Shown: positions 1 through 64,000 of the stretch, piece after piece
Layout: every line of letters begins with the position of its first letter
How positions within the stretch are numbered: the stretch's first letter is position 1
NCBI GenBank assembly: GCA_949751835.1
Contig: CATKHK010000014.1
Coordinates: 1 to 64,000 of the forward strand
Origin: Blepharisma japonicum
Taxonomy: Eukaryota; Ciliophora; Heterotrichea; Heterotrichida; Blepharismidae
DNA length: 64,000 bases
Direction: 5' to 3'
Translations under genes and position numbers: made by a program
Notes under the pieces: generated by a model
What the model was told of the DNA's origin: nothing
Databases searched by the model: none
Seen by the model: the letters and a program-made list of their open reading frames with translations, nothing else

Positions 1-2
1 AC

Positions 3-449
3 AACAGTGATTATTTAGAGAATACTGATAAAGTTCTTTTAAAAAATCAATTTTTGAAATGCTCGAAAACAATAATTGATTCATTCCCTACAATTAAAAA
101 TGTTATGAAAACACCTGAAATTATTGACTGGAAAAGATTAAAAAACCAAGAAAGATCAAAATTTTGAAATAGTATTAAAGAAAATTCATTAAAATGATTC
201 AATGAAGAGCTAATTTCACTAATTTTCAGATTTAGGCCAATATCGAATAAAAGCTTACAATTTTTTACCTCAGCATGTTTAAGTTATTTAATGAATGAAC
301 ATAATAAACAATTTATTAAAATCTTCTTTTTGTATATTTTCTTTTTCAATCAAGGAGACAGCTTTTTTTACAATTTTGTCGATTTCATTAGACACAGACT
401 CAAATGCTGCTGATTTTGCTTTGTCAAAATCTATAACATCTGGGTCTAA
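3..449 (+). other. Open frame of unknown family, cut by window start
   Basis: With TGA as Trp this frame is open from the first bases to a TAA at 447-449. Bases 3 to about 300 look coding: mixed composition, two in-frame TGA codons in plausible Trp positions, and lysine/isoleucine-rich helical sequence. From about 310 it runs antisense to giant-gene copy A, so the true end of any real gene is probably near there. I see no similarity to the giant family in either direction. It may be the 3' end of a neighbouring gene, or DNA brought in by the rearrangement that truncated copy A. Confidence 0.3.
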
Positions 450-3400
450 ATGATTTTTTATTTCTTCAAATCTATTTAACTGGTTTCATTTTTCTTGGAT
501 TTCATTGGAAATTCTTTCAAGAATTGCAGGATGTTTTATCTCAGAAAATTCAATTTTGAGATTTTTGAAATACTCACTTAATTTATAAACTATTTCAGAT
601 AAGGTTTCTACATACTTAGAATAAGGCTGGATCTTCAAAATTTGTTGGCAATTAGCATAAATGCCTTCATCTTGATGCTGCAGCAAAAATTCTTTAAAAA
701 TTTTCAAAAAATCGTCTCTTTCTTTGATTTTTTTTAAAATTGTATTGCAGGCGTAAAGGTTGCTTGAGTCGCTGAGTTCTTTTATATACCCTGAATTTAA
801 TTTGGCATAAAAGTTTGAAATCCCAGTCAGCATCTTTATAATAGTATTATTTACGTCAAATATGTCAGAGGTTTTTGAGTTTTTACTGGCTTTGGTTTTA
901 AAATCCATAAAAGCCTCGTAAACTCTGAATGCCTCAATCAGCTCTTCACTGCCATTCTTACTATCAATATTTAACAGGGTGCTTAAATTTCTTTCTATTA
1001 ATTGATCAAGGCTCTGGTAAATTTCTGAAATAGTAGTTTCACTTTCTTTTATTAAATCTTTTAGATCATCTTTTGAAGTCAAAATTAGCGCTTTATTAAA
1101 AACAATATTTCAATCTTTCTTAAAGAGAGCAGAATTTAATTCGCTTTTAATTGACGTTAAAATTTCTCTTAGTTTGCCTTCTGCATGCTGTGAGTCTGAT
1201 TGGGATTGCTGACTGTTTAGCTCGCGAAGTATGTTGCACAGCTCATTAATATTTTCCTCTTTTGCGAGGATATCAATTTTATTTCTGATTTCTTTTTTTT
1301 GCGTTTTAATGCTTTTTTTCAAATCTTTTATCAAAGTCTCGGTACTTTCTTTGATTTCTTTAGGTAAAATGCCTAAAATAGAATTTATATCGTCAATTAC
1401 AGCTTTTTTTTCTGGATAAAGCATTTGAGGGAATGCATTTTTGGCTGTTTGAAGCTTTCCATTAATAAAACCAATAATTGCATTTAGAGTTTCTTTATAG
1501 ACTGGATGACTATTGGCAGCTTCTTCAATCTCCAGAATTTGAGGAAAGTCTTTAAAATCCTTTATTGTGGAATTTTTTATGCCGTTTATAAGCTTTAATC
1601 GTAAATTATTAATCTCATTTTTAACTTCCTCAATTTTTAACGGATAAATTTCTCCATTAAGTTCTGTATTCAAATCTTGGATATCTTTTATTTTTTCTTC
1701 AGCTTCACGGAATTTGAAGGATTGAATGGCCACATTTATTGAATTAAGAAATTCCATGATTTTATTTTCGAAAATATTGGTGGTTTCTCTTTCAAGCTCA
1801 ATAAGTGCATCCTTTTTAGGTTGGTCAAACAAATCATAAATTTCGTTTTGTTTAGCTAATCTGATTTTCTGGATATTTTTTAAAATTTTAGCTATTAGGG
1901 GATGATCAAGCTTAGAATTGTTTATATTTAAAGTCATTTCTTTTGTGTCTGTTAATATTAATTCAACCATGAATTGTGACCTATCTTTAACAATGTCTTT
2001 ATTTTCATTTCAAGTTTCTTGATTAAGGCATTTTATCAATTGGTTTACTCTGTCAAAGCTATGAATTTCAATGGAATCTAATATACTTTTGCATGTTTGG
2101 CTGAGTTTTGTGCTTAGAATTTTTTCATACTTAGCTGAAAGTGATTTAAAATTATCATTAACAATAGCAAATTCAGTGACTATAACTAATAATGATGACA
2201 TTTTTTGGAATTGACTATTTTCATCACTTAGCCTAAGTTTTTCACTGAGGATATCACCTAATTCATCAAGTTTCGTGCAATATCTAATAAAGTAAGGCTG
2301 CATATCGAAATATTTCGAAAATGAGGGAGATTTTGTGCTTAATAATGATATTTCTTTAAAACGCAAAGCAGTCTGATGTGAAAATGTTTTTATTGACTCT
2401 ATTGCAGTAAATCGTTCATCTTGTATTTTCCTTGGAACACTATTGAAGTATTCACTTAAAGAACCAAGATTTTTATTATAGAACTGAATCAAATTTTCAA
2501 GAATACTTTTAGAAATCGCTTGAGTTGATTCTAATAGCTCTGGAATATTTTTGCACTCTTCGATGTACTGATACGAATTTTCTATTTTGTCAATGTCAAT
2601 AGACCCTTCTTCCAACCTCTTATTGAATTTTTGAATAAAGTTTTCAATTTCCTTTATTTTTTTATCCACTTCCTCAATGCTTTCAAAGCCATTATTTCTG
2701 ACAATTATTTCAAGTTTCTCAGCACTTACTTTTGCTTCTTCATCTTGAGAGTACTTAAGTTTGATTTCTCTCAGCTTTTCAAGTTCTTTAATGTCTCTCT
2801 CAGAATCTCGCAATTCAGGATTAAGCTCTCTCTTAATAAATTTAAGGGATTCATCTGCTCTTTTTTCAAATATTCCAATAATGATTTTATCACAATTCTC
2901 CACTGAAGGAATAAATTCTTTTAGTTGCACAACTTCTCTCATTTTTTGAACAATAGAATATCCTTTAGGTACATTATAAGGATGCTCATAGCCTAAATCA
3001 ATTTCTTTTAATTCAGTTAAGAGTTTATCAATAAAAATTTTTATTTCTTTTTCTACTCCTGAAAGTTCATTACTGTAAATTCCTTCACGCAATTTTTCGA
3101 TTCATTTTCCTGATTCCAGACAAGCGAAGCAGTCACGCAGCGGTGCAAAATCTACAGATTCAGGCGAGTTGCTGAAAGATTTAATAATATCTTTTGCTTC
3201 TCCTTTGTAAAAGTTGATTTTATTTATTAACGAATTTAGCGTATCTTGATAAGAAGCAGCTATAAGATATTCTATGTCTGGAACTTCCATTAGCAAGACG
3301 AATTCATCAAAATTAGCTTCAATTTCAGAGATATTTCGTGTTGTTTTACTATTTATAATTGATAAAACATGCTCCTTAGATTTTTCGAAATATGATTGAT

Positions 3401-5990
3401 AGTCTTCCTTAATTTGTAATAAGAGATTTCCGATTTCGTTTTTATTTATAAGCTCACGCAAACTATGAACATCTGAAGCTGATTTTATAATTGAAATATT
3501 TATTTTAAGTGCTTCAATGTCACTTTTTCCAAGGCTTCCTTTCTTTAATGGAGCAATTGAATTATTAAATCGTTCTTTTAAGCTTGAAATAAATTGATTT
3601 TTTAGAAGATTAAGCTTCTCATCTAAATTTGCATAGCCCAAGTGTTCACGGGCTATTACCAAATGCCTTTCTGCTTCAGAAAGATTATTAGAAAAATCTA
3701 CGAAATTGGTATTTTTCAAATCTGTACTTCCAGATGACAGTAAATTTTCAATAAAATTTACATATTTGTCGCAAAGACTTTTATAAAGAGGAGCTAGGTC
3801 TTCAAATGACTCGCCTAAAATTTTACCATTTTTTAACTGAGTACTCAAAATATAATCATCTACCTCATCAAGTTTAAACTCTGACTGAGTAAGACTTAGC
3901 CTGTTAACAAGATTTTCTAGCATTCCTTTCGATGGAGGTGTTTCCTCTCTCAAATGCTTTTCTCTAATTTTGTCTGATATTTTTAGGGCTTTATAAATTT
4001 CTTTATAATGCTTTATGGTGTTTTCGTCTAAAGTTCCATTATTGTCTAGAAAGCTATTAAATTGTAAAATTGTTTTGTGATATGTATCCTTAGTAGCTCT
4101 GATTATAGATTCAACACATTCAGCATATTTAGAATTAATTTCCGTAAATAGCGCATCAATATACGCGAGCTCATCCAATCTATATCTGATCATATCATAA
4201 TCTAGAGAATTTAATGCTGCTTCAATTTCTTTTGTACTAATCTCTACTTGGTGTTTTAGTAAAACCCTTGAATCTTCAGTTATAAATCTTTCAAAAGCAT
4301 ACTGTGGGTCCAAAATTGGATCTCTCTCCATTATTTTCCTAAGTAATTCTTGATAATTGTCCTTAATAGGATGAATAGTCAAGGCTCCATCTATTGTTTT
4401 ATCCCTTATATCTTTCAAAATATGAAAAAATGCTGTATCTGCATTTTCTTGATTTTTAAGTATCAATTTTACTTTTCCATGTATATTTGCCGCATCCGCC
4501 TTTTTATACTTTGTAAAAGCGTATGTAAATGATAAGCTATATTTATTAAAGTCAGTGATGAGCCTTCCTAAAGTTTGAGCAAGTTTTTGGACTCCTTCAA
4601 ATCTATCTCCTTCAGTTTTTGAGCTTAGCAAAATTAATGGCCTTACACTTCTGCATTTTTTTACATACTCGACAATACTTATTGTATTCGCCATGTCTAC
4701 TTCTGGTCCACTTGTATCCATTAATCCTGGAGTATCGCATAAAAAAATTATCCTATCAGAATCAGGTATATTTAGTGGAATATGCGTGATATATCTCGTT
4801 TCTGATTGAGCATGACTTGAGATGATAGTTTGTTTTAATGCAGAGTTTTTTATAGAAGTAGCTTTAATATCACTGATTCCTTCTTCTGTACGAGTTTCCA
4901 TTGTAGATCCACATAAAAAATGTGTTGTTGTTGATTTTCCTGAGCCTGTAGCCCCAATTAGTAAAATAATGTCTTTATTTTCTAAATCCCTAGAGTTTTT
5001 GGTTGATTTTTTAATCAAACGATCCATCTCCTTTATGTTAACAGGCCTATAATCTTTAAGGATTTTTTCTGTTTCTCTTATCAAACTTCCTCATTCTTGG
5101 CTTTCATAATATTTTCGGAAATTTTCTGGGACATCTTCTTCCCCCTTTTTTATTAAAAACTCAATGTAATTGCTGAATTCTTTTTCAGGATTTATAATTT
5201 CTATTTTTCTGTGAATATACAGCTCTGGGTCAAAATTATAGGTTTTATAATAGGCGTAGCACAAAATACTAGTAAGAAATCGTTCAACGCAAATTGGCAT
5301 ATTCTTAATATCATCCATCAACCCATCAATGACATCAATTTTTTTTTGAGTAGCAATTTCTATAGGGTTTATAGCCAACAAAGGATTTGAGCGTAATTTA
5401 TTGCGACTGGAACGCAGCCATTCCAAATCAGCAAGTTTATCTTCTTCAAGTTTTGCAATACTAAGATTTTTCTTCTTTCGATTAAATGTGATAGATCTTC
5501 TAGTAGTTTCTATGGCTTCTTCTATCTCATCAGGACTTTTGAAATCATATTCGGTCAACCCCTTTCTCAATTCGTCTTCTAAAACTGCAACTTCAGCAGT
5601 GTTTATGTCAGGACGTTCTTTAGCAAATTCTGGCAATTGCATTTCTCCTTTAGTTATTTCTATCTTAGCATCTAGAATTTTTTGATATTTTAAAGTTTTT
5701 GCCGCAGGAAATTTTTTGCCAAGCTCAAATGAGGCTGATCCTAGTATCTCTTCACCTTTTGGGGTCTTCTGGTAAATAATTAAGGATAGAGATCTGAAAA
5801 GGCCAGGATCTATTTGAACAGGAGGGAGATTTGAAAGCTGGGACACTATGGAAGTGGGAGATCGATAGATTTCTTGGGGAGTTTTAGAGTCTGCTAAGGC
5901 AAAACTAAGTTCTGGATTTGGAACTTTTTTTGACTTCCAATCAAATGATTTTACCTTAAAATTGAGAATTGGATAGCTTTTAGGAATCAT
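288..5990 (-). CDS. Giant-family copy A: C2-like/AIG1-like GTPase protein, lacking the SecA and vWA modules
   Basis: One continuous frame of 1900 codons when TGA is Trp, from ATG at 5988-5990 to TAA at 288-290. Residues 1-125 are beta-rich and C2-like. A charged helical segment and a conserved 'ICVERFLTSILCYAYYK' block follow. The GTPase has a P-loop GATGSGKS (346-353), DTPG (420-423) and a probable G4 variant TKYKKAD. The remainder is long helical sequence. It tracks copies B and C up to 'KEDFNK' near base 315, then ends after seven unrelated residues, just before the point where the relatives go on to their SecA-like part. It therefore lacks both the motor and the vWA domain. The reading frame is otherwise intact, so a shortened GTPase-only protein is possible. 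By family resemblance (GIMAP/IAN, Toc) the GTPase may act at membranes; the role is unknown. Confidence 0.8.
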
Positions 5991-6414
5991 TTATTATATT
6001 TCTTGCTACAATTTTTGGGATTTTCTCTTTAAAAATATGGTGCGAAATATTGAAATTTATTATTGCTACAATTTTTGCAAAAGATGTACAGAGACTTTCT
6101 CTTATTTAAGCATGCTTTAGCATGCTAATTTTTATATTAAACATTGAATGAATTTTTTTATATTTTTCAGCCTGCTAATCGTTTTCTGATAAGCTTATTG
6201 CACAACTTAAAATAGTTCCAAAATAGTTGAAATAATGATTATCAATTTTTATATAGCAACGAGTATAATAAATATTAATATAATATAAGCGTTTAAGTTA
6301 TAGACTGAGTCAGCTAGTGAAAGAGAATTAAAGTTTGAGGAAGTCAAATAAAAAATTTATAAATTCAGAAATTGGCGAGAAATGAGAAAAGAAATCTGGA
6401 TAAAGATCAAAATA
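5991..6414. other. Intergenic, AT-rich, upstream of copy A
   Basis: No gene seen. The 16-base run ATTGCTACAATTTTTG, or a near match, occurs twice about 60 bp apart (about 6002 and 6063) just upstream of the copy A start. It could be a duplicated promoter element or simple drift. The rest is AT-rich and non-coding in all frames. Confidence 0.4.
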
Positions 6415-7210
6415 TTTTTAACTGTCTGCTTGTCTTCAGAGACCTTTTTCCAAATTAATTTTCTCTTTTATAATGCCAATGGTATAGTTAGAATCCTTAA
6501 AGCCTAAATTCCCATAAAAGACCAAGCCCATTAATTTTGTTTCATCCTTAAGAAGACCAAAACTCACCTTTGCCTCCGCTTTGCGTAATATTTGATTATC
6601 AATCTCCTTAATATCATATTCATTCTCTACATATTTTTCTCATAAACTTCTAAAATATTTAAAATTCTTGTAACTCCCACAATATAATTGAATTTGTAAT
6701 GAATTTCTCCGTCTGAAAATATATCTAAGATAACTATAATGGAAATATTATCCTCAAAAAATATTTTGCTTATAATAAGTAAATAATGTTTTATATTCTT
6801 GATAATGACTGAAATCAATACAATCATGAATTTGATATCCAATTTTGGCATAATTGAGGATTTAAATTTCTTTACTTGATCTTTTTTTTCCTGGCAAGAA
6901 CTCAAAATCTGGGAATTGTTTGTTACAGCTGCTATATACAGACACCTGCTCAATAAGTGAAGACCATTTCTAATTTATCATATATATATCTTATAAAATC
7001 AATTTATTGCAGAATGCTTCAATAATTTTAATTGGGCAGTAAGAATTTCAATAGAAATATTTGCTGAAAATTCATCATCAACCTCATCTATTAGCAGAAT
7101 TTTAGGTCTTTCTGAATTTTTTTGATTTATTTAGTAATATTTCGGTCTCTGTAAAGTTTAAGGCCATCTTTCTTATATTTCGCAAAATTGCCATAATGTT
7201 GTGGCTTATG
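6415..7210 (-). pseudogene. Relic of the SecA-like module of a giant-family gene
   Basis: Two recognisable pieces of the giant family remain on the minus strand. At about 7080-7118 the Walker B block reads ERPKILLIDEVD, identical to copy B's, then diverges. At 6500-6730 a stretch like 'HKFNYIMGVTGTLETLGDYEKN' of copy C is followed, after a one-base frameshift and a TAG near 6627, by residues aligning to the 'VFFEEETKLMDFY' block. The SecA NBD1 and NBD2 pieces are shortened and broken, so this is a dead copy. It lies directly upstream of copy A, which itself lacks this module. Confidence 0.75.
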
Positions 7211-7911
7211 AATGAATTAATGCATATATAAATCTTTGAAATAATGCTCCTATAACAATAAAATTTAAATTAATGCTACTAGAGTAAGGATAAAGCACAA
7301 GAAAGCTAAAGTTACTGATTTTCCATCTCTTGAAAAAAAATTGGACTAAATTTTTTAAAGTTTTTTATATTTTTCTCATAGCCGATCTAAAGAATACAAA
7401 AATCGGCAGAACTTTACTGGAATTGGAGTGAAAACGAGCTATTTGTTCTTTATCAATTTCATTTTATTTTAGAAAATGTTGGAAATAAATTTCATTTTTA
7501 TTATATTTTCTACTATCTCTCTTACTTTAATATAGATTCTAAAACACTTATACTTGATCTCTGGCAAGAATTATTTATAATGATGCCAGTTATTATAAAA
7601 TGTATAAATGACTTTTTATAAGTGGAAATTTTATCAAATTCATAGGATTTAACCAAAGAGTTTAAAAAGTAATGATTTTTTTGGAAATACTGGAAATTTC
7701 ATTTCTTAGTTAATATATATTTTTATAAATAATTTTTTCTGGACCGTCTATTTTTGTTAAATTGGAGACTATCTTATTTATTTCTTTATTTATAAGTTTA
7801 GAATTTCTTATCTTTACATCTTTTTCTTTCCCATTATTCAATAACTTTTCAATTGTAAAAATGATCCGATTTATTTAATAATTACATTTTAACTTTTAAA
7901 TCCAATTATCC
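7211..7911. other. Intergenic / decayed sequence
   Basis: No intact gene. Short minus-strand stretches (for example near 7741-7850) have coding-like lysine/asparagine-rich composition and may be further decay of the giant-family copy to the left, but I cannot align them with confidence. Confidence 0.3.
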
Positions 7912-8382
7912 TTAATCATAGCCGTGCAGTTTTTTAAAATATAGCCTTTGGTTGTACTTCACAAGCTGCATGTCTCTAAATGCAGGTCCAAGCATATCAA
8001 AATATCTATTCGCACACCACCGAATTCTTAGTCACTTGTAGGTCATATAAACTGCTTTAACCAAAAATGAAAGGGTTGTGTAAATTATAAAGCATCAAAG
8101 CACTCTAAATAGAGTTGGCCTAGTTATAAAAATGCAACTCCAAAAGTACTCTTTAAGATCAAAAGTTTCTACGTCAAAATCAGAGCTTTCTGTGTAAAAT
8201 TCTCTTTGGTTCATGTCGGCATGTCTGTCAATCAAGGCTTTATCGTCAAGAGTCACAAGCTTCGGTATTTCTAAGGGTTTTTGAGTACCAAAATTCTTAG
8301 GGTTTTTGTTAAGAAACTCTTCGTAAGACTGCAGCTTTCTGAATTGAGCAAAGGATCGAAAAAGATTAGGAACTCTTTTCAT
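7912..8382 (-). CDS. Small single-pass membrane protein, possibly mitochondrial
   Basis: ATG at 8380-8382 to TAA at 7912-7914, 156 aa, with two in-frame TGA codons. The first 18 residues (MKRVPNLFRSFAQFRKLQ) are basic and amphipathic, like a mitochondrial presequence. The middle is soluble and acidic. A hydrophobic stretch at about residues 80-112 should cross a membrane once, and the C-terminal 40 residues are rich in Arg, Lys and Tyr. The size and layout recall accessory subunits of ciliate respiratory complexes, but no family motif is recognised, so that is only inference. It is the one gene in this stretch that does not belong to the repeated cassette. Confidence 0.6.
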
Positions 8383-8698
8383 TTTATTATTTAGACTAAA
8401 AATTGATTAAGAAAGTAAAAAAAGCATTATTTTAAGTATTTTATCCATCCTTATGGTTTTTATAGAGTCAATTCTTCATTAGTCTTCCTATTATGTATCC
8501 TTAAACTTTTGTGACAGTTACCATGCTTTAAATTTTACACAAAAGTATTGGCATGTCAAATACTTGAGAATGAAATCGTCAAAAATAGCCCCAAAAATCA
8601 AGAGTATCTCAATTTAAATGAAGCCTACTTTGAGAACTATATTTAAATGATGAAGTATAATTAATTAAATCTTGATATGAAGTAGAATGCATTTTCTA

Positions 8699-8837
8699 TT
8701 ATCTGTGGCCCATTCTCCTTGCAAAATTCAATAAAATCCAATCTGTTAGTTTACCATTTCCTGAATCAGCTTCAAATATAAGATATTTATGTTTAAATTC
8801 TGTTGATAATGCAATCCCTTCAAATTTTTACAGTGCG
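8699..8837 (-). pseudogene. Relic coding fragment in the 3' flank of copy B
   Basis: The minus strand reads about 45 codons of natural-looking protein (FEGIALSTEFKHKYLIFE, then ADSGNGKLTDWILLNFARR) to a TAA at 8699-8701. No start or further domain is found. The matching place in the second cassette (about 19775-19870) has the same sequence with a stop after FEEIALLAKYNVDILYN. It is probably the 3' scrap of an old gene carried along in the duplicated block. The family is not recognised. Confidence 0.4.
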
Positions 8838-9222
8838 CTGAACTTATAGCCTATTTTCTAATGAATTATTATTTTATTTTAGTAGAAAGTATATTTATGT
8901 TGGAATGCTTCTGAGACAATATTAGAAAAGTGCTTTATGTTATGTATTGGGGATAAAGTTTTAATAATTGGTTAATGTAAAGAGGACATAAAAGCGGATA
9001 GAATTAAATAGAACTGTAAATTCATTGCAAATTGAAATATTTAATTTTTTTAATAGCTGATGCCTACTGCTAAATTATATTAAAGCTATCAATCTATATT
9101 TCTTAGAAAATGAGGCTTAAAGCTCTTGAAAATGAAAATTGATTGAGATCAACTGATTGGATAAAAATATTTTATTGATTAAAATGAACAATAATTAGTA
9201 AATAAATTGAGTAAATTTAGAA

Positions 9223-12200
9223 TTAAGTATATGAGCGAGGATACATTTCTCTATAAAGCTTTACTGCATCTTCTCCAGCAGACTTTCTTAAAACCTCTTG
9301 TGATACCAAATCGGTAAGTCTACTAGCCCCTGAGCTTGAATTAATATCTAGAAACCCACTTTGGCCTTTTGTTAATCTTGAAATCTCTTCAAATTTCATT
9401 TTGGCATCATCATCGACATAAAAGGCATTTATTGGGATTTGCTTACTTATAATTTTTGTTAATTCTCTTTCATAATATTCGACACTTCTAAATTTCGAGC
9501 GATTTCAATAATCTGATCGTCTACCTCGTTTTCAATCAATATCCTCAATAGTATTTGGAGGACGGTCGCCAATTAAAATTACTTGCGAAATTCTATCATT
9601 TTGTGAAATATTATTTATGTGCCATAATCCAACTTCTATAGCTTCATTTCCTTGTCCACCTTCAGGCCCCACATTTTCCATAAATCTTTCTAGAATATCA
9701 GACTTATTTGTTCATGCGGAAAATTGGAGTATTTTATCTTCGTTTGAACTATAGTTTCTATAAACGCAGTACTGGAGCTGAAAACAGTCAGAACTTACTC
9801 CTTTCTTTGATAAAACTTCACAAACTCTTTTAAACATTTCCTTCACAGTATTTTTGGCATTTTGCAATAAATGAGACATAGACCCAGTTGCATCCATTAA
9901 AACAATTGTTTTTGAGGTTTCAATATTAATGGCTATGCCTTTGTTGAGCTCATGCAGAAACCCTTTAGCTCTTCGCACATCATTATTCTGAAGAAAGCCC
10001 TGAAACTCAACTGAACTATCATGCGATGCTTTAGATTGTTTCACATTGCTAGATTCGTTGCTATTCTTAATTTGATTATATTTATTTCTTTTTTCATTTA
10101 AACCATCATAAATAATTCCATTATTTCTCATATTTTCGATATCAGTTTTAGAGACTAAAAACTTTTCTAGCTCAGGGCCTAAAAGAACCATACTAAATGA
10201 TCCTGGCTGACCTTGCCTTGCTGATCTTCCCATAATTTGAGCTTCCTCTGATATATTTTCTGAAAAAAATACTTGGATTGCATGAACTCCTCCATTTGTC
10301 TCGATTTCATGATTTTGGCATTTAAAATCAATTCCTCTACCATAAGCTCTCGTTAATAATGATACAGTATTTGGAATTGTAGCTTTTTTAATCATCATAT
10401 TTCTGCTCTCAACACTCAAGCTTTCAGTCATAAGCTGAATCTCATAATCAATATTATTTTTCAGCTTTGCATTATAAAAATGCATTAATTTTACTTCATC
10501 TTCGAAAAATACCAAAACAGCTCTCTTGCAGCCATCAAATTTACCTTTTATTCTAAGATCTATTTCTTTCATTATTTTCATATAATAATCATTCTTATTT
10601 TCTATGTTAACGTCCGAGTTTTTCTCAAATTTTCTGTTATTTTCACCAAATACTGATGGCATAAAGGTATCTAATTTTATTTCATATTCATTTTTTATAA
10701 TATTCTTTTCATAGTCTCCTAAAGTTTTTAAAGTTCCAGTGACTCCCATAATGCAGTCAAATTTTTGAGGAATTTCTGCATATGAAAACATGCCACATCT
10801 AACTCCAATAAAAATATTTTCATCTAAGCTTCCTCGAGAAATATTCCCCCTTTCATACTCACGGTAATATGCAAATAATGTATTATATCCATAAACAATA
10901 TTAAATGAAACTCCATCATTTTCTTTGTAACCAATTTTATCATGCATGACTATATAATCATGTGATTCAAACTGTTTCACGTGATTTACCATGTCTTTAA
11001 CAGCCTCTTCAACAAGAAATTCAAATCCAGAAAAATGCTGACAGCAGCGCTTATATTCAGATGCATCTCATATATTCATCAGCTGTGGTGTATTTCTTAC
11101 TCTCCATATATAATCCGTTAGTCTATTAATTGTATCATGCTTCAGCTTAGCAAGAGGTCTATATATATTTCCATAGAAAGATTTGGTGAAAAATACATCT
11201 ACTTCATCTATTAGAAGAATTTTTGGTCTTTCAGCAACTCCTCTATTCATTCCTGAGCATCTTCCAGAATTTATGAAATCTAAAACTATCTTTCTAATGT
11301 CACCTTTGGAGTTTATCTCATCTTCACAAAGTTTGTTAAAAGTCCCATATTTTATATAAGAAAAAATTTTTAAAGCTGTAAATAAAGGTTCGAACTCTTG
11401 AAGATCTCTATTGCTTAAATGTTCACTATAGCAGGCGCAGTTAACTGCGAATCCTAGTAGAGCAAGCATTGAGCACAAAAATGCTAATGTGATTGATTTA
11501 CCTTCTCCTGTTAAGATCTGAACTAAATTATTTTTAGGTCTAGTATTTTCATCATAGCCAATACCAATCATTCTATATATTGATAGGACCTGTACTGGAT
11601 GTGGAATAATTTCTGTAATCTGTTCATCTGGATCATTTATATTTTGATTATATTTTTTTATATTCAGAAGCACCCATAGCATTGCAATATAAGCTAAAAG
11701 TTCAGGAATAAAATCTTTAAATAATCTGAAATCTTTGTTTGAAGGGCTTATTGCATGTCTTTTAGACAGCATCTCTATTTGGCTTACTATTTGAGCTATT
11801 GATACTTCTACTCCATTATTACTTGCAATTTTTCAATAAACTCTGTGTACCTCAGCATAATGCTCTTTATAATTGTTATATTTATCTCGTAGCTCGCGCT
11901 TATTTAAACAAGTGCCTTCTATCTTTTCAATTGCGTAATTTATATCGTGCACTCCAGTTTTATCCAACCACATTCTTTTATTTACCCCTTCAAAGAATTT
12001 ATGTTCTTGAAGTATATAAAGTCCAAATCCACTTGGATGCTTTTCTAATTCTTGAAAAATTGCGAAACCTATAGTTTTATTATTTATCTTTCTGAGTGAT
12101 TCTAAAAAATTATCCATTATTTTATCAAGCCCTTCTTTGAGCAAAGGAAAATTATTTGAAATATTTTTCATTTTTATCATAGACTCAACCATTTCTCCAG

Positions 12201-15200
12201 GTATTCTGGTTGCTTCAGCCTTTGCTTTTAGCTCCAGAGTTTTATTATAAATTGTGTTCTCAATACTTGTAAGTGTCTTTTTTCAATCAAAACCTTCGAC
12301 TTTTAGATTTTTCTCAAACTCAATAAGGCAATTATAATAAATTCGAATTTTAACAAATTCTTCATTTTTAATTTCTTCTTTTCTGATCAAAATCGAAGCA
12401 TCATCCACAATACGATTCATTCCTCTAGATATTGAATCAAAAGCAACTGTTTCTACGTTTTCAAAAACAGCAATTTGAGGGTTTAGATGATTTTTTATGC
12501 CCTCATAATTTTTTATTTGGTTTAATTTTTCTTGAATTTCTTTAGTACGATCTTCAAGTATTTTTTGGTGCTTTATTTCATCATCATTTATTTTCATGTT
12601 AAGAAAATAATCGTTTAATTCATCCAGTGTTTTGCTTAAATCATCTGAAAACTCAGAGTAACGTGGTAGTTTTTCGATTTTTAAATAGTCGATGCTGCGA
12701 TGATATTCTTGATATTGTGACAAATATTCTTTATATATTCTGAAAAACTCATCCCACTCACTAATTTTATTTAATGTTCTATTGCAGTTATGAGTATTTT
12801 TTGGCGGTTTAGACTCTAAATAACTTTTTTGGAGTCCTGTGTAAAAGTCTAATATACCTAGCAGCATCCTATCAATATCATTATTAAGCTCAAAAATATT
12901 TGAAATAGTCGTTTCCTTTTCGAAATTTACTTTAAATACCATGAAAATATTATAAACTTTGAAAGCCTCTATCAACTCTGCACTGTTATCTTTATGCTCA
13001 ACATTTTTGAGAGCCTTTAAAGCACTTTCAACAACTCCCTTAAGATTTTTTTGAACTTCTAAAAATATTCAATCACCGTTATCTATTATGTCATTTATTT
13101 TTCCTTTGAATTCCAAAATCCAAGCATTTTTAAAGGCTTTCTCTATTTCGCCGTTTTTCAGACAAAATTTTATCTCATCTTTCATATGCAATAAAACTTC
13201 TATTAATTTTGCTGCTAAATATTTGGCATCTGATGGTAACAGCTTATTTTTTGATTCGCGATACAATATACAAAGTTCTTTTATATTTTGCTCTTTTGCT
13301 AGTATATCGATTTTTTCTCTTATATATTTTTTTTGATCTTTATAATTTTTCATAATGTCATTAATCAAACTATTAGCTAAATTTTTAAAGTCATCCGGCA
13401 AAAAATCTAAAATTGATGAAACTTCTTTAGTAATCACCTTTTTTTCGTATTGATTTTTTAAAGCAATAGTGCTTCTTATACTATCAAATTTTTCAATAAT
13501 TATTTTTTTAACTTCACCAGGGGCGCTTTTATATTTTGGAAAATCTTTAGAAGCATCTTCAAATTCTTTCAAAATTAATCGGGGAGAGCATCCATTAAAT
13601 TCTTTGATTTTGCATTTTCTCATGAGTGAAATAATTGATTGTGGAAAATCATCAAGCTTTTGGGCTATTTTATTAATATTAGCTATTCAAAAATTTTGCC
13701 CAAAGAGTTTGTCTAAACTGCTTTTCAAAACTTGGATACTTTTCAATTTTACCTCAGCTTCATAATATTTATGAGAATTAATAGCACCTTCAATTGTATA
13801 TAAGAATTCCAAAATTTTATCAGTAAATATTTTTTTAGCTTCTTCCTCTTGGCTGATAAATAATTGCTCTATTTTCATATCTAATAATAAGCCATAAAGA
13901 TTTAATTCCTTAGCAGAGATAATTTCTTGAAAATTTGTAAGCATGATGCTTAGTTGGACACTGTCTAGCTTAGAATTGTTTATATTTAAGGCATTTTCTT
14001 TAAGATTTTTCAATAAATTTTCAATTTCACAATAAAATTTATCTTTAATTATATCTATAAACTGAGTAAATGCTGCTTTATCAAGTTTTCCTATCAATTG
14101 ATGTGTTTTATCAAAATTATGACTCTTAATAGATTGAATTATATTTTGGCATATTTCATCTTGCTTGGAATTCTGAATTATTTCATAGCGATTTGAAATT
14201 TCTAAAAAATTATCATTAACTTTGGCAAAATCATTAGTAATAGCTAACAGAGGAGTCATAGGTTTTAGCTCGTTATTTTCAACACAAATTCTAAGCTTTT
14301 CATCAAATATTGAGCATAAAGTATTAAGCTCTTTGCTATAATGGTCAAAGTGAGGCTCTAGATCTAAAAATTTGAAAAATGATTGGGATTTTGATTTTAA
14401 TAGTAATATTTCTTTGAAACTTAAAGAAAATTGAAGAGAATTTTGCTTTATGATGCTCAAGTCTCAGCTTCTGTGAATTGAAATATGCACCGAAATAGCG
14501 TTAAAGTATTTATTCGAAGAAATGATATGATTGTTATAGAATTGAGACAGCATGGGTATAATATTTGTATACAAAGGTTCGATAATTTCAGATAATTCTG
14601 GTATATTTTTGCATTCCTCAATATAATTATATGAATCTTCTATTCTATCAATATCAAATACATTCTTAACCAATTTTTGCTGAAAAATTTCAATAAAATT
14701 TTTCTTTTTGCTAATTTCTAAGTCTATTTCTTCAATGCTCTCAACATTATATATTTCAAGCAATTCTTCGCATTTTTTAGCTTCCTTTTCTTCTTCATAT
14801 TGTGAATACTTAAGCCGAGCACTTATTAATTTGTCTAATTCATTATTTTCCTCTGCAATATCTTCCAATTCAGGGTTAAACTCTCTTTTTATTAATTTTA
14901 GTGCTTCTTCAACCCTTTCTTTGAATTTTATTCATATATTTTTGTCATAAACCTCCAACGAAGGAATAAATGCTTTTAATTGCAAAATAGGATCCAATTT
15001 TTTGACAATATTGTATCCTTTAGATATATTGGCAGAATAATTGATTCCTAAATTAATTTCTTTCAAATCAAATAATAATTTGTTAACGTAATTTTTTATT
15101 TCTTTTTCTATTCCTGAGAGCTCATTGCTGTAAACCCCTTCTCTAAATTTTTCAATTCATTTTCCTGACTCAAGCCAAGAAAAGCAATTAAGCAAATTAT

Positions 15201-17733
15201 TAATGTCAGTGGAGTCTGGAGAAATGATAAAGGCTTTGACAATTTCTCTTGCTTCTTTTTTGAAATAGCTTATCTTATTTATAAGAGAATTTAAAGTTTC
15301 TTGATAAGAAGCAGCAATTAAATATTCGATGTCAGGAATTTCCATCAAGAAACTGAATTCATCAAATTTTGTTTCAATTTCAGCTACGTTAAATGTGGAT
15401 TCATTATTGATAAACTGCATCACATCATTTTTTATATTTTCAAAGTATTGATGATACACAGTAATAATTGTTTGTAGAAGGGCTTTTATATCTGCTTGGG
15501 GTATTAGGGAATTTAAAGTTTGAGTATCAATAGCTGATTTAATAAGAGATATGCTTTTTTGAAGAATTTCTATATCATTTTTTTCAAAGTATCCTTTATT
15601 TATTAAAGAAACTGATTTATCTCTTCACTCTGTTAAATTCGAATAAAAAATCCTTAAAAGGAGGAGATGCTTTTCTTCTAAAGCTTCTAAATTTAAATGA
15701 TCCACAATAATTTCTAAATATTTCTTTGATTGCAATAAGGTACTTGCAAATCTATCGAAATTATTATCGTTTAAAAATGACTCAGCAGAAAACAATAAAT
15801 TTTCAATGAGATTTATATAATCTTTGCAAATGCTCTGATAATATGGAGCTACATCGTTAAATGTTTTACTCAAAATTTTTGCATTATCTAATTGAGCTTT
15901 CAAAATATAAGAATCAGTAGTTTCAGATTTTAAGTTGAGATGAGCCAGGCTCAGTTTTGAGACAATATTGGTTATCATTGCTTCTGATTTGACAGTTTCG
16001 CCTCTTAAATGACTTTCCCTGATTTCTTCTGATATTTTTAGAGCGCTATAAACTCCCTTATATAATTTTATATTATCTTCATCCAAAGATCCATGCTTCT
16101 CAAGGAAGCTGTTAAATTGGACAATTGTATCATTATAAACATTATTAGTTTTTTTGATCACTGATTCCACAGAGCCATTATATTGTGTCTCAAATTGGTT
16201 AAATAGGGTTGCTAAATACTTAAGATCGTCCAGTTTATATTTTATGATTTCATAGCTCATTGAATTCAAAGCTTTTTCAATATCTTTTGAATAAATTAAT
16301 ATTTGATTTTTTATAGCTAGCCGAGAATCTTCAGTTATAAAAGTCTCAAACGCATATTTTGGGTCTAATATTGGCTCTCTTTCCATTATTTTTCTAATAA
16401 GCTCTTGAGGATTATCCTTTAATGGATTTATAGTTATGGCTCCATTTTTTGTTTTATTTTTCATATCATTTAAAATATGAAGAAATGCTTCATCTGGATC
16501 TTCAATTATTCCTAAAGCATTTTTTATCAATGCATGCATATTTGCAGCGTCTTTCTTTTTGTACTTTGTAAACACATAGGTAAACGAATTGCTATATTTA
16601 CTGATATTAGGAACAAGTTTAGTCAATGCATGAGCAATTTTCTTGACTCCTTCAAATCTGTCGCCTTCAGTTTTGGAGCTTAATAGAATTAATGGTCTTA
16701 CACTCCGGCATTTTTTAACATACTCAACAATGCTGATTGTATTTGCTATATCAACCTCTGCACCACTTGTATCCAGTAGTCCAGGGGTATCGCACATATA
16801 AATTGTCTCTTCGGTGTCTTTTATTTTTATTGGCACCATAGCGATGTATCTAGTTTCTGATTGAGCCTGAGATGATATTATGGTATTTTTTAAGACAGGA
16901 TTTTTTACGGCAATAGCTTTGATATGCATCACACCATTTTCCAAAATTCTCTCTAATTTAGATTCGCATAAAAAGTGAGTTGTTGTTGACTTTCCTGCGC
17001 CTGTTACTCCAATCAGCAAAATAATGTCTTTATTTTCTAAGTTTTCAGAGAATTGAGTTGATTTGCTAATTAATCGGGAAAGTTCCTTTATATTAATTGG
17101 GCGAATATGCTCTTTAAGAATTTTTTCTGTATCTTTAATCAAAATTTCCCAATTTTGATTTTCAAAGTTTTCTTTAAAGCTATGAATAAGTTTTCTTGGC
17201 AAAATTTCTTGCCTATTTTGATTTAAAAATTCAATGAAATTTCTGAATTCTTGAAAAATGTCTATTTGCCCAATCCTTGTGTGAATGTCTAGTGCAGCAT
17301 CAAAATCATAGCTTTTGTAATATGCATAGCACAAAATGCTTGTAAGAAATCTTTCAACACAATAGGGGTAAGATGAAATATCGCTTAAAATCCCTTCAAT
17401 GAAGTCTAATTGTTTTTTATTTTCAACTTCCTTCATATCTAAAATTATCATAGACTTCAAAGTAGTTTGCTTATAAATAGCATTCAGTTTTTCCAAATCC
17501 TCGAGAAGTTTTTCTTCTTTTTTAGCTTTGTCTAGTTTTTTGAATTTTAGAAAGAATGAAATCTTTTCTTTTGTATCGTTTATTAATTCTTCTAATTGTT
17601 CTGGATTTTCAATGCGATATTTGTTCAATCCTCGCTCCAGCTCTTCTTCTAAATTTTCTTCTTCCAAATAACCTTCATCATTATTATTTTTTTGGGCCTT
17701 TTTTGCTAATTCTATTTCTTCATGTAACTGCAT
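9223..17733 (-). CDS. Giant-family copy B: GTPase / SecA-like ATPase / vWA protein, N-terminally shortened
   Basis: A single open frame with TGA = Trp, ending in TAA at 9223-9225. The first in-frame ATG is at 17731-17733 and an in-frame stop lies upstream at 17770-17772, giving 2836 aa. The GTPase P-loop GVTGAGKS is at about 242-249, with DTPG about 73 residues later. The SecA-type motor has TGEGKS (about 2075-2080), DEVD (about 2176-2179), a VTGT block, YGRGIDF and GRSARQG (about 2502-2508). The vWA domain has MIDAS DATGSMS (about 2614-2620), a GGQGNEA loop and LIGDRPP near the C terminus. Compared with copy C it lacks the C2-like domain and most of the first helical repeat; homology stops at about 17748, where the Sel1-flank sequence begins. 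It is thus a 5'-truncated but otherwise uninterrupted copy, and whether it is expressed is open. Confidence 0.8.
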
Positions 17734-17914
17734 TAATGATTTTGTCACATCAATGCATTGATAAAGAATTTATGTTTTAAAAGTGTAGTTTTTAATAAAT
17801 CAGAATAATTGCCATATTTATTAAAACTTTGGTCAACATCTACCATTTAATTAATTTTAAAACTTTAGTCAAATTTTTCAATTATATATTAAGGATGATA
17901 AAGTCTAAAAATAA

Positions 17915-18351
17915 ATGAAATAATTTTTAATGTCTATAAATTTCCTCAAACTTTTTTCAAAATCTCTCTTCTCTGAGTCTATCAAAGCCATTCTTTAAAG
18001 AAAATTTTATTTTATAAAAGCAGAGGAGCCTTATCATCCAAGACAGTCTCTTATGATAAAATAAGCGAAATTATTGCTTGGGACTTTATTATTTGTATAG
18101 AGAAAGTGGCAGAGATTTGAACTTGGCAAAGGCAAAGGAGCTTCAATGAAACTGCTGAAATGGTTTGCACGGAATCATGCACAGCATTAGAGTTTTTTTA
18201 TGTAGAAGAATTTTATGGGTATAGAGATAAAGATATACGAATTGGCTATTTATAAAAATAACAGGATTGAGAAATAAAAAGTGAAGAAAGAGCTGAAAGG
18301 GCTGGAAAATTATCACTAATTTAAATATTTAAGCTTTGCTTTGATAGCTAA
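17915..18351 (+). pseudogene. Dead Sel1-repeat gene (unit 1)
   Basis: This aligns along its length with the intact Sel1-repeat gene at 30875-31396: matching starts, 'LMIK' then a TAA where the intact copy has a sense codon, and a shared ending 'CFDS'. Missing bases (for example in the 'KELLLEAAEMGC' region) shift the frame more than once. It is the decayed counterpart in the first cassette. Confidence 0.8.
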
Positions 18352-18437
18352 TACTTGCTTCTACTAGACTTTGTAAATATTTTTATCATTTTAAATTCAT
18401 TTATGATTCTATAATTATTAATTTATTTATAAAATTA

Positions 18438-18893
18438 TTAAAGAGCATACTTAATTGTAGCCTCTTTCACACAAGAGTTATATTTCTCTTCATTTTCCTC
18501 ATAAAATCGTTGCATTTCTTTATTCGCTGCTAATTTCCATTTTGGCAGTTTTAAAAGTTCGATTATTCATATAAGTCCATCTTCTATATCCTTTTTGATT
18601 TCGTTGGGCATTTCTATCAGAATTTTTCCGTCCTCGTTTATATTTGGGTGCATGATTTTTGTAAGGAATTGGAATTTGTAATTATAAAAAGTATTTAATA
18701 GGGAAATTGAGATATAGAATATTCCACCTTCATATGGAGTTTCAGGAGGTCCTGCAACCCCTGCAAGAAAAATCTGTTGCCATTTGCGGTTATCGTTAGA
18801 AGCTGTTTTAAAGGCAAATATATCTGGCCTATGGTTTTCTGCTATTTTTCTAATTGACCTCGAAGCTTGAGAACGATTATCATATCTATACAT
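18438..18893 (-). CDS. E2-like (UBC-fold) protein without catalytic cysteine, unit 1
   Basis: ATG at 18891-18893 to TAA at 18438-18440, 151 aa. It carries the ubiquitin-conjugating fold signature: GPPETPYEGGIFYI, then F-x-TKI-x-HPNIN-x-DGKI. In active E2 enzymes the HPN motif is followed by ICLD, whose Cys carries ubiquitin; here the equivalent reads ILIE, so no thioester can form. It should be a UEV/RWD-like binding or scaffold protein rather than an enzyme. The C-terminal helices (about 105-151) end in KYAL, like E2 C-termini. It is nearly identical in length to the copy at 31479-31934 and is convergent with the dead Sel1 gene. Partners are unknown. Confidence 0.8.
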
Positions 18894-19349
18894 AAGTATA
18901 ATAATAGATTGCTCTATGTTAATGATCAGGATATTTTATATATTTTTCAACAATCTTTAAATAAGTAGAGAACATTTTGCATGCGTGATGCAACTCCTAC
19001 ATGACGTGATACTCAAGATGGACACTGCAGTGAAGCGGTTAAACATGAATATATTTAGATTGTATCTTGGAGGATTCATCCTTAGATTGCAAGTGATCTT
19101 AGGTTCCACAGTGCAAACAAAAAAAGATTACTGAGTAATTATTAAAGAGCCCTTAAGAGTTTGGATGACGCCGGGCGTTGTATAATTTAATAGAATAGAA
19201 TAGCATTAAAGCTAGGCATATATATTTCTTAGATATATGTGACCTAAAGCTCTTGAAAATTAAAAATGATTGAAACAAACTGATAGAATAAAATATTTTA
19301 TTGATTATAAGGGAACAATAATTTTTAAATAAATTGAGTAAATTTATAA
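18894..19349. other. Intergenic between cassette units
   Basis: No gene seen. From about 19200 it repeats the 3' flank of the giant genes ('AAAATATTTTATTGATTA', also at about 9160 and 20225), so this is a third copy of that 3' end. The part from 18960 to 19190 is unique within the window and has no open frame of note. Confidence 0.5.
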
Positions 19350-19485
19350 TTAATTATATGAGCGATGATACATTTCTTTATAAAGCTTTACAGCATCTTC
19401 TCCAGCAGACATTCTTAAAACCTCTTGTGATACCAAATCAGTAATTCTATCAGCCCTGAGCCTAAATTAATATCTAGAAACCCAC
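19350..19485 (-). pseudogene. C-terminal tail fragment of a giant-family gene
   Basis: The minus strand matches the last ~45 codons of copies B and C ('LRKSAGEDAVKLY' region, then YPRSY-like end and TAA) with base changes and a one-base deletion near 19456. Homology stops at about 19485, where sequence matching the flank at 8399 begins. This marks the junction between the tandem units. Confidence 0.75.
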
Positions 19486-20278
19486 ATGGATTAAGAAATA
19501 CTTTATCTACCTTTATGGCTTCTTATAGAATCAGCTCTTTATTTCTCTTCCAATTTTTATTGCCATCAATTGTTTGTGATCTGTCAAACAGCTTTAAAAT
19601 TTAATACAACAGAATTGGCTTGTCAAATTCTACTTGGCATAGCAAAAAGATTCAAATCGTAAAAATATAGTTCAAAAATCAAAGTTATCAATTAAATTAA
19701 GCTCAGTTCACAAATGATATTTATATGATGAAGTATAATTAAAAAAATCTTGATATGAAGAAGAAGCATTATCTATTGCCTGTTCTCCTTACAAAATTCA
19801 TAGAAATACTGAAGCATCAATTATATAAAATATCTACGTTATACTTTGCTAATAATGCAATCTCTTCAAATTTTTATTAAGTTCTATTGCTGAACTTATA
19901 GCCCATTTGGCAAAGAATTATTATTTTATTTTAAAATATGTTAGAAAGGATATTAATTGTTGGAATGTTTCTGAGATGATAGTAGAAAAATTTTTATGAT
20001 CTTTTATTGTGATAAAGGCTCAATAATTAACTAATTTAAAAACTGTTAATATAGGATATAAAAGGCGAAGACAAACTAAATAGAGCTGTAAATTTATTCA
20101 AAATTAAAATATTTAATATATTTTTGATAGCTAATACTTATTGCTAGATCACACAAAGTAAGCAATATTTATTTCTTAGAATATATGGCTTAGAGTTCTC
20201 AAAATGAAAATTGATTGAAATAAAATATTTTATTGATTATAATGAATAATAATTTTATAAAATAAAGTAAGTTTATAA

Positions 20279-23200
20279 TTAAGTATATGAGCGAGGATAC
20301 ATTTCTTGATAAAGCTTTACAGCATCTTCTCCAGCAGACTTTCTTAAAACCTCTTGTGATACCAAATCAGTAAGTCTATCAGCCCCTGAACTTGAATTAA
20401 TATCTAAAAACCCACTTTGGCCTTTTGTTAATCTTGAAATCTCTTCAAATTTCACTTGAGCAGAGTTATTGACATAAAAGGCATTTATTGGGATTTTTTT
20501 AACTATAATTTTTGCCAATTCTCTTTCATAATACTCGACACTGCTAAATTTCGAGCTATTTCAATAAGATGATCGTGCACCTCGCTTAGAAGCAATGTTC
20601 TCAATAGTATTTGGAGGTTTGTCGCCAATTAAAATTACTTGCGAAATTCTATCATTTTGTGAAATCTTATTTATATGCCATAATCCAACTTCTATTGCTT
20701 CATTTCCTTGACCACCTTCAGATTTCACATTCTCCATAAAGCTTTCCAGAATATCAGGCTTGTTTGTTCATGGGGAAACTTGTAGTATTTTATCTTCGTT
20801 TGAGCTATAGTTTCTATAAACGCAGTATTGAAGCTGAAAACACTCAGAACTTACCCCCTTCTTTGATAAAACTGCACATACTCTTGAAAACATAACTTTT
20901 ACAGTATTTTTGGCGTTTTGCAACAAGTGTGACATAGACCCTGTTGCATCCATTAAAACAATTGTTTTTGAGTTCCCAATATCAATGCTGAGTCCTTTGT
21001 TAAGTTCATGCAGAAACCCTTTAGCTCTTGGCATATCATCATTCTGAAGAAAACTCTGAAATTCAACTGAGCTATCATGCAGAGCTTTAGATTGTTTAAC
21101 ATGACCAGATTCATTGCTATTCTTTATTTGATTATATTTATTTCTTTTTTCATTTAAACCATTATAAATCGTACCATTATTTTTCATATTTTCAATATCA
21201 TTTTTTGAAGCCAAAAATTTTTCTAGCTCACTATCTAAAAGGACCATGCTGAATGATCCTTCTTGGCCTTGCCTTGCAGATCTTCCCATAATTTGTGTTT
21301 CTTCTGATATATTTTCTGAAAAAAATACTTGGATTGCATGCACTCCTCCATTGGTCTCAATTTCATGATTTTGACATTTAAAATCAATTCCTCTACCATA
21401 AGCTCTTGTTAATAATGATACCGTATTAGGAACTGTTGCTTTTTTAATCATCATACCCCTGTCTTCTGCACTCAAGCTTTCTGTCATGAGCTGAATTTCA
21501 TAATCAGTGTTCTTTAGATTTGAATTGTTATAAAAATCCATTAATTTTGTTTCTTCTTCGAAAAATACCAATACAGCTCTTTTGCAACCTGCTTTTTTGC
21601 CTGTCATTTGACTATTTATTTCGGACATTATCTTCATATTATAATTATCTTTATTTTCTACATAAATATCCAAATTTTTTCTAAAAATCCGGTTGCTTTC
21701 CCCAAATACTGATGGCATATAAGTGTTTAATTTTATATTGTATTCATTCTCTATAATATTTTTTTCATAATCACCCAAAGTCTCTAAAGTTCCAGTGACT
21801 CCCATAATGTAATTGAATTTGTGGGGAATTTCTGCAAATGAAAACATTCCGCATTTAATTCCAATAAAAATATTTTCTTCTAAACTTTCTTGAGAGATAT
21901 TTCCCTTTTCATTCTCATAATAGTATGCAAATAATGTATTATATCCGTAGACTATATTAAATGAAACCCCATCGTTCTCTTTGTAGCAAATTTTATCGCG
22001 CTGAACTATATAATCATGTGACTCAAACTGTCTGACATGATTTATCATATCTTTAACAGCCTCTTCAATGAGAAATTCGAATCCTGGAAACTGCAAACTG
22101 CAGAGCTTATATTCAGGCGCATTTCAAATATCCATCAGTTGAGGTGCTTTTCTTATTTTCCATACATAATCCGTTAGTTTATTTATTGTATCATGCTTCA
22201 GCTTAGCAAGAGGCCTATATATATTCCCATAGAAAGTTTTTGTGAAAAATACATCTACCTCATCTATCAAAAGAATTTTGGGTCTTTCCTCAGCTCCATC
22301 ATATACCCCTGGACATCTTCCAAACTTTATGAAATCTAAAACGATTGTTCTGATGTCGCCTTTAGAATTTATTTCATCTTCGCAGAGCTTGTTAAAAGTC
22401 CCATATTTTATATATGAGCAAACATTTAAGGCTGTGTATAATGGTTGAAAATCTTGAAAATCTCTATTGCTTAGGTGCTCACTATAGCAGGCGCAGTTCA
22501 CACTAAATCCTAACAGAGCGAGCATGGAGCACAAAAATGCTAATGTGATGGATTTTCCTTCACCTGTTAGGATTTGGACTAAGTTATTTTTAGATTTGGT
22601 GTTCTCTTCATAGCCAATGCCAATCATACGAAATATTGATAGAACCTGTATTGTATGTGGAGTGACCATATTAATTTCTTGATCTTCGTCATTTACATCT
22701 TGATTATATTTTTTAATATTCAAAAGTACCCATAGCATTGCTATATGAGCTAAAAGCTCAGGGATAAAATCTTTAATCAGATTAATATCTGGGTTTAAAG
22801 AGGTTATGGCATGATTTTTGGATTCTATTTCAGTTTGGCTTAATATTTGAGAGATTGCACTATCCACACCTTCATTACTTGTAATTCTTCAGTATATTCT
22901 GTGAAGCTCACCAAAATGTTCATAATACTCATTATATTTATCCTCTAGCTCATTTTTATTTAAATTTGTACCTTTTATGTGATCGAGTGCATAATCTAAT
23001 TTATGCTCTTGGGTTTTTTTTACTCACATTCTTTGCATTACTCCCTCAAAGAATTTATGCTCGGTTACTATATAAATTCCTAGTCCGCTTGGATGCTTTT
23101 CTAGCTCCTCCGATATTGCTACAGCTAAGGCTTTGTTTTTCTTTCGAAAGGTTTCTAAAAAGGCATCCATTATTTTATCTAGGCTTTCTTTTAGTAAAGG

Positions 23201-26200
23201 AAAATTAATTGAAATGCTCTTCATTTTTATCATAGGCTCAACAATTTCTCCTACTTGAGTTCCAGCTTCAGCTTTTTCTCTTAATTCTGTAGTTTTGCTG
23301 TAAATTTTGGCTTCAATTCCTCTGAGAGTCTTTTTCCAATCGAAACCTTTGATTTTCAGATTTTTCTCAAACATAACCAAACAGTTATAATAAATTCTGA
23401 TTTCGTTGAATTCTTCTTCCCTAATTTCTTCTTTGTTTATTAAATGTGAAGCATCCTCCACAATCCTATCCATTTCTCTGGATATAGAATCAATTGCCCC
23501 TGATTCTATTTTTTCAAAATTAGCAATCTGAGGATTAATATGATTTTTTATGTCTTCAAAATTTTTTATTTGGTTAAATCTGTCTTGAATCTCATTAGCA
23601 CGGTCTTCAAGAAGCTTTTGGTGCTTTATTTCATCATTTTGAATTTTTATATTAATAAAGTAATTATTTAATTGGCGCAAGATTTCACTTAAGTCGTCTA
23701 CAAGCTCAGAATAGCGCGGTATATTTTTAATTTTTTTGTAGTCCATGTAGACGTGGTAATTTTCGTATTGTGATAAATATTCTTTAAAAATTCTAAAAAG
23801 CTCATCCCACTCTTTTATTTTGTTTAAAATTTTATTGCAATTATGAACATTATTCGGAGGCCTATACTCTAAATAGCTTTTGTTGAGATTTAGATAAAAT
23901 TCAGAAATACCAACTAGCATGGTTTCAATATTATTGCTAATATTAAATATATTTGAAACTCCTTTCTCTATTTCAAATTTTATTTTAAAATTCATAAAAA
24001 TGGTATAAAATTTGAATGCTTCAACCAGTTCAGAACTTTCGTCCTTATGATCAATATTTAGTAGAGAGTTCAAAGCAAATTCAATAGTTTTCTTAAGACT
24101 CTGCTCAATATTTGATAATATTCAGTCACTGTCATTAATTATGTCCTTTATTTTATCTTTAAACTCCAAAACCCAAGCATTTTGAAAAGTTTTCTCTCAT
24201 TCGCGCTGATAAATGCCAAGATTTATTTCATCTTTATAAGTTAATAAAATTTCTCTTAATTTCGTTTCTATATCATAAGATTCTCATACAGATAACTGAT
24301 TGATAGGTTTGCGATGCATTGCACATAACTCTTTTATATTTCGTTCTTTTGCTAAAATGCAGATTTTTTCTCTTGTATATTTTTTTTGCTCTTTATAATC
24401 TTTCTTAATATCATCAATTAAAATGATCGCTAAATTTTTAAAATCATTCGGCAAAAATTCTAAAACCGAAGAAATGTCAGTAATAATTAATTTTTTTTCT
24501 TTAGGGGATTTTTCTGGTATAGCACGCTTAATGGCGTCGAATTTTTCATAAATTATATTTTTAATTTGGTTAGGGCTGTCTTTATATTTTGGAAAATCTT
24601 TTGATGCATCTTCAAATTCTTGCAAAATCAAGCGAGGATGATAATCTTTATAATCTTTAATTTTCGATGATCTCATATTATGAAGTATGGCGCGTGGCAC
24701 TTCTTCAAGTTTCTTTTGAGTTTTATAGGCATGCTTATCCCAAAATTGCAATCCAAAGATCTTAATTATGTTGCTTTTCAGTTCTTGGGCATTTTTCATT
24801 TTGACCTCAGCTTCATAATATTTGTGAGAATTAATGGCGTTTTCAATTGAATATATAAATTCAATAATTTTATCCATGAATATGTTTTTAATTTCTCTCT
24901 CCTGATCGATGAATAATCTCGCAACTTCTCCGTCAAGCAAGCTATAAAAATTATAAATCTTTAGAGGAGCGATTTTTTGGAAATTTGAACATATAGCATT
25001 TACTTGGGAATGGTCTAACTTAGAATTGGTTATATTTGAACAACTATCTGTAAGATCTTTCAATAAACTTTCAATTTGACAGTAAAATTTCTCTTTAATT
25101 ATATCTATACTTTGCCTATAAACTGTTTCATCAAGCATTGCTATTAGCTGATTTGATTTTTCAAAGTTGTGACTCTCAATTGATTCGATAATGCTTTGGC
25201 ATGTTTGATCTTGCTTTAAATTTTGAATTTTTCCATAATTAACTGAAATTTCTGCAAAATTATCATTAACTTTGGCAAAGTCATTAGCAATAGCTAATAG
25301 CAAAGACAATGTTTTTAATTCGTTTTTCTCATCACAAATTCTAAGCTTTTCATTGAAAATTGCACTTAAATTATTGAGCTCATTGGTATAGTAATCAAAA
25401 TGTGGCTGATATTCTAAAGATTTAAAAAATGATTGAGATTTTGCATTCAATAATAAAATTTCTTTAAAACTCAAAGAAAATTGATGAGAATTTTTCTTTA
25501 TAATATTTATGTCCCAATTCCTGCGATTAGATATTTGGTTAAAGATAGCATCAAAGCATTTTTTTAAAGAAATAAGATGATTATTGTAGAATTGAGATAA
25601 TAAGGAGTATATATTTGAAGAAAAAGGCTCAATAATTTCAGAAAATTCAGGTATAGCTCTGCACTCCATAATATAGTTATATGAATTTTCAATTTTATCG
25701 ATATCGAATATATTCTTCTTTAATTTTTTACTGAAAATTTCAATAAAATTTTGAATTTTGATTATTTCTGTATTAATTTCTTCAATACTTTCCAATCCAT
25801 ATATTTCAAGGATTTCTTCTTTCCTTTCTTCTCCATAATGTGGATACTCATTCCTAATACTCATTAATCTTTTTAAATCATTATTTTCCTTTTCAATATC
25901 TTGCAATTCTGGGTTAAACTCTCTTTTTATGAGCTTCAGTGTTTCCTCAACTCTTTCTCTAAAAATTATTCAAATATCTTTATTATAATTTTCCAATGAT
26001 GGAATAAATTCTTTCAATTGAAGAATTGGATACAATTTTTGAATGATATTATATCCTTGAGATACATTAAAAGGACAGCTAATTCCTAAATCAATTTCTT
26101 TTAATTTAAATAAAAGCTTGTCAATATAATTTTTTATTTCTTTTTCTATTCCTGAGATTTCATTACTGTAAATTCCTTCTCTTAATTTTTCGACTCATTT

Positions 26201-29200
26201 TCCTGACTCAAGCCAAAAGAAACAATTACGCAAGTGATTAAAATCTACAGAATCAGGAGAATTTATAAATGATTTAACAATTTCTTTTGCTTCTTTTCTG
26301 AAAAAGCTGATCTTATTTATCAGTGAATTTAAACTTTCTTGATAAGAAGCAGAAACTAAATACTCTATATCAGGTATCTCCATTAGCAGACTGAATTCAT
26401 CAAATTTTGTTTCAATTTCAGCTATATTATTTGTCGCTTGATTATTAATAAATGATATCACATCATTATTAGTCTTTTCAAAGTATTGTTGATATACAGT
26501 AATAATTGATTGCAGAAATTCCTTTATTTCTAAATTTGGGATAAGAGAGTTTAATGAATGAGTATCATTAGCTGATTTTATCATTGAAATATTTTCCTTA
26601 AGAATTTCGATATCATATTTTTTAATATATCCTTTGTTTAATAGTGCAATTGATTTTTCACATCTTTGTCTTAAGCTTGAAATAAACTTATCTAAAAGAA
26701 GACTATATTTTTCTTCTAAGTAATTTAGATTCAAATGATCTAATGCAATTTCTAAATATTTCTTCGCTCGCAATAAAGTATTAGCAAAATCCTCAAAATT
26801 ATTATTATCCATATAAAATTCAGCAGAAGACAATAAGTTTTCAATAAGATTTATATATTCTTTGCAAAGACCTTTATAATGTGGAGTCACATCTTCAAAT
26901 GTTTTACTCAAAATTTTTGCATTATTTAATTGGGCCTTTAAAACATAAGAATCAATAGTATCAGATTTTAAGTTCAGATGAGCAAGGCTAAGCTTTGAGA
27001 CAATATTAACTACCATTGCTGCTGATGTTACAGTATCGCTTTTTAAATGGCTTTCCCTAATATTTTCTGATGCTTTTAGAGCATCGTAAATTTCTTTGTA
27101 AGCTTTTATATTATCATTATCCAAAGTTCCGTGTTTATCAAGAAAACTATTAAATTGAGTAACTGTTTTATTATATGTGTCATTGGTTGTTTTGATTACG
27201 GAATCAACGCAACTAATATATTGAGGCTCGAATTGTTTAAATAGGCTTGCTAGGTATTTAAGATCGTCCAATTTATATTTTATTATCTCATAATTCATTG
27301 AATTCAAGGCTTTTTCAATATCTTTTGAATAAACAGATACTTGTTGTTTTATAGACAAACGTGAATCTTCAGTTATAAAGCTATGGAAAGCATTTTTTGG
27401 ATCTTCTATTGGCTTTCTTTCCAATATTTTTTGAATCAATTCTTTTGGGTCATCTTTTAATGGGTCAATAGTTATAGCACCATTTGTGGTTTTATGTTTT
27501 ATATCATTTAAAATATGAAGAAATGCTTCATCAGGAATTTCAATTTTCTTGATAGCATTACTCACCAATCCATGTATATTAGAAGCGTCTTTCTTTTTAT
27601 ACTTTGTGAATGCATATGTAAATGAATTGCTATATTTATTGAAATCAGGAACAAGCCTTGCTAATGTATGAGTCAATTTCTTGACACCTTCAAATCTATC
27701 ACCTTCATACTTGCTACTTAATAAAATCAATGGTCTGACACTTCTGCATTTTTTAACGCACTCAACAATACTAATTGTGTTCGCCATATCAACTTCTGCT
27801 CCATTTGTATCCATTAACCCTGGGGTATCACATAGATAAATAATTTCTTCAGAATCTTTTATTTTTATTGGCACCAAAGTAATATATCTAGTCTCCGATT
27901 GGGCGTGCGATGAAATTGCTATGCTTTTTAATGTGGGATCTTTTACAGCAATAGCTTTGATATGCCTCACACCGTCTTCCAGAACTCTATCTAATTTGGA
28001 TTCACACAAAAAATGGGTTGTTGTTGATTTTCCTGAGCCTGTAATTCCAAATAGCAAAATAATATCTTTATTTTCTAAATATTCAGAATATTGAGCTGAT
28101 TTGCTGATTAAGCGAGAAAGTTCCTTTACATTAATAGGACGAATATGCTCTTTTAGTATTTTTTCTGTATCTTTAATTAAATATTCCCAGTTTTTATTTT
28201 CAAAATTTTCTTTAAAGCTAGTAATAAGGTTTCTTGGGAAGATTCCTTGAGTATTTTGATTTAGAAATTCAAGAAAATTCCTGAACTCTTTATAAGGATC
28301 TATTTGTTCAAGTTTTTGGTGGATATATAATATTGGATCAAGTTCATAGCTTTTATAATATGCATAACATAAAATACTTGTTAAAAATCTTTCAGCGCAG
28401 ATGGGAAGTGATGAAATATCGCCTAGCATCCCTTCAAGATGGTCTAGCTGCTTTGTATTTTCAATTTCCTTAGGATCTAAAATTATCATAGATTTTATGC
28501 TAATTTTTTTGTAAATAGAATTCAAATTTTCCAACTCAGCAAGTAATTTTTCTTCAATTTTTGCTTCTTCTAATCTTTTTCTTTTTATGCAAAAAGAAAT
28601 ATTTTCTTTCGTGTCAGCTATCATTTCTTCCAGCTTTTCAGGGTTTTCAATGTTGCATTTGCTTAAACCTTTCTTTAGCTCTTCTTCTAAATTTCCTTCC
28701 TCAAAATTATTTTCATTATGCCTATTTTTTTCATTCTCCTTTGCTGTTTTCATTTCTTCGTGCAATTGATGCAATCTTTCAAGACCTTTAAGTTTATTTT
28801 TTGCTTCTTCTTCATCTTCAATTCTTTTTTTTCTACGATAAAAAGCAATATCATCCTTCGTTTCTTCAATTTTTTCAGCTAGATTATTTATGTCATCAAT
28901 TTCGTAAAGCCTCAACAGCTCATTTATCTCCTGCTCATTTCTATTTTCTATATTATTTATTTGTAGATTTCTACGTTTTTCGTTTGAATCACTTTTATCA
29001 GGAGCTTCTTGAATTATTTCAAATGAATTTTCAATGTTTTCTTCTTTTGTAATTTCTATTTCTACGCTTAAAATCTCGTCATTATTACTAGGAATGCTTA
29101 ATCATGTTTTCAGAGGAATATTTGGGCTAAGGTCAATTAAAGCTGACCCTATCAATTTCTTTTCATGGAGAGCTTGCATATAAAAACTAAGCGTCAGCGA

Positions 29201-29404
29201 ATTAGACAGATCTGCATCAAATTGGATAGGACTGAGGTTGGAGATTTCAGACAAATCAAAGTTGGATGATTGGAAGATGAGCTGGGATGTAAGGGAATTA
29301 GTCAAAGTAAAACTGATTTCTGAAATTTCATTAGAATCTTCTTTTAACTTGAATTCAATTTCGTTGACCTTAAAGACAAGAAAAGAATTAATTCCACTGA
29401 TCAT
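20279..29404 (-). CDS. Giant-family copy C: C2-like / AIG1-like GTPase / SecA-like ATPase / vWA protein, full length
   Basis: An uninterrupted, intron-free frame of 3041 codons with TGA = Trp, ATG at 29402-29404, TAA at 20279-20281. Order: C2-like beta domain (1-125); two successive ~80-residue charged helical repeats (about 160-300); the PICAERFLTSILCYAYYK block; GTPase with GITGSGKS (453-460), DTPG (526-529) and TKYKKKD (600-606); ~1600 residues of helical sequence; a SecA-type motor with TGEGKS (2280-2285), the SecA signature DEVD (2381-2384), MGVTGT (about 2534), YGRGIDF and GRSARQG (about 2707-2713); and a vWA domain with MIDAS DATGSMS (2819-2825), GGQGNEA and LIGDKPP. SecA is known as a preprotein motor in bacteria and plastids; here the domain between DEVD and VTGT is short, so the classical substrate clamp looks reduced. 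The function is unknown. It may be a membrane-linked NTPase machine with a metal-dependent binding domain. Confidence 0.88.
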
Positions 29405-29884
29405 TTATAGGTAGACAAATTTTTCGGGAATTTCTCAATTAAAATATGGAAAATTAATTGATAAGTAATTCACGCTTATATTCAATCTATATATAAGGCA
29501 TATTTAGCATACAAGTTGATTTCAATATTTATTCACTTTGAATTTCATAAGAAATGCATGATTAGAGGCTTTAGTTTCCAAAGGGCAGCATTACGCTGTA
29601 ATAGAAATTTCACTAAAAAAATTTATAAATTTCAATTTAAAGCATTTATTAAACATCTTTTCTTAAAATTTATGTTACCAAAAGGAAAGAAATGCAGTTA
29701 TCGAGAATTCAGCTAATAAAAGAATGGAAATCACTCTCATATAAAATAAAAATTAAAATTAATAAAATAGAGAATTTACTTTATAGAAATTAAATGTCTA
29801 TGATATATTATATATTGATACACATTTATGATAAAATAACATAATTTTTTTTTTGGATTTAAGTTATCATTAACAAACTATTTT
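29405..29884. other. Intergenic upstream of copy C
   Basis: Very AT-rich, no convincing gene. It holds the likely promoter of copy C. A 66-codon plus-strand frame at 29516-29716 has no supporting homology or composition. Confidence 0.4.
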
Positions 29885-30040
29885 AATTTTTGAGAACATA
29901 AAATCTAAAAATCAATTTATCAAATTTCGAATACTAAGAAACAAGATTATAATCCTGACCCAGGTTTTTTACAGAACTCTCCTCTCTAAGCATATCAAGA
30001 ATATTTTATTGAAAAAGTTATCAAGTTAATTCAAGCCATG
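29885..30040 (+). pseudogene. Relic of the 5' end of a third Sel1-repeat gene
   Basis: The stretch starting 'AACATAAAATCTAAAAATCA' and running through 'AAACAAGATTATAATCC' to 'AGAATATTTTATTG' matches the 5' end of the intact Sel1 gene (30860-30985), but the frame is broken and nothing of the repeat region survives. It suggests an extra round of duplication beside the intact gene. Confidence 0.55.
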
Positions 30041-30874
30041 CTAGAATTTCAAGATTGATTTAGGCTTTCCCTAAAATCCTAAATCCAAGCTATCCTAGTG
30101 CTCAGGAAATATTTAATATTAAAGAATCATTATGAATCTACAAAATTTTGAAAAATATCTGTACAAAAATAGTTAAAAATATGAGACTTCATGCAAGATC
30201 TATATGCTTTCAGTCAATGAAAGCTTCTCTGAAGAGGGCTTCTATTATATTTAATAAAGAAATGTCCATAGAGATGCTTTGCTGATTATTAAACATATAA
30301 CGTTTGTTTTATTGCTCTATGAAATAGTATAATTATAGCTGTTTTTTAGCAAGTTTTCAATATATTATAATCTTAAATTTCATATGCATTGCCTATATAA
30401 AACATATTAACTTTTTGAAACATAGAAATTATTATAAATAATTTATATTTAGAATTATCTACTCCCTCTTTAAAATGGGTAAATTTCAGTGCTTTGGGTA
30501 AATACTTCCTCTTAAAATAGAATTAAAAATTTATTTTTATAGGTAAAAATTTCAATATTTTTTAAAAAAATTACCCCTTAAATAAGATTTTATTATTCCA
30601 ATCTGAAAAGATCGAGAAAAGTACATTAGGCTGATTTGATTGGCTTATTAGCTCACTATTTCAAACAAAATGAATATTTAAAAATACATCAAGATAATAG
30701 TGTTCAAGTTTAATGAAAATTTGAAAATCAATGCATTTATAAAGAATTTATATTTTAAAAATGCAACTCTATCCTAATTCTTAAATAAATCAAAATAATT
30801 TCAATGTATATAAAAATTTTGGCTATTTTTAAATTTCTCAAATTAAATATTAAGGGGCATAAACTCTAAAAATA
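30041..30874. other. Intergenic, AT-rich
   Basis: No gene recognised. From about 30720 the sequence matches 17751-17914 upstream of the dead Sel1 gene, so the last ~150 bp are part of the duplicated cassette and probably hold the Sel1 promoter. Confidence 0.4.
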
Positions 30875-31396
30875 ATGAATCACACCTTTAATGCTGATAA
30901 ACAAGATTTTAAATCCCACTCAAACTTTTTTCAAGACCCCTCCCCTCTGAACCTATCAAAATCATATTTTAAAGAAAATTTTATTTTACAAAATTTTTTA
31001 AAACAATCAGAAAGTGAAGAGGAAGAACAAGATAATGTTTACCCAGAAACCTCAAAAGTAGAGGAACCCTTATCATCAAGACAGTCCCTTATGATAAAAC
31101 GAGCAAAACTTCATTGCCTAGGACTTGATTATTTGCACGGAGAAAATGGTAGAGACTTGAACTTGACAAAGGCAAAGGAGCTTTTACTTGAAGCTGCTGA
31201 AATGGGGTGCACGGAATCAATGTACAGCATTGGAGTTTTTTATGTTGAAGGACTCTATGGGTATAGAGATAAAGATATAGGAATTGACTATTTACAAAAA
31301 GCAGCTGGATTGGGACATAAAAAGGCGAAGAAAAAGCTGAAAAGGGCTGGAGAGTTATCGCCAATTGAAATATTTAAGCTTTGTTTTGATAGCTAA
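30875..31396 (+). CDS. Sel1-repeat (TPR-like) protein
   Basis: ATG to TAA, 173 aa, no in-frame TGA. Residues 1-70 are polar and probably unstructured, with an acidic SESEEEEQD patch. Residues 78-160 hold two Sel1-like repeats: 'AKLHCLGLDYLHG' with 'AKELLLEAAEMGC', then 'SMYSIGVFYVEGLYG' with 'GIDYLQKAAGLGHKKAKKKL'. Sel1 repeats are protein-binding helical pairs, often in adaptor proteins of protein turnover or signalling. It faces the E2-like gene tail to tail 82 bp away, and both are duplicated with the giant gene, which hints at, but does not prove, a joint role. Confidence 0.8.
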   Translation: MNHTFNADKQDFKSHSNFFQDPSPLNLSKSYFKENFILQNFLKQSESEEEEQDNVYPETSKVEEPLSSRQSLMIKRAKLHCLGLDYLHGENGRDLNLTKAKELLLEAAEMGCTESMYSIGVFYVEGLYGYRDKDIGIDYLQKAAGLGHKKAKKKLKRAGELSPIEIFKLCFDS

Positions 31397-31478
31397 TACT
31401 TGCTTTTGCTAAGACTTCTTAAATGATTTTCTTTTTATATTCGTTTATATATCTATAATTAATTTATTTATAAAATGA

Positions 31479-31934
31479 TTAAATGGCATACTTAATTACA
31501 GCCTCTTTCACATAAACGTTATATTTCTCTTGATTTTCCTCATAAAATCGTAGCATTCCTTTTATCTCTGCTAGTTTCCATTTTGGCTGCCTTAAAAGCT
31601 CAATTATTCATATAAGTCCATCTTCTATATCTTTTTTAACTTCGTCGGGCATTTCTACCAGAATTTTTCCATCCTCGTTTATATTTGGGTGTATAATTTT
31701 TGTAAGGAACTGAAATTTGTAATTATAAAAAGTGTTTAATAGGGAAACTGAGATATAAAATATTCCACCTTCATATGGAGTTTCAGGAGGTCCTACGATC
31801 CCTGCAAGAAAAATCTGTTGCCATTTGCGATTATCTTTAGAAGCTGTTTTAAAGGCAAATATATCAGGCCTATGACTTTCTGCTATTTTTCTAATTGACC
31901 TCGAAACTTGACTACGATTATCATATTTATTCAT
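31479..31934 (-). CDS. E2-like (UBC-fold) protein without catalytic cysteine, unit 2
   Basis: ATG at 31932-31934 to TAA at 31479-31481, 151 aa with one in-frame TGA (Trp at the start of the C-terminal helices, 'GLIWIIELLRQPKW'). The frame is open further upstream but without an ATG; the chosen start matches the unit 1 paralogue. It has the E2 signature GPPETPYEGGIFYIS and TKI-x-HPNIN-x-DGKI, with ILVE in place of the active-site ICLD. The catalytic Cys is absent, as in UEV proteins such as MMS2, so a non-enzymatic ubiquitin- or partner-binding role is inferred. Confidence 0.82.
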
Positions 31935-32289
31935 AAATATAATAATAGTCTCTATATAATATTTTTTCAACAATCTTTAAATAAAAATATTTATGCTTTC
32001 TATTTATAGTAAAAACTGCCATGTATTGAACTTTGATTGATCTTAAGTAACGCTGCTTCACCTGCACCAATAAATCTAGCGGGATACAATCATCGGGCGC
32101 ACTTTCTTCCTCAAATTCCCTAATCCCATTGAGTATTTAACTGCAGGAGTTAAGGAATCAGGCATGCTATTTTAATTATATTCAGAGTGACCAATTTTCC
32201 CGATTTTTAAATAGTTTTATAACTCATGGAGGGAGTACGTATTTCATGTTTTTCACAGCTAAATATGCTAGAGCAAGTACAAAGTGAAA
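31935..32289. other. Intergenic
   Basis: No gene seen. Cassette homology ends at about 31975; beyond it the sequence is unique in the window. It contains the start region of the minus-strand E2-like gene. Confidence 0.4.
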
Positions 32290-33250
32290 GTAATATTCTT
32301 TTGTGATTTAGAAAAATTGCTCAATATTCATAAAAGCATCAGTTTTAGGTCAATGTTTATTATAGATTCCAAAGAAATTGAAAAACAAAAGCAAATCAAT
32401 TTTCTCGAAAAAATGCCAACTGATATTTTATCTGTGCCTAATTGTCGAGAAAAGCATCTCACAAGCATGTTATGTTTCGCTTATTATAAAAGCTTTAATT
32501 TTGATTTAGCATTAGAGATAAAATTAAAATTGCTATGTCTTCAACCCATCTTCTCAAATCTTGCTATGTTTGAAGCCTGACTTCGGTCTTAAGCCAATGC
32601 TAGATCGTGGAGAGGTGTTTAAGGTCTTATTGTGTTTGGATATGGCTAAATTATTGATATTTTCTGTATTAGCTTCGTCGAATTTATAGTGAATCCTTTA
32701 AATTATTCTATATTTTCAGTACAAAGCAGTATCAGTAATTTTACTGCATTAGACATACACCAAAAATTGAGTCTATAGATTCTTATAGGAATTTTGCAAT
32801 TTTAATGAATATTTAGACCAAATAGCAAAGGGGACCTTCCTAGAAAACTTATTTCCAGTTTTCGTGAAAATTTTAATAACCAATTCTGGGACAAATTAAT
32901 TATTGCTACAGAAGAAATTTTAAAACAATATATCCAGCCTGTTATAAAGGAGCTTTCCCGTTTGTCATTAAATCAACTCAACATTTGAAAATCTAGAAAA
33001 TAAAGATATTGCTTTGCTAATTGGTGTAACAGGTCCAGGGAAATCAACAACAGCTCATTTTTTGTGCCACAGCGGGATAGCATGGATTTTATGGGGAATA
33101 AAGATTTATTTTAAAAATTATTTAATTCTAGAGTAAACTCTAAAACTGAAGGTGATAGATTTGAAGGAGTTAAAAACCTGGCTCGTAATTTGCCCATACT
33201 TCTTCCTGACTTTGATAAATATTATATAAGATTATTTAAAAAATTATATA
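32290..33250 (+). pseudogene. Broken plus-strand fragment of the giant-family GTPase region
   Basis: The translation follows copy C residues ~295-480 in pieces: 'ISFRSMFIIDSKEIEKQKQ' and 'HLTSMLCFAYYKSFNFDL' (32338-32515), then after ~245 unrelated bases 'RKLISSFRENFNN' (32844-32890), an ENKDIALLIGVTGPGKSTT P-loop (about 32997-33050, other frame), and 'NSKTEGDRFEGVKNLA' (33137-33185). Frameshifts, stops and missing blocks (the DTPG segment is gone) make it a pseudogene. Its orientation is opposite to copies A-C. Confidence 0.85.
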
Positions 33251-33285
33251 AGCATGATTATTTTTCAGAACCATGCGCTTAAATC

Positions 33286-33732
33286 CTATATTGCATACTT
33301 GCTTGTAGAATCTTTTACTAAATTAATGTATTTTCCTTCGTTTTCTCGACAAATTTGCAACATTTCTTTATTTTTGGTTAGCTCTCATCTTGGCTGCTTT
33401 AAAATCTCAATTATCAATTTTAGCGATTTTTCAACATCTACCCCAACTAAATAATCTTTTTCAACTAAAATTTCCCTATCATCACTTATATTTGGATGAA
33501 TAATTTTCGTGAGGAATTTTACTTGGGATTCTTTGAATCATTCATCAAAACTAACTCGAATAAAAAATATCCCATCTTCATATGGAGTCTCAGGCGGCCC
33601 TACAATCCCAGCTAGAAAAGTTTTAAAGAAAAGTGAGCTGTCATCTTCTGTTAAAATAAACATATCTTGATGCTGATTTTCTGATAATTTTCTAATTGAT
33701 CGATCAAAAGGACTTTCATTATTAGACACCAT
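33286..33732 (-). CDS. Divergent E2-like (UBC-fold) protein without catalytic cysteine
   Basis: ATG at 33730-33732 to TAG at 33286-33288, 148 aa, two in-frame TGA codons. It is a third, more divergent member: 'RSIRKLSENQHQDMF', GPPETPYEDGIFFIRVS, then FLTKIIHPNISDD and REILVEKDY in place of the active-site loop, so again no catalytic Cys. It ends in KYAI like its paralogues. It lies next to the GTPase relic, suggesting an older, inverted remnant of the cassette whose giant gene died while the E2-like gene stayed open. Confidence 0.72.
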
Positions 33733-34186
33733 AAGATAAGAAGTTAATCTATATAATTTTATATCTCCATACAATATAAGCTGCATGCCTCCAAGCAAAT
33801 CTACAATCATCAGCTCAAAACTCTTAATAAAAGTCTCAAAAAATCTGAATTGGGCTCAATAAGATGAAAACAAAGTTAAATTATTCAAACTCCTATACTT
33901 CTATAACTATTTTTGCATTTAAAATTGGATTGGAGCAATAATTTAATCACAATAAAGAAATTTGCACGGGTACAAAATCAAAACAATCAATCTTAAAAGT
34001 TAAATAACAGACCTGTAAAATTAATATTATTAATTATTCCCACTTATCGAATAGATTTCTTTCATATTAAAAATCAAATTAAAAAACAAAACAATTCTCT
34101 GATATAAATAATCTTTCTCAGTTTTTTATCCTTAATTTCACATCTATGATGCAATATATTTATAATTATTAAAAAAATTAGACGTT
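33733..34186. other. Intergenic, divergent promoter region
   Basis: It separates the minus-strand E2-like gene from the plus-strand compact gene cluster. AT-rich; no gene or repeat seen. Confidence 0.5.
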
Positions 34187-34882
34187 ATGGCAAAATCCCC
34201 ATCTCGCTTTTCTTATTCAAAAGCATTTAGAATGCCTCTTGAACGCAGTGACATTGGAGCTCGCAAATCTGCTGACTTCAGCTCTAAAGAAAAAACTAGG
34301 CGTCCAAATTTTAACAGCATCATAGATGACGCGATTTTATTAAAAACAGAATACAATGATTTACTCATTACAACACCTAATAAACCTACATCTCCTGCAC
34401 GTAAACTATTAGTTTCTCGTGCAGTTCAGCGTGTAGAAACTCAAAACTCCCCACGGCATAAAAAGGAATTTTCAATTGAAGATCCAACGGAAATTGAACC
34501 TCCCAGAAAAACTCCTGAAATGTACACAACAATAATAAAACAGACTTCCTCTAACTATAAAGAGCCTTATAAGCCTATTGAGGACCTAGAAAAACAATAT
34601 CAAGATTTGTATAAAGAATTCACTGAAAATGAATATAAAAGGAGCAAAATTTTAGAAGATTTATCTGACGAATTGCAAGGAATTAAAGGAAAATACCAAA
34701 AGCTCTTAACAGAAAGAGAAAATGAGAAAATCCACTGGGAGAAATACATAGCAGAATTAGAAAATCAGCTGAAAACGAGTGGAAATGATAGGGACAGCAT
34801 AGAAAGTGATATAGAAAATATTTCTAGGAGAATTGAGGTAGCTGGGAATAAGCAATTAATGTTGTTACAAAAGATTAAGTAA
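34187..34882 (+). CDS. Coiled-coil protein of unknown function
   Basis: ATG to TAA, 231 aa. Residues 1-115 are basic, Ser/Pro-rich and probably disordered (many Arg-Pro and Ser-Pro sites). Residues 125-231 form a clear coiled coil ('LEKQYQDLYKEFTENEYKRSK', then on to the end). No family motif is recognised. The layout, a disordered basic head and a coiled-coil tail, is common in ciliate basal-body and cytoskeletal proteins, and a ciliary gene lies 3 kb downstream, but function is unknown. Only 21 bp separate it from the next gene. Confidence 0.7.
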   Translation: MAKSPSRFSYSKAFRMPLERSDIGARKSADFSSKEKTRRPNFNSIIDDAILLKTEYNDLLITTPNKPTSPARKLLVSRAVQRVETQNSPRHKKEFSIEDPTEIEPPRKTPEMYTTIIKQTSSNYKEPYKPIEDLEKQYQDLYKEFTENEYKRSKILEDLSDELQGIKGKYQKLLTERENEKIHWEKYIAELENQLKTSGNDRDSIESDIENISRRIEVAGNKQLMLLQKIK

Positions 34883-34903
34883 TATATACTAGAATTTTAA
34901 TAA

Positions 34904-35668
34904 ATGGGAAGTGGATCAAGCAAAAAAAATAAACAAAAACGAGTAATTACTGCAAACATTCCTGAATTTCAGGATGTAGATCTGTGAAATTCAGTAAGTT
35001 ATTCACAGGAGCAGATGCCGATTCCAAGTGCACCGCCTTTATATACAGAACGAGATGAGCCTCAAGAATTTGCCAATATGTCTCCTCAAAAGAAGTCCGC
35101 TATACCTAGATCACTACAAGTTCCTCAAGAAAAATCCATAAAAGAAAATGAAGATCCTGATATTTTATTTGATGAAAATCCTGAAGGAAAAGAAATCCAA
35201 GCAAATCAGCCAGGAGATTTATCGTCAGTCCCAGAATTTTTTTCTCAAACCTGCACTTTGCAAGGAAAATGGATTTATCATATGGAATCATCTGAAATTG
35301 AATTCCCAGAACCCATAAGCAATCAAATTGAAAGAGATTTTATTTCAGGAAACATAAGAAGTAAATTTGATTTTTCAGGAAGCCAAGCCGAAATTTTATT
35401 TCAAGAATCTTTAATAACTCTAACGGGGATATCTGGAGAAAGATTGATTTATCCAATAAGTAGGGCAAGTTATCATAAAGAAAAATATTGGTGATATGCT
35501 AACGACCAAACTGCAAGGCCCATAATTAAAGAAATCGAAGAAATTTTAAACTTCACAGAATGAATTTTTTCTTATAGTTTAGATGGAGCAGTATATCAAA
35601 TCAATTTGCATAAAAAATGCATAATTGAGATGAAAACTGGGTTAATAAGAAATTTACTTATAGCATAA
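34904..35668 (+). CDS. Probable N-myristoylated protein with WWE-like repeats
   Basis: ATG at 34904-34906 to TAA at 35666-35668, 254 aa, three in-frame TGA codons. The N terminus MGSGSSKKNK fits an N-myristoylation signal (Gly2, Ser at position 6, following basic residues), suggesting membrane attachment. Residues 30-115 are low-complexity and Pro/Glu-rich. From about 117, 'GKWIYHMESSEIEFPEPIS' with 'IERDFISG' and 'SLITLTGISGERLIYPI' resembles a WWE domain. A second, shorter similar unit follows ('WWYANDQTARPIIKEIEEIL', then 'YQINLHKKCIIEMKTGLIRN'). WWE domains bind ADP-ribose chains or ubiquitin ligases. The assignment is from pattern only and moderately sure. Confidence 0.65.
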
Positions 35669-35703
35669 GCTAAAAATAAATATAATAGCCATTTATTTTG
35701 GAT

Positions 35704-37446
35704 ATGCCTAAAATGCTGAACACTATAATTATGTCGTTGATGAATACTAAGTCTTGCGAAATCTGCAAAGGAGTTGGGGAGCTTATTTGCTTCTGTAAGC
35801 AGGTTATTTTGTGTAGTAGCTGTGTAGGAAAACATATAATTTCCGACATAGGCTCTAACCACAAGCCAGTCGCCCTCAGTGAAAGCCAACTAACTTCTTT
35901 AGTCGCTGAAAATTGGCATGAGATCTGTGCAACTGAAGCACAGATCCTCGCTCATGCTTCTCAAAAACAAGAAGTTTTATCACACATAAAATCTCGTTTA
36001 GAACGAGAAATATCTAATATTGACGAATTTCAAAATTTGTCCATTCAGTTTATTACAGAAATCGTAAAAGTAATAGAGCGTGACTTGCTTGGGGCTGCTG
36101 AAGATATGACGTTAAAAGTTATTAATCAATGTGGAGCTCTCAAAAAGCAAATAAACGAAGCTTTAGAGACTGTAAAAAGAGGTGACTATCAATATAACGA
36201 ATTGGCAAATTCTATGACAAACTGTCTGTCTATAGAAGATGTCGACAAATTTGAAATTATTAAGAAAAAAGTCGACTATACACAAATTGATATAAAAAAT
36301 GTCATAGTAAACCAATTTGTATTTGATGTTGGACTTAAAAATAGTGGCACAAACACCCCAGCACCAGATCCAAAGCACCCTAAAGCTGCAACCCCTACTA
36401 TTGTGGATTCCCATTCTCCTAAAAAAGTCCCACAGCTCGCTTTGCCAAAGCAAAATATTGTAAAAACAAAAGTTGCATCTCCTAAAACCGCGCCGCCTAA
36501 AATCGGTTTTAGAGATGGAAAAAGGACAAAAACACAAACTCCAATGGACTTATCAGATTTTGAAGAAAATTATGTATCATTAACATCAAGAGATAGCTCA
36601 GAATATGAAATTACAAGAATGTCGCTAACACAGAGAGATTTTAAAACAAAAATGCAGAGAAGCAGCTCTGCGTCGAGGAAAAAAATAATTTCATCAATGT
36701 TATATTGCTTTATTCCCAACATGAAGTATTTGATAACTTTTAATACTTCTATAGACGAACTTTCAAAAATCAAAATAAAAAATCGAGATGTCGGGCTTGA
36801 TGGAAGTGCTTGGGCTATTACTCCAGATGGCCTTATTATCATTACTGGAGGTCTACAAATATCCCCTAAGAAATCTACATGAATTTTCAACGTGGTTTCC
36901 CAAGACTTGACTATTGGTCCAGCTATGAAAAATCCTCGTTTTAATCACGCAATAATAAATATCGGGGAATTTGTCTATGTATTTGGAGGCTTCAACAATG
37001 GAAATTTAAAAGACTGTGAAAGGTTAAATGTAGCCCAAAGGACCTGGCAGAAAATATCAAGCTTAAATGTTGCAAGAGAAAGCTGCTCAGCAGCGTTTAT
37101 TAAAGGAAATATTTATGTAGCTGGAGGCACAGACTCTATTGAAGCTTATAACATAGCAGGAAACAGGTTTTCTTTATTAAAAATTAAAATTCCCGACTGT
37201 ATTAGATGCTTTATGTTCCCAGTTGAAAATAATTTGATAATTTTGCATGGGAAAAAGGCTACAAAGGTGGATCCAATGAATTCTCAGACTGTTGAAGATG
37301 TCTTGGATTTGCCTGAAGAAGACTGGTGGAGCCCAGCTAATCATATTTCCAGTGAAAAATCAATATTTTTCATCAGAAAGTTCTTTATTTATAAGTACGA
37401 TATTGAAGAAAATTTATTATTCCCAATTCAGTCATGCACGAATTAA
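35704..37446 (+). CDS. B-box-like zinc finger and Kelch-repeat protein
   Basis: ATG at 35704-35706, 580 aa; one in-frame TGA (36883-36885) joins the halves. Residues 18-53 have a zinc-binding array (Cys18, 21, 29, 31, 37, 40, His44, His53) like a B-box. Residues ~75-215 are coiled coil, as in TRIM-type proteins. A basic Pro/Ser linker (about 215-335) follows. The C-terminal ~240 residues contain Kelch beta-propeller blades ('AIINIGEFVYVFGGFNNG', 'RESCSAAFIKGNIYVAGG'). No RING is seen before the B-box. Ciliates have many such B-box/Kelch proteins. A substrate- or cytoskeleton-binding adaptor role is likely; partners are unknown. It starts 35 bp after the previous gene. Confidence 0.8.
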
Positions 37447-37596
37447 ATAAAATTTAAAAATTAAGTTTTTAAAAAAGGTTTTATTATAAATCAATAATTT
37501 TTATATAGTTTTCAAGAGAAAAACTACTATATTTATAAGACGTTTTTTAAAATAAAGGAAAATCCATTTTGGATCTAAATAATTCATTATTCAAAT

Positions 37597-39828
37597 ATGA
37601 CTGAGGCTGCTGAAACACCTGAAATCATCCCTGAAGTTATTGAAACTTTAAATATTCCTGAAAATAATCGTATATCAAGACCACTTGAAAGACAATCAAA
37701 AGACCTAAAGCGCCCAGAATCAGCAGGATTGCAAAAAACTCAAAAAATCCCTGTAAAGCCTACAAAAACTTTTCAATCGATGACAGAAAAGCAAAAAACT
37801 GAAGCATATTACAATTTATATGATACCAATATTGAATTAAAAAACAAGCAAAATGAATTAGAAGAAAGGGTAAAACAATTAACTACGCAGCTGACAAGAA
37901 TTGTTGCAGACATAAAATACGAGCGAGATTTAGCTGCGAATTCTGCAGGTGGCGAAATTAAAGCAAAAATCCAAGCATTGAGTGAAGAAAAAGAAAAAAT
38001 TTCGAAGGAGAATTTGGAGTTGAAACAAAAATTAAAAGAAAAAAATTTTTCTCAAGGTAAAAATCCTAGGCAAGGTGGACAGAAAAATAGGCCGCCGACA
38101 ATCGCTAAATTTAATACTCAGCCAGTAGTGCTTTCTAAGGACAGAAGAGCTGATGAAACTTTAGAAGAAAGAGATAGACTTATTGAAAGGTTAAAAGAGC
38201 AGCTTCAGCAGACTGAAATTGAGCTACTTAGATCAAAAGGGGATAAAGGCTTAGCTCCAGATCTTACTGATAGTTTTAAAGAAAAAGCGACACAGCTACT
38301 AAATTTAGAGCAAAAATTTTCTTCCCTCGAGCAAGAATTCTTATCCCAAAAGACTTATCTTGAGCTCACCAAAAAAATGCTTGAAGAAAATCAAGTCTCT
38401 CTCAGAGAAGAAAGAACCAAAAGCTCTGAGCTCACTATCCGATTAAACGCTGCAGAAATGGCTGCAAAAGGCAGTAAAGATCTCGCATTAAAACTTAGAG
38501 AAGTTGTCTCCGAAAACAAGCAGCTTGAGATGAGAGTAAAAGAACTATGCCAATCCCCATTTATTAAAGAATCCGGAGACCGAGTTATTATTGGCACCAA
38601 AATTACCCTGCTTGAAAAAGAGCTTGAGGAAAGGCTTTATACCGTCAATGACTATAAAGAAAGAGTCCTCAGAGCTGAAAGCGAGCTAGCCAGAACTAAA
38701 CAAGAGCTTGATTTAGCCAATATAGAAAGAAGCAAGCTTAAAGACGAAAATTTAGTTTTAAACGTAAAATTATCAGAAAAAGGAAAATATGTTGACGATT
38801 TTGACGAAAAATTAAAAGTTCTTGTCCAAGACAAAGACTCTGAAGCCTTCATGAAAGCTATAGGAATGATGAAACTAGAAGGCCGACAGCCTGTATGATC
38901 ACAGCTAGATATGATAGAAAGGGCTCAAAGTGTCCCTGGCGACGTACCTGGACTTATGCGAGAAATAGAAAGGCTGAAAATCGAAAAAGGAGACCTAGCA
39001 GCTGAGCTAGAAAAATACCAAAATTTAATAACATTAAAAGCCCAAATCGAAGAAGAAAAAACAGCCATGATTAAAGCAGAAAATGAAAACTTAAAGTTCC
39101 AGCTGAGAGCTGCACAAAAAAGAATTGAAGAATTAAGCAAGCTTTCAGATTATCGAGCAAATAAATTAAAACAATTTTCTCACTTGCAAGGACCAAAGCT
39201 ACCTGTTAGTACAAACCAGTCTATAGAAAATTTAGACCTAGGTGGCGGCTTTATTGAAGGAGGCACTGAAGTGGACACAGGCGAAAATATTTTTGATTTA
39301 ATGATAATTGACGCTGATTACAATTTAAATCTCCTTCCTCCAAAAGTGATAGAAAATATCAAAAATTTGCCAGAATTCCTTACTTTTATGACGGTAGATT
39401 TTTATAATCATGAAAGTCAGTTGACCTCTATATGTGAAGGGCTTAGGCCAAAATTTGAGGTCCATATAAGTTTTAAGGTGTCTGTGGATAATTTATTGTT
39501 AAAATATTTGCAAGCAGATTTTGTTATAGTTGAAGCACATTTGACTGTGGGTGATCGATATATGACAATAGGAAAAGGCAAAATTCCATTAAAAGTGCTG
39601 ATTGAAGTGTCAAGGGCTGAAAACCTTACAAGGGTTATAGAGTCAGCTTGTGTGCTGTATAGCAGATTTGACGAAAAAGTTGTTATTGGAGGTTTTCGGT
39701 ATAAAATGAGGATGAGGTATCCTATGAACGAAATTTTTGATTATTATGAAGACCGACAAGAGGTCATGGTAAGACCGACAACTATAGATGCTATTGATGC
39801 AAGCCAAAAGCCAAGGGAGTATTTTTAA
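37597..39828 (+). CDS. RPGRIP1L: RPGRIP1-like ciliary transition-zone protein
   Basis: ATG to TAA, 743 aa, with an in-frame TGA at 38896-38898. Residues ~60-530 are continuous coiled coil with a basic gap at ~150-180. Residues ~565-730 form a C2 domain with the RPGRIP1/RPGRIP1L features: 'FLTFMTVDFYNHESQLTS', then 'GLRPKFEVHISFKVSVDNL', 'LKYLQADFVIVEAH' and a C-terminal 'FRYKMRMRYPMNEIFDYYEDR', which parallels the human RIYP..MDQAIRLYRER end. In animals RPGRIP1L (NPHP8) organises the transition zone and gates entry of ciliary proteins. Here it should sit at the base of the cilia. The second C2 and the RPGR-binding domain of the human protein are not seen, as is common in protists. Confidence 0.85.
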
Positions 39829-39904
39829 TTATGTTTAATATCTTTTATTAAAAAATTATTATTTAAAATGCAAATAGTAATGACGATTTCAATATATTGT
39901 CATC

Positions 39905-40495
39905 ATGGAAGACGAAGAAAAGCTTATGATTCCTTATAAAGAAAAAGATGAAGGAACTCGGTGCTTTAAAGCAGGAGAGTTTGAAAATGCCAGCAAAGCT
40001 TATTCAAAGGCTTTATTAGCTCTTAATTATTTGTTTAAAGATGAATTAATATCAGAAGAAGACGTAATGCGATATGTAAAAGAGATCCAGATCCCTTGTC
40101 TTTTAAACCTTTCAGCCTGCTATTTGAAAATGAAGGTTAATTATGAAAATGTCATAATTCATTGCTCAGATGTTCTAGTTGTGGATCCAGGAAATCCTAA
40201 AGCCCTTTATAGAAGAGGAGTAGCCCATACAGAACTGAGTAACTTTGAAGAAGCTTCAAGAGACTTAAAAGAAGCAAGAAGTATAGAGCCTAATAATAAT
40301 AGCATATTTGAAGCTCAAGTGGAACTAAAAAAGAGGATAAAGGCTTACAAAGAAAAAAACAAAAAAATTGCTCAGAAAACGTTTGAGAGGAAACCAGAAC
40401 CAAAGGCTAAAAATTTGCCTGAGCCCTCTACTTGGACACTTTTAGGGCAGATGTTTTACCAATGCTGCAGGAGAAGGGCGAATTTCAGACATTAG
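39905..40495 (+). CDS. TPR protein, FKBP/AIP-type TPR without a catalytic domain
   Basis: ATG to TAG, 196 aa. Three TPR motifs run from ~12 to ~150: 'KDEGTRCFKAGEFENASKAYSKAL', 'PCLLNLSACYLKM', and 'PKALYRRGVAHTELSNFEEA'. The Asn of LLNLSACY and the Lys/Arg of KALYRRG are residues that form the carboxylate clamp for Hsp90/Hsp70 C-termini. There is no peptidyl-prolyl isomerase domain, so it resembles the TPR half of FKBP- or AIP-like co-chaperones. The C-terminal ~45 residues are basic and end in a Cys/Arg-rich patch of unknown meaning. It lies 76 bp after the RPGRIP1-like gene. Confidence 0.8.
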   Translation: MEDEEKLMIPYKEKDEGTRCFKAGEFENASKAYSKALLALNYLFKDELISEEDVMRYVKEIQIPCLLNLSACYLKMKVNYENVIIHCSDVLVVDPGNPKALYRRGVAHTELSNFEEASRDLKEARSIEPNNNSIFEAQVELKKRIKAYKEKNKKIAQKTFERKPEPKAKNLPEPSTWTLLGQMFYQCCRRRANFRH

Positions 40496-40569
40496 TAATG
40501 AAATTATTAATAAATAATAAGCACACATAAGATTATTGATACATTTAATATGCTGATAGAAAACTTGTA

Positions 40570-40817
40570 AACTTTAGTAAATCCGTATTTGAAGATTCCT
40601 CTGCTGATGAGCATGAAGAGCAAATCGTGAAGATTCAGATCATAGCAATTGTGATCCAGATTTCGAAAATAATGAGCAGCTAAGCAATAATATAGAGTTA
40701 CCCACCAAAAGAAAGCCTGAAAATTCAATAAATTATAAAATAAAAATTTGCATTTTGAATGCTATTTTGGCATCTGGGAAATTTCTTTCGTTCAATTCTA
40801 TAAGACTTTGTGCTTAA
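40570..40817 (+). pseudogene. Relic acidic/basic coding fragment
   Basis: Two frames in turn read like protein: 'NFSKSVFEDSSADEHEEQ', then one frame over 'SNCDPDFENNEQLSNN' and 'LPTKRKPENSINYKIKICI' to a TAA at 40815-40817. One frameshift, no start codon. An acidic stretch followed by a basic helical one is seen in some transposase N-termini, but no family can be named. Confidence 0.35.
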
Positions 40818-41452
40818 ATTGAGATTGCTAAGTCATAGATAATTTTATTAGGAATTTTATAGCAAATTACAAAATTTCTTTATAATCATTTTAAAATATC
40901 CCTGCAAGAGATAGTATTTTATTAAACACTAAAGAGGTAATAAATATAGCTAAGTGACTTTATTTGTTAAAATCTTTAGAATTACTAAATTAATACTCGC
41001 TCAATTATTTAAAGCTCTCGCAGCATATCTAAAAGGAGAAGATCGTTTCGCTATAGGCAAGGAATTAGAATGGTAAGCAAGATCCTCACAAAATACATTT
41101 TACCTTGGCTCTTTAATGAACCTATAAAAAATCAGAATTTATCCTGATCCTTTAAAATCTTGAATATTGCCATATCCTGGGATTTTCCTCACTCAATTAA
41201 ATGGCCTTTTTTTCTGTTTCCCACCTTATAATTATCATAAATTAAGCATAATAGGAAAATCTTTAAAGTGAGCATAAAATAAAAAAACTACAAAATTTGT
41301 ATAGAATTATTTTTACTTACTTTATAGATAATTTATAGGTTTATTTAAATTCTCTGTCAAAATAAATGCTGCATAGAAGCTTTTAATTATTTTTGTAGTA
41401 AAATTACGAGTTATTTGGCCACAAATTTGAAAAACCTGAAGAAGTTTATAAT
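40818..41452. other. Intergenic upstream of the GSK3 gene
   Basis: AT-rich, no gene recognised; it presumably contains the kinase promoter. A short coding-like piece near 40990-41070 has stops in all frames. Confidence 0.4.
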
Positions 41453-42643
41453 ATGGAGAGATTGAAATCAAACAGGGTACCTAAAAGAACTGAGCCAAGA
41501 AAGAGCGATCCACATAATGTATCATCTGCATCTACAGTTGGACGTAATATTTCGTCTGCAGCTACAAAAAAGAGAGGAGTAGGCGAGCTTGCCAGTTCGG
41601 TTAATCGCATGAGTATAGAAGAAAACAAAACTGGTAGTGGGACCTTCACATTCAATAATGAAAAAGTCATCGGAACAGGCACGTTTGCTAGTGTTTCTCA
41701 AGCTACAATAGCAGAGACTGGAGAGATTGTTGCAATTAAAAAGGTTTTGCAAGACAGGAGATATAAAAATCGTGAGCTGGAGATCATGAAAGACTTACAC
41801 CATCCAAACATAGTAACTCTTCGTCATTCATACTTCACGCAAGGCGAGAAGCCTGATGAGATGTTTTTAAACTTAGTTATGGACTTTATTCCAGAAACTA
41901 TATATAGAGTTACTAAGGATTATGTTCATCAGAAGCAGCCGATGCCAATTTTATTGGTAAAGTTGTATGCTTATCAAATCATGAGAAGCATTGCCTATCT
42001 TCACGCTACCGGAGTTTGCCACCGTGACATAAAACCCCAAAATGTATTAGTAGACACGAATAGCCACGTCGTCAAGCTTTGTGATTTTGGCTCAGCAAAA
42101 AAATTAGTCAAAGGTGAGCCCAATGTCAGCTATATTTGCTCCAGATATTATAGAGCTCCTGAGCTGATTTTTGGTGCAACTGACTATACGACAGCTATTG
42201 ATGTCTGAAGTGGAGCTGCCGTTATAGCAGAATTGATATTAGGCCAGCCTTTATTCCCTGGAGAAAGCAGCATTGACCAGCTTGTCGAAGTAATAAAAGT
42301 CCTAGGGACGCCTACAAGAAACCAAATTAATGATATGAATCCAAATTATATAGAAAGAAGATTCCCTCAAATAAGACAGCAGCCTTTAGACAGGATTTTT
42401 AAATCTGGGACTCCTCCAGATATCATTGACTTTTTGAGTGGAATTTTGGTTTATTCGCCTCAGTTAAGGCCTACAGCACTACAAAGCTTAGCACACCCAT
42501 GTTTTGATGTTTTGAGAGACGAAAACACGAGACTGCCTAATGGAAATCCATTGCCAAGTCTATTTAATTGGACACCGGAGGAAAGAAGTGCAGGAAATTT
42601 ACAATTGTTTAGACAATTAACTCCACGTTGGTTCCGAGCATAA
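41453..42643 (+). CDS. GSK3: Glycogen synthase kinase 3 / shaggy-type Ser/Thr kinase
   Basis: ATG to TAA, 396 aa. Kinase features: Gly loop GTGTFASV (74-81), catalytic Lys96 in [12 protein letters not shown] (190-197), DFGSAKKL (211-218), and [18 protein letters not shown] with the activating Tyr227 typical of GSK3. The TGA at 42206-42208 falls in 'AIDVWSGAAV', where all kinases have Trp, which proves TGA = Trp. The C-lobe ends with '[12 protein letters not shown]', as in GSK3. The Ser/Arg-rich head (1-65) has no obvious inhibitory Ser9-type site (RxxS near 4-14 is unconvincing). Metazoan GSK3 acts in Wnt signalling and metabolism; in ciliates and algae related kinases also affect cilia. A 3' piece of this gene is repeated at ~51213-51590. 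Confidence 0.95.
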
Positions 42644-43300
42644 AAAATCTATAATTATTGAAGATATAGATAACTCAATTAATAGAATTCATATTAGTTA
42701 TTTATAAGTTTTTATTTTGCACTCTATGATTTAAATGATTAATTCAATTTTATGAAGACCTTTTAATATTTTGTTAATTCAAATACTTATTTTAATATAC
42801 TTACAACTCATTTTCTGGTAAAACTAAAAGTTGCCGTATTCTTAAAATTCTGGTATTTTATTAGCTGCTTTTTGTCTTTAAATAAATTCAATGCTCCTCT
42901 ATTCAAACTCTTTTAACTTTTACATAAACCTTTGATGATAATCTTCTTTAATTCATAAAATAAGAAAATATCTTTTTCAATCCTTGTGATACCTCTATAA
43001 CGAGTTTAAGAGTTCAATTAATTGGAAATGCCATAAATAATCTATAAATTCCTGATCTTGTAGTATTCTCGCATTCAAATCTATAAAATAATTAAATCTA
43101 GATAACATAAAATGGCAAATTCTTTTATTTTATCGCTTTTGTTTTTTCCTTCTTTTGCTTAAATAGATACTTCGAAACTTTATTATAAAATATATAAAAA
43201 ATGCTAAATCATACTTGCCCCAAGCATTTATATATTTAAATTTTTGCAAACAAATACATAAAAATAATAAAATATGACAGGCTTTATGCAGCTAATCTTA
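42644..43300. other. 3' flank of GSK3, intergenic
   Basis: No gene. The first ~150 bp are duplicated at about 51450-51590 after the GSK3 fragment, for example 'CAATTAATAGAATTCATATTA'. Confidence 0.5.
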
Positions 43301-44052
43301 CTAATTATTTACTACTAATAATGATGTTTTCGTGTCGCTGCCATCCTTCTCTATCGGATCCATTACTACGAGTGATGAACTTTTTCTAAAGATTTGTGCT
43401 TCTTCCTCATTTTCTTCTACTTTTTTCTCTTTCTTCTCCGTTTTCACCTTCTTGCAGTTTTGCTGCTAGTTTTTCTGTTGGATTTTCTGCTGGCTTTCTG
43501 TTGATTTTCTGCTAATTTTTCTGTTGTCTTTCTATTGACTTTTCTGTTGACTTTTCTGGTGAATTTTTTTTGACTTTTCTGTTGACTTTTCTATTTACTT
43601 TTCTGTTGACTTTTCTGTTGACTTTACTATCGCTTTTTTATTTGGCTTTTTTGTCTTTTCTATCTTTTTTGTCTTGTCAGCTCTTTTATGCTTGCAATCT
43701 ATTGAGATTTCTGTTGGATCTTCTGTTGGAAATCCTATATTTCTGCAAAGTAAGCCTTTTCCGTTTTTAGATCTTCTCCAGTTGATATTCGAAATGAGCG
43801 GTCAGGATTGTCCAGCCATTGTCTAAGAGTTCTCCTTGCTGTTCTGAAAGCAGAATTCTTACCTTTTCGAATCCTTCATTTTCTCGCTAATTTATCTCTT
43901 CAGCATTCATCTTCCTTAAATTCTCCTTCAAATTCTTTTTTGCTTAATTCATATTCTCCCAGTAATTCCAGAAATTTAAGTTCTTTTTCTATGTGATCAT
44001 CGCACTAAATCAATGCTTTCTTTGCTTTTTCTTCACTATAGCCTAATTCCAT
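43301..44052 (-). pseudogene. Broken gene for a UBA-like, Lys/Ser/Thr/Glu-repeat protein
   Basis: From ATG at 44050-44052 the frame reads a UBA-like head, MELGYSEEKAKKALI, then TAG, then CDDHIEKELKFLELLGEYE. It continues through a basic segment ('RTARRTLRQWLDNPDRSF') to another TAG. After a frameshift come 'GFPTEDPTEISIDCKHKRAD', a KSTEK repeat tract, and in the third part an intact-looking end, 'EENEEEAQIFRKSSSLVV' followed by TAG at 43301-43303. Start and end codons lie in different frames, and several TAA/TAG interrupt it, so it is dead. UBA domains bind ubiquitin. Confidence 0.65.
43500..43630 (-). repeat. 12-bp minisatellite encoding Ser-Thr-Glu-Lys
   Basis: On the plus strand the unit CTTTTCTGTTGA and variants recur about eight to ten times. 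On the minus strand it encodes STEK repeats inside the broken UBA-like gene. Slippage in this tract may have caused some of that gene's frameshifts. Confidence 0.7.
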
Positions 44053-44750
44053 AACCGATATCGGCTACACCAAATCTCATCATAATAAAACTTATTTATG
44101 TTAACTTTTTACGAAGGTTTTTCCGCATCACTGCTGCTAAATCTCCAATTTAAAACTAAGGCAGCCATAGGTGGTTTGTCCCTTTAAAAAAGCCTCTATT
44201 GCAAAAATAAAAAGTTGCAGCTAATCTTTCAATTATAGACATACTGAAATCTTAAAAATAAAATAGCTTATCATACTTAAAAATTTACTTTTAGATATTT
44301 CTCAATGTTCCATGCATTTTCATTATTTTGTTCTTCGCAAATATTTTTGAACCTTAAGGGATATTTTTAAAAAATAGGAAACTAAACATCAATCCAAAAT
44401 TATGAAAAAATGCTGTACAATGGTCAATTGAACCTTTATGGTACTTTAACTATTAGATGATTTATTCTATCTATTTATTAATAGAAAATGATGAATTATA
44501 AGACCTTTAAACTTTTTGTCTACTTCAAAAATATTAATAATCAGCATATCTTTCTATAATTATGCAAGATAAAAATTATAAGCAAGCTATTAAGAGATAA
44601 ATCTTATGAAAAATAAATTATTAGTAAATACTTAATTTTTCATCAGATGCTATCGATTTATCTTTTAATAAATTTCTTTATTTTCATTCTCTTAAAGCCC
44701 TAAGCCTCTTATAATAATCGTAGCATTATCCAGATATTAAAAAGGTACAA
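44053..44750. other. Intergenic between divergent genes
   Basis: AT-rich, no gene seen; it separates the broken UBA-like gene from the H1-like gene. Confidence 0.45.
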
Positions 44751-45122
44751 ATGTCGAAAAGCATTCCTAGCCCCCATTTAAATTTGATCAAAATATCGGT
44801 AAAATTTAAAATTAAAGTAATGCCTTCAACTTCAAGGCCTGATTGCACCCGCTCTAAAAAAGAATCTATTCCGCTGGCAGAAAAGACTAAATCTCATTCA
44901 AAATTCGAAGACATAAATGCAAGAGTTACAACCCGATCAAGGCCACGCACCCCTACCAAAATTCAAAAATCACCAGCTAAAAAAGCCACCTCAGCCAGGC
45001 CTCCAAAATCTCCTAAATCAGAAGAAAAAGCGGCTTCCAAAACTCTTAAAAAATTGCCAAAGCCAGCAGAAAAAACTCTTACAACCTCTTCAAAGGCAGC
45101 AAAAAAGACTCTAAAAAAATAA
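44751..45122 (+). CDS. Lysine-rich histone H1-like protein, C-terminally truncated
   Basis: ATG to TAA at 45120-45122, 123 aa. Residues 60-123 are H1-tail-like: Lys, Ala, Pro, Ser and Thr make up most of it, with TPTKIQKSPAKKATSARPPK and repeated KTLKK. Ciliate linker histones often have only such a tail and no globular domain, so a chromatin role is plausible but unproven. The related copy at 47708-48040 has TCA (Ser) where this gene has TAA. Here the same frame stays open after the stop for 35 more codons to a TAA at 45228-45230, with the same residues as the copy. So the stop is probably a recent nonsense change, or a functional shortening. Confidence 0.6.
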   Translation: MSKSIPSPHLNLIKISVKFKIKVMPSTSRPDCTRSKKESIPLAEKTKSHSKFEDINARVTTRSRPRTPTKIQKSPAKKATSARPPKSPKSEEKAASKTLKKLPKPAEKTLTTSSKAAKKTLKK

Positions 45123-45230
45123 AGGACAAGGAAACCAGGTCTAAAACGGACTATAATGTCAGAGTCTTTACTTGAGTTATTGTACCCTGGTAGATATTCG
45201 ATGCCTGCCCGTAGTAGGCATTCCTTCTAA
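45123..45230 (+). other. Former C-terminal coding tail of the H1-like gene
   Basis: It is in frame after the stop and reads RTRKPGLKRTIMSESLLELL, then YPGRYSMPARSRHSF and TAA. The same tail is part of the open frame in the second copy. Confidence 0.6.
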
Positions 45231-46278
45231 ATCTGCAAGATCATGATATTCATCAAAAACAAGAATAAAGGGTCCAACTAAACAATACAGAATCTTATTA
45301 CATAATTTTAAATATCATGAGAGATTAAGATGTAGTATAAAAAAAGTTGTATAATATAAATTAACTTGTGCTTTCATTGGGATTTAAGAGTATTTAATTT
45401 ATCTCCCACTGATAAAGCATTATAAGTAGCACATATTGAAATAATTTTTAATAATTTTTAGTTAATCTTTTCTGATATTTATTTACAATTATCATTTATA
45501 GCCCTTCAATATAAGTAATGCGAAGATGGCTTGCCAACACAAGTAATTAACTTTACCTTTTTATGCTATCAAAGATATTTACTTCCCTAGCTATTATCTA
45601 GAGTCTTTTAGCTGAAATGGAAAAGAGAAAAGTTGCTATCTTATTCCATAATTTTAAAGATTCATGAGAGATGAAGATGTGAAAAGAGTAAAACAGTATT
45701 TGGCTGTTTATAAGTAAACAATAAAGATGCAAGAGTCAGCTGCCTAAATCTTTTGCCAGTTTTATTAAGTTAGATGCTTTAAGAGCTGCAGCGAATTCAA
45801 AAGTAATTATATAAATTTAAGGCTAAAAAATGAAATATTATAGATTTGATTGGAAAAGAAAACAACTTCTAAGCAAGAGTAAAATCATAAAGCGAGTACA
45901 GTGGCTAAATTTAGGGTTTATAAAACCAAACAAATCAGCAACATTTCATTAAAGAAATTCGGATGTTAATCGAAAAAAGGAATTTTCTGCTATATTGCGC
46001 ATGCATTTAATATTAATGTAGAAGTAGCAGAAAAGTGTAAGTAAAAATAAAATTATAGATTAAAAACAGTAATAGTGAGAAGAGAAAGAAAAATTACAAC
46101 TCTATAGAGATTAAATGTTTTTGCATATGATTACCTTTAAAAGCAATTCAAGTTACCTGAATTCTTAGCCAAGACATTTTAGATCGCTTTTCTTAATAAT
46201 TTTTTTAAAATAAAACTAAGCGCAGCTAAAATAGATTTTGGAGATTTTTTTTTTTTTTAAAAATTGAGGAGCACAGCC
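45231..46278. repeat. Spacer of lysozyme unit 1
   Basis: No gene. From about 45340 to 46278 it matches 48860-49805 closely, for example 'GATAAAGCATTATAAGTAGC' at 45411 and 48890. A short piece (about 45240-45300) is present here only. Confidence 0.6.
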
Positions 46279-46503
46279 ATGTCTTTTGGGAACTTTGGAC
46301 GATCCTCTACCAAGAAACTTGAGTTTTAGATTGGAACATACGTGAACAGTCTTTTCCAGGAGCTCATTAATAGTCCAGAAGTAGTCATTTGAGTGAATTT
46401 TGTGTGATTTTCAAAGTCTGATCAATTTCAATGCCAGCAGACTCTCTTTGCAAGGCTATCTATAGAAGAATTAATGAAATTGAAGAATTTTAATTACTTT
46501 TAA
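46279..46503 (+). pseudogene. 75-codon relic frame convergent with lysozyme 1
   Basis: It reads MSFGNFGRSSTKKLEF, TAG, then 56 sense codons with two TGA (Trp), ending 'EELMKLKNFNYF' and TAA at 46501-46503, 2 bp from the lysozyme stop. The equivalent at 49806-50030 has exactly the same length and the same TAG at codon 17. No family is recognised. It may be an old gene scrap kept in the duplicated unit. Confidence 0.4.
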
Positions 46504-46505
46504 AG

Positions 46506-47168
46506 CTAAAGATCATAAGGGCAGTAATCCAAATTCATTTGAATTCCACAAATATTCTTGGTTAGCCCATGATATTGCTTCATAAAAGGCTTAGTCCATC
46601 CTCCAAATGGTTGAAAGTCCTTGAAATTTGCCTGATTGTCATAGTTATAATACCAAAGATCAGCCCATGAGACTCCACTCCAGTTAAGCCCAACAATGCT
46701 AGCCCATTCAGTTCTGCTCGTATAAATCCCAACATCAGCAATTTGCTCGGCTTTCAACGTATTTGCCAAAGTAGTAATAAATGCTTGATTAGCTTGCACA
46801 TTACTCGACCATTGATAAGTCTCAATATCAATAAATATGTAGTCAACATATATGGAGAGGTTGTTAAGAGCGGTTGCAAGGTCTTTAACTTGCTTAGCTG
46901 GATTTCCACAAGGAAAGCAAGGAAACATATATAGATTTATACTCCAGGGTGATCCATCAAAATCACAGTTGTTGTAATTATCACTAAGATTTGGATCTAA
47001 CTCGCCTGAGCTGAGTCATGCTCTCATAAATATACCTTGAGGTAAGGGAGAAGCGAGAATGCATGCCCATTGGCTAGTTGTGCCTAACTGAGCAGTATCA
47101 ATGCATTTTGTGTCTTCCGCAACTATAAGAACTGCAAGAGTTAAAATAAGAATAGTCTTGACTCTCAT
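46506..47168 (-). CDS. Secreted GH25 lysozyme, copy 1
   Basis: ATG at 47166-47168, 220 aa. A signal peptide (MRVKTILILTLAVLIVAEDT) precedes a GH25 domain of the nematode LYS / Entamoeba type. Visible features are 'CIDTAQLGTTSQWACILAS' at the N terminus (Asp of the first strand), ELDPNLSDNY, YMFPCFPCGNP, the catalytic DxE in 'YIFIDIETYQWSS', GIYTSRTEWASIVGL and 'FQPFGGWTKPFMKQYHG'. GH25 enzymes cut the MurNAc-GlcNAc bond of peptidoglycan. In a bacteria-eating ciliate it should act in food vacuoles or be secreted. The in-frame TGA in 'MRAWLSSG' is read as Trp. Two near-identical copies lie downstream. Confidence 0.9.
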
Positions 47169-47662
47169 ATTTATTTCAACATAGGTAATAATTGGTATAT
47201 CTTAAAGTTTTATAAAATAGCTTAAGAGCGAGCAGAAAATGTAATGAGTAATTTAAGACTCAAGACATATGCTTAGTTAGATCACATTTAAAATATTAAA
47301 TAAATCTTTTGAGAATGGAATATATTTATCTTGTATTTTCGATATATTTGTAATTGTAAAAAATCTTTAAAGCAAAGCTCTTTAACAACTAAAATATGGA
47401 GAAACTTTATTATTTAAAAAAGACACTTCTTCTATTATATATTAATTATTACTTATAAAGTATTTTATATCTCCTTGTCATCAATCTAAGAATAAAGGTG
47501 CTTTTCCACACCCAGAAAATTTTAAAAATTTATAATCCTATTAAATTCAAAAAAGAATTAGAGGGTTTTGAATGTTTAGACTCGGTAAATCACTATTTAT
47601 GCGCTTCAATCTAAGACTTTTCTTATTAAATATTCAGATAAAAGTTAGAACTTCGTGGGCAT
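47169..47662. repeat. Shared upstream flank of lysozyme 1
   Basis: About 490 bp upstream of the lysozyme start, repeated at 50696-51195 and 53686-54190. It includes the motif 'AACTAAAATATGGAGAAA' and ends at AGAACTTCGTG in all three copies. It presumably holds the promoter. Confidence 0.75.
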
Positions 47663-47707
47663 GACAGTATCTCACTTGGCTAACCCTCCTTCTAAAAAGT
47701 TATCCCT

Positions 47708-48040
47708 TCAAAATTCGAAGACATAAATGCAAGAGTTACAACCCGATCAAGGTCACGCACCCCTACTAAAAGTCAAAAATCACCAGCTAAAAAAGCCACC
47801 CCAGCCAGACCTCCAAAATCTCATAAATCAGGAGAAAAAGTGGCTTCCAAAGCTCTTAAAAAGTTGCCAAAGCCAGCAGAAAAAACTCCTACAACCTCTT
47901 CAAAGGCAGCAAAAAAGACTCTAAAAAAATCAAGGACGAGGAAATCAGGTCTAAAACGGACTATAATGTCAGAGTCTTTACTTGAGTTATTGTACCCTGG
48001 TAGATATTCGATGCCTGCCTGTAGTAGGAGTTCCTTCTAA
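47708..48040 (+). pseudogene. 5'-truncated copy of the H1-like gene
   Basis: It matches 44898-45230 codon for codon from 'SKFEDINARVTTRSRSRTPT' to 'YSMPACSRSSF' and TAA. The first ~49 codons are missing, and a TAA precedes the matching part (47693-47695). No usable in-frame ATG is left before the basic domain. Unlike the full copy it has no internal stop. Confidence 0.75.
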
Positions 48041-49805
48041 ATCTGCAAGATTAAGATGTAGTATAAAAAAAGTTGTATTTAACTTGCTTAAGGCTCTTAA
48101 ACTCATATGAGTTTTAATGGAAATAAACGATTAAAAAATTTCCCTTTTTAATATTTCTTAAACTTTAATATTGATGGTTTAATCTTGCAAATTATAAATT
48201 TTTGTTTATAAAAGACAATAATGCAAAATTGAAAATAGCAAATTTTTATATTGCTTATTATTGCGTATAAATACCGAATTTTTAACTTTTTTACACTTAC
48301 CCAATAGTAAGTAATTTGATTGATAAGAAAACACTTCTATTTGTAATCTTTCATTCCTTATTCTCAGACCAAGATAAGCAAATAATATATAAAGAGCAAC
48401 AAAAGCGTCTAAAAAGGTAGATTATCGAATATAAGTGTGAAAAATATAAATAAAATGTAAAGCATAAGGATGATAAATTCTTATCTAAGCTTTCTCATAT
48501 TTAAAGGTTTAAATGAATTACTATAAAAAATTGAATCTCTAGCATGGCCAAGAAATTCTTGATTGTTAATTTCTTAACACCCTTTCTCTAATGAGGGCTA
48601 TTTTGGCTTGCTCAAGTAGCAATTCTGGTTTCATAAATCCTAATTTTCAAATCTCAAATCTCAAAGTTAAAATTAATTAATAATTTTTGCTCAGAATGCT
48701 TGCTAAATTTTATCGATTTAGTGATAGTTAATTCTATATCTAATATTTTTTAATGTACTTTTAAAAATGTTTTTTTTTACCATATTAAAAAGCTACATAA
48801 AAATATTATCACGGAAAGGTTGAATTTCAGAGAAGTAATTTAGTGATTCATTCGCTATTTTCTTAAGAGTATTTAATTTATCTTCCCTGATAAAGCATTA
48901 TAAGTAGCACATATTGAAATAATTTTTAAATTTGCGCAATAAATGTGAGATTTCATAAATTTTAGTTAATCTTTTCTGATATTTATTTACAATTATATTT
49001 ATAACCCTTTAATATAAGTAATGCTGGATGGCTTGTCAATACAAGTAATTAACTTTACCTTTTTATAATATTAAAATATTTTGCTTCCCTAGCTATTATC
49101 TAGAGTCTTTTAGCTGAAATAGAAAAGAGAAAAAGTTTACTATCTTATTCCATAATTTTAAAGATTCATGAGAGATGAAGATACGGAAAGATTAAAACAG
49201 TATTTGTGTTGCTTATAAGTAAATAATAAAAATGCAAGAGTCAGCAGCCTAAATCTTTTGCCACTTTTATTAAGTTAGATGCTTAAGAAATATAGCGAAA
49301 TCAAAAATAATTACTTAAATTTTAAGTAGAAAAAACCAAATACTATAGATTTGATTGAAAAAGAAAACAACTTCTAGATAAGAGCAAAGTCATAAAGCGA
49401 GTACAGAGGCTAAATTTAAGGTTTTTAAAAAACCAAGCAAATCAGCAACCTTTCATTAAAGAAATTCAGATGTTAATCAAAAAAAAGAATTTTCGGCTAT
49501 ATTGCGTATGCATCTAATATTAATGTAGAAGTAGCAGAAAAGTGTAAGTAAAAATAAAATTATAGATTAAAAACAATAATAGCGAGAAGAGAAAGAAAAA
49601 TTGCAGCTCTATAGGGATTAAATGTTTTTGCCTATGATTACCTTAAAAAGCATTTAAGCTACTAGAATTCTTAGCCAAGACATTTTAGATTGCTTCTCTT
49701 AAACATGGAGCTTTTTAAAAATCACTGTTTTTAAAACTTTTTTGTAGCCATTCTTAAATATTTATATTAAGATATATTTTGGTTTAAAAATGGAGGAGCA
49801 CAGCC
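48041..49805. repeat. Spacer of lysozyme unit 2 with a ~770 bp insertion
   Basis: Bases 48860-49805 match 45370-46278. Bases ~48085-48860 have no match in unit 1. They show scattered similarity to the 3' side of the cysteine-rich protein region, for example 'AAACTTTAATATTGATGG' versus 57325, and 'AAATATAAATAAAAT' context versus 54780. No gene seen. Confidence 0.55.
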
Positions 49806-50030
49806 ATGTCTTTTCGGAACTTTAGACAATCCTCTACCAAAAAACTTGAGTTGTAGCTTGGACCATGCGTGAACAGTCTTTTCCAGGAACTCATTAAAAG
49901 TCCAGAAGTAGTCATTTGAGTAAATTTTGTATAATTTTCAACGTCTGATCAACTTCAAGGCCAGCAGACTCACCTTTCAAGGCTATTTATAGAAGAATTA
50001 ATGAAATTGAAGAATTCTAATTACTTTTAA
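49806..50030 (+). pseudogene. 75-codon relic frame convergent with lysozyme 2
   Basis: It matches 46279-46503: same length, same TAG at codon 17, plus an extra TAA in the middle. Ends 'EELMKLKNSNYF', TAA. Confidence 0.4.
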
Positions 50031-50032
50031 AG

Positions 50033-50695
50033 CTAAACGCCAGTAGGGCAGTAATCCAAATTCATTTGAATTCCACAAATATTCTTGGTTAGCCCATGAT
50101 ATTGCTTCATAAAAGGCTTAGTCCATCCTCCAAATGGCTGAAAGTCATTGAAATTTGCCTGATTATCATAGTTATAATACCAAAGCTCAGCCCATGAGAC
50201 TCCGCTCCAGTTAAGCCCAACAATGCTAGCCCATTCAGTTCTGCTCGTATAAATCCCAACATCAGCATCTTTCTCAGCTCTTAAAGTATTTGCCAAAGTA
50301 GTAATAAATGCTTGATTAGTTTGCACATTACTCGACCATTGATAAGTCTCAATATCAATAAATATATAATCGACATATATATATAAGCTGTTAAGAGCGT
50401 TTACAAGGTCTTTAGCTTGCTGAGCTGGATTTCCACAAGGAAAGCAAGGAAACATATATACATTTAGACTCCAGGGCGATCCATCAAAATCAGCGTTGTT
50501 GTAATTATCACTAATATTTGGATCTAACTCGCCTGAGCTGAGTCATGCTCTCATAAATATACCTTCAGGCAAGGGCGAAGCGAGCATGCATGCCCATTGG
50601 GCAGTTGTGCCTAACTGAGCGGTGTCGATACATTTTGTGTCATCTGCAACTATAAGAACTGCAAGAGTTAAAATAAGTATAGCCTTGACTCTCAT
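50033..50695 (-). CDS. Secreted GH25 lysozyme, copy 2
   Basis: ATG at 50693-50695, 220 aa. A further in-frame ATG exists at 50723-50725, but the shorter start gives a proper signal peptide (MRVKAILILTLAVLIVADDT) and agrees with the other copies. All GH25 features of copy 1 are kept, including DIETYQW. Differences are scattered substitutions (for example LYIYVDYIFID, and CPTGV at the end). No frame damage, so it is probably active. Confidence 0.9.
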
Positions 50696-51195
50696 ATTTA
50701 TTTCACCATAGGCTATAATTGGCATATCTATTTATTATATATATTAAAATTTTATAAAATAGCTTAAGAGCGAGCAGAAAGAGGTATTTAGTAATTTAGG
50801 ACTTAAGATATAGGCTTAGATAGATCACATTTAAATTATTAAATAGATAATTTGAGAATGGAATATATTCATCTTGTATTTTCGATATATTTGTAATTAC
50901 TAGAAAATCTTTAAACAAAGCTATTTAACAACTAAAATATGGAGAAATATTATTATTTAAAAAAGACACTTCTTTTATTATATATTAATTATTGCTTATG
51001 TAATAAATTATTTTAATTCTCCTTGTCATCAGTCTAAAGTGAAGGTGCTTTTCCACACCCAAAAAAATCCTATTAGCTAAAATTTAAAAAAAGAATGAGA
51101 ATGTTTTGCATGTTTAGGCTCGGTAAATCACTTTTCATGCGCTTCAACCTAAGACTTTTCTTATTAAATATTCAGATAAAAGTTAGAACTTCGTG
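50696..51195. repeat. Shared upstream flank of lysozyme 2
   Basis: Copy of the ~490 bp flank described at 47169-47662. It ends at AGAACTTCGTG (about 51186-51196), immediately followed by the GSK3 fragment. Confidence 0.75.
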
Positions 51196-51204
51196 AGTAT
51201 TATA

Positions 51205-51590
51205 TTTCTTCCAGGGATTCCTCCAGATATTATTGATTTTTTATTAAAATTTTGGTTTATTTGTCTTAGCTAAGGCAAAAAACACTGTAAACCTTAGCAC
51301 ATTCATATTTTGATGTTTTAAGAGATAAAAACACTAGAATGCATCATAAAATCCATTGTCAAGTCTGTTTAATTTGACACTGGAGAAAAGAAGTACAGGA
51401 AATTTACAATTGTTTAGGCAATTGACTCAAACGCTGGCTCCAAGCACAAAAAGTTTATAATTATTAGAGATATAGATAATCCAATTAATAGAATTCATAT
51501 TATTATTTTTAAATTTTATTTTGTACTATATAATTGAAATGGTTAATTTGAATTTTGTAAAGATATTTTAAGTTTATTTTTTTTATTTCC
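51205..51590 (+). pseudogene. 3' fragment of a GSK3 gene
   Basis: Bases ~51213-51455 match GSK3 codons for '[20 protein letters not shown]' to the C terminus, with indels and stops, and ~51455-51590 match its 3' non-coding flank. The 5' three quarters of the gene are absent. Because flanking non-coding DNA is included, it arose by DNA duplication, not by reverse transcription of a clean mRNA. Confidence 0.85.
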
Positions 51591-51821
51591 AAATACGAGA
51601 AGTTATCAAAGTTTGTTATTTTTATAATCATAATATTAGAGAATTTCTATAATTCTTTATAAAAATATTGCCTAATCTTTTCTCACTTAAAATTCCAAAT
51701 TTTTTTACCCTTTTCAGCATATTTGCCAAAGTCATGATAAATGCTTATTTTTTACTGAAAATCTAATATTTAATAAATTTAAAAAATTTAATTACTCTTA
51801 AAGAATAGCTTATGAAGGACA
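51591..51821. other. Intergenic
   Basis: AT-rich; no gene. 'CAGCATATTTGCCAAAGTCATGATAAATGCTT' near 51716-51747 is a small scrap of the lysozyme coding region. Confidence 0.4.
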
Positions 51822-52461
51822 CTAATCAGAGCTCATCAAAAACTCTGCTTTTTCACAACTAATTTGAGTTGGTCCATGCCATTGCTTAATTGATGGCTTT
51901 GTCCATCCTCCAAATGGCTGGAAATCATTAAAGTTTGGCTGATTGTTATAATCGTAATACCAAAGATAAGCCCATGAGACTCCACTCCAGTTAAGCCCTA
52001 CAATGCTAGCCCACTCATGACTGCTCGTGTAAATTCCAACAGATTGACTCAAGCTTTTCAGCATATTTGTCAATGTACTAATGAAAGCTTGATTATTTTG
52101 CACGTTACAGACCATTGGTAAGTTTCAACATCAATTCATACACTATCAGCCCCTCCTTGTTCTGTAATGTTTTTAACAAGTTCTTGGGCTTATTTTGCTG
52201 GATTTCCACAAGGAAAACAAGGAAACATATATACACCCATATTTAAACCAACTAAGAATGCATAATCGATGATATTCAGAACGTTTGGATCTAGTTGACC
52301 TGAACTGAGTCATCCTCTAACAAATATAGCTCTGGGGTTTAAGTTCTTTTTGATACAAAGTTAATCAGTGTAGTTTTGAGCTGTCTGGGTAGTGTCATAA
52401 CGAACACTGTTGGCTGTTATAAAACTGCAAGTATTAAAAGAAGCAATGCTTTGCTTATCAT
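51822..52461 (-). pseudogene. Dead, diverged GH25 lysozyme
   Basis: The ATG-like start at 52459-52461 is followed by a degraded signal peptide and domain. MFPCFPCGNPAK is followed at once by TAA, and a frameshift lies near 52115 just after the 'VETYQW' active-site segment. The C-terminal part (51822-52110) is open and close to the family: 'VGIYTSSHEWASIVGLNWSG', 'FQPFGGWTKPSIKQWHG'. It is more diverged than copies 1-3, so it is an older duplicate. Confidence 0.85.
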
Positions 52462-53022
52462 ATTTATTTATTATTAGTTGCTAATCATATTTATTTGCCA
52501 GCATACTTACCATATTTATTCACTGATGTGAGAAAATTAAAAAAATTATTCAAAATCATTAATAAAACGTAAAATAAGGCAATTTGCCACTGGAATACTT
52601 TCTGCAATTATTTTAATATGAAATTCTTTATAATTATATATAAATAAAGATATTCAAATAAATTAAATATTGAAAAATTTTTATTATTTATGAATGCTAT
52701 TATCCTTATAAAAAGAATTTAATTGCTAATTATATATAGAAAATGTTATATAACAAACATTAAATAAATGATGAGTTAAAGTCCTTGCAATTAAGCTCTT
52801 GAACATTAATCTATGATTATGATTTCATTTAATAACACAAAAATTTACAAATACAAAAATGCAAGCTTTATCTAGACTCATTAAAAGTCTATAGAAAAAG
52901 TCATTTATACAAATTTTGTGTGATTTTTCAACGTCTGATCAACTTCAAGGCCAGCAGACTCGCTATTCCATGCTATTTATAGAAGAATTAATGAAATTGA
53001 AGAATTTTAATTACTTTTCAAG
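52462..53022. other. Intergenic and downstream flank of lysozyme 3
   Basis: 52462-52880 is AT-rich with no gene. From ~52885 to 53022 it matches the downstream flank of the other lysozymes (the relic frame), marking the edge of unit 3. Confidence 0.5.
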
Positions 53023-53685
53023 CTAAAGGCCATAAGGGCAGTAATCCAAATTCATTTGAACTCCACAAATATTCTTGGTTAGTCCATGATATTGCTTTAT
53101 AAAAGGCTTAGTCCATCCTCCAAATGGCTGAAAGTCATTGAAATTTGCTTGATTATCATAGTTGTAATACCAAAGATCAGCCCATGAGACTCCGCTCCAG
53201 TTAAGCCCAACAATGCTAGCCCATTCAGTTCTGCTCGTATAAATCCCAACATCAGCATCTTTCTCGGCTTTCAATGTATTTGCCAAAGTAGTAATAAATG
53301 CTTGATTAGCTTGCAAATTACTCGACCATTGATAAGTCTCAATATCAATAAATATGTAATCCACATATATGGCAAACTTATTAAGAGCGTTTATAAGGTC
53401 TTTAGCTTGCTGAGCTGGATTTCCACAAGGAAAGCAAGGAAACATATATAGATTTATACTTCAAGGATTTTCAGGTAAATAAGCGTTGTTGTAATTATTA
53501 CTAAGATTTGGATCTATCTCACCTGAACTAAGAAATGCTCTTATAAAAACACCTTGAGGCGTAGGTGAAGCAAGAAGGCATGCCCATTGGGCAGTTGTGG
53601 CTAACTGAGCAGTATCGATACATTTTGTGTCTTCCGCAACTATAAGAACTGCAAGAGTTAAAATAAGTATAGCTTTGCCTGTCAT
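53023..53685 (-). CDS. Secreted GH25 lysozyme, copy 3
   Basis: ATG at 53683-53685, 220 aa. Signal peptide MTGKAILILTLAVLIVAEDT. GH25 features as in copies 1 and 2, including DIETYQW and 'FGGWTKPFIKQYHG'. It is the most divergent of the three in the first 90 residues (Phe in place of the TGA-encoded Trp at 'IRAFLSSGEID', and YLPENPW before SINLYMFPC), while the second half is almost unchanged. This pattern may reflect gene conversion of the 3' half. Confidence 0.9.
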
Positions 53686-54190
53686 ATTTATTTCATCATA
53701 GATATAATTGGCATATCTACTTATTATCTTAAAATTTTATAAAATAGCTTAAGAGCAAACAGAAAGAGGTAATTAATAATTTAAGAATTAAGATATAGAC
53801 TTAGTAAGATGACATTTAAAGTATTAAATAGATAATTTGAGAATGGAATATATTCATCTTGTATTTTCGGTATATTTATAATTGTAAGAAAATCTTTAAA
53901 TCAAAACTCTTTAACAACTAAAATATGGAGAAACTGTATTATTTAAAATAAAACCTTCTATTATATATTAATTATTACTTATAAATTATTTTAATTCTCC
54001 TTGCCATCAGTCTAAGAATGAAGGTGCTATTTCCACACCCATAAAATTTTAAAAATTTTTAATCCTATTAGCTAAAATTCAAAAAAAGAATGAGAATGTT
54101 TTGCATGTTTAGGCTCGGTAAATTATTTTTCATGTGCTTCAGCCTAAGACTTTTCTTATTAAATATTCAGATAAAAGTTAGAACTTCGTG
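53686..54190. repeat. Shared upstream flank of lysozyme 3
   Basis: Third copy of the ~490 bp upstream flank, again ending at AGAACTTCGTG (about 54180-54190). Confidence 0.75.
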
Positions 54191-54419
54191 AGATTTACGG
54201 TAAGGCTCTTGATCATTCACCAAGGGTTAGTAAGAAATTATAGATTGCTTCTCTTAGAATTTCAGTTCCTTAAATATCAGCAGGAAATTAAATACCTTGT
54301 TTAGTTATTTTTAATATGTATCTAAAGGCTTATAGCTAAGCAGAGAATATAGCTTTGCTTGATCATGCTGTTTTTCTTCTCTTAGGGCTTAAATTTTTTG
54401 ATCATTTAAGATCGTATAT

Positions 54420-54560
54420 CCAACATTATCATGAATACAGAAATCCTCAAAAAGTGCACTTTATAAAGGCAGCTTTAGCACTAAATGCCAAAGAGACTGG
54501 AATTTCAGTTCTTATAAATGAGATGACTATTCAAACCATCTCAAATGCTGTCTAATGTAG
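54420..54560 (+). pseudogene. Relic of the cysteine-rich protein C-terminal domain
   Basis: It contains 'KSALYKGS' and following residues in one frame, matching 'KSALTKDNISGKYQGG' of the gene at 55157-56537 and the relic at 57120-57200. Frame broken. 54191-54420 before it shows no gene. Confidence 0.6.
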
Positions 54561-55156
54561 CCATCGGTAGCATTAATGAAAGTAACCCACCAATTCTTAT
54601 TCATCATTCAGTGAAGGGCCAAATTTATATAAATTCTTAATCAAAATCAATTATTAAGTTTTATTTTCATTACTTATTCCTGATTCCATGAAAAGAGCTA
54701 ACAACATATAAAAGTTTAGCCAAAGCATCTAGAAATGCAGATCATCTAATATAATAGTGATTGATACAAGTGAATCAAAAATATAAATAAAATTATGACT
54801 TTGGAACTAATTTGAGCCTTGCAAAAGGAATTTTAAAATCATTAAGAATTTGCTATTGAGTATAGTCTAATAAATTCTGTTCAAAAATTTTATAATTTTT
54901 TAATGGAGATAAAGATTTAGATATGAATCAGTATTCGCAAATCTAGTTTTGCTTCTCACTAAATTGCTAAAACTCCTGATACGCATCTCGAGTGCGATTT
55001 TCACTAATTCAAAGTCTTCTGCTATCCTTCTGCTTCAAGAATATTCAAAAAGAGCTTATTCCCCATTCCATTTAATTTGAATACTCACCAAGAAGGAAGT
55101 TAATAGCCATAAATTTAAGCATATTTTAACTAAACTTTATGACCTTTATAATAATA
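54561..55156. other. Intergenic upstream of the cysteine-rich protein gene
   Basis: No gene recognised; probable promoter in the last 100 bp. Parts resemble 48340-48480. Confidence 0.4.
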
Positions 55157-56537
55157 ATGATTTTGATAAAGCTCTCAATCGTCTTAGCTGCGCTTTTCAG
55201 CCTCTCCTCAAGTCAAGAATTTATACCTTATGCTAGGTTAGTCATGACATCTAAATGAATAGATGCGAATGATCAAACACAAATAAAAGATTCGTTGGGT
55301 GGCAGCATAAACGCTAAGACTAGTGATGCTTCTAATATGCCATCTACATGTGGATCTACTCCCACACTTACTGCTCATTTCGTTGTAGATTTCTCAGGCT
55401 ACTCACCAAACACTGATGTTGCCATAAGTGCTTGGTATTATCAAAATGCTCATGGTGACACTTCTCAATACCCTTTTGCCTTTGCTCGCAACGCGGATAA
55501 TATTCAGAGTGACTATGCAGTGAGGTCTGATGCTTCAAGTTGGTCAGCATTTTTTAAAGATGCAACTCAGACGGGAAATAATCAACAACAGAATAGCAAC
55601 AATGATATGGTTGTTACAGATAAAGTTGGTAATTTTTAATTTAGGCGAGTGGGTATTCATCACATTTTATTGAACTACTCAAGGAAGCAATATTTATTGG
55701 AAAATTTACTCACTTTTTGATCAGTTAAGCATGCTTGGTTCAGATCCTACTTATGTGATGCCTACCTATATGGATGTTGGGACTTCATGAGATGGTCTAA
55801 TTTACGAGATCATTATTCATAAAGGATCTACATCAACTGGTGTTGCTAATAGTTATGTCATCACTTTACTTGATAATCAAGGAAACAGCTATAATGCGAT
55901 GGCTACGAATATTTGTTCTCCTTGCACTGGTCCGTGCCATCCTGAATATGGGTGCTTAAGTGCAACAGGCTGCCAATGCCTATATGCGTGCTCTGCCTGT
56001 GATTCTTCTGGTAATTGCCAAGGCTGTAAAGATACAATCCGATCTACAAGTAGCAATTGCCGTAATTTTCATTTAGAATGCTTTTTAAACTGCGATTTAT
56101 GCAAATCAAAAACTGAATGCGATCATTGCGCCTCAAATTATTTTTTGAATACTGACAGCAACTCTAATCTGCGCTGTTTTTGTAAGATTTATGCAGCTTG
56201 TGAGACCTCTTGCACAGATTGCATTTCTGGAGAATGCTATACTTGTGCTGATTTAGTTGTTCAAGATGGAACAAGTTGTAGAGAGGACTCAGTCGGGTTC
56301 CAAATAAGCTTCAGTTATCCAAATATTGTCATCGACTTTGCTACTCCTCTGAAAAGTGCTCTTACGAAGGATAACATTAGCGGAAAATATCAAGGTGGAG
56401 CTGGAAATAATATTCTTACTAACGGATGGTCAATCGATTCATTATCAACATTGTCGAAGACGATAGTTAAGACTGATAATATTCAAGATAGTGACCTTCC
56501 AATAAGTATTGACTTCTCATTCAACGGAGGCGCTTAA
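55157..56537 (+). CDS. Secreted lectin-like / furin-like cysteine-rich protein (spliced)
   Basis: ATG at 55157-55159. Removing a 16-nt intron at 55629-55644 gives one frame to TAA at 56535-56537, 454 aa, with three in-frame TGA codons. Signal peptide MILIKLSIVLAALFSLSSSQ. Residues ~25-240 are a beta-rich domain with LamG/concanavalin-like patterns ('AISAWYYQNAHGD', 'EWVFITFYWTTQ'). Residues ~245-375 are furin/EGF-like with ~30 Cys ('CSPCTGPCHPEYGC', 'CTDCISGECYTCAD'). A ~75-residue beta tail follows ('FSYPNIVIDFATPLKSALTK'). Ciliate relatives of this layout are large surface proteins with membrane spans; this one stops without any, so it is secreted or a truncated member. Confidence 0.8.
55629..55644 (+). 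other. 16-nt intron
   Basis: GTAATTTTTAATTTAG. It has GT and AG ends and sits where the frame otherwise hits TAA right after 'TDKVGNF'. Without it the frame continues as 'DKVGEWVFITFYW', a natural beta strand of the domain. Introns of 15-16 nt are a known trait of heterotrich ciliates. Confidence 0.85.
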
Positions 56538-56829
56538 GCTTATGTTAATTCTTAATGGAAAATCGATTTCTAAGTGTTATTTTTAATTTTTTTCTTATTG
56601 AAATGTGTTCTTTGAAATCAATAAGAGTGCAAGTCTAGGAGATTAAATTAGACAATACTACTAGCTCATATGATTATAAGAACTTTTAAGCATTAACTTT
56701 AATATCTATCCTTTAGAATTTCTTTTCATTTTAGCATAAATATTTCTTATTAATATATGCTTTACCTACAGGGCATTGTAGTTAAAGTTTGTAAATTTAT
56801 TTAGCTGAACTTATTTTTATTTGATTGAT
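56538..56829. other. Intergenic
   Basis: No gene seen; 3' flank of the cysteine-rich protein gene. Confidence 0.4.
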
Positions 56830-57310
56830 AAGTCATATACTTATACGCTGCACATTTATAGTTTGTTCTAGACAGGCTTAAGCCTTGAATGGCCTACTTT
56901 AGTTGATACTAGAAATTTTGGAAAGGTAAAGATTATTATCTATGATGAAGTGTCATCAACTGACAATTCTGTTCTATATGTAAACACTTTACTCCATAAT
57001 CAAGGAAGCAGCATAGGTCAAATGCTATAGCCACTCTAATAATCAAAAATTGTTAAAGTAAACAATAAATAGACATAATTACTTATGATTATGCATCCAG
57101 AATTATCATAAATATGCAAATTTTCTAAAAATAGTGCACTTTATAAAGGCAGCATTAGCGTTAAATATCAAGGACACTCCGGCGCTATAATTCTTATGAG
57201 TGACTTATCAGTCGATCCATTATAAGCATTATATAAGGTTTTCACAGGCAGCATTTGTAAAACCGAACTTCAAATTAGTGCTAGTTTCTTATTTGGTGGA
57301 AATTCTTAAA
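56830..57310 (+). pseudogene. Second relic of the cysteine-rich protein gene
   Basis: 56870-57030 aligns by sequence with the segment encoding 'MDVGTSWDGLIYEIIIHKGS' to 'LLDNQGNSYNAMA', and 57120-57300 with the C-terminal tail ('NISGKYQGGAGNNIL', 'ISIDFSFNGG'). The whole Cys-rich part is deleted, and stops and frameshifts abound. Confidence 0.7.
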
Positions 57311-58441
57311 CATAATGATCTTAATGAACTTTAATATGGATGGCTTAATTTCTCATAGATTGTTTAACAATAATCCCTAATAATAAGTAATTTGATTAAC
57401 TTATATGCAAATTTATATATGCAATTTTTGATTGCTTATTTAGGGTGCTAAGGAAAATTTTCAGCTTACTCAATTAGAAGCTTTGATTTCACAAAATATA
57501 AGTTTTAAATACTCAATAATATTAAAATTAATGTATAATTCATGTTTACAATACTTTTGAATTATAAAATTAGCAAAATTTCATTATAATTTGATAAAAA
57601 AAAATATTCTCTTAAAAAAAACTAAAAAGGAAAAAATTTGTCATAAATTTTTATATTTTGAATGAAATATTTTCCTGGATCTTTTCTATATTTAAAAAGA
57701 AGGATTTGTCATCAATAATTTTTTTATCAGTGTAAACGAAATTCGATTGAATTTCATATCATTCAAAATAACTCAAAACTCTTTATTGGATAGTAGCATT
57801 TTATAAAATCGTTTTTATCCATCGTAGACTTGTTTTTGCATTTTTTTCTTCGTTTTTTTCTACCTAAAAAATTGTATTATGGGTTGGTTTTCATATAATT
57901 ATTCGTCAAAAAATGATTATTTGGTATAGAGTGCTAGGCTAGAAAATTATCCCTAAATGAAGAAAACTAGCAAGCATTATAGCAAGAGCTTATTCCGAGA
58001 TTTATGGTCGTTATCAGAAATTGATGACGGAGGAGGAGGTGAAGGTCCAGATGGTAGCTTTGACTAAAACTCCGAATTAACCGTGTTTTTGCACATTCAT
58101 CAGGTTTAAAGTTTATAAACTTTAGCAATGCTGAAAATCAATATTGGAATTAGTTCCAGCCATATTACGACCATAACTCAAAGGCTGATATTAAACTGAG
58201 AGAATTTGCCAATTTCTATTGGGAAAATTCATAAAGTGGGAATCTTTTTTAACAAATAAAATTCAAGGAGGATCACAGAAATATTTGCAATCCATGAATT
58301 ATATCAGCCCTAGCATTTTATTATTTGAGAACTGCAGTGCAATAAGGCTTTAGTATAGAGTTTTGGCAATGATATTCCACAAAAAAATTATATAAATTTA
58401 TAATGATTTATCGAGTTAAGTATGTGTTTACTAATAGGAAA
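57311..58441. other. Intergenic, gene-poor
   Basis: No known gene. A 36-codon plus-strand frame at 57957-58067 starts MKKTSKHYSKSLFRDLWSLS and ends in a Gly/Asp-rich tail. It may be a scrap of a larger gene, since coding-like sequence continues to ~58330 in broken frames. Confidence 0.35.
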
Positions 58442-58960
58442 TTAAGAATAATCATTAGGGAACCTTACAAAAGCTGGCGTACTTTCCAATTTGTATATAA
58501 GCCCAACTATCGGAGTTACTTCAATCTTCAATTTCACAGTTCCCGTTATACCTTTCAAGTTACTTTTCTTCGACCTCACAATATATTTCCCTTTTTCTTT
58601 TATCATATTCAAGTTAATCGCTGTTTTCTGATTTCTTCATATGATTTTATCCCACAAGGTGATTTGGTTCCTTTCTAAAGCATTATACTCCAGCTCTACA
58701 TAAAAAAATGCCAGCTTCACATTCCAATTAAAAATATCAGAAAAATTCCCTTTCAAATCAAAGGTCAATTCTGCTTCATCCCAGTTATTTGCTAAATTTT
58801 TTTTAAACTTTGTCACGTTTACATTAGAAATTGATGCAGAAAAACTATGATCTACCGCAAATGATGTAGCAAAGTTTATAGCAGCTAAAATGCCAATGAC
58901 AGTAACTCCAAAGAAAAATGATGAGTTAAACCTTGAAGTGACATTATGCATCATACCCAT
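58442..58960 (-). CDS. SPCS3: Signal peptidase complex subunit 3 (SPC22/23)
   Basis: ATG at 58958-58960 to TAA at 58442-58444, 172 aa. It matches SPCS3 throughout: a short cytosolic head with NVTSRFNS, one membrane span (~14-34, FFFGVTVIGILAAINFATSF), the luminal 'AELTFDLKGNFSDIFNWNVK' with the conserved FNWNVKLAFFYVELEY, 'NQITLWDKII', and a C-terminal beta domain ending 'FRFPND'-like (VRFPNDYS). TGA at 58637-58639 encodes Trp. In the ER membrane this subunit supports signal-peptide cleavage. It starts 34 bp after the stop of the AATF-like gene, in the same direction. Confidence 0.92.
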
Positions 58961-58994
58961 TTTTCTTTATTAGAAAATTTAGCACGTGTGAAAA

Positions 58995-59831
58995 TTAGAT
59001 TAAAGGGACATCTAAATAAACTTTTTCTGATTTGCCTTCTTCTTTGCGCCCGAAAAGAGTTTTGATAAGGGTGTTGTGCCTTGGCTCAAAATTTGTTGCG
59101 ATTGGCGTCATGAAATTTTGAAGTTTTTCATGAATATCAAATTTAAGTTTTCTATGTTTTGAGGAATGATGATGAGGCTTTTTAACTGTTTGCTTATGTA
59201 CAGGGACATCATTTGTTCTAGTTTCTCTTGCTAAAAATGCTTGTATGTCAAATTCTGTAAGCTTTTCTGATTCTTTTAGAGTTTGGTCTATAATGTCTCC
59301 ACCAATTTTCAAGTTTACCCTTGTGCTCCATTCCCTTGCCAATTCCGCCATCCAGTCCCATATGATTTCTGAATTATCGTCAATTCTTGACAATTTTTTC
59401 GGCTTTATCTTTTGTGAGGATAATTTGTATTGAAAATTCAGCAAAGACTTCAAAATTGTCCTCAGAGTTTTTCTGTATCCTTTTACGTTAGAAAACGATG
59501 AAATCCTGTGTAATTTTAATGAAAAATCAATCAGCTCCATATATAATTGCTTTTGTAATAAAAGCTGGTCTGCTTGATTCTTGTCTTTCTCTGAAATTTG
59601 TGATAGTCTTGATCTGTATTCATTATCCTCTGCTTCCAATTTTTCTAAGGATTCTTCTATTAATTGTGGCTGGGATACCCAAAGCTCGTCAATATAATTT
59701 TGGACTGCGCCTGTCTGTGGTTGGTCTTCATCAAGCTCTTCATCAATGCTTTCTAAGTATTGAGGCTTTTCCATTTCGTCAATGTCCATGTCGTAATGGT
59801 TATCGTGTGAATCTTTGAGCTTCCCTTTCAT
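58995..59831 (-). CDS. AATF: AATF/BFR2-family ribosome biogenesis factor
   Basis: ATG at 59829-59831 to TAA, 278 aa. The N terminus is acidic (about 1-45, many Asp/Glu). Helical residues ~75-140 match the AATF leucine-zipper region ('LLLQKQLYMELIDFSLKLHR'). The C terminus (~225-265) has the TRAUB domain: 'KHRKLKFDIHEKLQNFMTPI' and 'LIKTLFGRK', as in yeast Bfr2 and human AATF, where the parallel reads HEKLQNFM.PI...LFG. These proteins act in the nucleolus in early 40S subunit processing (SSU processome). It is shorter than yeast Bfr2 (~530 aa), mainly in the acidic part. Confidence 0.88.
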   Translation of the reverse strand: MKGKLKDSHDNHYDMDIDEMEKPQYLESIDEELDEDQPQTGAVQNYIDELWVSQPQLIEESLEKLEAEDNEYRSRLSQISEKDKNQADQLLLQKQLYMELIDFSLKLHRISSFSNVKGYRKTLRTILKSLLNFQYKLSSQKIKPKKLSRIDDNSEIIWDWMAELAREWSTRVNLKIGGDIIDQTLKESEKLTEFDIQAFLARETRTNDVPVHKQTVKKPHHHSSKHRKLKFDIHEKLQNFMTPIATNFEPRHNTLIKTLFGRKEEGKSEKVYLDVPLI

Positions 59832-60094
59832 ATGGTAAATTTATTATGGAAGTTTTATTAATAAAATGCTGACCTTTATTGAGTCCTTTTGACCGAAAGA
59901 CTTTTTTAAAGAAGTATAAACTATAGCATTTCAATTTTCAATAAGTTGCTATATAAATAAGTAATTTAAAAGAAAATCGAAAATCGGTCTATAAATATAA
60001 GAAACCTCATTCATAATAAAAGCAATTAGCCAAAACTTTTAAAATCTTAAACAAATTTCACAAAATTATTAAAAGTAACGTATATTAGCTAATA
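59832..60094. promoter_or_regulatory. Divergent promoter region
   Basis: 263 bp between head-to-head genes AATF (minus) and the armadillo gene (plus). AT-rich; no motif can be named. Confidence 0.4.
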
Positions 60095-62677
60095 ATGGGA
60101 ACAACTAAAAGTGCTCCTGAAAAATCCTCTGTCGAAGCCCTTTGTCAACAAATAATGCTCAACAAAGCTGAATCTCAATCTGGCCTTTCCATGACCAAGC
60201 TTATCCATCAATCTCTCCTCAGAGTCCTTCGAGATATGAACAACCCCGAAAAACGTAAAAACACAATTCAAGAGCTTAGCGGTGTCAAAGGTATCCCAGC
60301 GCTAATTGCTTGCTTAAACACAAAAGTACCTGGTGAAGAGCAAGGAAACATAATACAAAGCGAATCTGTAAAAATTTTTTATGAATTGATGATGGATGAC
60401 AAAGGGAAATTTGACATGCTTTTTTCTCACGATATCATACATGTAGTAAATCATCTTGCCTTATCAAATATTAAAGAATTTATATCGACACCTATAAGAA
60501 TAATGGTAAAATGTACAGAAGATAAAGGCTTATTGGAGAAATTAGAAACTGTGAACCCTTTATATACATTTAATACAGTGTTAGCGTCAACTATAGTAGA
60601 TACTCAAACTAAAGTAGAAGTGCTGATAGGGATTAAAAACTTAGCTTTGAAATTCAAAAAAGAATTCTTAACTAGAGGAATCGTAGCAACCTTATCAGGA
60701 ATTATGCTTAGTGAAAAATTACCTACTGAGAACATTATCAGGCTTGTGCTATCCTGCATTGCCATCATAATTGATGAAAAAAACATTTGCACCAGATTTA
60801 TCGATGAAGAAGTCATTGAAAAAATTAGACTCTTCTTGACGAGCAAAAACCCAGAAATCTTATGCTCCGCCACCCAATGCTTCCAGATTATGTGCAACTT
60901 CGAAAATGGTAGAGATGAAATCACTAAAGCAGACTTAATAAGCCTTAGAGAAATTTCTACAAGTAAGGACGAGGTTTCTTCTATATCAGCAAAGGCTGCA
61001 CTGCTAATTTTATGTCTAAATGAAGATAAACTTGCTTATTTCAAAAAGCACGGCTGACTAAATGATATTTTTTCTGGATTTAAAGATATGAAGAATAATA
61101 ATGGGAAATTGCAAATTGTGAATACCTTGAAACAGCTGTCTAAGGACTGCTTAAAATACACTTTATATGAGCTTTATCATTCCTTAATAGATCCTTTACT
61201 CATTCTTGTTCAAGATACAAGTGTTGCGGTACAGAATAGAGCATTAAGTATATTATTAAAATTGGTTATCAGAGGAGATGTCCAAACTGAGCTCGGCAAA
61301 GTAAATTCTTCAAAAATTCTTTTACAAACTTACCCAAGATTAAGAAGCATTAAGGAGAAATCAGCTTGCATATTAATTTTGGCCTTAATTAGCAACAATT
61401 ATTTGCCTTTGCTACAAGATATTAATTATGCTGAATTTTTTATAGGGAAGGCTAATCAATCTCGTGAAGAAATTGCTAGGGAGTGTGGGATTTCTAAACC
61501 AAGCACATCACAGTTAGAAATTATTGAAGAAATTGTAAAAATTAGTATGGTTACTTGTATAGCTTTACCTGAACAATATGTACAAACTGATATGAAATCG
61601 AAAATAAAATTTGTCTGCACTCAATGCAGAAGTCCTTCTCATTATATAAGAAATAGGTCAGCAGGGACTTTAAGTGTTTTAGCTAGTATAGGTTCTATTA
61701 GACATTTATTAGTAGGAAATGGTGTTATCGATGAACTTATGCTTCTGCTAAAGGATAAAAATGATAGTGTAGTCTGCCAAACTGCAAAAGCTATTATAAA
61801 CCTCTCAACAAGACCAGAAAATATTGAACTTTGGCTTAAATTAGACTCAACTTATGCAGTGGATGCTGCAAATCTGCATGTCCCTGAACAGACTATAGAA
61901 ATTGCTCCATTAAAAAAGAATGCAGGTCTTTATGTTATTTGGGGCAAAGAGTTTTCAATTGGGGATGCAATTTCGTTTAGGGATCTACCATTTGTACAAG
62001 CTTGGTCAATTTCTGTATGGTTTAGGGCGCCTTTAAATAAAACTAAGAGAAAAGCTAGCATTCTTGTACAAGGACAAACAGGTGCAGGAGCCATGGTCGC
62101 TTATCATAAAGGTGCAATAAAAAGTTTTGACCAAAAAACTGGGTATTTTATTACCTTATGGGATGGCATTGACAGTCTAGAAAAAGGCTGACATCATATG
62201 GCTGTTCTTAGGTCTGAAAACGGAAAAATGGAAGTCTTAATTAATGGGAAAAATCAACCAGAAAATATAAAAATCGTCAGTATAATGGAGCCTATGAAGT
62301 ATTTCGGCAACAGTAAGGCAGGAAATGAACCATTTGGATGTATTGCAGATTTAAGGATTTATACAAAAACTTTGGCGTATTCAGAAACAAAGGTGCTAGC
62401 TAAATATAATGAAAATGTGATAGACGGACTACCTGATAATATGATTGAATACGTCAATATTTGTGATGGAATTAACCATCTAATCCAGGCAATGGCCAAT
62501 ACAACTGATATAGTAAAGGTTGAGTTATGCCGTGCCTTAGCAAATTTATCGACTAAGTCTAGCTGCCGCGCAAGTATATTAAGGAATAATGGCTTGCCGA
62601 TACTTATAGATTGCATGAACTCGAAAAATGAATTTTTACGAGTTCAAGCTGCAAGATGTCTCGTTAATTTAGCATAA
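60095..62677 (+). CDS. Armadillo-repeat protein with an inserted LamG/concanavalin-like domain, probably N-myristoylated
   Basis: ATG to TAA, 860 aa, in-frame TGA at 61055-61057 and 62189-62191. N terminus MGTTKSAPEK fits N-myristoylation (Gly2, Ser6, following Lys/Pro). Residues ~30-600 are armadillo/HEAT-like helical repeats ('RNRSAGTLSVLASIGSIRHL', 'DSVVCQTAKAIINLSTRPEN'). Residues ~610-790 are a jelly-roll LamG-like domain ('VQAWSISVWFRAPLNKTK', 'GWHHMAVLRSENGKMEVLIN', 'FGCIADLRIYTKTLAYSE'), then another arm repeat ('KVELCRALANLSTKSSCRA', 'VQAARCLVNLA'). LamG-like folds usually sit outside cells, so one inside an arm protein is unusual. A scaffold at a membrane, perhaps ciliary, is plausible. 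Confidence 0.8.
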
Positions 62678-62702
62678 TTATATTTCAGTTATATATTTAA
62701 TT

Positions 62703-63788
62703 ATGGATTCTCGTAGATCAAATCCAAAATCAAAACGAAGCCAAGAAGGGTCAAAAACTTCTTCTCGGTCCCCTTCTCCACCTAAGGAAAAACCATCAGA
62801 CAGCCCAAAGGACAATATCATGAACTCGTTGTTGCAACCCCTAGAAGAAAAAATCCAAGAAGAAGTTAAAGAAGAGCTAAGAGAATCAGCCAAAAAAGGC
62901 TCAAAACGCAATAATATGCCAGAAGAAGAATTCCCAGAAAATATTGTAACTCCTACATCATTGGTTCCAGTGGAAAGTGAAGGTCCACACACATTTGTTA
63001 CGCAGAAAAAAGAGGAAGAAAAGCCTGGAGAAGCCCCATGGACTATAAATGATTTGTTGTTTCCTGGAGGAAAAGTAGCGAAACTGTGTAGGATTATGAA
63101 TCCGAGAAGTAAGGATATTAAGATTGGGGAGATTTTGAAAAGATGTGGGATAAATGAAAGTCTCCCTGTTATTATGCTGGCAGGAGCTGAAGGGGATCAG
63201 AAAGCTAGGCTGCTGATAGGAATTGCAAGGGCTGCGTATAGCACAGATGCAGTTATAATAGATAATGGGCTTAAAAGTGGAATCGAGCAAGCTTGTGCTC
63301 GCAAAAAAGTCCGCTTAATTGGTGTATGTCCTGAAGAATTAATTGTCTACCCTACCAAAGCTTCTAGTGGTGACCGTCTAGGAGAACTCAGTGCTGGGCA
63401 TTCTCATCTATTTATAGTAGGCTCTAAAGGAGACAACATGAGATGGGATAGCTGTGTCCCCTTGAAAATCGATTTAATTGAAAGAATTCGAAAAGGAAGA
63501 GGAGGCCCAGGCTCTTTTGCATGCCGAGCTATATGCGTGCTAGTTGGCGACAATTCAAACTGCTTATGGGAGGTAGAAAAAGCCATAAAAGCAGGGTGGC
63601 CTGTATTAGTTATTGAAGGGAGCCCAATAGGAAGAGAAGTGGCATCTATATTAAAAGGTGGGCATTCTACATTGGGCAAAAGTTTCCAAGAGGCTGTAAG
63701 AAATGGGAAGATTTTTATGTTCCCTGAATCTGGAACAGCTGAACACTTAGCATCGGCTGTGCATTTGCATCTTGCAGTAACTTTATAG
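62703..63788 (+). CDS. LSDAT / TRPM N-terminal-like (SLOG superfamily) protein
   Basis: ATG to TAG, 361 aa. Residues 1-110 are charged and disordered. Residues ~150-345 form a Rossmann-like domain of the LSDAT/SLOG group: 'PVIMLAGAEGDQKARLLIGI', DAVIIDNGLKSGIEQACARK, VRLIGVCPEE, 'ELSAGHSHLFIVGS', 'GSFACRAICVLVGDN' and 'GWPVLVIEGSPIGREVASIL'. SLOG domains bind nucleotides or nucleotide-derived ligands; in TRPM channels the same fold is the cytosolic head. No channel segment is present, so this is a soluble relative, probably a ligand sensor. It follows the arm gene by 25 bp. Confidence 0.78.
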   Translation: MDSRRSNPKSKRSQEGSKTSSRSPSPPKEKPSDSPKDNIMNSLLQPLEEKIQEEVKEELRESAKKGSKRNNMPEEEFPENIVTPTSLVPVESEGPHTFVTQKKEEEKPGEAPWTINDLLFPGGKVAKLCRIMNPRSKDIKIGEILKRCGINESLPVIMLAGAEGDQKARLLIGIARAAYSTDAVIIDNGLKSGIEQACARKKVRLIGVCPEELIVYPTKASSGDRLGELSAGHSHLFIVGSKGDNMRWDSCVPLKIDLIERIRKGRGGPGSFACRAICVLVGDNSNCLWEVEKAIKAGWPVLVIEGSPIGREVASILKGGHSTLGKSFQEAVRNGKIFMFPESGTAEHLASAVHLHLAVTL

Positions 63789-63893
63789 TTGATTTCTTTA
63801 TAAAAATAATACAATAATGATATTTAGCAATGATAGAAATAAATTTTGTATGCGGAATGATTTATTTTTAATTATTTTTCTTACTACTTTAGA

Positions 63894-64000
63894 TTATTTT
63901 TTTAATATTTGTTTCGCTTGCTCAGATGCTTCTAAAATATTAGGCTTGTCTATTGGCTGGATAATTTCATAGCAAGAATGTGCGCAGTCATCATCTTTTT
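63894..64000 (-). CDS. 3' end of a further minus-strand gene (partial)
   Basis: The frame enters at the window end and runs 34 sense codons to TAA at 63894-63896, with residues DDDCAHSCYEIIQPIDKP and ILEASEQAKQILKK. Coding-like composition, no family recognised. It converges with the LSDAT gene 105 bp away. Confidence 0.5.
   Translation of the reverse strand, partial: KDDDCAHSCYEIIQPIDKPNILEASEQAKQILKK

Follow-up and report, generated by a model that had tools for sequence, protein, structure and literature searches.

In the stretch of ciliate DNA analysed here (the window, 64 kb of a 574-kb contig), one open reading frame, P0001, encodes a giant protein in which a GTPase domain, a long intervening region, a SecA-type motor and a vWA-like domain follow one another. 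The motor motifs are conserved across the ciliate copies, homologues are encoded in bacterial genomes, and some ciliate copies have captured an actin-capping subunit. Our favoured reading, still a tentative one, is that P0001 may belong to a family of giant, soluble proteins, multi-copy and with two NTPase domains each, that the ciliate and some bacteria would have in common through lateral transfer; a SecA-like engine in them would remodel polypeptides, and the ciliate would have retargeted them by capturing CapZ-beta. The usual account of SecA is of a motor attached to the Sec channel; a SecA-superfamily engine in giant two-NTPase proteins of bacteria and a eukaryote suggests that this motor also has roles beyond secretion. 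A literature search of titles and the beginnings of abstracts, covering few subscription journals, returned no description of this domain order.

One frame holds the GTPase, motor and vWA-like motifs

When TGA was read as Trp, the minus strand at 20279-29404 gave a single frame of 3041 residues plus stop with 11 internal TGA codons, while under genetic code table 11 the longest piece in this interval was 906 residues. A 3041-codon frame carrying GTPase, SecA and DATGSMS motifs had been reported in the first-pass annotation, and all motifs were located in it, starting at residues 453 (GITGSGKS), 525 (CDTPG), 2280 (TGEGKS), 2381 (DEVD), 2535 (GVTGT), 2707 (GRSARQG) and 2819 (DATGSMS). The layout is as follows.

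20279..29404, minus strand: giant ORF P0001, 3041 aa plus stop, TGA as Trp
29015..29404, minus strand: N-terminal 130 residues, common to seven aligned ciliate rows (P0001 included)
28088..29014, minus strand: charged linker, aa 131-439, perhaps a coiled coil (from composition and alignments)
27305..28087, minus strand: GTPase domain, aa 440-700, with G1 GITGSGKS and G3 DTPG, without canonical G4
22805..27244, minus strand: long Pro/Gly-poor region, aa 721-2200, about 1,500 residues (from composition)
21080..22762, minus strand: SecA-type motor, aa 2215-2775
22550..22567, minus strand: Walker A TGEGKS, unchanged in 10/10 aligned ciliate rows
22253..22264, minus strand: Walker B DEVD, unchanged in 10/10 aligned ciliate rows
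21803..22252, minus strand: insert where SecA has the preprotein cross-linking domain (from position and length only)
21266..21286, minus strand: helicase motif VI GRSARQG, kept in 10/10 motor rows
20345..20977, minus strand: vWA-like domain, aa 2810-3020, a weak profile match, with the MIDAS variant DATGSMS at 20930-20950

Searched as a whole against Pfam, P0001 scored 28.6 bits for SecA_DEAD (cut-off 24.6), 23.8 for Helicase_C (cut-off 23.5) and 16.9 for MMR_HSR1, under the cut-off of 21.9. Judged from the sequence, the domain motifs are not the product of chance. The N-terminal 130 residues had neither a Pfam family match nor a PDB match; a C2-like N-terminus, suspected by eye, was dropped after both searches returned nothing of that type. 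No Pfam match fell in residues 721-2200, a region that is presumably helical, and an Rfam scan of the window gave no matches. Among ten neighbouring frames scanned, seven had Pfam matches (including kelch, an RPGRIP1-type C2, a protein kinase and TRAUB/AATF), and this content identifies the contig as eukaryotic. The protein had also been pictured as membrane-linked, for which no transmembrane helix gave support: hydropathy of at least 1.6 was reached only in six 19-residue windows, all starting at residues 2284-2289, inside the motor just past Walker A.

The motor belongs to the SecA superfamily

The assignment of the motor to the SecA type was upheld, and no rival helicase family competed with it in Pfam, in a PDB search with the family profile or in the fold comparison. 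All 24 PDB sequences found below E 1e-4 with the family motor profile were SecA, and the next was a DEAD helicase at E 0.12. PF07517 (SecA_DEAD) was above cut-off in P0001 and in paralog 2, and at 11 of 11 genome places; for the second lobe, Helicase_C was above cut-off in P0001 and motif VI was invariant in the family alignment. All ten ciliate motor rows retain Walker A, Walker B and motif VI.

Like SecA (SecA1/SecA2), the motor has two helicase lobes, a TGEGK Walker A, DEVD, motif VI and an insert between the halves of lobe 1, a likeness seen by sequence and, from a weak model (pLDDT 46.9), by fold. Its landmarks are spaced 99/158/170 residues apart, compared with 104/179/185 in the ordinary SecA of the bacterial genome G002; the spacing that takes in the insert at the place of the preprotein domain is thus 158 versus 179 residues, and SecA_PP_bind is absent from the Pfam matches of P0001. 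Unlike SecA, the motor sits near the C-terminal end of a chain of about 3,000 residues, and the branch that separates the giants from ordinary SecA and from a kind of 1130-1283 residues has a length of 2.26 changes per column. In two bacterial genomes, moreover, the giant coexists with an ordinary SecA, a 1025-residue frame in G001 and a 913-residue frame in G002. Only 112 residues separate motif VI from the MIDAS, leaving little room for the C-terminal parts of SecA; the motor model is too weak to place a helical scaffold or wing domain. Finally, P0001 matched one of the NCBI SecA equivalog models, at 18.5 bits versus the 725 required, indicating that its motor is a member of the SecA superfamily and not a SecA orthologue.

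The GTPase and vWA-like domains match known families in part

The GTPase had been called AIG1-like, and its G1 and G3 motifs agree with this: G1 is retained in all nine ciliate GTPase rows, and G3 is DTPG in eight and DAPG in one. However, the GTPase piece alone scored 17.9 bits for AIG1, under the cut-off of 27, and 23.6 bits for MMR_HSR1 (cut-off 21.9); every one of the nine rows matched the AIG1 profile at E of 1 or less, the best at 4.3e-5. Canonical G4 is N/TKxD and occurs in none of the nine rows, which have TKYK, TKYN, TKYI or TRYE instead, so that any guanine specificity is putative; the bacterial giant L024 has TKMD at this place. Foldseek of the GTPase model placed Irga6, Irgb10, GIMAP7, GM4951 and Toc34 within ranks 1-6, and its list also includes Nog1, HflX, dynamin-type and mitofusin GTPases. 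The match to the IRG fold had a Foldseek E of 6.2e-6, but the model is of low confidence (pLDDT 57.5), as is that of the motor, and TM-scores against the best matches were about 0.2. A PDB profile search with the GTPase alignment gave nothing convincing (best E 0.018). The domain thus shares G1, G3, a weak AIG1 profile match and its nearest Foldseek neighbours with AIG1/GIMAP, IRG and Toc34 (TRAFAC class), whereas the ciliate rows differ in falling below the AIG1 cut-off, in having no canonical G4, and in running from the GTPase into the long region and the motor. Very large inducible GTPases (VLIG), which are of the interferon type, are likewise giant and have long stretches of helix; they are not known to contain a SecA motor.

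As for the C-terminal domain, what remains of its description as a vWA adhesion module is the DATGSMS MIDAS variant and a weak profile and fold match to vWA domains (VWA_2; vWF A1). As an adhesion module it is weak: the MIDAS is retained in four of ten ciliate rows and lost in six, and P0001 reached only 15.3 bits for VWA_2 versus the Pfam cut-off of 27, although the profile matched 5/10 paralogs (best E 3.5e-4). A PDB profile search with the vWA alignment returned no match.

The giant genes form a tandem family, some with an embedded CapZ-beta

The genome has 11 SecA_DEAD places, every one in the giant family and mostly in tandem. GTPase and motor share one frame at six ciliate loci, namely P0001 and five more long frames (35-71% identity), one of which is without the first 200 or so residues and another of which is longer; several copies end at contig ends. 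The window contains the following further members.

9223..17769, minus strand: paralog 2 (P0002), 2848 aa, without the first 200 or so residues; GTPase 16267-17049, motor 10024-11706, vWA 9244-9981
288..5990, minus strand: paralog 3, 1900 aa, ending short of the motor, close to the end of the contig; GTPase 4212-4994
6630..7112, minus strand: motor-domain relic between paralogs (tblastn E 2.2e-8)
32281..33222, plus strand: relic of the N-terminal and GTPase parts, on the opposite strand to P0001

Most tested paralog pairs are under purifying selection, with dN/dS of 0.14-0.34 in 8/10 pairs and 0.51 and 0.71 in the remaining two. Part of the ciliate copies are decaying, as seen in frame breaks, relics and the pair at 0.71.

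A complete F-actin-capping beta subunit (CapZ-beta) lies upstream of the GTPase in two ciliate copies that were read, and in two more by position. F_actin_cap_B scored 237.9 and 246.3 bits in the two ORFs read (cut-off 26.3; E 1.6e-70 and 4.3e-73), and at all four loci the domain is whole or nearly so, with an alignment that starts at position 2 or 3 of the 237-position profile and ends at 235-237. These four loci are among seven CapZ-beta places in the genome; of the 12 strong GTPase places, just 4 have the domain. The CapZ-beta embedded in the C169 copy shares 80 and 75% identity with two standalone genes. Two embedded copies gave a dN/dS of 0.64 at a dS as low as 0.097, a value compatible with diversification and relaxation alike. 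Unlike CapZ-beta proper, the domain stands inside a giant protein, and P0001 itself is without it. These captures provide a testable handle on the site of action of the machine or on what it senses.

Bacterial relatives and a possible lateral transfer

A eukaryote-only novelty had been suspected, and this was not borne out, since a search of bacterial genomes found the same domain order. Relatives are present in seven bacterial genomes, 4/232 of the Chlamydiota and 3/369 of the sampled Gammaproteobacteria; six have GTPase and motor, three a vWA, and one is a motor-only fragment (L042). In the search with P0001, five relatives (L043, L044, L025, L024 and L041) were matched in both their GTPase and their motor parts, L040 in its motor-vWA part and L042 in its motor; the GTPase profile also recovered the GTPase of L040. 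In the orders of the three gammaproteobacterial hosts, 1/1, 1/1 and 1/3 genomes were positive, in each case the host itself, as was G002 alone among 398 genomes of its phylum. The bacterial motor of G367 has the variant motifs PSGQGKS, DELD and RTQRQG and scored 22.6 bits for SecA_DEAD, below the cut-off of 24.6. SecA-like frames of 1130-1283 residues (G038, G105 and G521; E 8.7e-23 to 6.6e-22) fell outside the giant clade and were excluded from the count of giants. None of the 45 and 47 pattern-matching stretches obtained from IMG/VR with two profiles encoded a relative, and tblastn gave no match in plasmids with the motor-vWA parts of L025 and P0001, or in phages with that of P0001.

In a tree of ciliate and bacterial rows, the ciliate copies formed one clade (100/100) and all giants formed one clade (100/100). 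When the long row G367 was left out, the ciliates were placed next to the three bacterial giants that have a vWA (90/93). One clade uniting the bacterial rows was not rejected by the AU test (p 0.122), so that the tree is compatible with transfer in either direction. Other ciliates, and rotifers too, have database entries labelled SecA.

In the favoured reading, the gene would have passed from bacteria to the ciliate. Transfer from eukaryotes to bacteria, with the gene serving as a host-acting protein of protist-dwelling bacteria, is unlikely but carries some weight, given the sporadic bacterial distribution, the ankyrin-repeat gene adjoining the Chlamydiota giant gene in L041 and the one bacterial clade that the AU test left unrejected. 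Against it, SecA, the kind to which the motor belongs, is a bacterial protein, the bacterial rows diverge more than the ciliate rows in branch length, and the ciliate frame is intact over 9 kb.

A possible mechanism and its alternatives

In the favoured model of a laterally shared remodelling machine, the AIG1/IRG-like GTPase domain would bring about dimerisation or assembly of the chain at a target, the long region, presumably helical, would span and transmit, the SecA-type ATPase lobes would pull on or remodel a captured polypeptide outside any SecYEG channel, and the vWA would bind a partner in those copies that have an intact MIDAS. The ciliate part upstream of the GTPase would be exchangeable, the ciliate's own CapZ-beta standing there at four loci, and this domain would either guide the machine to dynactin or the barbed ends of actin, or lure, as bait, a microbial protein directed against capping protein. 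The substrate would be a polypeptide, and the machine may have a role in contact between bacterium and protist.

A machine for cell-autonomous defence or symbiont control is doubtful, though a real contender; here IRG/GIMAP-like immune GTPases would be joined to a variable N-terminal part that senses microbes, with CapZ-beta serving as integrated decoy while the SecA engine pulls on microbial proteins. The immune GTPases nearest to the GTPase model, the tandem, multi-copy and partly decaying family, and the host CapZ-beta at four loci, close to standalone genes in the C169 copy, point this way. However, the GTPase fold model is weak, the dN/dS of the embedded CapZ fits diversification and relaxation alike, the bacterial homologues would require a different role, and P0001 and P0002 were unmatched in an anti-phage defence library.

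We consider it improbable that the giant does housekeeping work as a motor linked to actin or dynactin, serving traffic or the turnover of the cytoskeleton in the large ciliate cell, with CapZ-beta as a plain address. The (near-)whole CapZ-beta at all four loci, purifying selection in 8/10 pairs and the hydropathy scan of P0001, free of transmembrane helices, are consistent with it, but CapZ-beta is found at only 4/12 strong GTPase places, and the sporadic bacterial occurrence is ill-suited to such a role there. More improbable still is a history in which a giant GTPase from bacteria, powered by SecA and exchanged with protist-associated bacteria, gave rise to ciliate surveillance machines, with CapZ-beta fused as bait (an integrated decoy) and a protein-pulling SecA engine without a Sec channel as the output arm.

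A relocated organelle preprotein translocase, SecA-like and working with a Sec channel, is very improbable: the SecA lobes and insert are kept in position, but the protein is giant and soluble with two further modules, has scant space for the C-terminal part of SecA and exists in many tandem copies. Least credible is an artefact of chance motifs, bacterial-symbiont contamination or separate genes fused, for although bacterial homologues exist and several copies terminate at contig ends, this is already contradicted, transcript structure excepted, by the eukaryotic neighbours on the 574-kb contig, by TGA as Trp inside the frame, and by GTPase and motor sharing a frame at six ciliate and six bacterial loci. 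In the anti-phage defence library, the bacterial relative L043 scored 30.3 bits against LeoBC, which is dynamin-like.

A SecA-type motor, a GTPase and a vWA-like domain in one frame

The giant protein proposed in the first-pass annotation was recovered as a single minus-strand frame at 20279-29404, with 3041 aa when TGA is read as Trp (11 in-frame TGA codons); when read with table 11, the longest piece is 906 aa. Searching the whole protein against Pfam placed SecA_DEAD and Helicase_C above their cut-offs and MMR_HSR1 below its own. A profile of 10 paralogous motors matched 27 PDB sequences at E ≤10, the top 24 all being SecA (E 2.5e-11 to 3.4e-5), followed by the DEAD helicase Mss116 twice (from E 0.12) and CD48. 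The landmarks Walker A, DEVD, TGT and motif VI are separated by 99, 158 and 170 residues, versus 104, 179 and 185 in an ordinary gammaproteobacterial SecA (genome G002). Given these PDB matches and this spacing, the SecA assignment holds. The motor motifs are intact in all ten ciliate rows. An insert of roughly the right size sits at the position of the SecA preprotein cross-linking domain, and the model for that domain was not among the Pfam matches of the protein.

For the GTPase, the isolated piece matched MMR_HSR1 above the cut-off, with AIG1, the family originally named, second and below its own cut-off. G1 is intact in 9/9 ciliate rows and G3 reads DTPG in eight and DAPG in one, and a canonical G4 was absent from all nine. 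The vWA is the weakest of the three calls: the VWA_2 profile matches only five of the ten rows, at E 3.5e-4 in the best case. MIDAS is intact in four of the ten and lost in six. In PDB profile searches, the best match of the GTPase alignment was unconvincing (E 0.018) and the vWA alignment gave none.

AlphaFold models built with a 4-row and a 5-row alignment were poor (pLDDT 46.9 and 57.5), and their Foldseek ranks, with low TM-scores, count as support only. For the 4-row model, the list has SecA at ranks 1-20 and vWF A1 from rank 24; for the 5-row GTPase model, it has Irga6, Irgb10, GIMAP7, GM4951 and Toc34 at ranks 1-6, with a mixture including Nog1, bacterial dynamin, GBP1, mitofusin and HflX below. 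The annotation had further proposed a membrane-linked machine. The six 19-residue windows with hydropathy ≥1.6 all start at 2284-2289, inside the motor. This gives no indication of a transmembrane helix, and the membrane link was not borne out.

A mostly constrained gene family in the ciliate genome

SecA_DEAD was found above its cut-off at 11/11 candidate places in the ciliate genome, on contigs C169 (four), C14, which holds the window, C98 and C25 (two each) and C140 (one), every one of them within a frame matching the giant protein. The GTPase search gave 16 rows: 12 strong ones (E ≤4.3e-76), including two on C208, two relic pieces within the window, and a pair of C63 matches with ~30% identity. 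The vWA search gave 14 rows, relics included. The window itself carries two further relatives and three relics. Members of the family are as follows.

C14, C169 and C25: long frames of 3041, 3058, 3110 and 3113 aa
C14, window 9223-17769, minus strand: frame of 2848 aa (paralog 2)
C14, window 6630-7112, 19356-19486 and 32281-33222: relics
C140, 52122-63992: single 3956-aa frame reaching the contig end, with a second middle-region-like block, then CapZ-beta, then the GTPase-to-vWA order
C98 and C169: two further copies, each split into two overlapping frames

Some copies run off contig ends. The start of the window contig falls inside another open stretch (1-449), and the giant-gene array there seems to have been broken by assembly. 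On C169 and C208, GTPase matches sit at identical positions at the contig ends.

Nei-Gojobori dN/dS for ten pairs was 0.14, 0.20, 0.22, 0.26, 0.28, 0.31, 0.34, 0.34, 0.51 and 0.71, values that are rough for four pairs because dS exceeds 1. When the giant frame is compared with paralog 2, constraint is strongest in the GTPase (0.15) and the motor (0.16), and the long middle region stands at 0.25.

Capture of an actin-capping subunit

Ahead of the GTPase and in the same frame, a nearly complete F-actin-capping beta domain was found at C169:1-3243 (E 1.6e-70, covering 3-237 of the 237 profile positions) and on C140 (E 4.3e-73, covering 2-237). PF01115 occurs at seven places in the genome, four of them at giant-family loci (C140, C169 and C208 twice); the others are 266-aa frames on C51 and C118 and a divergent match in a 280-aa frame on C73. 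The two C208 copies were placed by position only, their distance to the GTPase matches being a multiple of three and similar to that on C169. The C169 CapZ-beta shares 90, 86 and 86% identity with its three counterparts at giant-family loci; against the two 266-aa frames the values are 80 and 75%, and against the 280-aa frame 38%. A PF01115 search of 14 control prokaryotes gave no match. From these identities and this absence, the embedded CapZ-beta is the ciliate's own gene, captured at two loci read directly and two (C208) by position. Two embedded copies compared gave dS 0.097 and dN/dS 0.64.

Giant relatives in bacteria

We scanned prokaryotes at one genome per species (84,980 species). 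The patterns matched 120 stretches, two of which encode relatives: L024 (Chlamydiae MAG OFTM140) and L025 (Gammaproteobacteria MAG OFTM54); recall was low because only two peptide patterns were used. A five-row profile (cut E 1e-20) was then positive in 6/232 genomes of the chlamydial phylum and 4/369 sampled from the gammaproteobacterial class, four and three of which carry true giants. The three remaining hits, L045, L046 and L047, are SecA-like proteins (1130-1283 aa) with long N-terminal extensions. They come from two genomes of Chlamydiota and one of the gammaproteobacteria, and fall outside both the giant clade and ordinary SecA. In the Chlamydiota genome G001, the giant scored 715.4 bits versus 46.9 for ordinary SecA. 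The ordinary frames (1025 aa in G001, 913 aa in G002) were called by length and by a zinc-type C-terminus, which we take to mark ordinary SecA.

Contig ends truncate two of the seven bacterial giants, L024 (1706 aa) and L042 (599 aa); the other five are uncut and, counted from their start codons, measure 2792, 3010, 3093, 3323 and 3462 aa. In a 22-sequence set, to which the E-values refer, the GTPase profile was positive in six of seven, the exception being the N-terminally cut L042, and the vWA profile in three (G296, G002 and G074) of the six with a complete C-terminus. Four of the five uncut giants passed the SecA_DEAD cut-off; the fifth, G367, fell below (22.6 vs 24.6 bits), and its motor motifs deviate (PSGQGKS, DELD, RTQRQG). 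Around L025, L043, L041 and L040, ten neighbouring frames were scanned and all matched families of bacterial type (for example RNase H, NhaA, PrkA, aconitase, GGDEF-EAL, an amino-acid transporter and RuvB), and these four giants therefore sit in bacterial chromosomes. The architecture, thought unexpected in a eukaryote, is not peculiar to one: the domain order occurs in six bacterial genomes and one fragment, the vWA being matched in three. An ankyrin-repeat gene adjoins the Chlamydiota giant of L041 (3427-13398), which has ~1,490 residues ahead of the GTPase with SidM_N and LRR matches below cut-off. In the motor of L025 (2756-13144), a long serine-rich insertion separates Walker A from Walker B.

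In a tree of 22 motors, including ten rows from one ciliate as the sole eukaryote, the ciliate rows were monophyletic (100/100), as were ciliates plus bacterial giants (100/100, branch 2.26). When the long row G367 was removed, the ciliates joined the three vWA-bearing bacterial giants (90/93), but constraining the six bacterial rows into one clade was 7.7 log units worse without being rejected (p-AU 0.122). The ciliate may have acquired the gene from bacteria, which is the favoured direction.

Proposed mode of action

Reading the parts plainly from their named families, the GTPase would drive assembly, the long middle region would give reach, the SecA lobes would pull a polypeptide and the vWA would bind. 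The capture of CapZ-beta suggests that target choice lies with the stretch ahead of the GTPase. It may serve as an address, towards actin and dynactin, or as bait for a microbial protein that attacks capping protein, and we favour neither. Judged from their phylum, Chlamydiota, the chlamydial hosts of giants probably live in or with protists; the gammaproteobacterial hosts might, at a guess, do the same. The giants may act in bacterium-protist contact, to judge only by their distribution in both groups and by their likeness to immune GTPases. The find exceeds the first-pass annotation, being a giant-protein family common to two domains of life, with host-gene capture.

Genomic setting of the window

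A 574 kb contig, one of 224 in a 45.2 Mb genome, begins with the 64 kb of the window. Reading TGA as Trp agrees with Blepharisma, and so does a compact genome rich in AT: the somatic genome of B. stoltei is reported as 41 Mbp and 66% AT, with UGA as tryptophan and introns mostly of 15-16 bp (PMC9942806). Seven of ten neighbouring frames scanned have Pfam matches: kelch, an RPGRIP1-type C2 domain, TPR, protein kinase, TRAUB/AATF, armadillo/LamG and SLOG. The last, at 62673-63788 on the plus strand, matches the prokaryotic LSDAT model (E 1.6e-22) and is perhaps another bacterial-type domain in the ciliate.
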